Origin: Prorocentrum cordatum | Taxonomy: Eukaryota > Sar > Dinophyceae > Prorocentrales > Prorocentraceae | Length of the DNA: 64,000 bases | Assembly (NCBI GenBank): GCA_963575745.1 | Contig: CAUYUJ010019082.1 | Location: 62,001 to 126,000 of the forward strand | Direction of reading: 5' to 3' | Shown: positions 1 through 64,000 of the stretch, piece after piece | Layout: every line of letters begins with the position of its first letter | Position numbering within the stretch: position 1 is the stretch's first letter | The notes under the pieces: model-generated | Told to the model about the DNA's origin: nothing | What the model saw: the letters and a program-made list of their open reading frames with translations, nothing else | Database searches by the model: none | Position numbers and translations under genes: made by a program

Positions 1-130
1 CTGGGGGGGCCGGGGTGTCACTAGAACGTGTGCATGCCTGGGCTAAAGGTCGAGCCAAGAAAAAGACGGCGGAGAGGGAACATAATTCAGCACTCACATT
101 AAGTCACACTGACTGCTCTCGTTCCCCAAG

Positions 131-204
<74 letters not shown>

Positions 205-294
205 CCACCATCATCATCATCATCACCACCACCACCATCACCACCACCACCTCCACCACCCTCCTCCTCCTCCTCCTCCTCATCATCATCATCA
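131..294. repeat. (CAT)n microsatellite with CAC/CTC tail
   Basis: Nearly pure CAT/ATC triplets from 131 to about 225, passing into CAC-, CTC- and CCT-rich triplets. Poly-Ile, poly-Asp and poly-Met readings here are only repeat translations. Confidence 0.97.
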
Positions 295-2690
295 AGGCTC
301 CCCCAAGCCTGGGGACACAAGGTGTCACATGTGACAGCCCCTCGTGCCCCCTCGATCAGTCGCCACCCAAAATGCTGGGCTGGCACGGCGGCGGGACTTG
401 CCGCCGCATGCAGCTGGATATGGATGATGATACATGGGAATATATGAGAACCAGCGGATCTGGAGGATGTATCGGGTGCCGCGGCCGTCCCAGAGCGTGT
501 TGGAACGCTCTGGAACGATCCATCCTCACTCTAGGCCCTCCCGATAACTGTCTCATCGTACACGGGCCGCGCATTGCGCTACTGCTGCTGGCGGTGACGG
601 GGACATCGAGATGTGGAAACACGATGAAGAATGAGTCAGTGGGTGGCACGCGACACACCTTCGGTTGTCCACGACCGAGCGGGTACAGTTTGGTAAGCGG
701 CGTGATGCCTATGAGGGGCTCATGGGAGCGATGCAACAGGTGCCATGAAGTAGAATCCGCACTCCTTGCATAAGAGGGTAGAGAACTCTCCCAGACTACA
801 TTTGCTCGCATCATCAATATAAAACATAAGTCCATGCGACTCCGCGCAACCACCATTCAACTTCGCATGCGAACACAGCTCCCACAACTCCATATACACA
901 TAATCGTCGACGCGCCTCTGTTCGTCTTGGGTGTACATCCATCCCGCGAAGCTTTGGAAGACCAACACCGCGAAGACTATTGACAACCCTGGAACATAAC
1001 ATTGCGGCACACTCGCAACTTACATTGTCGCACAAGAACTTGAGCACTGCCACAACAACTAACATGGGGTGCTAAACTCTTGGTATCGCTCTTCCGTGAC
1101 TCTATGCAACGCCAATGGCATTTGCCTTTTTTTCGGGCACACGAACGTCGGAATATGACGGAAAACGCGTTTCATTACATCTCAACGTGGCTTCAACTGT
1201 GCAGCATGTGCCTCGTGTTGCGCTCGATCAAGCGATCGGAGGACTGCCATCCATCATCGTGTTTTCTCCTCAAACTGTCACGCATGGCTCTGACGTGTCC
1301 AACTCCGACCCTGTCGTCTCGTACTGTGGCCAATTTCCTACGACCAGGGAGACCCATGCCCAAACCAATACAAGCCAAGATAATAATGGAAAGATACGAC
1401 GACTGGGAAGAGAGAGGAAGATCACAAAACATAGTATACGTATGTTTTGACAAGCGTGCTGGAACCATTGCCAATTGAACTACACATGAGAAAACGCAGC
1501 GACGAGGAGGTGGTCTCAAGGTGTCCCAATGATCTGGGTGCAGAGACCCCTCGCCCGACGAGCCGCCGATTGGGAGGCTAGCGGCTGGCGTCTAATCTCA
1601 AGACCTCACCACTTGCAGTCCGTGCGAAGAGTCATCCGAACCTGGAAATCACGCACGCGAAAGATACGGCAAACAGAGTGCGCATGTCTTGGCCAAGCCC
1701 AAGGGACAAACGCAGCCAAGAAGGACAGCTCTGCTCGGCAGGGGCATGCAATCACGAACAGCACGGCGGCATGACAAGTCCTGCTATCTGCGGGCCGCTG
1801 ATTGCGTGCCTGTAGACCAAGTAAGACGCCTCGGGCAGTACCGAGACCCCAAAAAGTGACGAGGCATGGACTGGAGGGGTGCAATTGTGGCCCAGAGTAG
1901 GCGGCACAAGAGGAAGACGGCTCTGGCGGGAAAAGGAAGACAAACTCGACCCTCTCACCCCTCACACATTCGCTGGAAGGCAAGACTTCGCTCGCGTGAA
2001 ATCTGCTCCAATTCAGAATCGATGCCCGCTCCCGCTGACCAGTCGAGAAGATTATGCAAATCAGCTTGGCGGTCATGAGCTGCAAGAGCATTGAAAAACA
2101 TCGACTCGTTGGGAACACCGACACGGATATCAGACGAAAGGAGCAGCTCGCTTGTTCGATGAGGCGTTCAAAGGTTACAAGGCTGAGCATGCGAACATTG
2201 CCACCTACTAAACGTATCGTAGGGCTGATGGGTTTTAGAATTCCTCAGCAAGAGCCCACATGGTTCCCATGGGCAAGGACAAAACTTTCAATTCTGGCCG
2301 ACAGTGAGAGTTAGCCTAGCGACCCAATGCAAACGCTTTGAGCGCAACGAGAGAATGAATCAGCTGCAAGGGCTATTGCAGACAGCTGGTAGAAGCGACC
2401 AAACGCAGTGGACTGCTATCCCTCTACAGATCTGCCACCTTACCCTGAAGCACGACTTCGAGTGCTCCCAAGTCCCTAGAGTTTTCCATCCTCAATCTCG
2501 GGCGGGTGGTAACAAGGAGGTGACCTATATAGAGGGTACAGAAAAAGGCCCCTTTAAGGCCCTTGTCTCCCCCCCCCATTTAAGTCACACCCCATTACCA
2601 CCCGCCCGACAATCCGGAGGACTGAATATTTATGGGCCCGGACCTACCTTTAAACATTTTCAGGGGCGTCCCACATGCCGTGTTTGTTTT
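295..2690. other. No gene recognised
   Basis: Unique-looking sequence without a convincing coding region. A minus-strand frame at 720-1010 (96 codons, GTG start) has a hydrophobic N-terminal stretch and five cysteines but matches nothing I recognise. Other open frames overlap in several directions and are not supported. Confidence 0.5.
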
Positions 2691-2699
2691 TCCACGTGT

Positions 2700-3180
2700 T
2701 CCCGCATGACTTTTTCGAAGCCAGCGGATCCCAAGGCGGCCCACGAGGGCCCCAAGAGGCCCCTAAGAGGGTCCCGAGTCGCTCGAAGATCGCTCCGGCA
2801 CAAGAGGCCCCCGAGGTGACCCAAGGGAGCTCCAAGAGGCTACCCCAGAGCGTTCCGAGAAGGCAACATCTTTGATTATCCGTCGGTTTTTGAAAAATTG
2901 TAGCGTTCTCGCCATTTCTGGTCTTCGACGCTCCAAGACGGCCCAAGAGGCTCCAGAGATCGCCCGAAGACGTCCCATGAAACCCCCAAGACAACCCAAG
3001 AAGGCCCCAGAGGGAGCTAACGAACCGAGATTTCAAGACCTCCGTCCCAAGAGGGCCTCCGAGACCTCCAGCAGGCCCCAAAGAAGCCCCACAAAGGGTT
3101 CAGGAGGCCCCGATGACGCCCAAATCAGACCCCAAGAGGCCCCCGACAGACCCCAATGATACCCAAAAACCGCATCCAAG
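2700..3180. repeat. Degenerate CCAAGAGGCCCC-type repeat tract
   Basis: Loose repetition of CCCAAGAGG, GGCCCC and CCAAGACG words at roughly 9-15 bp intervals. The same word set recurs at 27360-27680, 28900-29070, 31080-31328 and 32941-33060, often next to a family-A or family-B element, which suggests an interspersed low-complexity repeat. Confidence 0.6.
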
Positions 3181-4016
3181 AGGCCTCTGACCTGTCACCA
3201 AGGCATGGTGGCGGGATGGGCCAGGCCACTACAAAGGAAACGAAAAGTACTCAGCAACCTGAGGCTGTAAGTACAAATTTAGAATATTGGAGGCCTCTGG
3301 AAACCTCTGGAAGCCTCCAAAGAGCCCAAACATCCAAACAACAAGAAAACCCACACCCTCAATCGTCAATCCTCGAACCTCAAATCCTCGAACTCCTGCA
3401 TCTTTCCGTTTCCGCAACTGCTGGGGGACTCGGTCGCCGACGACGGCGGTGGCGACGGCGGCGAAGGCGACGACGACGGCGGCTGCGACGACCCCGAGGC
3501 CTCGGAGTCCCCGAAGGTCCTCGAAGCCCGTGGAAGAGCACTGGAGAACAGAAGCCAAACAGGAAAGCGGAGCGAGACAAGGGAGGGATGGTCCCTGACT
3601 GCTCAGGGCGTGTCATGGGTGCCAACAGAAGACAGCATGACTATAGAGAGGCGGTGCCAGCACAGATACTATCTGTCTCAGGTTGAACGTGGCCGCGAAG
3701 GCGAGGCGGCCAAAATCTTGCACCTGTACGCGGGCGAAGGTAACAGCATAGAAAGCACGCCACCTGCTCGACAAGACCAGCTCTCGAGCGATACATGGCC
3801 CATAACTAAGACAGCGGAGGATGCCCACGAAAAAAAACCATACTGCGGTTGAGCAGCGCGCGTCACGGTCGAACAGTGTTCCTTTCTGAATCGAGGGCTG
3901 ACAAGTCAAGGCGCGCATGAGTTACAAGTGCAACTTAGTCCACCACGGCAAGACAAGCCAAAACATGCAAACATGTTCTACTCACGATCTAGTAATATCG
4001 CTACCACCGCGACAAA
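3181..4016. other. No gene recognised; CGACGG low-complexity patch
   Basis: A (CGACGG)n-like patch lies at about 3430-3500. I see no supported gene in the rest. Confidence 0.45.
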
Positions 4017-4246
4017 TCCCACCAGCCCTTTGGGCGGACGTGGTTTAAGGAGTTGCCTCTTCCACCCCTCCTTCTTCCCCTTCGGGGGGGTTATCACTGC
4101 TCCATTGGGCAATTGGGAGCCAACTCGAGTCCATGAGGGTACCCCACCACCATCCCTTTATATAAAACATTACAAATCACAATGTGCTTCAACATTCGGA
4201 GCATGCGCAACGAACCCGATGCGGCCTCCCCCCACCACCCCTGTCA
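4017..4246 (+). repeat. Family-D interspersed repeat
   Basis: Starts with ATCCCACCAGCCCTTTGGGC, which recurs at 8343 and with small changes at 61374. It contains the inverted repeat CCCC-TTCG-GGGG at 4077-4088. The end is not defined. Confidence 0.5.
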
Positions 4247-5098
4247 AACATGATCGACCCACGAACCCGGAAAATAATATAGAAATGTAACGCATGGCAA
4301 CGTTTTCAAACGACACCTGATTGGGTGACGGGCAAATGCAATGCTGATTGTTTCGATCTTGATGTACCGTGCCGAAGGCTGTGCTGTGCTGCGCGGTGCT
4401 GAATTGCGATGTGCCGTGCCGCGGTTGTGCTTAGCGTCGTGGATCGAGTTTTCCTTTGCATCCGGGTCCTGACCGAACTGATATGGATCTTAAGCTCGAG
4501 CTGCCTGAACACATAGAACCTGCCCCAAAGAGAATTGACAGGGGGACATGTCAGGAGGACGCGCCGCGAAACGTCCCAAGGGACGCGCCAGGCGACGTGC
4601 CAGGTGACGTGCCATAGGGTCGCACAGTAGGACGTGCCAAAGGGACGCGCTACGGAACGTGCCAATGGATGTGCTACGGAATGTGCCAGGGGACGCGCCA
4701 CGCGACGTGCCAAGGGGACTCGCCAAGGGACGGCCCACGGAACGTGCCAAATTGCATTGCTGCTTGTGTCGATCTTGATGTACCGTGCCGAAGTCTGCGC
4801 TGTGCTGCACCGTGCTGAATCGCGATGTGCCATGCCGCGGTTGTGCTCTATAGCGTCGTGGATCGAGTCCTCCTTTGCGTCCGAGTCCTGACCGAACTGA
4901 TATGGATCTTAAGCTCGAACTGCCTGAACACATAGAAGCTGCCCCAAAGCCAATTGACAGGGGGACATGCCAGAACGTCTCAAGGGACGCACCAAACGAC
5001 GTGCCAGGGGACGTGCCATGGGGTCGCACCGCGGGACGTGCCAAGGGGACGCGCTACGGAACGTGCTGGGGACAAGCGTTTCGCTCGAGACATCGAGA
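4247..5098 (+). mobile_element. Family-B element, head and internal part (B1)
   Basis: The head has the words ATGATCGACCCACGAACCC and CCCGGAAAGG shared by all family-A and family-B copies. Two ~419-bp internal units follow (AAGCTCGA at 4492 and 4911), each containing a degenerate ~12-bp GGACGTGCCAAG tandem. It ends in a CTCGAG box (TTTCGCTCGAGACATC) at about 5085. The matching array and tail resume at 6913, so the R2-like fragment and its flanks appear to split one element. Confidence 0.7.
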
Positions 5099-5209
5099 TG
5101 AAGGGGGGGGAGGGGGAGGGGGGGGAGAGAAGGAGGGGGGGGCGGGGGGGGGGTAGCACCGCACCGCGACGCACGGACAAACAAAACCTTACCATGCAAC
5201 CCAACGCAA

Positions 5210-6171
5210 AACAAACGCACAGTTACAGACCAAGACCACGCGCAGCACGGCAACCAGAAGGCACCCTCCGACGCGGTGGACAGCGCCTCGCTCGACGGAC
5301 TTCTGGCGGGCTCCACCCTGGCCGGCAAGGCACACCTCTCTCTGGTGCAAGCCCCAGGCGCGGCCGCGTGGCTCCAAGCGCCGCCCTGCGAGGCCACCGG
5401 CACCGCCTTCCCGCACGGCCTCATGCAGGTCGGCCTGCAGAAGCGGCTGCGAGTCCAGCTCCTGCAAGAGGAGTGCTTCTGCCCAGCCTGTGGCGAGGTG
5501 ATGGACGTTTTCTGCGACCACGCCCTGGTCTGCGCCTGCCGCGGCGACCAGTTCAAACGCCACAACGCCCTGCGCAACCAGGCCTTCTTCGACGCCCTGG
5601 CCGCCGGCCACGCCGGGGCGGAGTTGGAGCGCCCGGGGCTGCTACCCACGCGCCCCGCCGGGGAGGCCACCCCCGGGGGCAAGCAGGGCGGGTCCCAGGT
5701 GGACGACAACGGCCGCCGCCCTGCCGACGTCTACCTGCCGCGGTGGCGCAACGGCACGGAGGCCGCCTGGGACTTTGCCGCCACGTCAGGGTTGCGCGCC
5801 GATCCCTTCGCCGCGTCGGCCGCTTCGGCAAGCGCAGCGACGGAGCGGTACGAGGAGTTCAAAAAGCAGCACCAGGACACCGCGCGGCTCTGCGCGGCAC
5901 AGGGCTTCACTTTCCTCCCCATGGTGGTGGAAGCCCACGGCGGCGGGTGGGGCCGCGAGGCACGCAGGGCCTTCGGGGTCCTGGCCAAGCGGGTGGCTGA
6001 CGTCACGGGGCACTGGTTGCGGACCAACACGCCCGACGACTTTCCGTCTCCCTGCACAGGGAGAACGCGCAGGCGGTGTTGCAGCGCCGTCAGACCCTGT
6101 CTGGAGGGGCGGGGGTGGCAGCGGCCCGCCTGGCCGCGGCCACGGCGGCCTCCACGGCAGACGCCGTGTGA
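5210..6171 (+). pseudogene. R2-like non-LTR retrotransposon, C-terminal zinc knuckle and endonuclease-like domain
   Basis: The main frame runs 5276-6050 and reads open upstream to about 5210 without a clear start, so the 5' part (RT) is missing. A Cys/His cluster CPACG...DHALVC is followed by RHN, then ERPGLLP, RRPADV and AAWDF. That order fits the C-terminus of RLE-type (R2-like) elements: CCHC knuckle, then RHN, E-P, PD and D motifs of a PD-(D/E)XK nuclease. A further conserved-looking stretch FLPMVVEAHGGGWG follows. Near 6045 the reading shifts one frame to SLHRENAQAVLQRRQ and stops at TGA 6169-6171, so this copy is 5'-truncated and frameshifted. Codon third positions are strongly GC-rich, unlike the neighbouring repeats. 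The family assignment is inferred from motif order only. Confidence 0.6.
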
Positions 6172-6912
6172 GGTGCCCCCTGCGCTGCCTAGCGCCCCCC
6201 GCCCACCCCCTCCCCGCCCTTGCTGGGCAGCACGGGCGCCCCCCGCGCCCTTTCGCCAACGTCGCGCCGGCGACCCCTCCCACGCGCCGCCTGGCCCTTC
6301 CCCGGCGGGGCGGTGGATGGATCCCGCAGACGGCAATCCCCACCAAACCGCATCGTGCTGGGCTCGGGCGGCCCCCCTGCTCAGGTCGCCGCCGTTGGGT
6401 TCGTAGCCTCGTCGCGGGTGGTTCTTCTCTCCCGGCCCCTGGCCCGGCCTGTCTGCTTGCGGTCGCTGCCTTCCGTCCTCCTTGTCCTCCTCCTCCTCCT
6501 TCCTCCTCCCTTTCCTTCTGCTCCCTGCCTGCTGCCCTCTGTTTGTCTCCCCTCCCGCCTGCCCGCCCTCCTTCCTCGTACCGCCAGCCCCGGCCCCCCG
6601 CCTGCGCGTTCGTCGTTGCCTGCCTGCTGCTCCCCTCCTCTCTCCCTGCCTCTCCGGGCGGCACAGCCTGCCCAGAGTGTTTGTCTACCGCCGCCTGTCC
6701 AGCCTTGTGGTGGGTGTACTCCCGGGAGCCCGCCACTCGGACCCCGTACAGGGTGGCGTGCGCTGTACCCGCGGGAGGCGCTACCCACCACGTGTCCGCC
6801 TCGGAGGAGCTTACCACTTGTATGCTCCTCCGCCCTCCATCTGTGTTTTCAGTCCCCAGGGGCCCTCGACGGGCCTGGTGCCTTGCTCCTCTGAGACCTT
6901 CGGTGGAGCTCC
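6172..6912 (+). other. Pyrimidine-rich flank downstream of R2-like fragment
   Basis: C- and T-rich sequence (CCTCCTCCT, CTGCC words) with no supported gene. It may be the 3' untranslated part of the non-LTR element, because family-B sequence resumes directly after it. Confidence 0.4.
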
Positions 6913-7757
6913 CAAAATCCTCATTCTAGACATCCGCCCGAGCGACCTGGACACGTGAAAACAAACGTTTCGCTCAACACATCCTCAACACATTATCATG
7001 CTAGGCATCCTCCTGGGCGAACTGGACACGTGAAAACAAGTAGTTCGCTCGAGACATCCTCAACACATCTTCATTGATGTGAGACGTCCGCCTGGGTGAC
7101 CTGGGCACGTGAAAACAAGCGTTTCGCTCGAGACGTTTTCAACACCTCCTCATTCTAGACATCCGCCTTGGCGACCTGTACACGTGAACGCAAACATCTC
7201 ATTCGAGACATCCTCAACACATCTTCATGTTAGACATCCGCCTGAGCGACCTGGACACGTGAAAACAAGCGTATCTCTCGAGACGTTCTCAACACATCCT
7301 CATGCTACGCATCCGCCTGGGCAACCTGGACACGTGCAAACAAGCATCTCGATCGAGACATCCTCAACACCTCCTCACTCTAGACATCCGCCTGAGCGAC
7401 GAGGACGCGTGAAACCAAGCGTCTCGCTCGAGACATCCTCAACAAATCCTGGCGCTTGACCTCTGCCTGGGCAACCTGGAGGCGTGAAACCAAGCGTCTC
7501 GCTCGAGACATCCTCAAGACCTGGGCACGTGAAACCAAGCATTTCACTTGAGAGATCCTCTAAATTCTGGTCCCCCAGGAGAGGACGATCCATAACACAA
7601 AACACGCGTTTCGCTCGAGACATCCTCAACACATTCTGAAAACCGAGCGTTTCGCTCGAGACATCCTCAAATCTTAATTCGCCGGCCCTGTTCCCACTCG
7701 TTATTTATCGCAAAAGAAATCCGCCGGCCCTCTTCCCGTCAGCCCTTTCCGGGAAAA
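6913..7757 (+). mobile_element. Family-B element, CTCGAG-box array and tail (B1 continued)
   Basis: About nine ~74-bp units carry ACATCCGCCTGGGCGACCTG, ACACGTGAAAACAAGC and CTCGAGACATCCTC. The tail follows: GGAGAGGACGATCCATAACA, two boxes, AATTCGCCGGC, TTATTTATCGC. It ends near CCCTTTCCGGGAA at 7742-7754, immediately followed by the head of the next family-B copy. Confidence 0.7.
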
Positions 7758-8342
7758 ACATGATCGACCCACGAACCCGGAAAGGAATATAGAAATGTAA
7801 CGCATGGCAGCGTTTTCAAAGACACTTGATTGGGTGACGGGCAAATGCAATGCTGAGTGTATCGATCTTGATGTCCCCTGCCGAGGGCTCTGCTGTGCTG
7901 CGCCGTGATGAATTGCGATGTGCCATGCCGCGAGTGTGCTCTATAGCGTCGTGGATCGAGTCCTCCTTTGCATCCGAATCCTGACCGAACTGATCTGGAT
8001 CTTAAGCTCGAGCTGCCTGAACACATAGTAGCTGCCCCAGCGCCAACTGACAGGGGGACCTGCCAGGAGGACGCGCCGCGAAACGTTCCAAGGGACGCGC
8101 CAGGCGACGTGCCAAGGGACGTGCCATGGGGTCGCACCGCGGGACGTGCCCAGGGGACGCGCTACGGAACGTGCCAACGGATATGCCACGGGATGTGCCA
8201 GGAGACGCGCCACGCGACGTGCCAGGGGACCTCGCCAAGGGACGCCCCACGGAACGTGCCAAGGAACGTGCCAGGTCGCAATGCTGAGTGTATCGATCTT
8301 GATGTACCGTGCCGACGCCTGTGCTGTGATGCGCCGTGATGA
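7755..8342 (+). mobile_element. Family-B element, head and one internal unit (B2), truncated
   Basis: The head abuts the B1 tail. One internal unit with TTAAGCTCGAGCTGCCTGAA near 8002 and the ~12-bp GACGTGCCA tandem follow. It breaks off at about 8342, where family-D sequence starts. Confidence 0.7.
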
Positions 8343-8490
8343 ATCCCACCAGCCCTTTGGGCGTGAGTGGTTTAGGGAGCCCGCTCTGTTCTCAACCCCC
8401 CTTCTTCCCTTTCGGAGAGGGGTTTACCCCTCCCCCTACCCCCTCCCCCTGGGCCTGGAGAGGGCGTTCCGCGGGTCGTTGGAGGGGTCT
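8343..8490 (+). repeat. Family-D interspersed repeat
   Basis: Same start as the copy at 4017. The 3' part, with CCCCTCCCCCTACCCCCTCC and TTCCGCGGGTCGTTGGAG, resembles 27190-27265. Confidence 0.5.
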
Positions 8491-8556
8491 TTTTCCCGGA
8501 AAGGGCAAGAGCCCAGGGTTCTCTTTTAGTTTGTAAACAAGTCCCCCGGTGCCTGC
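8491..8556 (-). mobile_element. Family-A tail fragment ending at the gap
   Basis: TTTTCCCGGAAAGGG, then the AGGGTTCTCTTTTAG and CCCCCGGTGCCTGC words, nearly identical to the start of the copy at 9070. The assembly gap may represent a collapsed family-A copy. Confidence 0.6.
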
Positions 8557-8656
8557 NNNNNNNNNNNNNNNNNNNNNNNNNNNNNNNNNNNNNNNNNNNN
8601 NNNNNNNNNNNNNNNNNNNNNNNNNNNNNNNNNNNNNNNNNNNNNNNNNNNNNNNN
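8557..8656. other. Assembly gap, 100 N
   Basis: Exactly 100 undetermined bases, a usual placeholder for a gap of unknown size. It cuts the copia-like reading frame. Confidence 0.99.
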
Positions 8657-9066
8657 CCTGTGGTGCGGCAACTGGGCGGTAGCATGGCTACTCCTACGTG
8701 GCATACTGCGAAGTAATGATCTACAGCTCGCTGCACCGAGGGATCGCCCAGGTCGACGCACGTGGTCTTGTCTAAGTTGCCTCCTGAGGAAAGACCCCTT
8801 GAGAAGGCAAGCTCTGAAATACCACCCTCACCTCCACAAAGCTCCAACATATCCACGCAATTATTGTAACCATAGCACAGAGTAGCTACTATGCTATAAA
8901 TGTCCGCGTGTGTGTCGGGCATAGATGTGGGGAGGGTAAAGAGCAGGTCATCATCCTCATCTGAGCTTATCAGCTCAACAAGGACGTCAGTGCTCCAGGT
9001 CGCCATAAAATCCTGTCCGAGTCCCGACAAGTCGTCACCGCAATCATCGTTTCCGTCTTCAACGTG
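8657..9066 (-). CDS. copia-like polyprotein segment: methyltransferase-like domain (partial)
   Basis: Open frame from the family-A insertion junction (9066) down to the gap. An acidic lead (SSDEDDDLLF) precedes VDMLELCGGEGGISELAF (Gly-rich motif-I-like loop, 8821-8850). CVDLGDPSVQRAV and then VAMLPPSCRTTG (8657-8688) follow. A motif-I loop, an acidic turn and a P-P-x-C motif in this order resemble a class-I, cytosine-C5-type methyltransferase fold. The catalytic PPC is present only as PPSC, so activity is doubtful. It joins in sense to the linker ending at 10237 once the family-A insertion is removed. The domain call is inferred from motifs, and the 3' end is lost in the gap. Confidence 0.5.
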
Positions 9067-9069
9067 CTT

Positions 9070-10236
9070 TTCCCGGAAAGGGCTGGGGCCCAGGGTTCTC
9101 TTTTAGTTTGTAAACAAGTCCCCCGGTGCCTGCTTGAAGGAGGCCGGCGAATTTTTTCCCTGATAAATAACGAGCCGGCGAATTGCCGGCGAATTTTTTC
9201 CCTGATAAATAACGAGCCGGCGAATTGCCGGCGAATTTTTTCCCTGATAAATAAAACGAGCCTCGAATTAAAATTTGGGAAATTTGAGGATGTCTCGAGC
9301 GAAACGCTTGTTTTTGAGCGCCGGCGAATTAAAATTTGAGGATGTCTCGAGCGAAACGCTTGTTTTTGAGGCCGGCGAATTAAAATTTGACGATGTCTCG
9401 AGCGAAACGCTTGTTTTTGAAATCCCGACCTCACCACACCCCAGCACGACCACACCCCAGCACGACCTCACCACAGCACGACCACACCCCAGCACGACCA
9501 CGCCCCAGCACGACCACGCCCCGCCGACCACGCCCCAGCAGACCACACCCCACAAGACCACACCCCACCGACACAACCCCAGACAGCGACCTCACCACAG
9601 CTCGACCACACCAGCACGACCACCCCCCAGCACGACCCCACCCCAGCACGACCCCACCCCAGCACGACCATACCCCAGCACGACCACACCCCAGCACGAC
9701 CCGACCCCAGCACGACCCTACCCCAGCAAGACCACACCCCAGCACGACCACACCCCAGCACGACCACACCACAGCACGACCACACCCCAGCACGACCACG
9801 CCCCAGCACGACCACGCCCCAGCACGACCACGCCCCAGCACGACCACCCCCCAGCACGACCACCCCCCCAGCACGACCACCCCCCAGCACGACCACCCCC
9901 CAGCACGACCACACCCCATCACGACCACACCCCAGCACGACCACACCGCCTTGGTTGAGTGGTTGCCTGTCGTCGTGGAATGTTTCGTGGGGTGTCTCGT
10001 GGAAAAGTTTCGCGGGTGTCTCCTGGAATGTTTTTCGTGAGGTGTCTCGCGAATTGTTTCGTGAAAAAAAAGAAGAAGAAAAACCAAAAAAAAAAAAAAA
10101 AACAAACCACGGAGGGGCATGTTTCGTGAGGTGTCTCTTGGGATGTTTCGTGAGGTGTTGCCCCGTTGGGTATCGTGGAAACGTGCCCATGCTCCACATG
10201 TCTATATCCCTTTCCGGGTTCGTGGGTCCATCATGT
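9070..10236 (-). mobile_element. Family-A element A1, inserted in copia-like coding sequence
   Basis: Minus orientation. Tail (TTTTCCCGGAAAGGG at 9068-9082), three CTCGAG boxes (GGATGTCTCGAGCGAAACGC at 9289, 9341 and 9392), a 16-bp array of GGTCGTGCTGGGGTGT (complement, about 9430-9950), a degenerate 24-bp array, then the head ending near ATCATGTT at 10236. A purine run at 10065-10102 breaks the 24-bp array. Coding sequence lies on both sides, and no clear target duplication is visible. Confidence 0.8.
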
Positions 10237-10690
10237 TTGATACGGCGAGGCTTGATGCCTGCCTCCTTTTCGGCTTTGAGCCTTTCCTTCTGTTTGATAC
10301 GCGACTCCGTAGGTAAGACTTGCTCGTCTTGTTCACCGGTCTGTGTGCCCATCGTCGTTGATGAGTGGGTACATGCTTCAATCTCCAGAGTCGGGAGGGG
10401 AGAAGGACAGTCATCTATGATGACGCGTCTAGGCTTCTGTGGTGATTGAGTAGGCTCGTTTCCGAGCATGACCAGTTCCTCGGGCTGCCAGTACATCCGT
10501 GTACTGATGTTGGCAACCCCTGTAAGTAGTGGTGCATGCCAATCATATCCTGTTGGTTGACCGGCTACTGCGATATCCTGAATAACCGTGTTGGTATCCA
10601 GGTTGATTGCTACCACGTCGGATGACATCAGATCATTTCGGTCCTCTTTTGTTGGTCCGTCATATATAATGGATGTTGTGATCCGTACGT
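10237..10690 (-). CDS. copia-like polyprotein segment: linker
   Basis: Frame reading IIYDGPTKEDRNDLM, then DVVAINLDTNTVIQDIAVAG, YWQPEELVMLGNEPTQ and a basic end (ESRIKQKERLKAEKEAGIKP) cut by the family-A insertion. No catalytic motif was recognised. The LGNE codons form hairpin 10454-10467. It connects the unassigned conserved segment upstream to the methyltransferase-like segment downstream. Confidence 0.5.
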
Positions 10691-12437
10691 GTATAGGTGT
10701 TCAAGTATATCGGCACGTTTCCGTGCGTAGTGTTGCTTCCCAGGATTTTGTCGTTGAGGTGACGGATGAGTGTGATACGTGTCTGAGCTCGCCATTCGGC
10801 ATGTCGTACCGTTTGGCCGTACCAATCCAAAACATGTTGTGGTATCGCCAATTTGCACGTACATGCCCACAACTTAGAGCTAATCGGTATTGATGTGGCT
10901 ACCTGCATATAGGTACCACTCGGTGTATTGTCTTGCATATTAAACCTGATACCGAAATGACACAACCGCATCCATACTATTGTCAACTTGGGATCTTCCA
11001 GAGTATCACGTATTGGGGATCACTTCCAAACGTATCCTGGGGGGCCAAACACTATGATTTTCACGCGGAGCTTCTTGGCTTTTGTCAAAAGATTTTGAAT
11101 ACGAGACCAGTATGGGGCTACTCTCTTTCCTGGGGTTCGTACGTACCAGTCACCCGGGGTACTGACCCATATTAGAATTTAGTCCCCACTGATCACCGCA
11201 CCCAGGTAAACTGCGCCCACGGTCGTCATAAGCTCATTGTGGGAAATGCGATCACAGATATAACCTCGGATGCGGAGGTCAGCGCAAGCCTCTCTCGTAT
11301 CTTCGATGACGAAAGCTCTTTTACTATGGCAGGTTGCCCCGCTGTCCTTGTTACCCCCTGGCCTTTCGGCCATTAGGCGACGAGGGGGCAGCGTCGCCCT
11401 GCCATCTTCAAGGTAAAGAAGATGCGCCTGCAACGTCTGCCAGCCTCTGGGCTTCCCTCAGATACTGGAGCTCAGCGCTGCAGCGCGCGGTAGCCTCAGA
11501 GGCGGATTGCTCCGCAAACGTGGCCAGCATGGATGGATTGTCCATCAGCTGCTTCAATAAGCCTTTCGACCTTGCGTCGTTGACCGTCTGCAGCTCATGG
11601 CTCGAGTATCCCATCACTATCTTCCGGCGAGACCGTGCAGCATCCATGGGTACAAGTCCGCCATGCTGGGCCAGTGTCCTGGCTACGAAGCAATCGAACG
11701 TCTCCAGATCATCGATGCTGTCGCCTCTCATCGTCGCTTTGGAGAGTGTCTCGAGCACCCCCTTGGGCAGGTTTCCCTGCAATTGTTGGCGCTCTTGCGC
11801 AGGGGTCGGCTCGCCTGTCAGCGCCGTCTGGAACGATGTGGTACTTGTGCTTGAGGCGGGTTGCCCCGCGGCTCCGAATCGATCACACCTAATTGACAGA
11901 TGCCCTGATGGCAACTTCGCTGTTGGCATGATCTTGGAGCCCTCGGGGAGTTCCATCTTGACCTGTCCCTTCCCAGGGAATATCAGCTTCTCCTGGCCTC
12001 GTCCGAGCACAATAATAGTGCGCTTGTCCTGCATACTGTCGAGGCCCAGGATAGCTGGCAGGTCCTTGCCACAGCCTGACACAATATTCGTCTTGTACAA
12101 GTCGAGCTGGGTCGAACCCTGGCACTCGCAGGCAATGCTGAAGGTGCCCGCGGTATCAGCTGGGGCCGACCCCTCGCCTACCCCGTTCATGTTCAAACGA
12201 GAACGAGGTTCAAACGTACAAGGACGATTATGTGCCTCAGCAGCCCGGACAAACTTGCGGCTCGCATTTTCTCCCATTATGTTAGTCTTCGAGCCCACGT
12301 CTATGAGGATTGAATTTCCACCATCCTCAAGAAAGGTCTTACTAGGCTGCTTGATGTGCACTGTCTCCGAAGAGCCGGCTGCGCTTTCTAGCGGGTTTCC
12401 CCGCAATTCGGTCGTACTTCTTGGCGGGTTTCCCCGC
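10454..12437 (-). other. GNRA-type hairpins, group 1 (6)
   Basis: Sense strand 5'-arm, loop, 3'-arm: 10454-10467 GCTCG-GAAA-CGAGC; 11329-11342 GCGGG-GCAA-CCTGC (one G-U); 11767-11780 GCAGG-GAAA-CCTGC; 11856-11869 GCGGG-GCAA-CCCGC; 12391-12404 and 12424-12437 both GCGGG-GAAA-CCCGC. A degenerate relative with an extra base lies at 11388-11403. Confidence 0.9.
10660..11433 (-). pseudogene. copia-like polyprotein segment: conserved domain of unknown function
   Basis: A single frame with two isolated stops: TAA at 11179-11181 and TGA at 11020-11022. Around them it reads AFVIEDTREACADLRIRGY, MTTVGAVYLGAVISGD (stop) ILIWVSTPGDWYVRTPGKR, LRVKIIVFGPPGYVWK (stop) SPIRDTLEDPKLTIVWMRL, LWACTCKLAIPQHVLDWY. 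The sequence stays protein-like across both stops, so these look like point nonsense changes. I do not recognise a named family. The FGPPG and CKLAIPQHVLDW stretches could be an active-site loop and a helix of a second methyltransferase-like fold, which is a weak guess. The frame changes at both ends (near 11385 and 10690). Confidence 0.45.
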
Positions 12438-12487
12438 GTCGTGCTGGCACCTGGCCTTCCTGCGGCCATACGTGCCAGGTCGATGTA
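11408..12487 (-). CDS. copia-like polyprotein segment: retroviral-type aspartic protease-like domain
   Basis: Reads from just after TAG 12488-12490 to 11408. From the ATG at 12469, residues 54-66 read ILIDVGSKTNIMG, placed like the D-S/T-G active-site loop with Asp57 but with Val in the second position. LPAILGLDSM, LIFPGKGQVKMELPEGSKIM and PSGHLSIRCDRFG follow, the usual downstream part of this domain in copia-like elements. Hairpins at 11767, 11856, 12391 and 12424 lie in it or just upstream. The Asp-Val-Gly loop and the missing stop-free context make activity uncertain. It is in the same frame as the RING and KptA-like segments. Confidence 0.6.
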   Translation of the reverse strand, partial: YIDLARMAAGRPGASTTRGNPPRSTTELRGNPLESAAGSSETVHIKQPSKTFLEDGGNSILIDVGSKTNIMGENASRKFVRAAEAHNRPCTFEPRSRLNMNGVGEGSAPADTAGTFSIACECQGSTQLDLYKTNIVSGCGKDLPAILGLDSMQDKRTIIVLGRGQEKLIFPGKGQVKMELPEGSKIMPTAKLPSGHLSIRCDRFGAAGQPASSTSTTSFQTALTGEPTPAQERQQLQGNLPKGVLETLSKATMRGDSIDDLETFDCFVARTLAQHGGLVPMDAARSRRKIVMGYSSHELQTVNDARSKGLLKQLMDNPSMLATFAEQSASEATARCSAELQYLREAQRLADVAGASSLP

Positions 12488-12598
12488 CTAGAAGTACGAC
12501 ACGTTCTGGGCTTGAGCGCCCTGTTCCTCCCGCCAGTTGGCATACTCATCACGTGTGCTCGTGTACTGTTCGCGGGTAAAACGCCGCGTCAGCGTTCA

Positions 12599-14881
12599 GT
12601 ACGAATGAAGGGCAATGTCCTGTAATCCCTCATTCGTAAGGTGGTCCCTGTACTGCAACCACTCGTCGAACTCATTGTTCGTTGCTGAGAGCTCGACGGC
12701 CCTGACTGCTGTTGCCGCTGTCGCCACTGAAGAGTCTGAGAGATCAAACGACGCGCTCTCAGTCTCAGGATTATCGGCGTCCAACATGAACGTGGTGTGC
12801 GCATTGTCTATCTGGGTCTGGAAATGGCGGACACGCAGTTCTCGCAGCTGTTCAGGGCCCAGTGGCAGCTCGGCCCCACCCCCACTCTGGGGAGACATCG
12901 GAAGAGCCACCTGCCCGACTCCAGGCTCGTAATGAGTCGGAAGGATCGGCACAGGTGGGGTATTAGGCAGGTCTCCCTGCTGAGGCGCCGTCATCGGGAT
13001 AAGCTGGTCGAAGTATCCCGTCTCCATCGGCGTCCCCACCTCCTCCGGCGGGTGTCCCCGCTGCTGGGGCTGCGCTGTCTGCCTGTCCAGCATGCTGGCT
13101 GTCATCTCCTCCACCATGCTCCTCAACTCACGCAGCTCCCTCGCTGCCTGTTCGGGGGCCTGAGTGTAGGAGCCCGCCCATGGAAACGATGGCGCTATGA
13201 TGCCTGGCGCACGGCAGATAGCACATACTGGTTGCTGAGGATCTCCTTCTCGCTGATTCGCAACGTGGCCCACCACATTCGAGTTCCAGCACTCCTCGTG
13301 GAACAAGTGGTTGCACCTCAAGCGGTAGATGCTCTCCCTCGGCTGAAACTCTTCGAGGCATACCGCGCAGGTGTCTTCCATCCCAGTATAGATTTCCACA
13401 TCTGCCGCTCTAGGGCACACCCGCCGCCGCCGCTCCAGGACTGTTTCGGCGCCCAGGAAAGCAGCTGGAGGATCTCCTGCGGGAGCCAGTACCTCCGGCG
13501 CTACGGCGACCACTGCTGGAGGAGCTGCCGTTGTGGAGGCTGCGGGCGACACGGCTGGCGAGTTTCCTCGCATGGGTGAGCCTCTGTTCCTCGCGACCTC
13601 AAGTGCGGATGCACGTGCTTGGTCACGTGCGCTCTGTACTGCCTGCCTGCGCCTAAAGCACGCCTGTTGAGTGTGGTACGTCTGCCTGATGTAGTCTGGT
13701 ACTCCTCTACTGCCTGATGATATCGAATGGGCAGTGGGCTGGGCGGCCACCTCTGGCGTTGTCGGTGCAGGCATGAAAGCCATGTGCGGATACATGGGCT
13801 GATCACTGCAACGCACATTCGTGGGGCTATGAAACTGATCCGCCGTTTCGCGAACAAATCTGTTCGGGACTCTAGACGCATCTGGGTACAGTGGCGGATC
13901 CATTGGTGCTGGCGCTGGCCTCTGGCCCTGAGCCATGCTCGGATGAGCATTGAAGGCCGGGATGAAGGCTCGTTGCCGAGCAGGGCCACGTGGATTCGGA
14001 CCCTCTGGCTCCCAGGACCAGGCTGGCCTCCACCTCTGACCGCTCGGGTGGGGCAGGTTGTGACTCTGCGCCTGTTGTACCGCAGCTGCCACCCTTGCGC
14101 GGTAGTCATCAGGCACTCCAGCAGCAGTAGCTTGGCCAGCAAAAGGTCGGTGGTGTATTGGAGTGCGGGGCAGGTTTCCCTGCAGACTCGTTGGCGTGCC
14201 AGGTGGCATCATGTTCAAAAGAGCTGTACCATGCTCAGCTCTGGCCGCGGCGATCCGCTCCATGAGAGCGCCATTCGTGGCAGATCGACCAGGAGTCCCA
14301 AACGGAGACTGCGCTGGTGGCGTCGCCACTGGGGTCATGCCCCTCGGTGTGTGCATGCTATGCGAGGGGCTCCCAGGCATCTGCTCGAATCGAGCAGGCT
14401 CTCCGAAGATGCGGCCGAACGTCTGCGGGTCCCCCTGCGGTTCGGGCATGTCGTTTCTGAGTCCATTAACGGGCAAGTTTCCCTGCATGGCCTGACGGTT
14501 ACGCGTCACCATAGCGGACATAGCTCCCTGGCCTGCGGCCCAGGGATCTTGCTGGCACAGTCTGTCCGCTAGCTGTTCCACCTGCTCAGGATTTAGAGCG
14601 GCCGCGATCTGATCCAGATCTGAGGTGCTGAGGACCTGCCAAGATATGGCACTAGGCCCTTGGCTTGGAGCACGGCTTGGAGCCGCGCTTCCTGCCTCGC
14701 TCTCGTTGATCATAAGGATCTGGTGGATCTCGGGCTGGTTTCCCAGCACTGTTGGGCTGTAGTGGTCCCCTACTCCTCTTTGAACATGAACCGTATGAGG
14801 CTCATTGGCCTCTCGGTCAAGAGACCATCTGTGCTTGATGCTAGCTAGCACTGCCCGCAGCGTTCCACCTGTGCGGGGCCG
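12599..14881 (-). CDS. copia-like polyprotein segment: RING-H2 finger in Pro/Gln/Ala-rich linker
   Basis: Open from TGA 14882-14884 to TGA 12596-12598. Counting from the GTG at 14851, a RING-H2 finger occupies residues 495-546 (bases 13214-13369): Cys495, Cys498, Cys513, His515, His518, Cys521, Cys543, Cys546. All eight zinc ligands are present with a C-x2-C-x14-C-x-H-x2-H-x2-C-x21-C-x2-C spacing. RING-H2 proteins usually act as E3 ubiquitin ligases by binding an E2. The Leu502-type hydrophobics and the Pro541 before the last Cys pair support a folded finger. The rest is low-complexity linker with seven of the small hairpins. Downstream at 12596 and 12488 two isolated stops separate it from the protease-like segment in the same frame. 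Confidence 0.75.
12967..14747 (-). other. GNRA-type hairpins, group 2 (7)
   Basis: 12967-12980 GCAGG-GAGA-CCTGC; 13048-13061 GCGGG-GACA-CCCGC (loop not GNRA); 13558-13571 GCGAG-GAAA-CTCGC; 13968-13981 GCTCG-GCAA-CGAGC; 14170-14183 GCAGG-GAAA-CCTGC; 14473-14486 GCAGG-GAAA-CTTGC (one G-U); 14734-14747 GCTGG-GAAA-CCAGC. Confidence 0.9.
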
Positions 14882-14974
14882 TCATTGCGGCAGTGGAGAC
14901 GCGTGCAAGGCGATTGCCCATATATTCTGGGTTCCGCCATTGCTTTCCCGTGGAAGGTCCACGTGTGAAATATA

Positions 14975-16162
14975 CTACGGCTCAATAATGCCGTCTTTTC
15001 CTTCTGATAGGAGAACCCCATTGTCGGACCAGCAAAATACGATCCCGTCCTTCAGGGCTTGGTGCCAGTCCACAAAGATAACGATCTCGGAATCGGGGCC
15101 CCATCCACTCTGCACGCCGCGACGACGAAACGTCGGAACAAAGTGGATGTGTGATCGGCCTGTCCCTCTCTTCTTGGTGTTGTGTTCTTTACGACAAGAG
15201 AGGCCATACCACATGATGCCCTCAAAGGCTGTCCATCGTGTGCCACGCATGGCAACCTTGGGGTATGGGGCCGGTCTCCCGGCAGGGTTGTCGTGCAGTA
15301 CAATGTACTTGTACAACGACCAAGGGGCCTTGAGCGTCCACGAGTGCCCTTGCGAGGCACGGATGAATCTGTCGGATTTGCCAGAATCCCGCGCCAAGAC
15401 CTTAAACTGGAGACGCTGCTTCTCCTCACCATCCGACTCGCGGACGTGAACGATCGCCATCATGATGGCAGCCATCTGGTCAACCGTTCTGTCGTAGAAG
15501 GTCTCGGCGATGATCTTGGCCTCATCCAGTCTAGGGTTATACCCGTCCTGTCTCGCACGTCCGTTGTGCCACGGAAACTCGCGCACGAGCTCGTCGAGAT
15601 TGATCCATCCATCATGATCGTCGAACGTCTCAAGGCTCCACACGGCATTGTGTGGTCTGTCAGGCGCGTGTCTGCAGATCCTGTTGAGGCATTTGCTAAG
15701 CTGCTTGAGTGTATGATTACTTCTCGGAACAATACCTTTCTGCCTGCAGCTCTCCATGAATGCCTCCTCCACCGAGCGTATCGGTGGAAGATTCCGCAGG
15801 GCACGTCGATCATTGATCAAAGCCTGACTCCCGCTAGTAAAGGAAGTGTCCCCTGGGTGGTGCAGCCCATCCTCTGGCGGGCTTCCCCGCAACGGAGCCT
15901 CTGTCACCGAAGAGGCTGCGGCTCCTGCGGAGGAGGATGCAGCAGCTGCAGCGCCTGGCGGATTTCCCCGCAATGTTTCTCGGCTGGCGCTGCCCTTGAT
16001 CGCAGGCGCCCAGGTGCCCCTAGATAGAGCACCTTCCTCAGACCTCTTGGAGCGCGCCGCCGCAGGCGAGGCCGGTGTAGGGGTAAACCCTGCACGCTCG
16101 AAAGCCTTGGCCTTGCCGGCAATAGAGCCGCTACGGCTAGGCAGTCGTCTGCGGATTTCCAC
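14975..16162 (-). CDS. copia-like polyprotein segment: Tpt1/KptA-like RNA 2'-phosphotransferase domain
   Basis: 395-codon frame. Residues about 155-395 match the Tpt1/KptA layout: LSKCLNRICRHAPD (Arg164-His165, like LRH), DDHDGWINLDELV (winged-helix part), IRASQGHSW (Arg268, like RANQGHS), VAMRGTRW (like HGT), GRSHIHFVPTFRRRG (like GRxHVHLS with a later Arg) and CWSDNGVLLSEG (like SxNGVxLT). The Arg-His-Arg-Arg catalytic set appears complete. The family removes the 2'-phosphate from spliced RNA using NAD+, and some members ADP-ribosylate RNA ends. The region between the winged-helix part and RASQGHS is longer than usual. The N-terminal 150 residues are linker. TAG at 14975-14977 ends the segment, and the same frame goes on to the RING segment after one more stop. 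Confidence 0.8.
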   Translation of the reverse strand: MEIRRRLPSRSGSIAGKAKAFERAGFTPTPASPAAARSKRSEEGALSRGTWAPAIKGSASRETLRGNPPGAAAAASSSAGAAASSVTEAPLRGSPPEDGLHHPGDTSFTSGSQALINDRRALRNLPPIRSVEEAFMESCRQKGIVPRSNHTLKQLSKCLNRICRHAPDRPHNAVWSLETFDDHDGWINLDELVREFPWHNGRARQDGYNPRLDEAKIIAETFYDRTVDQMAAIMMAIVHVRESDGEEKQRLQFKVLARDSGKSDRFIRASQGHSWTLKAPWSLYKYIVLHDNPAGRPAPYPKVAMRGTRWTAFEGIMWYGLSCRKEHNTKKRGTGRSHIHFVPTFRRRGVQSGWGPDSEIVIFVDWHQALKDGIVFCWSDNGVLLSEGKDGIIEP

Positions 16163-16536
16163 GGAGTTGCCTAGGGTCGGGTCTCTGTGCCGGAGTTGCT
16201 CTAGTCGGTGACCTCAGCGTTTCAGAGCGAGGAATCTCCATCTGCACATCTAACCCGAGTTCCTCTGAGCGGGCCGACGTTTTCTGTCTCTCCCCCGAAG
16301 GCGTCCTGGGTGCAGGTGTTTCGCTCTTGGCCTTCGGTTGGAGCGGGGGCTTCCTTGCCCCCTTCATATAGATCTTTTGGGACTCCAGCAGCATGTGGCG
16401 AGTTGCCTCGCGGGTACGTTCGTCTGCTACTCGTCTGCGCTCCGCATCTGCTGCGGCTCGCTGGGCCATCTGTTCATCGTCATCCATCATCTCTGGCTGT
16501 TGGGCCTTACTGGGGACGCCAGGCGGGTTTCCCCGC
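15270..16536 (-). other. GNRA-type hairpins, group 3 (5)
   Basis: 15270-15283 GCCGG-GAGA-CCGGC, inside the KptA-like domain; 15877-15890 GCGGG-GAAG-CCCGC (loop not GNRA); 15958-15971 GCGGG-GAAA-TCCGC (one G-U); 16398-16411 GCGAG-GCAA-CTCGC; 16523-16536 GCGGG-GAAA-CCCGC. Confidence 0.9.
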
Positions 16537-16988
16537 ATTCCAGGAAGGCGATTGAGCGCATCTTTCTCTTCCTGGGTCATAGGCGCAAGTCCCCTCGGAG
16601 GCTGGACCTCCTCGGCCATCGGGCTCCTATGAGCCGTTGTTCCGAGACGACGGTTGATCTCGGCGATCTCTGCTTGAGTCATCGGAACCGACGGTGGATG
16701 ACCCTCCTTGGCAGGAGTGCGGCCTCTATTCGGGCTCAAGCCCTCGTTGTGCTCCTGGAATGGCTCTGAGCACGGCGCACAGACTGCGTTGAGCCTGTAT
16801 AGCTTGCGCGCCGCAATGACATTCCGCAGCTGCGTCCGTACTACCTCTATCTCAGGACTACGAATGTTCGTCGCGAGCTGGTAGCCACCCCGCATGGACC
16901 TGCCTTGGGCACCCCTGTAAGCTGGGTTGCCATTTCCAAAAACAGAATGCTCACCCGTTTGACGCCTCGGGTCATTGTAGGCGAGCAA
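16137..16988 (-). CDS. copia-like polyprotein segment: Pro/Arg-rich linker
   Basis: Begins LLAYNDPRRQTGEHSVFGNG and includes PEIEVVRTQLRNVIAARKLY, AEINRRLGTTAHRSP and a Met/Arg/Glu-rich helix. No enzymatic domain was seen. The frame joins the upstream segment by a one-base shift in a run of five G (about 17000) and the KptA-like segment by another shift near 16150. Hairpins 16398 and 16523 lie inside. Confidence 0.55.
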   Translation of the reverse strand: MLAYNDPRRQTGEHSVFGNGNPAYRGAQGRSMRGGYQLATNIRSPEIEVVRTQLRNVIAARKLYRLNAVCAPCSEPFQEHNEGLSPNRGRTPAKEGHPPSVPMTQAEIAEINRRLGTTAHRSPMAEEVQPPRGLAPMTQEEKDALNRLPGMRGNPPGVPSKAQQPEMMDDDEQMAQRAAADAERRRVADERTREATRHMLLESQKIYMKGARKPPLQPKAKSETPAPRTPSGERQKTSARSEELGLDVQMEIPRSETLRSPTRATPAQRPDPRQLRGNPQTTA

Positions 16989-16989
16989 C

Positions 16990-18320
16990 TGACCCCCTCG
17001 TCGAGCGGCATGCTCTGATGGGCCTGCTTGCCTCCATTCGCGTGGGAGCCGTGCTTGAGGGTGGGGGTCGCCCCCAAGGCGTGGATCCTGGCATGCTCAT
17101 CAGATGAAGCCGCCGACGCAGCCTGAGCAGGAACCGGCAGGGGTTCCTGCGGGGCCGCAGGCGGCGCATCTTGGGCAGGCAGGTCTCCCTGCTGACTGGA
17201 GTCCGGCACAATTGGCTCTTGTGCAGGTGGTGGTGCGTCAGGACTGTCGGGGCTGAAATCCACCTCCTCGTCTTCACCATTGGCTTCCATCATGAGGATG
17301 GTGGTCTCGTCCTCGCACATCCCGCATCCATCACCCTCTTCATCTTCTGACATAGGGTTGCCGATGACGACGGTCATCGGCCCAGCCGGGACGGGCAGGT
17401 TTCCCTGCTGTACAAGCGTCTGAGCATCGCTTGGCTGCCCCGGCGGCGGCGGTACGGGAGTCGGCTCAGGCTCGTTACCGAGCATAGCGTGCGCCTCGGG
17501 ATAATCATAGTCATGCGTAGGCTGCCCGATAATATCTCGCATGGCCGCGTGGTTGGGCCGTAATCCCGCCGCCTGGAGACCCCATCCTGGCGGAGGAAGA
17601 GCCTGACCACGCATGGAGATGGCCCTTTCAAGAGCTTGGCGCCATCTCCCTCTGGAATACCACGCATGTTGTTGCACGTCCTCAGGGTGCACACTGTCGA
17701 TGAGAGTAAGGGCCGCCAGCACTAGCTCCGAGTCGTCACAGGCATCGGTGTCTTGTAGCATCATGTGGCCGCTCTCGACGCTCTCTTGACTCTCGGGATG
17801 CGCTACGACCAATACAGCGTGTATCTGCATGAGGGTCTGCAGTATCGCGTGCGGTCCGTACTCGCCTGGAGCGAGCGAGCCAGGTGGTACGTATGGGTTC
17901 CCTGGCGCGCCCGTAGTGAATGCTTGATATTCTAATTCCATCAGATCGGCATAGAATGGAGGATATACTGGAGTGGGCCTGTTTCCAGGCATAAGGTCGG
18001 GGTGATGTCGAAGGTTGTAGTCAACCTCCGAAGGCGAGGCCTCAACAGTGACATCCTCGTCACTGCTCTCGTAGGCCATGATGTTGCCTGGGTTACCGAA
18101 CATCCAGTCGAAGAAAGATAAGGGCTGGTTTCCCAGCGCACCATTCTCCACAGGCGTAAGCTCGATATTTCGGAGAACAAACCTGCGGAGGTACTCGAGG
18201 TGGTACGCGTACAGTCCATGGCCGTGCGCCTCGAGCTCATCCAAGTTGTCCATGCTGCTGGCCCAAGTGAAAAATATCTGCTCCACGGCCTCAGAATCTT
18301 GGAGGCTCAGATATTCAATA
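16990..18320 (-). CDS. copia-like polyprotein segment: acidic/Pro-rich linker
   Basis: Reads EYLSLQDSEAVEQIFF at the start, then SSMDNLDELEAHGHGLYAYH, long acidic stretches (YESSDEDVTVEASPSEVD, GNPMSEDEEGDG) and Pro/Ala/Gln-rich sequence. No domain was recognised. It follows the CCHC knuckle after a one-base shift near 18320. Hairpins 17179, 17395, 17470, 17977 and 18124 are inside, four of them as G-N-x-P and one as G-D-L-P. Confidence 0.55.
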
Positions 18321-18463
18321 CTGGTTCACTTGAGCCGAAATGGACTTCGGTCAATCTGCCCTTTCCATTTCCCTTCGCTGGACAATCTTTTACAAGATGA
18401 TCGGTACTATCACACTCATGGCACTTTAGGATCTGGCCGTCTCTACCTCGCGGGTTTCCCCGC
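17179..18463 (-). other. GNRA-type hairpins, group 4 (6)
   Basis: 17179-17192 GCAGG-GAGA-CCTGC; 17395-17408 GCAGG-GAAA-CCTGC; 17470-17483 GCTCG-GTAA-CGAGC; 17977-17990 GCCTG-GAAA-CAGGC; 18124-18137 GCTGG-GAAA-CCAGC; 18450-18463 GCGGG-GAAA-CCCGC. Confidence 0.9.
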
Positions 18464-18526
18464 CTACCTTTACCTTTGCCTGAAGTATCTCCACGGCCTT
18501 TTCCACGGCCTTTCCCCCCGAAAAAA
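18312..18526 (-). CDS. copia-like polyprotein segment: CCHC zinc knuckle
   Basis: Sense reading is Lys/Gly/Arg-rich (KGRGKGRGDTSGKGKGRRGN), then KCHECDSTDHLVKDCP. The C-x2-C-x4-H-x4-C knuckle occupies 18382-18423, with FGSSEPVLNI and a stop after it. Zinc knuckles of this type bind retroelement RNA at the end of Gag. The segment is cut on its 5' side by family-A element A2. Hairpin 18450-18463 lies just before the knuckle. Confidence 0.8.
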
Positions 18527-20130
18527 ACATGATGGACCCACGAACCCGGAAAGGGATATAGACATGCGCAGCATGGTCACGTTTTCACGATACCCAACTG
18601 GGCGACATCTCACAAAACATCCCACGAGACACCCCGCGAAACATCCCACGAGACACCTCGCGAAACATTCCACGAGACACCTCGCGAAACTTTCCACGAG
18701 ACACCCCGCGAAACATTCCACGAGACACCCCACGAAACATTCCACGACGACACCCCACGAAACATTCCACGAGACACCCCACGAAACATTCCACGGGGGT
18801 GGCGACTGGGTTTTTGTCGTGCTGGGTGTCGTGCGGGGGTGTGGTCGTGCTGGGGGGTGTCGTAACTGGGGGGTGGTCGTGCTGGGGCGTGGTCGTGCTG
18901 GGGCGTGGTCGTGCTGGTGCGTGGTCGTGCTGGGGTGGGGTCGTGCTGGGGTGTGGTCGTGCTGGGGTGTGGTCGTGCTGGGGTGTGGTCTTGCTGGGGT
19001 AGGGTCGTGCTGGGGTCGGGTCGTGCTGGGGTGTGGTCGTGCTGGGGTATGGTCGTGCTGGGGCGTGGTCGTGCTGGGGCGTGATCGAGCTGGGGAGTGG
19101 TCGTGCTATGGTGAGGTCGTGCTGGAGTGTGGTCGTGCTGGTATGTGGTCTGGCTGGGGTGGGGCCGTGCTCGGGTGGGGGGTCGTGCTGGGGTGGGGTC
19201 CTGCTGGTGTGTGGTCGTGCTGGGGTGTGGTCGTGCTGGGTGGGGTCGTGCTTGGGTGGGTCGGGTTTTTTTTTTGGGGGCCTGGTGTGTGGTCGTTCTG
19301 GGATGTGATCGTGCTGGGTTGTGGTCGTGCTAAGGGTGGGGTCGTGCTGGGGTGGGGTCGTGCTGGGGTGGGGCGTGCTGGGGTGTGGTCGTGCTTGGGT
19401 GTGGTCCGTGCTGGGGTGTGGTCGGCTGGGGGTTGTCGTGCTGGGGGGGGGTGTCCGTGCTGGAGTGGTCGTGCTGGGGAGTGGTCGTGGCTGGGCCGTG
19501 GTCGTAGGCTGGGGCGTGATTCGTGCTGGGGTGTGGTCCGTGCTGTGGGTGAGTCGTGGCTGGGTTGGTCGTGCTGGGTGTGTCTGCTGGGTGGGCCGTG
19601 CTGTCTTGGGTCGTGCTGGGGTGTGGTCGTGCTGGGGTGTGGTCGTGCTGGGGTGTGGTCGTGCTAGGGTGGGGTCGTGCTGGTGTGGGGTCGTGCTGGG
19701 GTGTGGTCGTGCTGGGGTGTGGTCGTGCTGGGGTGTGGTCGTGCTGGGGCGTGGTCGTGCTGGGGTGGGGTCGTGCTGGGGTGTGGTCGTGCTGGGGAGT
19801 GGTCGTGCTGGGGTGTGGTCGTGCTGGGGGGTGGTCGTGCTGGGGGGTGGTCGTGCTGGGGGGGTGGTCGTGCTGGGAGGTGGTCCTCAGAATTCAGGTC
19901 CCCAGGAGAGGACAATCTATAACACAAAACAAGCGTTTCGCTCGAGACATCCTCACCATTTTCTGAAAAACAATCGTTTCGCTCGAGACATCCTCAAATT
20001 TTAATTCGCCGGCCTCCTTCGACCTCGTTATTTATCAGGGAAAAAATTCGCCGGCCTCCTTCAAGCAGGCACCGGGGGATTAGGTTTACCAACTAAAAGA
20101 GAACCCTGGGCTCTTGCCCTTTCCGGGAAC
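18527..20130 (+). mobile_element. Family-A element A2, inserted in copia-like coding sequence
   Basis: Head at 18528 (ATGATGGACCCACGAACCC), 24-bp array of CATTCCACGAGACACCCCGC units (18610-18800), a long 16-bp array (18805-19880, about 65 units), GAATTCAGGTCCCCAGGAGA, two CTCGAG boxes, AATTCGCCGGC repeats, and a tail ending CCCTTTCCGGGAA at 20129. The coding frame reads into the element from the right (DDQYDEM) and resumes on the left (KGRGKGRG). AACAT occurs at both outer junctions. Confidence 0.85.
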
Positions 20131-20702
20131 ATCTCATCATACTGATCATCTGAGAGCCTCTGGAGGAAAGCCGAGATGCCTCGTCCATTCAACCTACGGC
20201 AATCCCGTTTGCCTTTACCTTTTCCTTTGAAGCTCCTCCGTATCCTCCTCCTAACACGACGCACTGGTTTTCGTGTGAATCTCCTCCACCTCCGCTTTGC
20301 CTGTTGTAATAACAAGAACAGGTGTTCGGCACGCTGGTTGCCACCTTCAATTTGCATGATATCTGACCAATCTAAAGGTTCAATACCATCTGATGATATG
20401 GTGTCGGTGTCGGTGCCGGAGTCGAAACCGTCATTTCCTAGGTAGGTGGATACACCGTCGTTTAGGGGATTCGCATCACCCCATAAGGAACGGTGTGGTT
20501 GAGGTTCTCTAGGAGGAGGGCTGGTTGCCCAGCTTGGTCGTGGTCGATCCCCTGTTAGTAGGGCAGTAGACTCTCCAAGATCGTCGGCCCATATGCTTGA
20601 GGGCCCGTTGCCGGGCTGAGCTTCAGTGGTTAAGGTAGTATAGAAATTTCCACTACCAGTTCCCCTTCCCCTTCCAAACACTGCTGCTATGTTTGAATAA
20701 CC
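20131..20702 (-). CDS. copia-like polyprotein segment: acidic then basic region between Gag and knuckle
   Basis: Open from the inverted-end insertion (YSNIAAVFGRGRGTGSGNF) to the family-A junction (LSDDQYDEM). The middle is acidic (DGFDSGTDTDTISSDGIE), followed by an Arg/Lys cluster (RRWRRFTRKPVRRVRRRIRR, about 20225-20290) and FKGKGKGKRDCRR. A nucleic-acid-binding or nuclear-targeting role is a guess from composition. Hairpins 20520 and 20603 lie inside, one out of the usual frame. Confidence 0.55.
20520..20616 (-). other. GNRA-type hairpins, group 5 (2)
   Basis: 20520-20533 GCTGG-GCAA-CCAGC (read as Trp-Ala-Thr-Ser, a different frame); 20603-20616 GCCCG-GCAA-CGGGC. Confidence 0.9.
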
Positions 20703-20742
20703 ACCAAGCAATCGGGACCGAACCCACCGCGTCCTCCGAGGG

Positions 20743-21280
20743 TAGTCAGGGCTGGCTGCATCATGTGTTACGGTGTTGCTGTCATGTAATGTTTGTGGCT
20801 GGTCCACAATGTACTACTGACGTCGCGCAGCGATGCAACAAAATGTGTTGTGTTGCGCGCTTTGCAGGCGTGTACCACTATAAGCGGTCCTCACGCATAC
20901 CAGTGGTGAAGTAGGTATTGCAGTCAATGTCTGCAGCGCCGCCAGTGGCTTGCCCAAAATCGGGACTGACGGTGAAGGTACTTCTCATGCTAAGCTCAAG
21001 AGAATGCGCGTTGCAAATTGGGCATGACTTACATTGCCGCCCGTCCAAACGTCAAACTCGTTTTCTCTTAAGGGCGCAATTCTACACGTTCACGGAAAAA
21101 CTTCACGACGAACCCCACACATAGTCACCGATACCCACTCTTGCGACGACGCCAATCGTTTTTCAGAACGCAATTCGGATGCGACACGCGCCAGCACATC
21201 GAACGTGAATGCGGACTCTGCCAAAACAAACCTTCCGTGCACCCCCCCTGGAGGCCACGAACCAGGCGAAGACTGCGCTG
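20743..21280. other. Inner left flank of the inverted-end insertion
   Basis: No gene or repeat recognised. Confidence 0.4.
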
Positions 21281-21950
21281 ACATGGTCTGGGCGGCGGCG
21301 CGCGGCCTGTGCTACGAAGGCCTTCGGTGGAACTCCCCATAACTCCGCGAACCGCATGAAGAAAAAACTGCAATGGTTTGGGCGGCGGCAAGCGGCCTGT
21401 GCTTCAAAAGCCCTGTGGTGACGTTCTATGTGGGGCCACGAACCGTGTCAGGGCGTGCTGACATAGTCCACGTAGCGCAAAGCGGCCTGCGCCACAAAAG
21501 CCTTCGGCGGGGTGCCGCGTGGGGGCCCCGAGCTGCAAGAACTATATACTTAAATAGCCCAGCCAACGGCATGCGGCCTGCACCGGGACAAAAAACTTCG
21601 GCCGAGCTCCCCATGGGGCACCGAACTGCGCGAGGGGGGTGCTGGATTGGATTGGGCGGCGGCATGCAGCCAGTGCGACAGAAGCCTTCGGCGTAGCATC
21701 CTGAGGAGCAACGGGCCGCGTGAGAGAGTGCCGCACTGCTGTCGGTGGCGACGCGCGGCGCGCGCAACGCAAGCCTTCGGCGCAAACCCCCAAAAGGGCC
21801 ACGGCGCGCGCAAGAATTGCGTTGAACATGTCTGGTCGGCGGCGCGGCCTGCGGAGCAAAAAAAAACGCGGCCGAACTTCCTATGGCGCCACGAACGGCG
21901 TGAATAAAGACCTGAAGCAGTCTGGGCGGCGGCATGCGGCCCGCGCTACC
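21281..21950. repeat. Degenerate ~90-bp satellite, block 1
   Basis: Units spaced 85-95 bp with CTGGGCGGCGGC, GCGGCCTGTGC, GCCTTCGG and GGGGCC(A/G)CGAACC in that order. About seven divergent units. Confidence 0.75.
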
Positions 21951-21954
21951 AGAA

Positions 21955-22268
21955 AGAAAAGGAAAAATGGGAAAAAAAAAAAAAAATAGAAAAAAAAAAA
22001 AAAAGATAAAGAAAAAAAACAAAAAAAAAAAGAAGAAACAGAAAAAAAAACATAAATAAAAAGAAAAAAAAAAAAAAAAGAAAAAAAAAAAAAAAAAAAG
22101 GAGTGTGGGTACGGGGGGCGGGGGGGGGGGGTGGGAAGAAAATAGCGTAAAAATGAAAAAAAAAACAGAGAAAAAAGAGAAAAAGAAAAAAAAAAAAAAA
22201 CAAAAAAAACGCAAAGAAAAAAACAGAAAAAAAAGAAGAAGAAAAGAAACAGAAGAGGAAAAAAAAGG
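21955..22268. repeat. Purine-rich, A-homopolymer tract
   Basis: Long A runs with scattered G (GAAAAAAA words), interrupted by a G-rich patch at 22100-22135. It splits the satellite. Apparent Phe-rich frames on the minus strand are its translation. Confidence 0.9.
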
Positions 22269-22269
22269 C

Positions 22270-22690
22270 TTCGGCGGGGCCCCCTTCGGGGCCACAAGCC
22301 GCGTGAATAAAAAACTCGGGTGGACTGGGCGGCGGCGCGCGGCCTGTGCTGCAAAGACCTTCGGTGGAACTCCACATGGGGCCGCGAACTTTGCGAGGGG
22401 TGTCTGGGCGTCGGCAAGCGGCCTGCGCTGCGAAGGCCTTCGGAATGCTATCCTATGGGGCCGCGAATCGCGCGAGGGGCGCGCTGGCGTGGTCTGGGCG
22501 GCGGCGCGCACCCCTTGCTGCAAGAATGTTCGGTGCAACGTCCCTCCAGGAGCCGCGAACCGCGCGGGGTGCGCGCTGAATTGGCATCGGGCAGAAGGGA
22601 GCGGCCCGTGCTACAGGGGCCTTCGGCGAAGCCCTATGGGGCCACGAATCGTTCGAGAGGTGCGCGGAAACTGCATTGGCGGAGGCTCCT
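22270..22690. repeat. Degenerate ~90-bp satellite, block 2
   Basis: Four to five units of the same satellite, starting directly after the purine tract. Confidence 0.7.
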
Positions 22691-23919
22691 AAGCGAAGAC
22701 CGACCACGCAGGAGAGAAGAGGATAGATGATGACGGACTGAAGCGGCCTGGAGGAGGAGGCGGTGGTAGAGGAGGGGGAAGGCAGGAGATGAGGCGTTCA
22801 GCGCTCCGGGCTGGGCTCTCAACGAAGACCCAACGGACAAGAGAATTAAGAAGAAAACTACGGCCTCCAAAAGCTCCTGTACACTACTCTTCGCATGGTT
22901 CAAATGCCTCCGCGTCGCTCCCGCGGCGTGCGAACGACGGCGCGAAGACACGCGGAGTCCGCTGCAACGCAATCCCAAGGCTTCCAAAACGGCCCATTGA
23001 TCCCCATTGGGCGCCAGAGAGTCGCCAAGATGCCCACCGAAAGAAAAAGCACGGAATCCTAATATGGCACTGCTACATGACTTCAAAACAGCTCCAGGAC
23101 GGCCCACGTCCCCGCTCAGGCTCCACAAGCTCATTCTCGCGCACCCAGTGTGGCGTAATCTGGAGGCAACATCGGTTGACTCCCCCGCCCACACCCCGAA
23201 CGACACGACAACTCTGGGACCCAAACAGCACTTTGGATCCCCAGTCGCAACAGAATCGAAGGCCCCAGGGGGCCCTGCCGAGCCCGTGCCAGGCCCCCCA
23301 GACATGTCCAAAACCACTGCCGAGGGGAGTCCGGACCCACCGCCGCGGGAGCGCCCATGGGGGCCGCGGTGGGTTCGGACTCCCCTCGGCAGTCTTCTCA
23401 GACGTGGAAAAAAACGATGCCGAGGGGAGTCCGGACCCACCGCGGGGGGGGGGGTCCGGACCCACCGCGGGCCCATGGGGGCCCTCGCGGAGCCTCCACT
23501 GGGCCCCCCCGCAAGCCCTCTGGCCCCCACCCTCAACCCTGCCCGCCGCTCCCGTCTCTGCCCCTCCCCCCCCTCCCTTCTGCTCCTGAGCCCCCCTCGT
23601 TGATCCTTCCTCCAGCGCCGTCCGCCCACAGTGTCAGCTCCGAGCCTCGCCAGAATATAGTGTGACTGGGAGGTGCTGCTCGCTCAAATGCTGAAAGACA
23701 GCGCAGTCCGAGCGCCAATCATCGGAGGCGCCCCTCGCCCGCATCATCCTTCCAGAAATGACCTCGGTCATCGCTCCTTCCCATCGCGCTGGTCCATTTG
23801 TCCGTTTCTTCCCTTCTGCCCCTCCAAAACAAAATAAACCTCGCGAAAAAAACCAACTATGTCTGAACGCAGCGCGAAACATTGACAAGACCGCCCGACA
23901 CATACGAGTCCGCATGCGA
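22691..23919. other. Satellite interruption with GC-rich palindromes
   Basis: No gene recognised. At 23318-23397 the words GCCGAGGGGAGTCCGGACCC and its near complement face each other around CCCATGGGGG, giving a ~30-bp-arm palindrome. A further copy of the arm starts at 23418. Part of the arm (CCGAACCCACCGCG on one strand) is also the core of the terminal repeats of this insertion. Confidence 0.6.
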
Positions 23920-25060
23920 AATCTACCACAAGGGCCTTCGGTGGAGCCCCCCATGAAACCACCGACCGCGCGAAGACCGCGATGAAGTGGCATGGGCGGC
24001 GGCGAGCAGCCTGCGCCACAATATTCTTCGGTGGAACTCCGCATGGGCCCACGGACCGCGCGAGGCAACGCTGAATTGGCTGGGGACGGCGGCATGCGGC
24101 AGGCGCTCCAAATTTGACGACTGAGCACGTGAGCAATGTTGCTGAAATGGTCTGGACGGCGCAATGCGACACGTGCCACAAACGCTTTCGGCGGGGTTCC
24201 GTATGGGGCCACGAACTGCGAGGGGTGTGTACTCAATGGTCTGGGCGGCGGCGTGCGGTTTGTGCCTGAAGACCTTTCAATGGAGTTTCCGAATGCGGCC
24301 GCAAATCGTGCGAGAACAGCTGAAGTGGTCCGGGCGGCGGCGCGCGGCCTGCGTCACAAGCGTCTTCGGCGGGGCCCTTTTTTATGGCGCCACGAAACAC
24401 ATGACAAGCGACTTGAAATAGTCTGGGCGGCAACATGTGCCCTGTGCGACAAAACCCTTGGGGCGCTGCGTATGGGGCCGCGAACCGCCCGATGGGCCTG
24501 CTGCAACGGTCTGCTCGGTGGCATGCGTCCAGTGCAAAACAAAAACATGCTGTAGACCTCCCCGGGGCTGCGCGAATCGCGTTCTGAATGAACTGACATG
24601 GCCTGGGCGGTGGCCAGCGGCCTATGCCACAAGGCATCAGGTGGCGTTCCCTATGGGGGCACGAAAGGCGCGGCGGGTGCGACGACATGGCCTGGACGCG
24701 GCGCCAGGCCCGCGCCGCGGGGGTCGTCGATGAAAATCAATAAATATGGAGCCGCGAACCGCGAGATGGGCGGCCTCAAATAATCTGGGCCGCGGCGTGC
24801 GGCCTGTGCTCTGCGGGATTTCGGTTGAGCTCCTCATGGGGCCACGCAACCTGCGAACGTTGATCTAGAATGGTCGGGGAGGCGGCGCGCGACCACATCG
24901 CGTCGGCAGGGTTGCACATGGGGCCGCGAACCGCGCGATGGGCGCGCTAGAATTGTCGCGGCACCGGCGTGCGGTTTGCACCACGGGGACTTTCAACAAC
25001 AAATCGCTCGGGGACAACGAACGATGCGCGGCGCGAGCGGCGCGCTGAAATTGCCGTGGC
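23920..25060. repeat. Degenerate ~90-bp satellite, block 3
   Basis: About twelve units with the same word order as blocks 1 and 2. Confidence 0.7.
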
Positions 25061-25772
25061 GCGGCCACAAAACGAAGGCATCCCACGCAATATAGAAGGG
25101 GATGGATGATGAGGAAACGAAGCGGAACGAACAAAAACAAAAACAGGAAGAGGAGGAGGAGGAGACGAAGAGGATAGGAGAGACAAACAAAAGGGATGAG
25201 GCGAAAAGCGCCGCGAATTCAAAGCGCAGACCTGACGCGCAGGAGGGCCGGGAACAAAAACGAAACAAATCGAGGGACACCCTCGACCAGCGCGCGCGCG
25301 CCGCGCGCACGCCGGGCAAACCAGCGGCACGCCAAGCAAGCGAGGCGCAGCGGCCGCACCTGGCACAGCACACGCACGAAACGAAAGTCACACCAACATA
25401 CAAGCCGCGCCAATCAGATAGCGGGATCACCCGCAAACGCGCGCGCATGATGCTGGCACCGCCCCTCGCTACAAGGAGCCTCCGATCCGCGACGAGCGAT
25501 CGCGAGGCCTCCAAAAGCACCTCGTACTAACTGTTTCTGGACAATGGTGTTGGTTCGGAACGGGGCCTGGCTCTGGAGGGCGAGCGCGGACACAAAATTC
25601 CCTGGCTAGCAGCGGCAGCAGTGAAAGCTGCCGAGCTCGCGCGCGCGCAACAAAAATCGACTGCGCGTGCGGACACGTTGGCATACGCTGGTTCACCTCG
25701 CCTCTGCCAGTGCCCAACAGGGGGCTCTACGTGCGCCCGTCCAGGGCACGCCGCGGGCCACGGCCCTCGACG
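25061..25772. other. Inner right flank of the inverted-end insertion
   Basis: No gene recognised. The Gag frame stays formally open to 25527, but the protein-like part ends at about 25815, so this is read-through into the insertion. Confidence 0.45.
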
Positions 25773-25812
25773 CCCTCCAAGGGCGCGGTGGGTTCGGTCC
25801 CGATTGGTTGGT

Positions 25813-26657
25813 AAGCATTGAATGTTGCCAGGACACCGTTCTGACAAATGGCTTATCGAACGCATCCTCTCGCACAACTCGTCATACTGTTGTTGTGTTC
25901 GGGGCATTTGGTGGTTAAGTGGCTGCAAGAGTTGCATGGCTCTCTGGTTGCCGACGCCTAGGGCGCGGAATAGGATAGTAGTGAGCAATTGGAAGTTGGG
26001 AAGGTCAAGCCCCACCGACTGTGCCTCAAGACGGGCCATCTCGAACCGAGTGAGGGTTACATCGATTCGTTCTCCGTGAGGCACATGAAAGTCGATGAGC
26101 TGTGTGCCTGAAGTGAGCTGGCGCTCATCTTCCAGGCGTTCGAACTTCATGCTTAGGAGGAACATGATGTAGGTCACTGGGTCGGTGTGGACCCCATCGA
26201 TGTCAGCACCATAATTTATAATGTCAGGCGGTACCCTCATGGCGAGTGTCCTCGCTAGGCCACCCAGGCCGCGTTGTATGGCGGCCGCTTGGGCCTGTGG
26301 CGTCATACGTCCGCTTGTGACGTTGAGCCACGCGTTGACCTCATAAACGTACTCGCGGAAAGGCACGTTGCCTTGAGGGTCCCAGTATGGGCCATGTGTT
26401 TGCCCATCGGCGCTGTTGTCTCCTCGGCGCATGTGTCCGATTGTCGCCCCCGGCGCAAACCAGATGATGGCGAAGATAACCAACCCAAGGCCGTGAAGAT
26501 ATGGGTGGTTATCAGGCGCGTTGCCGCGCTGGGGTAGCGCCTTGTCAAGTCTTCGAGGCGCTTTATCTTGCGGGTCTCCCCGCCTCTGCTTCAAGTGCTG
26601 CGCTCTTGACTCGTTGCCGAGCGGTTGGTAGTAGCGTAGTGATGAAGCGTATATGGT
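25813..26657 (-). CDS. copia-like polyprotein: Gag-like N-terminal part
   Basis: Protein-like from ETTREVRRLDNNIGTIYA (about 26690) and open from the Leu/Met at 26594. From 26594, residues 33-52 (LHGLGLVIFAIIWFAPGATI) form one hydrophobic, possibly membrane-spanning segment. Residues 65-245 are helical: FREYVYEVNAWLNVTSGRMT, AAIQRGLGGLARTLAMRVPP, YIMFLLSMKFERLEDERQL, RIDVTLTRFEMARLEAQSV, QLLQPLNHQMPRTQQQYDEL. This looks like the capsid part of Gag in dinoflagellate copia-like elements. An in-frame TGA lies upstream at about 26717, so the true start is unsettled. Hairpins 26516, 26570 and 26609 sit at the N-terminal end. It is cut at 25812 by the inverted-end insertion. Confidence 0.6.
26516..26622 (-). 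other. GNRA-type hairpins, group 6 (3)
   Basis: 26516-26529 GCGCG-GCAA-CGCGC; 26570-26583 GCGGG-GAGA-CCCGC; 26609-26622 GCTCG-GCAA-CGAGT (one G-U). Three hairpins within 107 bases at the start of Gag. Confidence 0.9.
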
Positions 26658-27189
26658 ACCAATGTTGTTGTCTAGACGTCGTACCTCTCGTGTTGTTTCT
26701 TGCTCTTGAATTGATCATCGTAAACGTAGTTGGAGTGGTGGCGCAGGGTGGTAGTTGGTCACGAAGATCGTGCCGGATAGCGTGAGGATAAGAAGAGCAA
26801 GAGCTGACCACACGAGAGTGCGGCCAGCTCCGCTACCAAGTCTGAAATGACTATGGTAGGTCAAATAGCATCCGATTCCATGGGAAGCGGATGGCATATA
26901 GCGTCCAATGTCATGCTGTGTTAGTTCAGTATGGGGAGTGGACGGATGAGATAGGATAATATCGATGTAATGATCTTTCCAGCACATAGCGAACACACGC
27001 AGTGTCCGGGCAAATAGGGCGCGCGTGCCTTGAGCCAAAGGCAACGGCGCGCGAGCTATACTCCCGATCCTATATAGCATCTCCCAAAGAGCTACCCTTA
27101 AAGTTGCTGAGGCTCGGGCCAGGCTCGGGTGCTGCGCATGTGCTGGGAGGGCGGGTGGGAGAAAGCGAGACGGCTTGCGGGCGGGGAAG
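26658..27189. other. Region upstream of Gag-like frame
   Basis: On the minus strand a short frame encodes VWSALALLILTLSGTIFV, a hydrophobic segment ahead of Gag. CTATATAG occurs at 27069-27076. An LTR might be expected here, but no terminal repeat could be shown. Confidence 0.35.
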
Positions 27190-27680
27190 GCTCATCTTGA
27201 CCCCTCCCCCTGCCCCCTCCCCTGGACCTAGACAGGGGGTTCCGCGAGTCGTCGGAACGTCCAAAACGGCCTCGGCGAGGAAGCCCAAATCATTAGTTTT
27301 AATAAGGTTTTGGCCCCATGTTGGCCTCCTGGAGGGGGGCGCGAATTAGACCCCCCCCTCTCCTGTGATCGACTCGCCCAAGATGGCCCAAAAATGGCCC
27401 AAGGGTGCCCCAACAGGTGGCCAGGAAGACCCAAGTGGCCCCCATAATGCCCACAAGAGGCTCCCAAGAGACCCCCAAGAGGCCCCAAGAGACCCCCCAG
27501 AGGCACCCTAGATGCTCTAAGAGGCCTCGGCGAGAATGCCAAATCATAACTTCTACGAAGGTTTTAGCCACATGTTGGCCTCTTGGGGGGGCACTGATTA
27601 AGATGACTCCAAGAGCGCCTGGGAGAGCCCAAAATGACCTCCAAGATGGCTCAAGATATCCCAAGATGTCTCATAATGGC
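27190..27680. repeat. Family-D-like patch and CCAAGAGG repeat tract
   Basis: 27195-27265 resembles the 3' part of the family-D repeat at 8430 (CCCCTCCCCCTGCCCCCTCC, TTCCGCGAGTCGTCGG). From 27360 the degenerate GGCCCAAG, CCCCAAGAGG words take over. GTTGGCCTCCTGGAGGGGG and GTTGGCCTCTTGGGGGGG recur 250 bp apart. Confidence 0.55.
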
Positions 27681-29074
27681 TTCCTCTGTGTGCTGCCCAC
27701 TTCCCTGATCGAGGCAATTCCCCTGGGCATAGTTTCTGGATGGGCTGGTGGGGGTTCTTTTTGTTGCAGCCGCAGGCGGGCGCGCCAGCAGCGTCAGAGG
27801 TCGGGCGGGCTGCGCGCGAACCTAATTGCCTAGCGCACGAAGACCGGCGGCCGAACCTCAGTTGCCTAAGCTGCCTAAGCTGCCGGGCGGCGCGAGGAGG
27901 TGCCAGGAAGCGGGGCAGGGCCCGAAACCTCGCCGACGGGCGACGCAAACTGCAACCAGGACCAGGATCCGTGGGCAGTGCCGATGCACAAATTAAACCA
28001 ACGAGCTATACGCAGCCAAAATGGCGCGGCAAGGTCACAGACAGCGAAGCTGACAAGTGACCGCTGAGGGCGTGTAGGACTTGACGTAGGATAAACCACA
28101 CGATGGATCCATGCACACAGACCCTGAGAGGGGCGGCTCGCTTGCAATACGCTGGGACGCGAGTCCTGCAGTCCGTCTCATCGGAGCTTTGTCGGATGCT
28201 TGCGGAGTGCCGCCTGGACAAGATGCTCGGCGGTCGAGAACGCAAGGAGGCGGACCTGACCGAGAATGCTTTGGATCAGCTGGTAACGTCTCTTGCCAGA
28301 AAAGAAAGAAGGGTCGGGGCCCGAACCGGATGCTGGCTGACACAACAAGACATGCCGCTGTTGATCTCATCTCCGATCGTGCGTCGGGATGAGAAAAACG
28401 CGCGTTGTCTTGGAAAGGCTGGCGCCACTTCCTCCGCCGCCCCTTCGCTTGGATGAGGTTTTCTGGACGGGGTGCCTCGAAGTATGTGTTGTAGAATAAT
28501 ACAATGGCTCTTTCGGGCCTCCGTCTTCTCACCCTTTCCCCACTCCGCTTCCCTAAGTGGGCGAGGTGGGGGCCAGGGCGCAGCGTGTTTGGAAGAGAAG
28601 TAGCGACGTTCTTTATTCTGCAAGGATACCTCAGAGGTGTCTCAAGACGTGTGCAAAAAATACAGCATGCCACATGCATTCGAAACCTATACACTTGCCC
28701 TCTCTCGTTCGAACACTTCACTCACCCAAAGTTCTGAAAATCAGCCGGCCCCAGCTTGCCAGGGGTGAGCGGGCGGGTGAGACATTCGGCTACCCCCCAC
28801 CCCCTTTCCTCCTCCCCTGGGGTTCAAAACGCCGTTTGAGGGGGGCGGGGGAGGGCGGGGGGGGGAGTCGAGCTCGCAATTGTGCCCCCGGGGCCTCTGG
28901 AGCCTCCAAAAAGGCCCAAGAGGGCCCAGACAGAGCGCCAAGACAGTCGAAGACAGCGTCGAGAAGGCCATGAGTAGCCCCACGACGACCCTAGATGACT
29001 TCAAGACGACCCACGAGGCCCAAAAGACGGCCCACAAATGTTCCAAGATGACCGCCGAGAAGGCCCCAAGAGAC
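27681..29074. other. No gene recognised
   Basis: No supported coding region. 28780-28870 resembles family D in its C-rich words, and 28900-29070 carries the CCAAGAGG-type repeat leading into element B3. Confidence 0.45.
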
Positions 29075-30999
29075 AAACATGATCGACCCACGAACCCGGA
29101 AAGGAATACAGAAATGTAAGGGATTGCAACATTTCAAAGACACCTGATTGGGCGACGGGCACATGCAATGCTGAATGTATCGATGATGATGTACTGTGCC
29201 GAGGGCTGTGCTGTGCTACGCCGAGCTGAACTGCGATGTGCCATGCCGCGATTGTGCTCTATATAGCGTTGTGGATCGAGTCCTCCCTGGCATCCGAGTC
29301 CTCACCGAACTGATCTGGAGCGTAGCTCGAGCTGCCTGAGCAGATGGTAGCTGCCCCAGAACTAATCGACAGAGGGAACATGCCAGGAGGACGCGCCGCG
29401 GAACGTCCCAAGGGACGCGCCAGGCGACGTGCCAGGGGACGTGCCATGGGGACGCACCGCGGGACGTGCCATGGGCACGCACAGCGGGACGTGCCAATGG
29501 ACGTGCCGAGGGACGTGCCAGGGGACGCGCCGCGCGACGTGCCAGGTGGACTCGCCACGGAACGCGCCAAGGAACGTGCCAAGGTGCATAGTTGAGTGTA
29601 TCGATCTTGATGTACCGTGCCGACGGCTGTGCTGTGCTGGGCCGTGCTGAACTGCGATGTGCCATGCCGCGATTGTGCTCTAGATAGCGTTGTGAATCGA
29701 GTCCTCCCTGGCATCCGAGTACTCACCGAACTGATATGGAGCGTAAGCTCGAGCTGCCTGAGCAGATGGTAGCTGCCCCAGAACTTATCGACTGAGGGAG
29801 CATGCCAAGAGGACGCGCCGCGGAACGTCCCAAGGGACGCGCCAGGCGACGTGCCAGGGGACGTGCCATGGGCACGCACCGCGGGACGTGCCAAGGGGAC
29901 GCGCTACGGAACGTGCCAATGGACGTGCACCGCGCGACGTGCCAGGGGGACTCGCCACGGGACGCTCCGCGTAACGTGCCAGGCAACATGCCAGGCTGCA
30001 ATGCTAAGGGTATCGATATTGATGTACCGTGCCGAGGGCTGTGCTGTGCCTGGGCGACCTGGACACGTGAAAACACCCGTTTCGCTCAAGACGTTGTCAG
30101 CACATCCTCATGCTAGACATCCACCTGGGCAACCTGGACACGTGCAAACAAGCGTCTCGCTCGAGACATCCTCAACAAATGCTCATGCTAGACATCCGCC
30201 TGGGCGACCTGGACACGTGAAAACAAGCATCTGGTTCGAGACATCCCCAACAAATCCTCATGCTAGACATCTGTCTGAGCCACCTGGAGGCGTGAAACCA
30301 AGCGTCTCGCTCGAGACATCCTCAAAGGAAAAATATGGAGTGAAAAGAAGAAGTGAACAACAAAAAGCAGAAAAAATATCAAAAAAAACAAAAAAAGTTG
30401 GACAATAAACAAAGAAAGGACAAGAGCCAAACAAATTAAATAAGAGAAAGAAAAGTTAAACTGAGGAAAAAAAGAAGCGAAAAAAGAAGCGAGAAAACAT
30501 ATCAGATGAATACAATATGAAATAAAAAAGAGAAAGGGGCCGAAACGAAAGAAAAAGAAGGATCACATAAAAGTAAAGAGGATAAGAAAAAAAAGTCAGT
30601 AAAGCGAACAATAAAAAGAGGTAGAAGAACACAAAAAAAACAACACTTCATCCTCAAGAATCAACGGACAGAAAAAACACGATGGACAGAAAGAGAGAAA
30701 AACGAAAAACCTTTGAGCACGTGAAAACAAGCAATCCACTTGAGAGATCCTCAGAATTCAGGTCCCCAGGAGAGGACCATCTATAACACAAAACAAGCGT
30801 TTCGCTCGAGATATCCTCAACACATTCTGAAAACCGAGCGTTTCGCTCGAGACATCCTCAAATCTTAATTCGCCGGCCCTCTTCCCACTCGTTATTTTTC
30901 GCAAAAGAAATCCGCCGGCCCTCTTCCCGTCAGATCCGGGGGTAAACAGCTAAGAGAAATAAAAGAGAACCCTGGGCCTGCGCCCTTTCCGGGAAAAAC
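29075..30999 (+). mobile_element. Family-B element B3, head to tail
   Basis: The most complete family-B copy. Head (AACATGATCGACCCACGAAC), two ~422-bp internal units (AGCTCGAG at 29324 and 29746) with the ~12-bp GACGTGCCA tandem, four ~74-bp CTCGAG-box units (30050-30330), an A-rich stretch (30330-30720), then GAATTCAGGTCCCCAGGAGA, two more boxes, CGCCGGCCCTCTTCCC and the CCCTTTCCGGGAA tail. No coding region seen. Confidence 0.75.
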
Positions 31000-31328
31000 G
31001 GCCCTCTCCCTCACGAAGACGTGCATGTTTGGCACACTCGCCTTTTTCGTCTTCACAATTTCTAAGACTGCTCAAAGGATCCTCAAAATCTTCACAAAAA
31101 CGGCCGATGATGCGCCCAAGAAGGATCCAAGCCGGCCCACGAGGGCCCCGAGACGACTCCAGATGCCCCGCTCCAGATGCCTCCAAGACGACCCAAGAGA
31201 GCCCCAAGAGAGCCCAAAAGGGGGAATACGACCTGATATTTCGAGTCGTTCCCCATGGCCCCAAGAGCTACCCAGGGGCCCCTGATGCGCCCGCAAAAGG
31301 CCCCAAGAGGCCTCCAAGACGCCCCCCT
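31000..31328. repeat. CCAAGAGG-type repeat tract
   Basis: Degenerate CCCAAGAGG and GACCCAAGAG words between elements B3 and A4. Confidence 0.5.
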
Positions 31329-32940
31329 AACATGATGGACCCACGAACCCGGAAAGGGATATAGACATGCGCAGCATGGTCACGTTTTCACGATACCCAA
31401 CTGGGCGACATCTCACAAAACATCCCACGAGACACCCCGCGAAACATCCCACGAGACACCTCGCGAAACATTCCACGAGACACCTCGCGAAACGTTCCAC
31501 GAGACACCCCGCGAAACATTCCACGAGACACCCCACGAAACATTCCACGATACACCCCACGAAACATTCCACGAGACACCCCACGAAACATTCCACGGGG
31601 GTGCGACTGGGTGTGGTCGTGCTGGGGTGTGGTCGTGCTGGGGTGTGGTCGTGCTGGGGGGGTGGTCGTGCTGGGGGGTGGTCATGCTGGGGCGTGATCG
31701 TGCTGGGGCATGGTCGTGCTGGGGCGTGGTCGTGCTGGGGTGTGGTCGTGCTGTGGTGAGGTCGTGCTGGGGTGTGGTCGTGCTGGGGGGTGGTCGTGCT
31801 GGGGGGTGGTCGTGCTGGGGGGGTGGTCGTGCTGGGAGGTGGTCGTGCTGGGGAGTGGTCGTGCTGGGGAGTGGTCGTGCTGGGGCGTGATCGTGCTGGG
31901 GTGTGGTCGTGCTGTGGTGAGGTCGTGCTGGGGTGTGGTCGTGCTGGGGTGTGGTCTTGCTGGGGTGGGGCCGTGCTGGGGTGGGGTCGTGCTGGGGTGG
32001 GGTCCTGCTGGGGTGTGGTCGTGCTGGGGTGTGGTCGTGCTGGGGTGGGGCCGTGCTGGGGTGGGGTCGTGCTGGGGTGTGGTCGTTCTGGGGTGTGATC
32101 GTGCTGGGGTGTGGTCGTGTTAGGGTGGGGTCGTGCTGGGGTGGGGTCGTGCTGGGGTGTGGTCGTGCTGGGGAGTGGTCGTGCTGGGGTGTGGTCGTGC
32201 TGGGGGGTGGTCGTGCTGGGGGGTGGTCGTGCTGGGGGGGTAGACGTGCTGGGGGGTGGTCGTGCTGGGGCGTGGTCGTGCTGGGGCGTGGTCGTGCTGG
32301 GGCGTGATCGTGCTGGGGTGTGGTCGTGCTGTGGTGAGGTCGTGCTGGGGTGTGGTCGTGCTGGGGTGTGGTCTTGCTGGGGTGGGGCCGTGCTGGGGTG
32401 GGGTCGTGCTGGGGTGTGGTCGTGCTGGGGTGGTCCGCACCCTGTGATTTATCGATCGGGTCGTGCTGGGGTGTGGTCGTGCTGGGGTGTGGTCGTTCTG
32501 GGGTGTGATCGTGCTGGGGTGTGGTCGTGCTAGGGTGGGGTCGTGCTGGGGTGGGGTCGTGCTGGGGTGTGGTCGTGCTGGGGAGTGGTCGTGCTGGGGT
32601 GTGGTCGTGCTGGGGGGTGGTCGTGCTGCGGGGTGGTCGTGCTGGGGGGGTGGTCGTGCTGGGAGGTGGTCCTCAGAATTCAGGTCCCCAAAGAGGACAA
32701 TCTATAACACAAAACAAGCGTTTCGCTCGAGACATCCTCACCATTTTCTGAAAAACAAGCGTTTCGCTCGAGACATCCTCAAATTTTAATTCGCCGGCAA
32801 TTCGCCGGCCTCCTTCAACCTCGTTATTTATCAGGGAAAAAATTCGCCGGCAATTCGCCGGCCTCCTTCAAGCAGGCACCGGGGGATTAAGTTTACAAAC
32901 TAAAAGAGAACCCTGGGCCCGCGCCCTTTCCGGGAAAAAC
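31329..32940 (+). mobile_element. Family-A element A4
   Basis: Head nearly identical to A2, 24-bp array at 31411-31600, 16-bp array at 31612-32670 interrupted once by TGTGATTTATCGATCGGG near 32441, GAATTCAGGTCCCC, two CTCGAG boxes, two AATTCGCCGGC pairs, tail to 32940. Confidence 0.85.
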
Positions 32941-33127
32941 CCCCCAAGAGACCTCGAAGAGGCCCCCCAAAACATCCGAAATGCACCCAAGAGCCCTCCC
33001 AAGCGGCCCCCGAGAGGCACCCCAAGAGATCCTCATGTTCATCCGAAAGCCTCCTGACCCCAACCTAATCACGGTGGCAAATATGCCGCTCTTGGCATCA
33101 TCTCCGATTGTGTGTCGGAATGTGGAC
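32941..33127. repeat. CCAAGAGG-type spacer between family-A copies
   Basis: CCCCAAGAG words, then a short unique stretch up to the next head. Confidence 0.45.
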
Positions 33128-33939
33128 AACATGATGGACCCACGAACCCGGAAAGGGATATAGACATGCGCAGCATGGTCACGTTTTCACGATACCCAAC
33201 TGGGCGACACCTCACAAAACATCCCACGAGACACCCCGCGAAACATCCCACGAGACACCTCGCGAAACATTCCACGAGACACCTCGCGAAACGTTCCACG
33301 AGACACCCCGCGAAACATTCACGAGACACCCCACGAAACATTCCACGAGACACCCCACGAAACATTCCACGAGACACCCCACGAAACATTCCACGGGGGT
33401 GCGACTGGGTGTGGTCGTGCTGGGGTGTGGTCTTGCTGGGGTGTGGTCGTGCTGGGGGGGTGGTCGTGCTGGGGGGTGGTCGTGCTGGGGCGTGGTCGTG
33501 TTTTCACGCTTGTTCCACTCTAGGGCGAAATGGGCCCACGTGTTTTCACGCTTGTTCCACTCTGGGGCGAAATGGGCCCACGTGTTTTCATTACGTAAAA
33601 ACACACGGATTCGTCCCCCTGGAGAGGGCGAATCTATAGGCACATACGTAACAAAACAAGCGTTTCGCTCGAGACATCCTCGGCACACTCTGCGGAGCAA
33701 GCGTTTCGCTCGAGACATCCTCAACGCACGAAAAAGTGGCCCGCACCCTGAGATTCATCGATCGGGATTTCAAAAACAAGCGTTTCGCCTGAGACATCCT
33801 CAAATTTTAATCCGCCGGCCTCCTTCGACCTCGATATTTATCAGGGAAAGAATCCGCCGGCCTCCTTCAAGTTGGGCACGGAGACATTGTTTACATAGGA
33901 AAAGAGAACCCTGGGCCTATGCCCTTTCCGGGAAAAACG
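33128..33939 (+). mobile_element. Family-A element A5, short array
   Basis: Complete head, a 24-bp array and a tail, but only about six 16-bp units (33412-33505). After them a 42-bp word with TTTTCACGCTTGTTCCACTC is duplicated (33510-33595). Three CTCGAG boxes precede the tail. Confidence 0.8.
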
Positions 33940-34607
33940 TGAGTTGTTCTGGCAGATCATGGGGAAGACAAACCGACCCGACTGACTGACACAGGCCAGC
34001 TCCCCAGCGTGCGTAATTTAGGAGCCGCCATTTGCAGCACCTGCACGTGGATGAACCACTGCGCGATCATAGCTGACACGCTCATGATCGAGGCGTCCTC
34101 TGCGGAATCACCGCTGAAGGCAGCAAGCAATTAGTTGAGCAACATAACGCAGTGTGACAAGGCAGACCCCCTCCCGAACACAAATCAAGGACATGTGTCA
34201 AGTTCCTTCTTCCACCCAAGCAACAATAATTTTGGGCGGGGGCGTATTTCTGCATACGCTGCCCCCTTCGGGGGCGCCAGGCTGTCAGCCTCCCTGCTGG
34301 ACTGCTGTCTTGCTGGTGTATGTTGTTGTTGCTGTTTGTGTTCTCTCTTGTTTTGTTCTTTCGTCTCGCACCTCTGGTTCATCTAGCCACATCTACTGCT
34401 TACTAGTGGGACCCGCGGTGTCAAAGGACGCCTTCGGGGGGATCTCAGGCCCCTGGTCGCTCTGAGCCGCCCCAGAACTCCCATAGGGGTGCCACTGCGC
34501 GGCGAACAAGGCACCACTCCGCTGCACCCACGAAGGGCGCAAGAAAGCAAGAACACATGTTGTTTGGCAGCATCCAGAAGGACGAGGGGAGCCATAACAA
34601 TCGCCAA
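33940..34607. other. No gene recognised
   Basis: Contains GCCCC-CTTCG-GGGGC (34261-34275), a GC hairpin like the one in family D. No coding support. Confidence 0.45.
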
Positions 34608-35698
34608 CAACATGATGGACCCACGAACCCGGAAAGGGATAAAGACATGTGCAGCATGGTCTCGTTTTCACGATACCCAACTGGGCGACATCCTCACGAA
34701 ACATCCCACGAAGACACCGCCGCGAAACTCCACGATACGCCTCACGAAACATTCCGACGAGACACCTCGGCGAAACATTCCACGAGACACCCCGTGAAAC
34801 ATTCCACGAGACACCCACACCAGGACAACCACTCAACCAGGCCTCCACGAAACATTCCACGGGTCGTGCGACTGGGTGTGGTCGTTGCTGGGGTGGTGGT
34901 CGTGCTGGGGTGGTGGTCGTGCTGGGGAGTGGTACGGGCTGGGGTGTGTCGTGCTGGGGGTGGTCGTGATGGGGGGTTGGTCGTGCTGGGGGGGTGGTCG
35001 TGCTGGGGGGGTGGTCCGTGCTGGGGCGTGGTCGTGCTGTGGTGGCCGTGGTCGTGCTGGGGCGTGGTCGTGCTGGGTGTTGTCGTGCTGTGGTGAGGTC
35101 GTGCTGGGGTGTGGTCGTGCTGGGGTGTGGTCTTGCTGGGGTAGGGTCGTGCTGGGTCGGGTCGTGCTGGGGTGTGGTCGTGCTGGGGTATGGTCGTGCT
35201 GGGGTGGGGTCGTGCTGGGGTGGGGTCGTGCTGGGTCTGGTCGTGCTGGGGTGTGGTCGTGCTGGGGTATGGTCGTGCTAGGGTGGGGTCGTGCATTTCG
35301 CTCGAGACATCCTGCCAAAATTCCAGGAAATCGTACAAAAACAAACGAATTAGTCGAGACATCATCGAATTTCCTTCGCGCGGGGCGCTTTTCCGCGTCG
35401 CGGTCGGCTCTGCAAAACAAGCGTTTCGCTCGAGACATCCTCGGCAAACTCTGCGGAGCAAGCGTTTCGCTCGAGACCTCCTCAACACACGAAAAAGTGG
35501 CCCGCACCCTGTGATTTATCGATCGGGATTTCAAAAACAAGCGTTTCGCTCGAGACATCCTCAAATTTTAATTCGCCGGCCTCCTTCGACCTCGTTATTT
35601 ATCAGGGAAAATATTCGCCGGCCTCCCTCAAGTTGGCACCGGGGGACAGGTTTACCTACTAAAAGAGAACCCTGGGCCCCGCCCTATCCGGGAAAAAA
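34608..35698 (+). mobile_element. Family-A element A6
   Basis: Head, degenerate 24-bp array, 16-bp array at 34875-35293, a variant box followed by TCGTACAAAAACAAACGAAT, three CTCGAG boxes and the tail. The tail touches the head of A7 with only an A-rich link. Confidence 0.8.
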
Positions 35699-36788
35699 CC
35701 TGATTGACCCCCGAACCCTGAAAGGGATCAATACATGTGCAGCATGGTCCGTTTTCACGATACCCCACTGTTGCGACATTCTCACGAAACATCCCACGAG
35801 ACACCCCGCGAAACATCCCACGAGACACCTCACGAAACATTCCACTAGACACCTCACGAAACATTCCACTAGACACCGCCGTGAAAACATTCCTCCACGA
35901 GACCCCCACGAACAGGCAACCACTCACCAGCACACCCGAACGCACAAGACATTTCCACGGGGTGGCGACTGGGTGTGGTCTGTGCTGGTGTGTGGTAGTG
36001 CTGGGGTGTGGTCGTGCTGGGAGTGTCCGTGCTGGGTGCGGGGGGTGGTCGTGCCTGGGTGTGTCAGGGGTGGGGTGGTCGTGCTGGGGCGTTGTCGTGC
36101 TGGGGCGTGGTCGTGCTGGGGCGTGGTCGTGCTGGGGCGTGGTCGTGCTGGGGCGTGGTCGTGCTGGGGTGTGGTCGTGCTGTGGTGAGGTCGTGCTGGG
36201 GTGTGGTCGTGCTGGGGTGTGGTCTGGCTGGGGTAGGGTCGTGCTGGGGTCGGGTCGTGCTGGGGTGTGGTCGTGCTGGGGTATGGTCGTGCTGGGGTGG
36301 GGTCGTGCTGGGGTGGGGTCGTGCTGTGGTCTGGTCGTGCTGGGGTGTGGTCGTGCTGGGGTATGGTCGTGCTAGGGTGGGGGCGTGCATTTCTCTCGAG
36401 ACATCCTGCCAAAATTCCAGGAAATCGTACAAAAACAAACGAATTAGTCGAGACATCATCGAAATTCCTTTGCGCGGGGCGCTTTTCCGCGTCGCGGTCG
36501 GCTCTGCAAAACAAGCGTTTCGCTCGAGACATCCTCGGCAAACTCTGCGGAGCAAGCGTTTCGCTCGAGACATCCTCAACACACGAAAAGTGGCCCGCAC
36601 CCTGTGATTTATCGATCGGGATTTCAAAAACAAGCGTTTCGCTCGAGACATCCTCAAATTTTAATTCGCCGGCCTCCTTCGACCTCGATATTATCAGGGA
36701 AAAAATTCGCCGGCCTCCTTCAAGTTGGCACCAGGGGACAGGTTTACCTACTAATAAGAGAACCCTGGCCCCATTCCCTTTCCGTGAA
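35697..36788 (+). mobile_element. Family-A element A7, head-to-tail with A6 and A8
   Basis: A diverged head (TGATTGACCCCCGAACCCTG), 24-bp array, 16-bp array at 35973-36387, then a right half nearly identical to that of A6, ending in TTTCCGTGAACATG, where the A8 head begins. Confidence 0.8.
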
Positions 36789-37911
36789 CATGATGGACCC
36801 ACGAACCCGAAAGGGATATAGACATGTGGAGCATGGACACGTTTTCACGATACCCAACTGGGCAACACCTCACGAAACATCCCACGAGACACTTCACGAA
36901 ACATCCCACGAGACACCCCACGAAACATTCCACGAGACACCTCACGAAACATTCCACGAGACACCCCGCGAAACATTCCACGAGACACCCACGAAACATT
37001 CCACGACGACAGGCAACCACTCAACCAGGCGGTGTGGTCGTGCTGGGGAGTGGTCGGTGCTGGGGTGTGGTCGTGCTGGTGTGTGTATCGTTCTGGTGGG
37101 GTGTCGTGCTGGGGGTGGTCCCGTGCTGGGGGGTGGTTCCGTGCTGGGGGGTGGTCGTGTGGGGCGTGCGGTCGGGGCGTGGTCGTGCTGGGGTGTGGTC
37201 GTGCTGTGGTGCGTGGTCGTGCTGGGGTGTGGGCGTGGGTGTCGTGCTGGGTGGGGTCCTGCTGGGTGGTGGTCGTGCTGTGGGTGTGGTCGTGCTGTGG
37301 GTGGGGTCGTGGCTTGGGGGGGTCGTGCTGGGTGTGGTCGTTCTGGGGTGTGATCGTGCTGGGGTGTGGTCGTGCTGGGGTGGGGTCGTGCTGGGGTGGG
37401 GTCGTGCTGGGGTGTGGTCGTGCTGGGGTGTGGTCGTGCTGGGGTGGGGTCGTGGGGTGGGGTCGTGCTGGGGTGGGGTCGTGCTGGGGTGTGGTCGTGC
37501 TGGGGTGGTCCGCACCCTGTGATTTATCGATCGGGTCGTGCTGGGGTGTGGTCGTGCTGGTGCTGGGGTGTGGTCGTGCTGGGGTGTGGTCGTGCTGGGG
37601 TGTGGTCGTGCTGGGGTGTGGTCGTGCTGGGGTGTGGTCGTGCTGGGGCGTGGTCGTGCTGGGCGTGGTCGTGCTGGGGTGTGGTCATGCTGGGGGTGTG
37701 GTCGTGCTGAGGTGTCCCGCACCCTGTGATTTATCGATCGGGACTTCAAAAACAAGCGTTTCGCCTGAGACATCCTCAAATTTTAATCCGCCGGCCTCCT
37801 TCGACCTCGATACTTATCAGGGAAAGAATCCGCCGGCCTCCTTCAAGTTGGGCACCGGGGACATGTTTACATAGGAAAAGAGAACCCTGGGCCCACGCCC
37901 TTTCCGGGAAC
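36786..37911 (+). mobile_element. Family-A element A8
   Basis: Head shares its first bases with the end of A7. 24-bp array at 36870-37010 ends with GGCAACCACTCAACCAGGCG, as in A1, A9 and A10. 16-bp array at 37031-37715 with two TGTGATTTATCGATCGGG interruptions, one CTCGAG-type box, tail ending GGGAACATG. Confidence 0.8.
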
Positions 37912-39259
37912 ATGTTCCCTGTTCGGCCCGGCCCGTTGTACGCTAACTATCATCCTCTCCCTCTTCCTCCCTCCCCCGTCGCATCCCTCCTCGGGCTCCT
38001 CAGCGTGGCCCAGGGAAGGGCTGAGAGGAAGCGCAAGCCAAGGCTGGCGGCACCCATGGCTGATTGCGGATAAAACCGACACTGGCGCTGGCTCTGCCAA
38101 AGGCAAGCGGGGCTGGGCAGGGGCCAGCACGGGCCAGAGGTGCAGACCAGCGTTGGCAGCACCCAGTGCCCACAATTTTTTTGTAAGTACACTGAGCCCT
38201 TCCCCCATAACACTCTCAAGGATCGCCAGAGGGTGTTGCGCTCAGGGGCCTAACCAAGAGTGGCCACCATTGAATCCAACTTTGTTGTGCGACGGCACCC
38301 ACGCGCGCCAGAATTCTGTGGCGTCTTCTGGTCAACACCCAAACAGACTGGGCACGGGCACTTCGCCCGGGTCCACCCCGCCTCCCTTAGGAGCAGGCTT
38401 GGTTCACAAAAGCCAGCGCTCCCCATACCCATACCGAACCCATACCGAACCCGTATCTGGGAGGGCCTATGCCACTCTCCCCCGCGACGCTTTGATGACC
38501 GTAATTGCACTCGAAACAACATCCAGTTGAATGGTCCACTTGCCATTGGCGTAGCGAGCATGTTCAACGCAAGACGTGGGCCAGGCAGACAGTAGAGGGG
38601 CGACTCGAAGGGCGCGCCGAATCTCGAACTCGCCCTAATCCAACTCATGCTGGGTATAGTGCATCAAATTGTTTGGAGGACCCCAGGGCCAGCGAGGGTA
38701 CAGCCGAAGTCTTGCCAGACAGAGCCTTGCGTGCTTAACGACGACATGATGAAATACGAATGAAGCCCTGGCCCTTCCGAAACTCAAATGGTCCTCATTT
38801 CCACTTTGTGAGCGTACTCAGGCAAGGTCCATAATAAGCTTGGGGTTAGCGGTGTAAATCATCTACCGCAGAACGTATTGCTTTTGCCCCGCCTCTCTCA
38901 AACCAGAAACCGTGGGACATGAGAGTCATTCACCACGACGCAAATAGAACCACTTTCAGAAGAAGAAAAAGAAAGGACGAACATGAATGAGAGGCGCTCT
39001 CTGTCAAAGATTGGGGTCCGTGGGGAAATGGGTCCTGGAGCTCAAAGCTGTCCCCGTGACCGGCTTTTCATCCTGAACCGTTCCCGAAGCTCTAGGGAAG
39101 AGGGACACGGCAAAAAACCTTAGGACCCCATTCTCTCAAAACCCAATTACCACCATGGCGGAGGACTGAGAGATGCAGCTGCTTCCATGTACACCGCCGG
39201 GTGGGTCTTGCAGAACTCCAGCGACTCCTCCGGCGGTGCGCCCTTCGCCGAATGAGCAC
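37912..39259. other. No gene recognised
   Basis: No coding support or clear repeat. Confidence 0.4.
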
Positions 39260-39261
39260 AT

Positions 39262-39482
39262 GAAAGAGAACAGCGAATGACATCATGGCTCTGGTCGAAG
39301 ATAACAGAAACTGCACAAACGTAACTTTTGGAAATCCGCGCGGATGTCCCGAGTCGGCGCTGGACCCCTTCGAGCGCCAAGGGAGGTCCAATGCCGAGCC
39401 AAGACATCCGCGCGGACCTCCGAAAACTTGATCTGTGCAATTTGCTATCATTCGAATACTGGCTATGGGGCTCCCGTGCCAG
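39262..39482. repeat. Long imperfect inverted repeat
   Basis: The inner arms (TCCGCGCGGATGTC at 39338 and its complement at 39404) pair over about 32 bp with few mismatches around a short loop of CTTCGAGCGCCAAG. Weaker pairing extends outward to CGAATGA/TCATTCG for roughly 100 bp per arm. A related single arm with ATCCGCGCGGACCTCCGA lies at 47690. It could be a foldback or MITE-like element. Confidence 0.65.
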
Positions 39483-40525
39483 TGACCCAAGGATCTGGAA
39501 CCTCCGACGTGGACCTAGATGAACAACTGCCCCAAGGAAGGGACCGAGGCCTGTGAAGCCATGAATGAGCAACAAACCAATCCGTCGGAAGTCGGTGAAT
39601 GCGGGTGCGTGCCCACACGCCTCCAGAAGCCGCTTCAACTAGACTTTGCACACTGAGTCAGCAAGCCTGCCTCGGTTTTGAATGGTGGGCGGAAGTCGCT
39701 GTTTCAAATGCGAAAGGAGATGAGCACGATCTGCATACACGGCGGGACGGTCATTGGAAGCCTGTGGGCAGACTAGTGAACGGTCCAAATATTGGCCGAA
39801 CCCAGTCATATTTTCGCATATGGGATCCCTGGAGCTCTTGATCTCCACTTCCCCGAGTGGTTTGCAGAATGTACATCTGTCCTGGGCCCCGAGAATAGCC
39901 TGCGGAAGCCGAAATCTGATAGGCCACCATTGTAAACGTAGACTCGCCAAGGCGAAGAAAAAGAGAGCGACAGAGGTCTCGATCCACTGGGCCCGAAAAC
40001 GCATCCCACAATCCTCATATCAAGGAAGAACGCCGCGATCGTGTAATCAATTCATCGAGGGGATGGTGGAGCAGGAGGAGCACGAGGGAGCACCGCTGGA
40101 CCTGTCCAGGGGCAGCGTTTCGACCAAAATTTCGAAGGGAAGCCAGCCGTGGCGGCGGGAACTCCCAGAGGCATCCACGGCCTGGAAAGAGGGGGCGCCG
40201 CTGCCCGGCACAGGCACAGGATCGCTCAAGAGATGACCCAGCGAGGCCAAAATGTAGCTGCAACACGCTCCCCTAGAGGACTCCAGCGCAGAGGATGCAC
40301 ACCTCCAGAATGGAGGCTCGACCTATACATTCTGGAGGTTGCCCCCCCTTCGCTCTGACAGCGCGATGTCCATAAATACGCCTGGGCTGATCATGATCGT
40401 CAACGGCCACCAGAACGGTTGGGAGGTGAAACAAACCTGAGCAAGCGCATGCTGATTGGCACGCCCGCCTGGAAGCGTGTTTCTTCCCATCATGAAGGTC
40501 CTCACCCCAACGTTTTGAGTGTATT
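39483..40525. other. No gene recognised
   Basis: TACATTCTGGAGG and CCTCCAGAATG face each other at 40303-40340 as a small inverted repeat. No coding support. Confidence 0.4.
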
Positions 40526-40637
40526 TTTCCCGGAAAGGGCGCCGGCCCAGGGTTCTCTTTTAGCTGTTTACCCCCCGGTCCTGACGGGTCAAGCGCCGGC
40601 GAAATTATTTGCGATAAATAACGAGGTAAAGTGCTGA
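40526..40637 (-). mobile_element. Family-B tail fragment
   Basis: TTTTCCCGGAAAGGGCGCC, TTAGCTGTTTACCCCC and ATTATTTGCGATAAATAACG match the B3 tail in minus orientation. It abuts A9. Confidence 0.65.
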
Positions 40638-41769
40638 TTTTTTCCCGGAAAGGGCTGGGGCCCAGGGTTCTCTTTTAGTTTGTAAACAAGTCCCCCGGTG
40701 CCTGCTTGAAGGAGGCCGGCGAATTTTTTCCCTGATAAATAACGAGCCGGCGAATTGCCGGCGAATTTTTTCCCTGATAAATAACGAGCCGGCGAATTGC
40801 CGGCGAATTTTTTCCCTGATAAATGACGAGCCGGCGAATTAAAATTTGAGGAAAATTTGAGGATGTCTCGAGCGAAACGAATTAAAATTTGAGGATGTCT
40901 CGAGCGAAACGCTTGTTTTTGAGGCCGGCGAATTAAAATTTGAGGATGTCTCGAGCGAAACGCTTGTTTTTGAAATCCCGACCTCACCACACCCCAGCAC
41001 GACCACACCCCAGCACGACCTCACCACAGCACGACCACACCCCAGCACGACCACGCCCCAGCACGACCCCGCCCCAGCACGACCACGCCCCAGCACGACC
41101 CTACCCCAGCAAGACCACACCCCAGCACGACCACACCCCAGCACGACCTCCCACAGCACGACCACGCCCCAGCACGACCACGCCCCAGCACGACCACCCC
41201 CCAGCACGACCACACCCCAGCACGACCACCCCCCAGCACGACCACACCCCAGCACGACCACACCCCAGCACGACCACACCCCAGCACGACCACACCCTAG
41301 CAAGACCACACCCCAGCACGACCACACCCCAGCACGACCTCACCACAGCACGACCACACCCCAGCACGACCACGCCCCAGCACGACCACGCCCCAGCACG
41401 ACCACGCCCCAGCACAACCACCCCCCAGCACGACCACCCCCCCAGCACGACCACACCCCAGCACGACCACCCCCCAGCACGACCACACCCCAGCACGACC
41501 ACTCCCCAGCACGACCACACCGCCTTGGTTGAGTGGTTGCCTGTCGTCGTGGAATGTTTCGTGGGGTGTCTCGTGGAATGTTTCGCGGGGTGTCTCCTGG
41601 AATGTTTCGTGAGGTGTCTCGCGGAATGTTTCGTGAGGTGTCTCGTGGGATGTTTCGTGAGGTGTCTCGTGGGATGTTTCGTGAGGTGTTGCCCCGTTGG
41701 GTATCGTGAAAACGTGCCCATGCTCCACATGTCTATATCCCTTTCCGGGTTCGTGGGTCCATCATGTTT
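40638..41769 (-). mobile_element. Family-A element A9
   Basis: Minus orientation. Tail, three GCCGGCGAATT blocks, three CTCGAG boxes, 16-bp array at 40985-41520, 24-bp array, head ending ATCATGTT at 41768. Very close to A1 and A10 over its whole length. Confidence 0.85.
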
Positions 41770-42929
41770 TAGAAAAAGTGCGTTTTGTGCGTGCCCGCTC
41801 GAGGAAAGTTCGCCCCCCATCTCGGATCCTCGATAAATAACGGGGTCCGCAGACCCCCGTTTTCCCTCGTAAAAAAGAGGGTGCGGAGCGTTTTTCGCAG
41901 AATCCTCGACAAATAACGGGGTCTGGAGCCCCGACCGCGACGCAGAAAAGCGCCCCGCGCGCAGGAATTCCGAGGATGTCTCGCGCGTGCCGCGTCCCGC
42001 GCGCAGGAATTTCGAGGATGTCTCGACTAATTCGCTTGTTTTGCCAGGATTTCTTTGGATTTTGACAGGATGTCTCGAGCGAAACGCTTGTTTTTCAGAA
42101 TTTGTTGAGGATGTCTCGAGCGAAACGCTGGTTTTGCAAAATTGGGGGGATGTCTCGAGCGGGAGCCTCGTGGGTGGCCAGAATTGAGAGGATGTCTCAG
42201 GCGAAATGCTTGTTTTCACGTTCCGCTCGCAGGAATTCAGAGGATGTCTCGCGCGTGCCGCGTCCCGCGCGCAGGAATTTTGAGGATGTCTCGACTAATT
42301 CGTTTGTTTAGCGAGGATTTCTTTGGATTTTGACAGGATGTCTCGAGCGAAACGCTTGTTTTTCATAATTTGTTGAGGATGTCTCGACTAATTCGCTTGT
42401 TTTGCGAGGAATTCTTTGGATTTTGACAGGATGTCTCGAGCGAAACGCTTGTTTTTCAGAATTTGTTGAGGATGTCTCGAGCGAAACGCTGGTTTTGCAA
42501 AATTGGGGGGATGTCTCGAGCGGGAGCCTCGTGGGTGGCCAGAATTCAAAGGATGTCTCAAGCGAAATGCTTGTTTTCACGTCCCGCTCGCAGGAATTCC
42601 GAGGATGTCTCGCGCGTGCCGCGTCCCGCGCGCAGGAATTTTGAGGATGTCTCGACTAATTCGTTTGTTTTGCAGGATTTCTTTGGATTTTGACAGGATG
42701 TCTCGAGCGAAACGCTTGTTTTTCAGAATTTGTTGAGGATGTCTCGACTAATTCGCTTGTTTTGCTAGGAATTCTTTGGATATTGACAGGATGTCTCGAG
42801 CGAAACGCTTGTTTTTCAGAATTTGTTGAGGATGTCTCGAGCGGGAGCCTCGTGGGTGGCCAGAACTCAGAGGATGTATCAGGCGAAATGCTTGTTTTCA
42901 CGTCCCGCTCGCAGGAATTCAGAGGATTC
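41770..42929 (-). repeat. Expanded CTCGAG-box array (arm of family-B element B4)
   Basis: About twenty units of 36-45 bp, each starting GAGGATGTCTCG and continuing in one of three ways: AGCGAAACGCTTGTTTT, CGCGTGCCGCGTCCCGC, or ACTAATTCGCTTGTTTTG. A higher-order block of about 365 bp is repeated. The left end holds GGGGTCCGCAGACCCC and CCTCGTAAAAAAGAGG palindromes near 41846-41880. Confidence 0.75.
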
Positions 42930-43880
42930 ACGTCACGCTCGCTTGGCACGTTCCGTGGGGCGTCCCTTGGCGAGTCCCCCTGGCACGTCGCGTGGCGCGT
43001 CCCCTGGCACATCCCGTGGCACATCCATTGGCACGTTCCGTAGCGCGTCCCCTTGGCACGTCCCGCGGTGCGACCCCATGGCACGTCCTTTGGCACGTCG
43101 CTTGGCGCGTCCCTTGAGACGTTCCGCGTCGCGTCCTCCTGGCATGGTCCCCTGTCCATTAGCTCTGGGGCAGCTACTATGTGTTCAGGCAGCTCGAGCT
43201 TAAGATCCAGATCAGTTCGGTCAGGACTCGGATGCAAAGGAGGACTCGATCCACGACGCTATAGAGCACAATCGCGCCATGGCACATCGCAATTCAGCAC
43301 GGCGCAGCACAGCACAGCCCTCGGCACGGTACATCAAGATCGATACACTCAGCATTGCAATTTGGCACGTTCCTTGGCACGTTCCGTGGGGCGTCCCTTG
43401 GCGAGTCCCCCTGGCACGTCGCGTGGCGCGTCCCCTGGCACATCCCGTGGCACATCCATTGGCACGTTCCGTAGCGCGTCCCCTTGGCACGTCCCGCGGT
43501 GCGACCCCATGGCACGTCCCCTGGCACGTCGCCTGGCGCATCCCTTGGGACGTTTCGCGGCGCGTCCTCCTGGCATGTCCCCCTGTCCATTAGCTCTGGG
43601 GCAGCTACTATGTGTTCAGGCAGCTCGAGCTTAAGATCCAGATCAGTTCGGTCAGGACTCGGATGCAAAGGAGGACTCGATCCACGAGGCTATAGAGCAC
43701 AATCGCGCCATGGCACATCGCAATTCAGCACGGCGCAGCACAGCACAGCCCTCGGCACGGTACATCAAGATCGATACACTCAGCATTGCATTTGCCCGTC
43801 ACCCAATCAGGTGTTTTTGAACACGCTGCCATGTGTTACAGTTCTATATTCCTTTCCGGGTTCGTGGATCGATCATGTTC
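42930..43880 (-). mobile_element. Family-B element B4, internal units and head
   Basis: Minus orientation. Two ~430-bp units (AGCTCGAGCTTAAGATCC at 43191 and 43622) with GGCACGTCC tandems, then the head ending GATCGATCATGTTC. Confidence 0.75.
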
Positions 43881-45763
43881 TAGACGAACTGTCTGGAAAG
43901 ATTGTACAGATCCGCTCTCAGAAGCTATGGAGTGGGTGGATCGCTGGATCAAAACATGGTGGGGCGACAAGGCCTCCCGTGCCCTCCTGTAGCCACCCGT
44001 TGCCAGGTGGGTCGCCCAATCGGGAATCGGTGGGGCGAGAGGGCCTCCCGTGCTCCCCCCGTTGCCTCCCGTTGCCTCCCGCTGCCTCCCGTGACATTCC
44101 ATTGCCGTCCCTATCTCTATCTCTATCCCTATCCCTATCCCTGATATCCCCATCACTACCCTTTTTATCTCTATCCCCATCCCGATCCATATCCTTCATC
44201 CCTAGCCCTGTATCTCTATCCCTAATATGACTTCTCCCTACGAATGAACACCCCCTCCAACAAGCGACCGGCAGCCAACCCGTCCCCATGCCACCCCACC
44301 ATCATCCGCTGTCAAAAGGCAATATTGAAAAAAAAAAATGCGGCAAAATATGGATCATGTTCGGGGGGGCGCGAGCACTTTGCTGTTTCTGTTGATCGGG
44401 GCGGCGGGGGTGCCCTTCGCTTGCTGCGCGCAATCTAACAATCCCTGCCAACAAGACAATACGAAGTGCACTTCGCGGCAAAATCTGATCATGCGCGAGC
44501 ACCCCGCGATCATCTTGTATCAGTTTTTGACAGGTACGGCGGGGGTGCTGGCATATTGCCTGCTGTGTGCAGGCCCATCAGACACCATGATGGCCACCTC
44601 GCCGCGATTGCGCACTGGTTTTTCGACAAGGATGATGGGGCCAACATGTTTCCCCACGTGGTCTGTCGCGTGTGCAGGCGCACCTGGTACAGTCTGCGCG
44701 TGCCTCGAACGTGGCGCACCTGGCGTGGCTGGAGCATGCGAGACATAGTGCACGTGGAGCACATGGCGCATCTGGCGCACCAGGCGTGCCTGGCACGCTT
44801 GGACCCAGGGGTGCCTGGCGTACCTGGCGCGCGTGGCGCACCTGGCACGCGTGGCGCACCTCGCCCCAGCGTCGCGCAAATGAGGTCTGCTTTGGCTCCC
44901 AGTAGCTGTCATCCAGAGACGACCGCTGAGCACGCTGCGGCTCGGGTGCTACACATGCGTGGGGAGGGCGGTTAGGAGTGAGCGAGACGGCTTGCGGGCG
45001 GGGAGGGTGTCTTGATCCCTATCCCTACCCCTACCCATATCTTCATCCCCTTCTGCCGCACGGGTATGATGGAGAATCGGGGAAGCAGGAACATTGACGA
45101 GTTGGGGAGATACTAAAATGCCTGAGTCCTGGGGGCGCCGACGTCACATGTCGCTTGATTCAAAGCCTTGAACCAACAACAAAAGCTCGGCAAGGACGAA
45201 CTGCCCAAGGATAAAGGCAGGGTCAGGTACAATAGTCGTGGTTACGCATGGCAGGTAAGGGGTATGGGAACAATGCGAGATGTGAAATCGTGAAATGCCT
45301 TTCTCATCTAAACCAGCCGCAATGCAGCTGCCACGCTAGTTCAAAACATCTGAAACAAGACTCGGCGTCACAGATGCGTATTTTTCGGCCCAGAAGGTTG
45401 CAAGAGATAAAGAGCTGAGGCGATCGCAACAGAAGACTGGTGAACAATACGACAATCCATCATGCAACCCTTCACTCCTGGGCCTTGCCGCACAGTAGCC
45501 AAATACCAAGGGATAACACTGCCGAGGTCGCGTTGTTGTGAAACAGCTGATTGTACTTGGTGTTCCTGCGCGCAGCCCTGCCCAGTGCCCAAGAAACTCC
45601 TCATGGTGTCGCAGAGATGGCGCTGACGGTTGCTCTGGAAAGCGCCCCTGCAACGTCTTTCAACGACATACAAGAAATTATCTCGAAATGCCTGTCCGTA
45701 TTTCAGGCGATGTGTGCAGGCCCACTCCACGGTACCTGTGATCAGGGTGTCGGAGGTCGGGAA

Positions 45764-45768
<5 letters not shown>
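43881..45768. other. No gene recognised; short hexamer and 12-bp repeats
   Basis: CTATCCCTATCCCTATCCC and CTATCTC words at 44105-44220 with a shorter patch at 45018. GGCGCACCTGGC-type 9-12-bp repeats at 44660-44870. CGAGACGGCTTGCGGGCGGG at 44982 also occurs at 27168. Confidence 0.5.
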
Positions 45769-45829
<61 letters not shown>

Positions 45830-45990
45830 CACACATACTCACACGCACACACACACGCACGCAAAATACGCACAGCGCAAATAACACACAACACCTACAA
45901 CACGCAAAACACACAGAGAGCATACTCACACCCGCACACGCACACACACACACACGACACACACACACACACACATACAACATTTGTTTT
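45769..45990. repeat. (AC)n microsatellite
   Basis: Pure AC repeat at 45769-45822, then imperfect ACAC/GCAC repeats. Confidence 0.95.
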
Positions 45991-46257
45991 GGCGTCGCGG
46001 CCTCGCGCGCATCGTCGATGCTTAGAAGGTTGAAAACAGCGAATGCGCGCGCGCGCGTCTAACCACCCGAGCCCTCACTGGCCACTTAGGACCACGCATC
46101 GCCGGCCGTCGTAACCATCCAGGCGTGGATGGCGGGGGGGGACAGTGGAAAGACGAGTTACGGCGAAGATGAAGGTGACATAAGCCAACCAGGACTGGAA
46201 TGCGGGAGGAGCGAGATAGCAAAGTGGACGACAAGAAGGCCAAGGAACGACCTAGAC

Positions 46258-46495
46258 ACGCACACAACACACACACACACTACACACATCACAACACCAC
46301 ACACCACAAGCAAAACACACACACAACGAGCAACAGACACACACACACACACACACACATACGCACAACGCACACACAGACACACAACACACATAACAAT
46401 CATAACACGCAGATCACGCATGACCCGCACATAATTCACACATATAGCACACACAACACACACACAACACACATTACACACGCCACGCACACATC
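46258..46495. repeat. Imperfect (AC)n microsatellite
   Basis: CACACAAC, ACACACAC and CATAAC words throughout. Confidence 0.9.
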
Positions 46496-47817
46496 CTGCA
46501 CGTGTGTTTGTATGAGCCTGGGCAGGCACGTGCCATGCGTGTGGTATTTGAAATAATCAAATATCATTCATCTACGTGTACATACACAAGTCGAACCCTT
46601 ACAGACAAGCTGGCTCGGGAAACTTCACGATGGCGGAAGAGACAGTTGTCCTCAAAACCCACGCTGTGCAAATCCCAAGGGTGCATGCTGTCCAGAAATT
46701 CGCAGCGAGTCCAGCCGTGGCGACATTGGCGCCTCAGAGCCCAAACAAGGCCCAACCACAACCTCGGACCTCGGGGTGCATTCTGGCAAGATCTTCGAGG
46801 TGCCAACAGTGGCGACGAGGGACTCCCAAAGGCCCCCAAACAGCCTGACAATCTCGAGGTGCAATCTAGCTTGGCATTTCGAGACGCGTCCAGCCAGGGA
46901 ACCCTGGGGGCCGACCAACCTTCAAAAATAAGCTCAACGTCTGCCCAACGGAAGCGTCTGCCTAACGGAATTCAAGCGCGGCACGGTCCGGCTGGCGGAA
47001 TTGGCCTGCCACGGCGCGCAACTTCGTGTCCAAGCCGATCGAGTGAGGCAGCTGGGGGGTGGCAGTCGGTGGGACCGACCTCGACCGAGACCAGTCCGAT
47101 TGGGAAGGACTCTCGAAAGGCTAGCAACCCGTCCGTGTCTGCGGGCAGGGAGGACTCCAAGGACTGCAAAAGGGAGACCGCCCCCGCGCTGCTACTGGCG
47201 CAGGCCTTACCGCTCGGAGGGCGTCTGGCTCCTCTGTGTCTCTCTCTCTCTCTCTCTCCCTCTCGCTCTGTCGGAAGCTCCTGGCTCAAAGAGGAGAGGG
47301 TGCGGGGACTGGGGAGCGGAGTCGGTAGACGGAGGGGGAAGGGAAGGCGGCCTGGACGGAGGTGCGCGCAGCACCAGCGGCAGCAACGGCAGCAGAGCCC
47401 TTCTTGCACCAAGGCCCCCGTCTCCTCGGACATTACGATATGTCCGCGACGTGGGACCCAAAGCCCCCCGACCTTGGGGACAAACTCCTCATCCTGGGGC
47501 AACCTGGGGCCTAGAAGCGGGACCCCAAAAAACGAAGACGGTGGAAAACCTCCCGCATTGAACTGTTTAGGACGTCGGAGGTCCGGGAAACGGAAATAGA
47601 AGATGACACATCAGCGTAAACATAAACAGTCGACGGTCTGCAGGGATGTCTCGGTCTGCCGCCATTGGGGCCCAACGCCGAACTCAGAAATCCGCGCGGA
47701 CCTCCGAACGTTTATGTTGATGCCGTTTCTTCCGTTGCCTACTTCGAGACAGAGAGGCGCTCCTGTACTCCGCAAGCAGCTTGTCCTGGAGCAGGGACGA
47801 GAAGCCGTCCAGCACCT
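46496..47817. other. No gene recognised
   Basis: AAATCCGCGCGGACCTCCGA at 47688 is the related single arm of the long inverted repeat at 39.3 kb. No coding support. Confidence 0.45.
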
Positions 47818-48002
47818 GTTCTCCTCCTCCTCCGCCTCCGCCTCCGCCTCCTCCTCCTCCTCCTCCTTCTCCTCCTCCTCCTCCTCGTCCTCCTCCCTAC
47901 TTCTCATCCGCCTCCTCCTCCTCCTCCTCCTCCTCCTCCCTCCTCCCCCCTCCCTCTTCCTCCTCCTCCTCCTCCTCCTCCTCCCCTCCTCACCATCATC
48001 AG

Positions 48003-48046
<44 letters not shown>

Positions 48047-48067
48047 CCATCACCATCACCATCATCA

Positions 48068-48111
<44 letters not shown>

Positions 48112-48275
48112 ACATCATCATCATGCTCCTCCTACTCCTCCTCGTCGTCCTCCTCCTCCTCCTCATTATGCTCCTCCTCCTCGACGTCCTCCTCCTCCTC
48201 CTCCTTCTCTGCCTCCCGTCTTCTTTATCTCTTCCTCCTCCTCCTCCTGCTCCTCCTCCTCCTCCTCCTCCTCCT
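47818..48275. repeat. (CTC)n and (ATC)n compound microsatellite
   Basis: CTCCTC to 47990, CATCAT to 48125, CTCCTC to 48275. Confidence 0.97.
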
Positions 48276-48416
48276 AAGATGCTGAAGCGCTGACGGCACT
48301 GGTATTATTCGAAAGATGCCGCTTCCCCCAGGGAGGCCCGGTCGGCCCCCCACTAAGGGAATAAGCCAAAGGGGCGAGGCCACAAAGACAAGGAGGGAGG
48401 GAAGAAGAAAGGGACA

Positions 48417-48417
48417 T

Positions 48418-48481
<64 letters not shown>

Positions 48482-48487
48482 GCATCA

Positions 48488-48537
<50 letters not shown>

Positions 48538-48594
48538 CCATCACCATCACCATCACCATCACATCACCATCACCATCACCACCATCACCATCAC

Positions 48595-48659
<65 letters not shown>

Positions 48660-48668
48660 CCATCATCG
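48417..48668. repeat. (ATC)n microsatellite with ACC variants
   Basis: ATCATC with short CACCATCACC stretches. Confidence 0.97.
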
Positions 48669-49712
48669 AATCATAACCACAAGAAAACGGAAACGGGAAA
48701 GATAATGTGGCAGCGCGGCGACAATGTGGCGGCACGTGCGCGGGTTGGGCCCCGTAGGGGCCTTTTTGGGGTCCCCCCTCTTTCGGGTCGCGTGGTCTGG
48801 GTAGGCCACCGCCCTACAGGGTGCCCGGGGCCCTCCTCCGCAGGGGTGCCCTATCTGTCAGAGGAGGGGGGGAGGTGGCGAGGTGCTGTGGCGGGCTGCG
48901 GCAAGCAGCGAAGTAAGAGGGCAGGGAGGTTGGAGAGGTTAACACGTCAATTGAAATGAGGTGGAAGCTGAAAGTGGCATGGCAATTGAAGGTGGCGCGC
49001 GGTGGCAAAACCATTCCGCGGGGCGTCTTTGGGTGCCGCTTGCTATGAGGGGAAGGTCCAAGGGACTCTCCATCCGCTCATGGGAATCCCCCAAAGGCGC
49101 CCCAGAGGCCGACTGCGGGATCCCTCGCCTGCGCGCAGGCGCAGGGTTCTCAGCAAGTCGGTTTCTGGGCCGACTTGGGGGGTACACCGAGATTGAAGGT
49201 GTTTCTGTCCTCCCCTGTGGGCGGCGCGGCGGCGGCGCCGGCCGCGCTCGCCAGACGTGGATGGCGGAAGGGCCTTACCTCATGCGCATAGGAAGCCTCC
49301 CCAAGCAGCCACCACCCCCATGACTGGCACCCTCCCCCGCCGAGGCAGGTTTAGGGTACCAAGACCACGGGAGAGGTGGCTGCTTGGGGGGTCCCCACTA
49401 CGCTTGGAGGTGGCTTCTGCAATCCGCGGCGGCGGCCTGCGCGGTGAAAGTTGGGAGTCGGTGTCGCCGCGGCGGGCGTTGCAGGCGGTCGAGAACCGCA
49501 GCTGCTGAAGATGCGAGGAAGATGGATGGGGGGCTGTAAGAAGTCCACTGGCGGCTTTTGTAGCTGGTGCCGCGGCCGCCCTGGCCCTTGCCAGGACGGC
49601 CGTCGGCGAGCTCCCCCTCGCCCCTCCCTGATAAAACCCCGTTCATGCCTCACCACAAGAGGGGGGGGGAGGAGGTTAGATCGCGGCGGGGGGATAAGGG
49701 GCTGCGAGCAGG
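48669..49712. other. No gene recognised
   Basis: GC-rich sequence without coding support. Confidence 0.4.
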
Positions 49713-52700
49713 TTAGCCAGGAGGTGGGGAAGGCTGGAGGTTGGTGGAGACCTGTAGCTCTCTTGCATTCGCCTGAGAGCGGTTAGAGTCGCCACTGGTG
49801 TTCATGCTGTATTGTGCCGCCGGTGCCACTAATGTTCGCGCTGTAGAATCCTGCCGCATAGTAGAAGCCCCTACCACCAGCTGCGCTGTTTCCGTCACGC
49901 GGTGAGTGCGCACGTGTCGGCTAAAAACAATGCAGAGATTGCAAGAAGTAGGTGGCAGCTGGCGGTCCTGTCTGCTGCAAGGGTGAGGTAGGCAGGTGGG
50001 GATATATTGCGCTGGTTCGCCGCCGCTAGGCTGGTCCGATCGCGGGGGATGCATTGCGTGGCGGGCGAAAGGGGGCCTCCTGATTGGCCGTTGTTGCATC
50101 GCGCTGGTCGGGCTGGTTCGATTTGACGCGCCTGCGTAGGTCGGCCATGGTTTCCGCGGGTCAGGGCCGTAAAAAGAAAGCATCCTGGTCCGTCTCCTGC
50201 CGGTCGCCGTAGTGGATGACGCACTGATGTCCGCCCGTGGGCCGGGTCGTTGCCGGCTTCCATTCGCGGGGGGCGCGGGGCGCGCCCCCCCCCCCTTAGT
50301 GTTGTGGTCCGCGATCATGCTGCGGATCGTGGCAGATGCGTTGGCGTCGCCGATGGCGCGCTGCTGCGTCTGGCGCGGCCCCTGGCGGCGCGCGGAGCCG
50401 CTCACTTCGGATCTGCCCGCTGTGGCCGTGGTTCACTTGGGCTGCGCCGCATTGGCATTGTTGGTCTGCTCCGCTGGTCGGTCCTGACGTCGGCGGCCGT
50501 TGGCCCAGTTGTCCGAGTTAGAGTGGCGCGGTCCCGCTGCGCGACTCGGCGGGTGACAGAGGGTCGAATGCAATGGGTGGGTCGGGTGTCGGCCGTAAAT
50601 TCTACCGACGCTGTGGCTCGTCTCCGGCCAAAGGGTCTGGTTGCTGATGGGCTCGGCCACCTTGACCATTGCCTCAATTGCGAGTTCCTTCTGTAAGTCG
50701 GTGACAGGGGGTGGCGCCGGCCCGCATGTAGGATTGTGTCGCATGGCTACCTCGATACCCATGAGGATGTCTCTCTTCTGCTGCAACACCCCTGCTTGCT
50801 CAGGCATGCTGTCGCGGCTGTGGCGCTTCGGGTGGTTGGCGTAGTTGGCGAAGCCCCTCTGTCGCTGACTCACGTGGAACGAGCGCGCGTCCCGCAGCTC
50901 GTGGGACACTCGGTAGCTGTCGAGATGCCCTTCCACGCGCGCCATGACCTGGTCGCATTCGATGCAGAGACCACCCGCTGTCGCGCCCCCGCCGGCCTCT
51001 GCTGAGTCGGCCAGGTCGAGCATTTGGTCATAGAGGCAGGCGATCGCCTCGTGGGTTTGTATGTGGGACATCACGTGCTCGCGGTCAGGTACGTCTTTGC
51101 TGATCATGGCGTCATGCCTCGCGGCGGTGGAGGTGGGGTCGTTTTGCGAGCTCGACGGCCGCGCCTCGGTTGCGCCTGGCGTCGTCGTCGTTGGCCTGCA
51201 GGGCTGCTGCGTCCCAGACCGTCGTAGTTTGGCTCGCTGCTGCCCCCTCGGTTGTTTTCTCGCGGGGTTGTCGGCGGCGGCTTCGCAAGTGCTTCCTGTC
51301 GTGGCTGAGGGTGCTCGGCTGCTTGCCCTCGAAGCTCGGAGCCGCGCGCTGCTCCTGCAGTTGCGGGTTGCACGGTGGGCGCAGGCGTCAAGATAGCCAA
51401 TGGAACTCTGTAGCGCAGCGGGGGGTACGTTACGTCCGTGAGTGGCGTTGGCGCCATTGGCGCGACCGCCGCTGGCGCCTCGCGGCGAGTAGGCTAAGCA
51501 CGTAGGTCGATGCCGGTAAATGGCACCTCGCGGCCGGAGGAGGCAGTGGCCCCCTGGGTCGGGGCGGCCAACAGGTCAGGCGGTAGCGTCGTCACCGTGG
51601 CGTTTTGCTGCCTGGTCCTTCATTCGACGGCATTCGAGCGGTCCACGGTTGCAGCGCGCGGCTGTGATGCGGGGATCTCTGCGGTGAGCGTGACTATCCC
51701 TTGCTGCGCGCCGAGGTTGTCGTATTGGCTGGAGAGTAGTAGCCGCGCGAGGCGACCGATGTCTTTTTCGGAGCGCTTCATGTCGGTCGCGCTGCTGGCT
51801 GCTGTCGCTCATCTAGTCAACTGCTTGCTTTCACCAGTCCGCTATGGTCTCGGCGTCGGCATCGTCGCGGAACTTCGCGACGGCGACGTCGCGGGGGGGG
51901 GAGGCGATGTCGACTGCAAGGGGTCGAGTCTGAGGTGATGGCGACCGCTGCCTCGGAGGCGTCGGGGGGCGTCGGCAGCGGTGGCGGCTGCGCCCTGGTT
52001 GGGATTGCCATCGGCGGGTACTCGATGCTGTTGTAGTCCGCGTCGTAGAAGCATTCGAAGTCGTCGGATGAGAAATCCCTTCCCAGCCTGCTTGCAGGAG
52101 TGCGTTGCCTGGGTCTGTCCACGTAGTTTCCCTGGCATCCAGGTTGAAGTAGTGCGCCTGCTGGGTCCAGGCGAAGTCGTTGCCATTGTGCCTGCGGTAA
52201 ATCCGTGGTCTGGGTAGCGGCAGACGATGGTTGGGCGCTAATGGCAGTCCTTCGGTGAGCCCAGTGCGTCGGACTGCCTCGTCGCGCGCGCGCTCCAGGT
52301 CAAAAAATCTGGCGGGGAAAAAGAGGCGGCGGGATGTTCGGTGACCTCGACCATTGGGACTCGATTGCCGTTGTGCCCCCTTTCTTCTGCATGGAAGCCT
52401 GAGTCTGAGGCGTCATGTAGAAGTTTTTGTCGAAGAGTAGATTTCCGCTGCGAATATGCATGCCCTTGGCTCCCATGGTGGCGAATGGGTCGGTCGGGTA
52501 CAGCGGAAAGGGCATGGCCTCGCTTTGGTCCAAGACGTTGCCATTCTGACCCGTCGCGTGGAGGGTGTAGGTGATGTCGCGGCTCTGCAAATGAATTTGC
52601 TTTGCGCTCGGCATCCAGGACGTATACCCTCTTCTGCACATTGGCGGAGAGCACTTTGTGGATTTGGCCGACGTTGTCCATCTCGTTTCCTCGCGGGCCC

Positions 52701-52771
52701 AGCTGTGGGGGGTCAAATAGATAAGGGTCTCTCCGCCATGTCCTCGGCCCGTTCCCATAATAGCGTTGCAA
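49713..52771 (-). pseudogene. Frameshifted coding relic of unknown family
   Basis: Protein-like sense stretches follow one another in changing frames: MQRYYGNGPRTWRRDPYLFD and VGQIHKVLSANVQKRVYVLD (52771-52580), RDITYTLHATGQNGNVLDQS, DPFATMGAKGMHIRSGNLLF and LLFDKNFYMTPQTQAS (52590-52390), GNDFAWTQQAHYFNLD then ARETTWTDPGNALLQAG (52190-52085), DFSSDDFECFYDADYN, MKRSEKDIGRLARLLL (51780), TTTVWDAAALQANDDDARR (51200), MISKDVPDREHVMSHIQTHE (51107). The last frame, to 50433, is open for 224 codons. HYFNLDARETTWTDP resembles the second half of a WW domain (Y-F-N, T-x-W-x-x-P). No retroelement enzyme was seen. It may be a decayed host or mobile-element gene, or a real gene with uncorrected indels. 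Confidence 0.45.
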
Positions 52772-52949
52772 TCCGTGCGCGTCTTTGAGTACACTCGTGT
52801 TGGGCGTTTTCGACGGTGCGTACCCACACTGCTTCCCTGTAGTATGGTATGTGAGTCGGTTTTGCCGTGTAGTGTAGGTCCATATGGTTGGTGTTGGGGA
52901 TGATGCGGCTCCTGTTGGAGAACTCGCGTATCGCGAAGTCGGCCTCTCC

Positions 52950-53098
52950 TCATCTTCCTCCTCCTCCGCCTCCTCCTCCTCGTCCTCCTCCCTACTCCTC
53001 CTCCGCCTCCTCCTCCTCCTCCTCCCCCCCTCCCCTCCTCCTCCTCCTCCCCCTCCTCCTCCTCGTCCTCCTCCTCCTCCTCCTCCTCCTCCTGCGTG
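52950..53098. repeat. (CTC)n microsatellite
   Basis: CTCCTC with CCC and CGT interruptions. Confidence 0.95.
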
Positions 53099-53479
53099 GG
53101 CAAGGCTGGGCTTGGAGGTGTGTGCCCCGCCCCCGATTGGCGGCCCCCCAACCGGGGCTTGAGTGAGAATCGAGGAGGAAGAGGATCGTCGTCGTCATCG
53201 TCGTCGTCGATCGACCGCAGATCGTGGTTTCGAAGCTTTGCATCTTCTCGTAGCCACGGCCGCATTTCCCAGAATTGCGGTCAAAACACCCCTGGAGATG
53301 TCCAGGGGGGGGGGGATCCAGGATCGAGGTTCGATTATTAGTGTTTCCTATTTCTGGATCTTCTGGGGGCTCTGACCCCTCCACCACGAGACCTCCTGGA
53401 GCAGGATGCATCGGCAACGCCAGGATCGAAAATACCTCATAGGGCTGACACCCTTCGGGTGAGAAGGATAATGGTGCAT

Positions 53480-53930
53480 TTCGATGTTTATGTCGACTGC
53501 AGTGTAACTACATTTCGCATCGCGTTTCTGTTGCAGCTGGGTCTGCATTTCAATTTGCACTTCGATTGCAATTCGGTCTGCGTGTCGATGTGGACGTGAA
53601 ACTGAATGCCCGTTGCATTTGGACTTACATTTCGATGCGCATTCTGATCGACATCCCCATTTACAGTTAAAGTTACATTTGCATTACGGTGTACATTCAA
53701 ATGTTCATTGAGAATTGACTTTCGAGGGCAAGGTGAGCATCACAATGTGCGTTCGCATGTGCATTCTGGGTAAGATGTCGGATTGACTTTCGCCCATAAT
53801 AGCAATGTTGCATGTCGGTTATCATTTTGGTCTGCATGTCGATGTGCACTTCGATCTGCGGTGACATGTGCGGTGTGAGTTGCATATGATTCGCATTACA
53901 TCTGAATGCCAATTTGCATCTCTCAAGCGA
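53480..53930. repeat. Degenerate TGCATTTCGATG tandem
   Basis: Words such as GCATTTCGATG, TGCACTTCGATTG and GTCTGCATGTCGATG recur about every 12-18 bp. Confidence 0.6.
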
Positions 53931-54710
53931 CAAGCACGGGACGACCCACAGGATAACCGCGGGTGGACAGCCACGGCGAGGCACCGCGGGACCAGAGCAG
54001 AAACTGGTTGCACGACTTGGCCTCGCCTTGGCCCACACATCATCGCTCTCGCGCAGCTCGCAGCTTCGCCCCGCCCGCACGCACCGAAACCGAAACCGAA
54101 ATCGATTCCTGGTTGGGGTCACTTCGTTCTCAACCCCCCGAGCTCCGATCCACCGCCCGGGAAGACGATGTCCCAGGACCCCAGGAGGCAGCCGATGTGC
54201 ATAGATCATTGGGCCCCCTGGAGCCCTAGAACATTCACGCACACTAACTCCTGGGGCCTTGGCACATCGGGTCCGTAATCAGGCCCTGAGCGGTGGATAC
54301 GCGTGAACTCGAGCCTCGGGATGTGAGCGGCCTGGACCCGAAAAGGTCACCCCTCTCCCCTCTCACGACGGATTTCCCAAAACCCACGTCCGCAGCGCGT
54401 CAAAGAACAACCGACCGTCCAGAAATGCCAGACAAACTTTGAAGGTTCTGCCAGATCGCCGACGATGATGACGTCGGCGATTGCGCGGGGATGGCGACGG
54501 CGGCAACGGGCACGGTGATGGCGACCACCCTTCGCCTGCGGATTCGGAGCCACTTACCTGGCCCAAGGTGATGAGTACCCACACTCGCAATAAATAACTC
54601 GGAGAATGGCCTGGTCACACGAAGAGTGGGCTTCGAAAGAGAGCCTCGGCCAGCGCAGACTGCAACTGCATCAGGAGACTGAACCCAAGTGCGCTGAAGT
54701 GGACTGAAAA
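53931..54710. other. No gene recognised
   Basis: No coding support. CGAAACCGAAACCGAAAT at 54088 is a short hexamer repeat. Confidence 0.4.
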
Positions 54711-54714
54711 AGAG

Positions 54715-55255
54715 TGTACCGGAGAACGCTGGACACGCTGGACTGGACTGGGGTGGGCTGGACTGGTCTGGACCAGACAGACTGGACTAGGCTGGCCTGG
54801 ATTGGACGTGTGTCGGACTGGGCGAGGAGTAGGCTTAGGAAAGGAGGTGGATGCTACGCACTCTACTCTGCTCGACTCTACACTACGCTACCCTGCTCTA
54901 CTCTCCTCCACTGGACTCAATTATACCCAGGTCTACTCCACCATCTACCCTACTCTACTCTACTGTTCCCTTTTCAATATTCAGCGCTAATCTACCCTAC
55001 TCTACCCTACCCGACCCGAAGTTACTCTAGTCAACTCTACTCTGGTCTACTCCTACTCTGGTCCACTCCGACGGCTCCATACTCAAATCTACCCTCCTCT
55101 ACTCTACTCTTCTCTACCCTGCTCGAATATGCTCTTCTCTACCCGACTCTACTCTACCATCTACTTTACTCTACTCTACTTCGCTCTGCCCTGCTCTACT
55201 CTACCCTACACTAACCTTCACCTGCTCTGCCCTGCTCTACTCATCTACCCTTCCT
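54715..55255. repeat. CTGGACTG and (CTACT)n tandem tract
   Basis: GGACTGGACT-type words at 54715-54830, then pentamer-like CTACTCTACC repeats to 55255. Confidence 0.85.
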
Positions 55256-55965
55256 ATATATGTATGAGTTTGACGACTGTTGGGGCGCATTTTCAAACAG
55301 CCACAAGAAGTCACTGGAATAGAAGAGGAAGCCATTCATCACTCGGATAACAGAGGAAGGCATGCAGACAAAGAGGAAACCCTGCATATAGCTTGACGAT
55401 TGCGAGAACAGACCCGGGGGAGGGCTCTATTCTACTCTCTTCCACTTCTGAATTTGACAATTGTTGGACGGTTGTTAGGGCGCCGAAATGACCCCGTGAA
55501 GCCGTCGGAATAACAGCGGAAGCCATGTGGATACTTTGACGATGCAAGAACAAGTTAGACGGGTGGACCTGTTGACCCGCTCTTTTATGGCTTGCGCTGG
55601 GACTCCTACAGGCAAGCCGATTTGGAGAAACGTAATGAATACAGGTCCACAGACCGTCGGGCAAAAGGACAGACATTCGGCCTCCGTCCCGCCATTGTCA
55701 CGTTTCCTCCCTCGGCTTCCGCTCCCCTCCAGTGGGAGAGGCGGGCCCCAACAGACGCGGCCCGTTGAACTATACAAGCACGCAACGCATGCATGCGCCA
55801 GTATGTGTCTCGACAGACAGAGCACTCACGTTTCCTGCAGAAGATGAGAAAACCAGGCTGCGCGCTGACACCTACGTCTTTCATGCTGCCAAATGGCATA
55901 CGCCCTCTGAAGATTGACATACTTGTGTTGCGTATGTATTCTGACGCTGCTCAAACACGGCCTTT
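55256..55965. other. No gene recognised
   Basis: A ~60-bp word (TTTGACGATTG, GAAGCCAT) recurs in variant form at 55267-55340, 55390 and 55500, but no gene is supported. Confidence 0.4.
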
Positions 55966-55969
55966 CGGA

Positions 55970-56190
55970 TACATCGTTGGCTGCCTGGTTGGCTGCCTTG
56001 TTCGCTGCCTCGTTGGCTACGTCGTTCTGTGCCGACTCCTCGGCTGCCTCGTTGGTTGCTGACTTGGTCGGTTGCCTCGCCGGTTGTCTAAAGTCGTTGC
56101 TTCGTTGGCTGCCTCTTCGGCCGTGACGTTGGCTGCCCCGTTGGGTGCCCTGTCGGCTGCCTGATTGGCTGCCTGGTTGGCTACCTAGTT
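55970..56190. repeat. TTGGCTGCCTCG 12-bp tandem, copy 1
   Basis: GGCTGCCT(C/G)GTT units, about 18 imperfect copies. Confidence 0.85.
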
Positions 56191-56488
56191 CGGTCCTACC
56201 TTGTCGACATACCCCCAACCTTCGGCCGTCGATCTACCCCAAGATGGTTCCAAGACAGGCCCTCGGACCGAACGACTGAACGGCCCGCTGGGCATTAAAC
56301 ACTGCATCGTAGATTACTGTTCGAATCGTGCGCACCCCTGCGAAATCGACAAACCCTGAACGATGGAACAGCACTCCGGAGTGTTGAGCATTGCAGCAAA
56401 AACTTTCTCTAGAACCTCACATGCCCCTGGGAACAAAAACGATCCCCGATAAACTGAACAGCACCCCCACGGCGCCCCGAGAAGGAAC

Positions 56489-56651
<163 letters not shown>

Positions 56652-57114
56652 CCAACCGCGCCATGATGCGACTTGCCCGCTAGGTGGGCGAAACGCGCCA
56701 AAAACGCAGACGCGCGAGCTCCGCCTCATGCCCGGGAGTCCCATGGGAGAACCCCTATGGGAGAACTTTAATGGAGGAGCTCGATTGGGGAGCCTTAGAA
56801 GGGGAGCCCTATGGGCGAGCCCCCTGAGGGAGCCCCATGGGGGTGCTCTATGGGCTTCTGGTGCCACTCCGTACCACCACGGGCTAAAGGCAAACTAAAG
56901 GCAACCGAAAAGCACATCCATAGGCAATTGTGCTGTCACAATAGGCGAACCATTTTTCCGCACTGATAAGGAAAAGTCAGTATCAAATCTGTAAGCGCGA
57001 GGAAAGGTTTGCCGATTGCAAAAACACAATTGCCTATGGATTTGCCTTTAGTTTGCCTTTGGCACGGCTCCACCCCGAAGCCCAAGGGAGGGCTCCCGCT
57101 GGGTTCGCGGCGCT
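56652..57114. other. No gene recognised; CCTATGGGGGAGC-type words and a split inverted repeat
   Basis: 56715-56850 repeats GAGCCCTATGGG-like words. AAAGGCAAACTAAAGGCAA at 56886 faces TTGCCTTTAGTTTGCCTTT at 57043, and CCATAGGCAATTGTG at 56920 faces CACAATTGCCTATGG at 57026, forming an inverted repeat about 170 bp long. Confidence 0.6.
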
Positions 57115-57345
57115 CCTGGTTGGCTCGTTGGCTGCCTAGTTGGCTGCCTCGTTGGCTGCGTGCTGGCTGCCTAGTTCGTGGCCTCGTTGGCTGCATCGTT
57201 GGCTGCCCGTTCGGTTGCCTGGTTGGCTGCCTGGTTGGTTTCCTTGGTGGCTGCCTGGTTGGCTGCTCGCCTCGCTGAGTGCCTGGTTGGCAGCCTGGTC
57301 GGCTGCCTCGCTGCTGGCTTCGTTGGCCGCCTACTTGGCTGGTTG
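57115..57345. repeat. TTGGCTGCCTCG 12-bp tandem, copy 2
   Basis: Same unit as 55970-56190, about 19 copies. Confidence 0.85.
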
Positions 57346-58392
57346 TCAGACACCGGCATCACTGGCGTTGCTGGAATGGTTGCGGGGAGTCCGACAGCGT
57401 CACCGAGGGCAGCCGTCGAGCAAAGACGGTCGGTGCCCGCTAGGCGAGAAGGCGCCTGTCTGTCTGACACTGCATCCGTCGGGGCGATGGGCAGCAACCA
57501 TCAGGGGCGCGAGGATAAAAGCCGTCGTCTTGAATGATGTTCAAAGCCATTATGTTGAACCCGCTGTTGGCATGAAACACGCCCATCTAGAAACGACGCT
57601 GCGAAGTGCCCGCCCCCGGGCCCCCCATTTCAATGTTGCGTTCGCGGCCACTGCCTGGGTGCAAGCATCGGCATAAAAAAACGCCCAGATCTTCACCGCC
57701 AAGGCAGACCCGTTTTCAACATTAGAGTTGGGGGCACGGGGGTCCTTGGTACATCAGCGTTGACCTTTACGCCTGGTGGGCGTTTTTCACGCCAATGGCG
57801 GTACTGTCTAGCGCGGCACATGCGCCGTATTGCTGGTGCGCCTTTGGGCGCCCAGTTTTGACTGATTGACTCTGCCTATGCTGCTGCTGCACTCTGCAAT
57901 GTCTCATGGATCACGCATCCTCGCGTGCGCATCCTTCCTCAGTATCCCCCGCAACACAAGTAGGGTTCTTGCTTTCTCTGGACACCCCCGCGCAGGAACC
58001 TCACTCTCGATACAGGAAGAGGGGAAGGAGGCATCAGGAGGATGCAGGAAGAGGGGGAGGCACGAGGAGGAGGAGGAGGAGGAGGCATGAGGCAGGCTGA
58101 ATAGGCAGGGGGCATGAGCAGGAGGCATGGGGAGGAGGCAGGAGACAAGAGTAGGCAGAGGAGGAGGAGGCAGGAGGATGAGGCACGAGGGGGGTGAGGG
58201 GCTGGGGGCCGTTTGAAGGCCGGGGCTGGTTGAGAGCTTCTGTAGGGGAAGAATACTCATAAAAACAATAACTTTCATACTCATACGTGAGAAAGGAGGG
58301 AGCGAGAAAACACAAAGAAAGAGAGAGAGAGAGAGAGCAATAGTGTGTGAAACAGGGAAAGAGAGAGAGAGCGAGGGAGATCGCGAGAGATA
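57346..58392. other. No gene recognised; GGAGGC-rich tract
   Basis: 58020-58200 is rich in GGAGGAGGAGGC and 58318-58390 in GAGA. No coding support. Confidence 0.5.
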
Positions 58393-58476
58393 ATGATGGT
58401 GATGATGATGACGACGACGACGACGACGATGATGATAATAATAATGATGATGCTGATTATGATTATGATTATGATT

Positions 58477-58556
<80 letters not shown>

Positions 58557-58569
58557 AATGATGATGAAA

Positions 58570-58624
<55 letters not shown>
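58393..58624. repeat. (GAT)n microsatellite
   Basis: GATGAT with GAC and GATTAT variants. Confidence 0.97.
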
Positions 58625-59009
58625 GTCCGTACACTGATCCATAGAACACTAATTTCTGTCATTCATTTTTGTGTGTGGATTAAGGGTTGCGACTATTGTA
58701 TTTCGAACTGATTGTCTGTTTGCTCCCGTTTGGGTGCACTATCTTGTTCCCCACATGCTTGGTAGGGTTCTGGTTTTCTTCTCTGCCGCGCCGCGCCCGC
58801 GACACACCTCCTCCTCCTCCTCCCCCTCCTCTCTTCCCACCCGCGCCGCACCCGCGTCTTACCCACACCCGCCCTCCTCCCCTTCTCCACCTCCTCCTCC
58901 TCCTCACGCACACAACGCAGCACAACACAACACAGCACTGCTCAGCACAGTTCAGCTCAGCTCAGCTCAGCACAGCACATCACAGCACACCGCAGCACAG
59001 ACAACACAA
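58625..59009. other. No gene recognised
   Basis: C- and T-rich, with CAGCACAGCTCAG-like words near 58920-58990. Confidence 0.4.
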
Positions 59010-59883
59010 GTAGATCGTGGCAGGAATGGCACTTTCTCGACCGAACAGGGGGTGCGCAGAGGGTGGTCCCTCAGCGCGGCCTCTATCCGTGACACGCTCG
59101 CAGATCGTGGCAGGAATGGCACTTTCTCGACGCCACAGGGGGTGCGCAGAGGGTGGTTCCCTCCAAGGTGCGTATACGCGCCAATGTCTCAAGGCTTAGC
59201 AGGCGTGGCACTTTCTCGACGCCACAGGGGGTGCGCAGGGGGTGGTCCCTCAGCGCGGTGTCTATACGCGCCAATGTCGCAGGGCCTAGCAGGCGTGGCA
59301 CTTTCTCGACACCACAAGGGGTGCGCAGGGGGTGGTCCCTCATCGCGGTCTCTATACGCGCCAATGTCGCAGGGCCTAGCAGGCGTGGCACTTTATCAAC
59401 ACCAGAAGGGGGTGCGCAGGGGGTGGTCCCTCAGCACGGTCTCTATACGCGCCAATGTCGCAGGGCCTAGCAGGCGTGGCACTTTCTCGACGCCGGAAGG
59501 GGTGCGCAGGGGGTGGTCCCTCAGCGCGGTGTCTATACGCGCCAATGTCGCAGGGCCTAGCAGGCGTGGCACTCTCTCGACACCACAAGGGGTGCGCAAG
59601 GGGTGGTCCCTCAGCGCGGTGTCTATACGCGCCAATGTCGCAGGGCCTAGCAGGCGTGGCACTTTCTCGACACCAGAGGTGGTGCGCAGGGGGTGGTCCC
59701 TCAGCGCGGTCCCTATACGAGCCAATGTCGCAGGGCCTAGCAGGCGTGGCATTTTCTCGACACCAGTACCTCAGCGCGGTCTCTATACGCGCCAATGTTG
59801 CAATGCCTAGCAGGCGTGGCACTTTCTCGACACCAGAGGAAGTGGCAGGGGGTGGTCCCTCAACGTGGTCTCTATACGCGCTT
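59010..59883 (+). repeat. 90-bp tandem array
   Basis: About ten units of exactly or nearly 90 bp with CGCGCCAATGTCGCAGGGCC, TAGCAGGCGTGGCACTTTCT, GGGGTGCGCAGGGGGTGGTC and CCTCAGCGCGGTGTCTATA. The first two units are more diverged. Because 90 is a multiple of 3, an open frame runs through it, but the repeat is the simpler explanation. It is interrupted by family-A element A10. Confidence 0.95.
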
Positions 59884-60886
59884 GTTCCCGGAAAGGGCTG
59901 GGGCCCAGGGTTCTCTTTTAGTTTGTAAACAAGTCCCCCGGTGCCTGCTTGAAGGAGGCCGGCGAATTTTTTCCCTGATAAATAACGAGCCGGCGAATTG
60001 CCGGCGAATTTTTTCCCTGATAAATAACGAGCCGGCGAATTGCCGGCGAATTTTTTCCCTGATAAATAACGAGCCGGCGAATTTAAAATTTGAGGATGTC
60101 TCGAGCGAAACGCTTGTTTTTGAGCGCCGGCGAATTAAAATTTGAGGATGTCTCGAGCGAAACGCTTGTTTTTGAGGCCGGCGAATTAAAATTTGAGGAT
60201 GTCTCGAGCGAAACGCTTTTTTGCTCCTCACGACGAGCGAAACGCACCCCACTTGACCACACGACCTTCCCAGCACGACCACACCCCAGCACGACCACAC
60301 CCCAGCACGACCCCACCCAGCACGACCCCACCCCAGCACGACCACACCCCAGCACGACCACACCCCAGCACGACCACACCCCAGCACGACCCCACCCCAG
60401 CAAGACCACACCCCAGCACGACCACACCCCAGCACGACCTCACCACAGCACGACCACACCCCAGCACGACCACGCCCCAGCACGACCACGCCCCAGCACG
60501 ACCACGCCCCAGCAGCACGACCACGCCCCAGCACGACCACCCCCCAGCACGACCACCCCCCCAGCACGACCACCCCCCAGCACGACCACCCCCCAGCACG
60601 ACCACACCCCAGCACGACCACTCCCCAGCACGACCACACCGCCTTGGTTGAGTGGTTGCCTGTCGTCGTGGAATGTTTCGTGGGGTGTCTCGTGGAATGT
60701 TTCGCGGGGTGTCTCCTGGAATGTTTCGTGAGGTGTCTCGCGGAATGTTTCGTGAGGTGTCTCGTGGGATGTTTCGTGAGGTGTCTCGTGGGATGTTTCG
60801 TGAGGTGTTGCCCCGTTGGGTATCGTGAAAACGTGCCCATGCTCCACATGTCTATATCCCTTTCCGGGTTCGTGGGTCCATCATGT
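59884..60886 (-). mobile_element. Family-A element A10, inserted in the 90-bp array
   Basis: Minus orientation. Tail from TTCCCGGAAAGGG, three GCCGGCGAATT blocks, three CTCGAG boxes, 16-bp array at 60255-60645, 24-bp array, head ending ATCATGTT. Array sequence lies on both sides. Confidence 0.9.
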
Positions 60887-60947
60887 TTTTTTAGGGCCCA
60901 ACAGTCGTGGCACCGTCTCGACATGCAACGTATCGGGGCAACGGCCA
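60887..60947 (+). repeat. 90-bp array remnant beyond element A10
   Basis: AGGGCCCAACAGTCGTGGCA and CCGTCTCGACATG match the array words AGGGCCTAGCAGGCGTGGCA and CTTTCTCGACAC. Confidence 0.75.
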
Positions 60948-61373
60948 CCAACATCATTCTCACATGCTTCACGTCAGCTATCATCACTATAGCCATAATA
61001 TAGGTATGTGGGGTTCCTCGGTAGCGTAATTAACCTGTCCTGTTTTGCTTCCTTGATTGTTATATGGCGCATGCATGCGTTAAGTATGCTCCCTTGTATT
61101 GACAATCGTAGTTGTTATCGCTCGATGGTTCATGTTACTGTTTCCAGGTGTAACCCAGCAGGCCCCAACACCGCTTGAACCACTCAGGCAGCACAGCAAA
61201 CCACACCACACCACAAATTACTCGAAGGCCCAAAATGACCTCACCGAAAACCTACACACCGCCTGCCACGTTCAAGCAAGAATGCGACACCACCGAACAA
61301 GCATCAAAGGTCACCAATACACTGAACGAACACACACAGCCACACGACTTGCTTGAAATACGTGGAGTGATCC
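60948..61373. other. No gene recognised
   Basis: No coding support. Confidence 0.4.
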
Positions 61374-61590
61374 CACCAGCCCTCTGGGCGCAGGTGGTCT
61401 TGGGCGTTTCCTTTTCCCACCTCCTTCCTTTCCCTGCTTGGGAGGTTCACCCCCCCGCCCCCCCATGCGTGTGGACGGGGGGGGGGGGCCGACCCATATC
61501 GGCGTCCAAGATGGTCCAAGATGGCTCCAAGAGGGCCTCAGAAAGCGCAAGATGGCCTCCAAGGAGGCCCAATAAGTTTGAAAGGGGGCT
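61374..61590 (+). repeat. Family-D-like patch and CCAAGATGG repeat
   Basis: ATCCCACCAGCCCTCTGGGC, then C- and G-runs and repeated TCCAAGATGG and CTCCAAGAGG words. Confidence 0.55.
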
Positions 61591-61987
61591 GGGAGGCCCA
61601 GCCAGCAGCTTCGCCTCAGGCGAAGCCAAGCTCCCTTTCTGTTGTAACGTAGTAACGATAGTCCCAGAGAGGATGTGCCATCTTAAGCAATAGGAAAATC
61701 CGTTTGGTCTCGATAGCGATTGCGCGCCTCGCGGTGAGGCGCAGTCATATTTGGGCGACCGGCCGCTTGAGCCGACGCGGCCGCGGGCGCACGCTCGCTT
61801 CCACTCCTCGCGCCCCTCAGCTCGCTGTAGTCGGGGGGGGGGGGGGGGGGCGAAGCGTGAGCCCGTCGCCCCTATGCAGCAGGCGCAGCAGCTAATATAC
61901 ACCAGGACAGAAAAAGAAGCGGGCCAGAAGGAAGCGAGCCCGCTCGCAAGTTGCCTTGCTTGTGCAGTTATGTACCTGAAGTACTCC
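61591..61987. other. Downstream flank of second copia-like element
   Basis: Contains a G homopolymer (61836-61851). No LTR could be shown. Confidence 0.35.
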
Positions 61988-64000
61988 TCAGGCGGCGTCA
62001 GATCTAGATGTCTGGCCGGCCCGATATGGAGTATGTCTCTTCAGGTAATGCTTGAAGGCCTGTATACCTCCCATGACTTGTTGAGCATTTCTCTGTCGAT
62101 GCCCCCCTTGGTGTGACCATCCGCGGTCATATCGCGGGCGTCGCACCACTGGATGCTGCGCGCGATTCCACGTTCCACCATCTGTCGTGTCCAACTGATG
62201 CGTCCTGAAAGGGTGCACTCAGTCGGCTTCCTCAAGTCTCTGCTTGGCAAGGCCTTAAAAACAGACCCAGCATCGGTGGTCAAAGTGACCGTGATGCTCA
62301 GGCCACCCAACTCAAGTATATCTTTCAACTGAGTGGGCGCGAGCGGCCCTGCGTGGAGCTCATGCAGAATCGCAATCGTGGGATGACAATCCTCCAAATT
62401 ATGGGCTGCTGCTAGTGTCTCTGCTGAATAGCTCGAGCGGACCTGCAAGCGGCGAGACTTGCAGTGCGCGTCGATCAAGTGAACGACAGGCTTACCGGAT
62501 GACGTGTTTCCACGTCGTAGCAGCTTTGCCCCGCGAATATCGGCATCCTGAGTCGCTATGCAGGTCGACCTCGCCCGTGGGAGTCATCGCCTGGTGGGCG
62601 ATCTTCTTTGGGCAGGCCTGTAGCTTCCTGGTGATCGCGTTCAGTCGTCGCACTTGGACGTTGGTCGGTTCTTGGACACGTTGTAAAGATACAACATACA
62701 CCACCAACCACACCTGGGTGATTAATGCATGCGCGAGCGTCAGCGTCGGCGCCAGTAAGTTCAGGATGTTGTATAGGACGGAGCTGTTTGCTGTATTCAT
62801 CTAGGTCCAAAGTGACATTACCGCCCTCATCCTTGGTGTATATCACAGCACAGTTGGTGCATGTGCTTTTTGAGTTTTCACTTACCAAAGGTATCTTCTA
62901 CACACTTGACACACTTGTCAATGGTGCCCTCAGTGCCGGCCATATTGATATAATCAACATATGTTGGTCGTGAGCAAGATGTCGCTCGTCTCGAACTCCT
63001 CGTCGTAGGACGCGGGTCGGAGACCAAAACCTCTGGTGGTCCTTCTGAGCTTTAGTGAGAAAGCCCGCGGTGCGTCTTTGGTGCCCGCGCCTGGTTTCAA
63101 GCACTGCAGGCAGTGCTTTGACTCATCGTAGCGTTCGAATCCTAGGAGAGTTCGGAGCACTGTGGCCGATCCAGGCGGCAGAGTAGAACACGCCACGCGT
63201 TCCTTTTTACCAGTAGCTCCAGCAAGTTCCTGATAGGTAAATCCCTTCAAGAAGGCCATGTCGATGTCGAGAGAGGCGATGACCCATTGCTTCTTGCACG
63301 CTGCCGTGCTGGCGAGTAGCCTCTGGCTTGACCGTCGCGCTGTTCCCCCAAAAAGGTTTCTACGTTGAAGGCTTCAAGGTCCATGCAACCTCGGAATGCC
63401 AGGCGTAGTCTGATGGCGCGTTCCATCTCGCCCCTCACGTTCTTCGCGAACTTCCATGTGCACGCGTATCTCGAAGTCATGAGTTTCGACGCTGTAGCTA
63501 CATCTTGCATCTTAAAACACTTGTTGTCGAACCATGTCGAGTTCGGTGTAGAGGGCTTTCGATGCTTTACCGGGGTTCGCCTGGATGTCAGCTTTCGTGA
63601 GAAGGTCGTCTTCCTTGACGACCACAGCTCGCATTGCAGCGCCGGTTACGCATGCTCGCATAGTGGTTACCCGGTCGGCATCTAGTATCATGCGTTGTTG
63701 TTCGGACAGGACTACTTTTGACATTTCTACCGTAAAGCAGAGTTCAACATATCGACCATTTACGTCTGAGTCCAGTCCGTAGCTGTCGTCTTCGACCATG
63801 GTGCACATTGGGACGTAGTACGTCTCCTCGGTGTCGGAGTCGCGAGTGCGCCCCCACTTCGGCAGGTGCCCCCGCTGTTCATGAGCTACAGTGATCAGCG
63901 CACTTTGATATGGAACCATTTGTGTAGGTTTGGTAAAGAAGTCCTCTGGCGGAGTTGTCTCCAGCAGCCCCCTTTCCTCTCGTAGTTCTGCATGCCGCAC
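61988..64000 (-). pseudogene. Second copia-like element: reverse transcriptase and RNase H (partial, broken)
   Basis: Enters from the right edge. In sense order: spacer with VVLSEQQRMILDADRVTTMR; RT start YACTWKFAKNVRGEMERAIR, LRLAFRGCMDLEAF; RT core IDMAFLKGFTYQELAG, LLGFERYDESKHCLQCLKPG and AGTKDAPRAFSLKLRR; the active-site box read as TYVDYINMAG (62945-62965), where YVDD is expected; thumb-like EYSKQLRPIQHPELTGADAD; QVRRLNAITRKLQACPKK. RNase H follows: LHSDSG (Asp), SSYSAETLAAAHN (Glu), LTTDAGSVF (Asp) and CDARDMTADGHTKGG (Asp), ending FKHYLKRHTPYRAGQ and TGA at 61988-61990. At least six frame changes, including one-base shifts near 63520, 62980, 62540 and 62080. This would be the copying machinery of a Ty1/copia element. 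The Tyr in place of the second catalytic Asp and the shifts suggest a dead copy. Confidence 0.8.
62501..63875 (-). other. GNRA-type hairpins in second copia-like element (2)
   Basis: 62501-62516 GACGTG-GAAA-CACGTC (6-bp stem, encodes Arg-Gly-Asn-Thr); 63862-63875 GCGGG-GGCA-CCTGC (one G-U, loop not GNRA, encodes Arg-Gly-His-Leu-Pro). Confidence 0.75.

Follow-up and report, generated by a model that had tools for sequence, protein, structure and literature searches.

Why should the coding strand of a retroelement carry a swarm of tiny GNRA-tetraloop hairpins? The question is raised by a 64,000-nucleotide stretch of the Prorocentrum cordatum genome (contig CAUYUJ010019082.1), here called the window, in which an earlier note had counted 29 hairpins within one 16-kb polyprotein and two more in a second element, and had proposed RNA-level elements or a self-spreading mini-palindrome. 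The carrier is a large LTR retrotransposon, probably of the copia type, which spans about 16 kb in copy C669. The single polyprotein was a misreading, as the coding sequence comes to about 10 kb and is broken by repeat inserts that another copy lacks. The parts of the element in the window are as follows.

26839..27104, minus strand: 5' LTR of about 266 bp, matching the 3' terminal repeat of seven copies reaching past it (265-269 bp, 90-94%)
25829..26714, minus strand: Gag N part and core, homologues P0001-P0007, insert border from copy comparison
20684..25828, no strand: repeat-rich insert inside gag, one GAAG-loop hairpin at 22278
20130..20683, minus strand: Gag C part, Arg-rich stretch at about 20190-20315
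18526..20129, no strand: satellite-type insert, 90% identical to 31329-32936
18382..18423, minus strand: CCHC zinc knuckle (CX2CX4HX4C) in an 89-codon open frame
14978..16213, minus strand: open frame with Tpt1/KptA domain (PF01885, E=6.9e-21 on 14975-16162)
12599..14881, minus strand: open frame with RING finger (PF17123, PF13639)
11411..12487, minus strand: open frame that we take to be protease-like, homologues P0008-P0010, no match in Pfam or PDB

Direct terminal repeats of 265-275 bp are common to the 5' end (window and copy L029) and the 3' end of seven copies; the match in L030 spans 145-151 bp, where that locus ends. In L029 the equivalents of 25828 and 20683 are 12 bases apart or less, and in C669 just 38 bases separate the equivalent of 20128 from the start of L016. 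Arg-rich stretches are found at 20315 and 20252, and the CCHC motif at 18423. The search for a copia-type reverse transcriptase returned PF07727 on L030:3941-4366 with E=8.3e-4 and 19.5 bits, below the curated 31.6, and an integrase-like frame upstream of the reverse transcriptase region was assigned by eye, with no Pfam match in the frame.

On the minus (coding) strand of 10454-26622 the hairpins follow a strict 15-nt module, GC-NNN-GNRA-N'N'N'-GC-C. The near-fixed C directly after the 3' arm, present in 25 of 28 hairpins, is a feature that the earlier note lacked. Perfect 5+4+5 hairpins with a GNRA loop in 10401-26650 number 28 on the minus strand and none on the plus strand, in line with the claimed single orientation relative to coding; 25 of the 28 start with GC, and GC starts rise to 28 if any GNNA loop is allowed. 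The control regions 1-10400 and 26651-61900 hold one such hairpin on the plus strand and none on the minus strand. A looser rule for the coding parts (at most one G.U pair, loop G..A or G..G, GC start) lists 34 sites, and 33 were kept after removal of 17122 (loop GTCG). Among these, 29 have perfect stems and four have one G.U (26622, 15971, 14486, 11342); the loop is GNRA in 29/33, GACA in three and GAAG in one. The sites, with their codon phase, are given below.

26608..26622, minus: GCTCG-GCAA-CGAGT, one G.U, phase 2
26569..26583, minus: GCGGG-GAGA-CCCGC, phase 2
26515..26529, minus: GCGCG-GCAA-CGCGC, phase 2
26241..26255, minus: GCGAG-GACA-CTCGC, phase 1, in Gag core, possibly chance
20602..20616, minus: GCCCG-GCAA-CGGGC, phase 2
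20519..20533, minus: GCTGG-GCAA-CCAGC, phase 3
18449..18463, minus: GCGGG-GAAA-CCCGC, phase 2, in the frame of 89 codons
18123..18137, minus: GCTGG-GAAA-CCAGC, phase 2
17976..17990, minus: GCCTG-GAAA-CAGGC, phase 2
17469..17483, minus: GCTCG-GTAA-CGAGC, phase 2
17394..17408, minus: GCAGG-GAAA-CCTGC, phase 2
17178..17192, minus: GCAGG-GAGA-CCTGC, phase 2
16522..16536, minus: GCGGG-GAAA-CCCGC, phase 2
16397..16411, minus: GCGAG-GCAA-CTCGC, phase 3
15957..15971, minus: GCGGG-GAAA-TCCGC, phase 2, G.U form in 1/20 copies
15876..15890, minus: GCGGG-GAAG-CCCGC, phase 2, loop variable between copies
15269..15283, minus: GCCGG-GAGA-CCGGC, phase 1, within Tpt1-like region
14733..14747, minus: GCTGG-GAAA-CCAGC, phase 2
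14472..14486, minus: GCAGG-GAAA-CTTGC, phase 2, G.U form in 1/20 copies
14169..14183, minus: GCAGG-GAAA-CCTGC, phase 2
13967..13981, minus: GCTCG-GCAA-CGAGC, phase 1
13557..13571, minus: GCGAG-GAAA-CTCGC, phase 2
13047..13061, minus: GCGGG-GACA-CCCGC, phase 2, regular GAAA form in 18/20 copies
12966..12980, minus: GCAGG-GAGA-CCTGC, phase 2, GAAA form in 15/20 copies
12423..12437, minus: GCGGG-GAAA-CCCGC, phase 2
12390..12404, minus: GCGGG-GAAA-CCCGC, phase 2, trailing base T here, C in 19/20 copies
11855..11869, minus: GCGGG-GCAA-CCCGC, phase 1
11766..11780, minus: GCAGG-GAAA-CCTGC, phase 2
11669..11683, minus: GCCAG-GACA-CTGGC, phase 1
11501..11515, minus: GCGGA-GCAA-TCCGC, phase 1, identical in 20/20 copies
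11328..11342, minus: GCGGG-GCAA-CCTGC, frame unsure, same G.U form in 17/20 copies
10712..10726, minus: GCACG-GAAA-CGTGC, frame unsure
10453..10467, minus: GCTCG-GAAA-CGAGC, phase 2

Within counting choices, this recount agrees with the 29 + 2 hairpins, the 28 GNRA loops of 31 and the end at 26622 given before, although the stems fall into 12 types rather than ten. The pair reported for the second element is weak: 62501 is without GC ends, and at 63861 the loop is GGCA and one pair is G.U. Under the loose loop rule, the minus strand also has a few perfect GC-start hairpins outside the coding parts, at 22278 (GAAG, inside the repeat-rich insert), 56031 (GGAG), 57608 (GGGG), 61946 (GCAA, without the trailing C) and 63296 (GCAG). 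The full module is absent from the repeat-rich gag insert (0 pattern sites in 25619-20814), and the satellite-type insert 18526..20129 holds no hairpin module. The density in 10401-18500 is about one module per 300 nt, with spacing slightly more even than random (P=0.013).

Chance does not produce such an array. The region 10401-18500 holds 21 GC..GNRA hairpins, where 200 dinucleotide shuffles average 0.025 and never exceed one, and the coding parts hold 22 full modules versus 0.008 expected (max 1) in 1000 shuffles, with none in the reverse direction of these parts. The earlier note had named similar counts in codon-preserving shuffles as a possible refutation; when synonymous codons were redealt for the same protein, 20 hairpins were observed versus 1.27 (max 5). 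Pairing was assessed at sites picked by the fixed letters alone, with the three inner positions free to pair or not. Such sites pair in 25/26 cases (22 fully Watson-Crick, three with one G.U, one unpaired), compared with 0/14 elsewhere on the same strand and, on the plus strand, 0/16 in 1-9400 and 0/13 in 26801-61400. Stem covariation reaches 0.600; shuffles give 0.132 and slid controls no more than 0.134. The mean predicted pairing probability of the hairpins is 0.82 in sense RNA and 0.47 in antisense, and it is nearly as good, 0.72, in shuffled flanks, so the flanking context adds little to folding. None of the eight listed Rfam matches in 10000-27000 attains the gathering score of its model.

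The comparison of 20 copies from the same genome (4.13 Gb) shows that the array is retained. Every one of the 20 carries 17-23 full modules in sense and none in antisense, and in other copies the array continues into the 3' noncoding tail. At each of the 27 sites of 10401-18500 all aligning copies (11 to 20 of 20) have the module or a lightly changed version. Footprint statistics were taken from 19 diverged copies. Module columns change at 0.4-2.0% and columns elsewhere at 3.08%, while loop columns reach 2.8-6.3% and the four bases immediately 5' of the module 3.9-5.5%; flank column -5 is also low, at 1.4%. The mean module change is 0.995%; GC-matched masks average 2.63%, with 1.42% the lowest among 5000, and all three codon positions are higher too (2.5, 2.9 and 3.9%). 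In the noncoding 3' tail the module changes at 1/286 (0.35%) versus 86/2635 (3.3%) elsewhere (P=0.003). Between copies the loop letters drift at about the background rate, while the stem is held together with the first G of the loop and the C after the 3' arm; GNRA as the key feature stands only in so far as nearly all sites have such a loop, and not for its letters among copies. Stem changes show no excess of the G.U-keeping kind (20/49, expected 0.376, P=0.37), so the hint from the window's four G.U pairs fails.

Selection is on the nucleic acid and not on a peptide, as judged from a module conserved in both coding sequence and noncoding tail beyond GC-matched masks. The claim of RNA-level elements is well supported: the module keeps to one orientation, occurs in all codon phases, covaries in its stem and is conserved in coding and 3' noncoding sequence alike. 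A repeated xGNyP peptide with the hairpin as by-product is already refuted as sole cause and has a negligible chance of being right: 17 of the 20 xG[ND]yP peptides in frames do have five pairs and phase 2 dominates, but the phases of 30 sites divide 22/6/2, so that eight sites lie in other phases and all three are occupied, the hairpins are lost on synonymous redealing, and the module is held in noncoding sequence too. A self-spreading 15-nt mini-palindrome with many insertions is also disfavoured and very improbable. Fifteen bases would keep the frame, hairpin-compatible peptides of relatives lie at other places and phases, and the 3' half of the 20519 hairpin adjoins a stretch missing from P0002 and P0005. 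However, the sites of 10401-18500 are common to copies, no target-site duplication stands out, both stem arms vary together and no antisense module occurs. At the protein level, 26516, 12424 and 11767 align gap-free inside the hairpin to hairpin-free relatives, which argues against mobility; a two-residue gap at 11767 adjoins the hairpin but lies outside it. Rickettsia palindromic elements, described as about 150 bp long and inserted in many host genes (PMC10969869), likewise place palindromes within coding sequence, unlike the present 15-nt hairpins of one orientation and without sign of mobility.

A hairpin repeated in one direction and near-unchanged amid drifting sequence suggests that the RNA itself carries a repeated signal, most likely as dispersed cis-acting hairpins read by a protein. 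The genomic RNA carries at least 35 copies of one such hairpin, GC-NNN-GNRA-N'N'N'-GC then C. Each is a putative binding site for a protein that would recognise the GC at the foot of the stem, the region closing the loop and the trailing C, and would tolerate any two or three base pairs in between. The best candidate reader is the Gag that the element itself encodes: its C part contains an Arg-rich stretch, and the CCHC knuckle comes after it. With many equal sites over the RNA, Gag could coat and compact it selectively, and the hairpins would act as do the many packaging signals dispersed over the RNA of small RNA viruses. Packaging, dimerisation or Gag binding, as proposed earlier, are plausible roles, with packaging as the best guess. 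Gag-read dispersed packaging hairpins in retrotransposon genomic RNA, with putative binding, have in our view slightly less than an even chance; the fuller claim, that at least 35 hairpins of the same grammar run through the entire RNA under selection exceeding that on protein linkers and may amount to a dispersed packaging code for which the element's own Gag is the reader, is a shade more tentative. Several results speak against the Gag reading: NC and lambda N usually contact the loop, yet its letters are not kept from copy to copy; G.U-keeping changes show no excess; flank column -5 is low as well; shuffled flanks hardly impair folding; and 6/10 homologous proteins are without a hairpin-compatible peptide.

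A host factor serving export, stability, translation or silencing escape of the long unspliced RNA fits the same sequence evidence, as would any protein reading a GC-base stem and trailing C, and the extension into the 3' noncoding tail agrees with it. Yet we know of no host reader for such hairpins, and outside the element parts tested in the window, where no host gene was identified, there is no full module; this reading is rather unlikely, if less so than the remaining two. GNRA loops are known docking motifs, and with 29/33 GNRA loops they might dock into stems of other hairpins for RNA compaction or dimerisation. That is improbable, as the loop letters drift at about background with stem, first loop G and trailing C held, and CCTAAG, half of the 11-nt GAAA receptor, has 0 occurrences in 10401-18500. 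Slightly less probable still is a DNA-level signal, in which the hairpins would form on sense cDNA while it is reverse transcribed or replicated, for strand initiation or a single-stranded DNA protein: the single-stranded intermediate fits the orientation bias equally well, and nothing specific counts against this reading, though GNRA loops favour RNA.

For the preferred reading, a Gag-read packaging signal, partial precedents exist. Retroviral psi and NC-binding tetraloop hairpins sit in the 5' leader region, unlike the hairpins of this element, which are scattered across its genome. The combination of a Gag zinc knuckle with tetraloop hairpins in genomic RNA is shared, NC knuckles being described as binding such hairpins (PMC7599994). 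Dispersed packaging signals with one common recognition motif are outlined for MS2, picornaviruses and the hepatitis B pregenome, the MS2 motif being a loose xxYA in the loop (PMC6281560). As portrayed there, many stem-loops across a genomic RNA with one common motif resemble our array at the sequence level. In contrast to such loose loop motifs, the module of the retrotransposon is strict over its 15 nt, with the base of the stem and the trailing C both fixed, and between copies its loop varies more than any other part. The stem of lambda boxB has five pairs and its role is antitermination. In a preprint, the Arg-rich lambda N peptide is said to bind a GNRA-fold hairpin (PMC12027372), which resembles our case in short stem, GNRA-type loop fold and Arg-rich partner, the last only proposed for the element, but the loop of boxB as depicted is five bases long and must be closed by a U-A pair. 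The element has a four-base loop, GNRA in 29/33 sites, and not the GNRNA pentaloop of boxB.

To our knowledge, no other retroelement has a strict, countable hairpin array of this kind. Dispersed packaging signals are usually degenerate and hard to prove; this module is strict and countable, is not tied to a codon phase, occurs in noncoding sequence as well and leaves a conservation footprint among the copies of one genome, so that binding and function are testable with short RNAs. If the interpretation is true, dispersed RNA signals would extend to LTR retrotransposons, and selection on RNA structure would exceed selection on the encoded linkers.

The coding strand of the large retroelement (minus strand of 10454-26622) carries 33 copies of a hairpin built on one plan: GC, three variable bases, a mostly GNRA loop, the complementary three bases, GC and mostly a trailing C. 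Thirty-four sites were found, and the one at 17122 (loop GTCG) was left out. Pairing is perfect in 29 of the 33 and includes one G.U pair in the other 4; the loop is GNRA in 29. The plus strand of 10401-26650 holds no hairpin of 5+4+5 form with a GNRA loop, and 1-10400 and 26651-61900 hold one in total. Under a looser loop rule, hairpins starting with GC occur outside the array at 22278 (in an insert), 56031, 57608, 61946 and 63296. The parts of the region are as follows.

About 26839-27104: 5' LTR
25527-26594, coding strand: stretch with Gag homologues
20684-25828: repeat-rich insert in gag
18526-20129: satellite-type insert in gag
14978-16213 and 12599-14881, minus strand: two open frames, one with a Tpt1/KptA domain (RNA 2'-phosphotransferase, an enzyme type of RNA repair) and one with a RING finger
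61400-64000, minus strand: second copia-type element with broken frames, presumably for reverse transcriptase and RNase H

The Gag core is followed by an Arg-rich stretch, a CCHC knuckle, the Tpt1/KptA domain, the RING finger and a frame with three homologues, which we take to be protease-like. Gag has seven homologues among 8000 scored proteins, and the Tpt1 frame has none among 8000 scored candidates. Of the Gag relatives, P0001 and P0005 belong to records from a Halieaceae MAG (this one a fragment) and from a Pyramimonas data set, and those records may be contaminated by an alga with the element. No relative of Gag was found in the phage collection, no usable DNA-level relatives in the viral_contigs and genome_contigs collections, and no Rfam match at gathering score among the 8 listed for 10000-27000. 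The satellite-like repeats, with 16-bp units in both orientations (18526-20129, 31329-32936, 40640-41770, 9068-10064 and others), are found throughout the window and within the hairpin-bearing element. The second element has a perfect GC..GCAA..GC hairpin without the trailing C at 61946, plus two weaker ones.

The earlier note had named shuffled sequence as the yardstick for these hairpins, and they stand far above it: 10401-18500 contains 21 hairpins versus 0.025 expected from 200 dinucleotide shuffles, and the 9,998 nt of coding sequence contain 22 full modules versus 0.008 (1000 shuffles, maximum 1). Shuffles with the same codons did not give similar counts either, as 20 modules in the open frames compare with 0.008 when codon order is shuffled and 1.27 (maximum 5) when synonymous codons are redealt. 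Neither gag insert (together 6.4 kb by the borders used in the count) contains a full module. When sites were picked by GC...GNRA...GCC only, with no demand on inner pairing, the coding parts yielded 26 (27 under slightly different coding borders), 22 of them fully paired, 3 with one G.U and one, at 17767, unpaired. Outside the coding parts, 0/14 sites on the same strand were fully paired; the plus strand gave one site with one G.U or none in the coding parts, depending on the cut of borders, and no paired sites in 1-9400 (0/16) or 26801-61400 (0/13). Covariation over the 26 sites reached 0.600 versus 0.132 in shuffled and at most 0.134 in slid controls, with 98.1% of cells pairing. The predicted pairing probability in context was 0.82 for the sense RNA, 0.47 for the antisense RNA and 0.72 for the same hairpins in shuffled flanks.

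The source genome (4.13 Gb, 21,875 contigs; window GC 58%) contains many copies of the element, of which 40 were scored from 1054 candidates at 93-100% identity. Twenty were fetched, and 19 were used for rates, since L009, on a second contig (G000:C9455), matches 10401-18500 at 100% over 8.1 kb; the stretch was either duplicated very recently or represented twice in the assembly. At the 27 sites of this region, all aligning copies (11 to 20 of 20) keep the module or a lightly changed form, and several sites that are odd in the window are regular in most other copies. In every one of the 20 copies, the sense strand bears 17-23 full modules and the antisense strand none. Copy C669 lacks both gag inserts, the absence of the second being deduced from the 38 bases between the last match of its 5' piece and the start of its middle piece. 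Its 5', middle and downstream pieces have 3, 23 and 10 strict pattern sites in sense, of which 3, 23 and 9 are paired, and 0, 1 and 0 in antisense, none paired. The downstream piece, L030, shows a weak match to PF07727 (copia reverse transcriptase), below the curated cut-off, and also takes in the 3' noncoding tail as well as the beginning of the terminal repeat.

Across the 19 copies, the rates of change are 0.4-2.0% in the stem, at the first loop G and at the trailing C, versus 3.08% for the rest. For loop positions 2-4 they are 6.3, 2.8 and 3.4%; they amount to 3.9-5.5% for the four bases 5' of the module, 1.4% for column -5, and 2.5, 2.9 and 3.9% for codon positions outside modules. The module mean is 0.995%, whereas GC-matched masks average 2.63% and none of 5000 falls below 1.42%; counted as cells treated as independent, 59/5927 changed in modules and 4276/138963 elsewhere. 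The footprint extends to the 3' noncoding tail of L030 (6, 3 and 3 stops in its three frames), for which 8 more copies were fetched and 7 reach across: its three modules changed at 1/286 cells versus 86/2635 around them (Fisher P=0.003, cells again taken as independent), and their loops at 3/72. We consider it highly probable that selection acts on the nucleic-acid hairpin. An excess of stem changes keeping a G.U pair, hinted at by 4/4 in the window, was unsupported among copies (20/49, expected 0.376). Loop changes in L010-L028 are A to G in 50/62, and loop position 2 is above background; RNA editing before reverse transcription is one possibility. The loop is GNRA at nearly all sites, yet its letters drift among copies, two facts that are hard to reconcile.

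A repeated peptide could be considered as the cause, as 22 sites lie in codon phase 2 and encode xG[ND]yP, versus 6 in phase 1 and 2 in phase 3 (phase was read from open frames of 150 codons or more, which 3/33 sites lack). As the sole cause it is ruled out by the mixed phases, the synonymous redealing and the noncoding copies; the excess of phase 2 probably stems from the peptides that the linkers can tolerate, and all five pairs are present in 17/20 of the xG[ND]yP peptides. The self-spreading mini-palindrome proposed in the earlier note is disfavoured as well: sites are common to copies, no target duplication stands out, and hairpin-free relatives align without internal gaps at three sites. 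In these alignments, made at the level of protein rather than codons, the hairpins at 26516 (against P0003) and at 12424 and 11767 (against P0008) show no internal gap, with a two-residue gap beside the one at 11767. The 3' half of the hairpin at 20519 adjoins a stretch missing from P0002 and P0005, and the alignment at 20602 is ambiguous. Module-encodable peptides in the ten homologues number 9 in sense (0.48 expected) and 1 in antisense (0.45 expected), with 4 in P0008, 3 in P0002, 1 each in P0001 and P0010, and none in six proteins. The window and P0008 share the place of a compatible peptide after the protease, as probably do the window (12967) and P0010, and the residues flanking GN/GD differ on both sides in these peptides.

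Judged from sequence, a plausible, if tentative, reading is that Gag of the element would recognise the hairpins as a signal for packaging the RNA. In its favour are a basic domain and a knuckle of the right kind encoded in the element, the large number, shared sense and fairly even spacing (P=0.013) of the sites, and the dispersed packaging arrays of this kind described for small RNA viruses in PMC6281560. Against it stand the relatives that lack a hairpin-compatible peptide, the missing excess of G.U-keeping stem changes and the drift of loop letters among copies. The main rival is a host reader in place of Gag. The tetraloop-receptor half CCTAAG occurs 0 times in 10401-18500. Titles and abstract openings listed in searches of the open-licence literature contained no report of such a strict retrotransposon module. 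Dispersed stem-loop signals are already known; within that scope, the novelty would lie in a strict 15-nt module repeated along a retrotransposon and bearing a footprint of selection.
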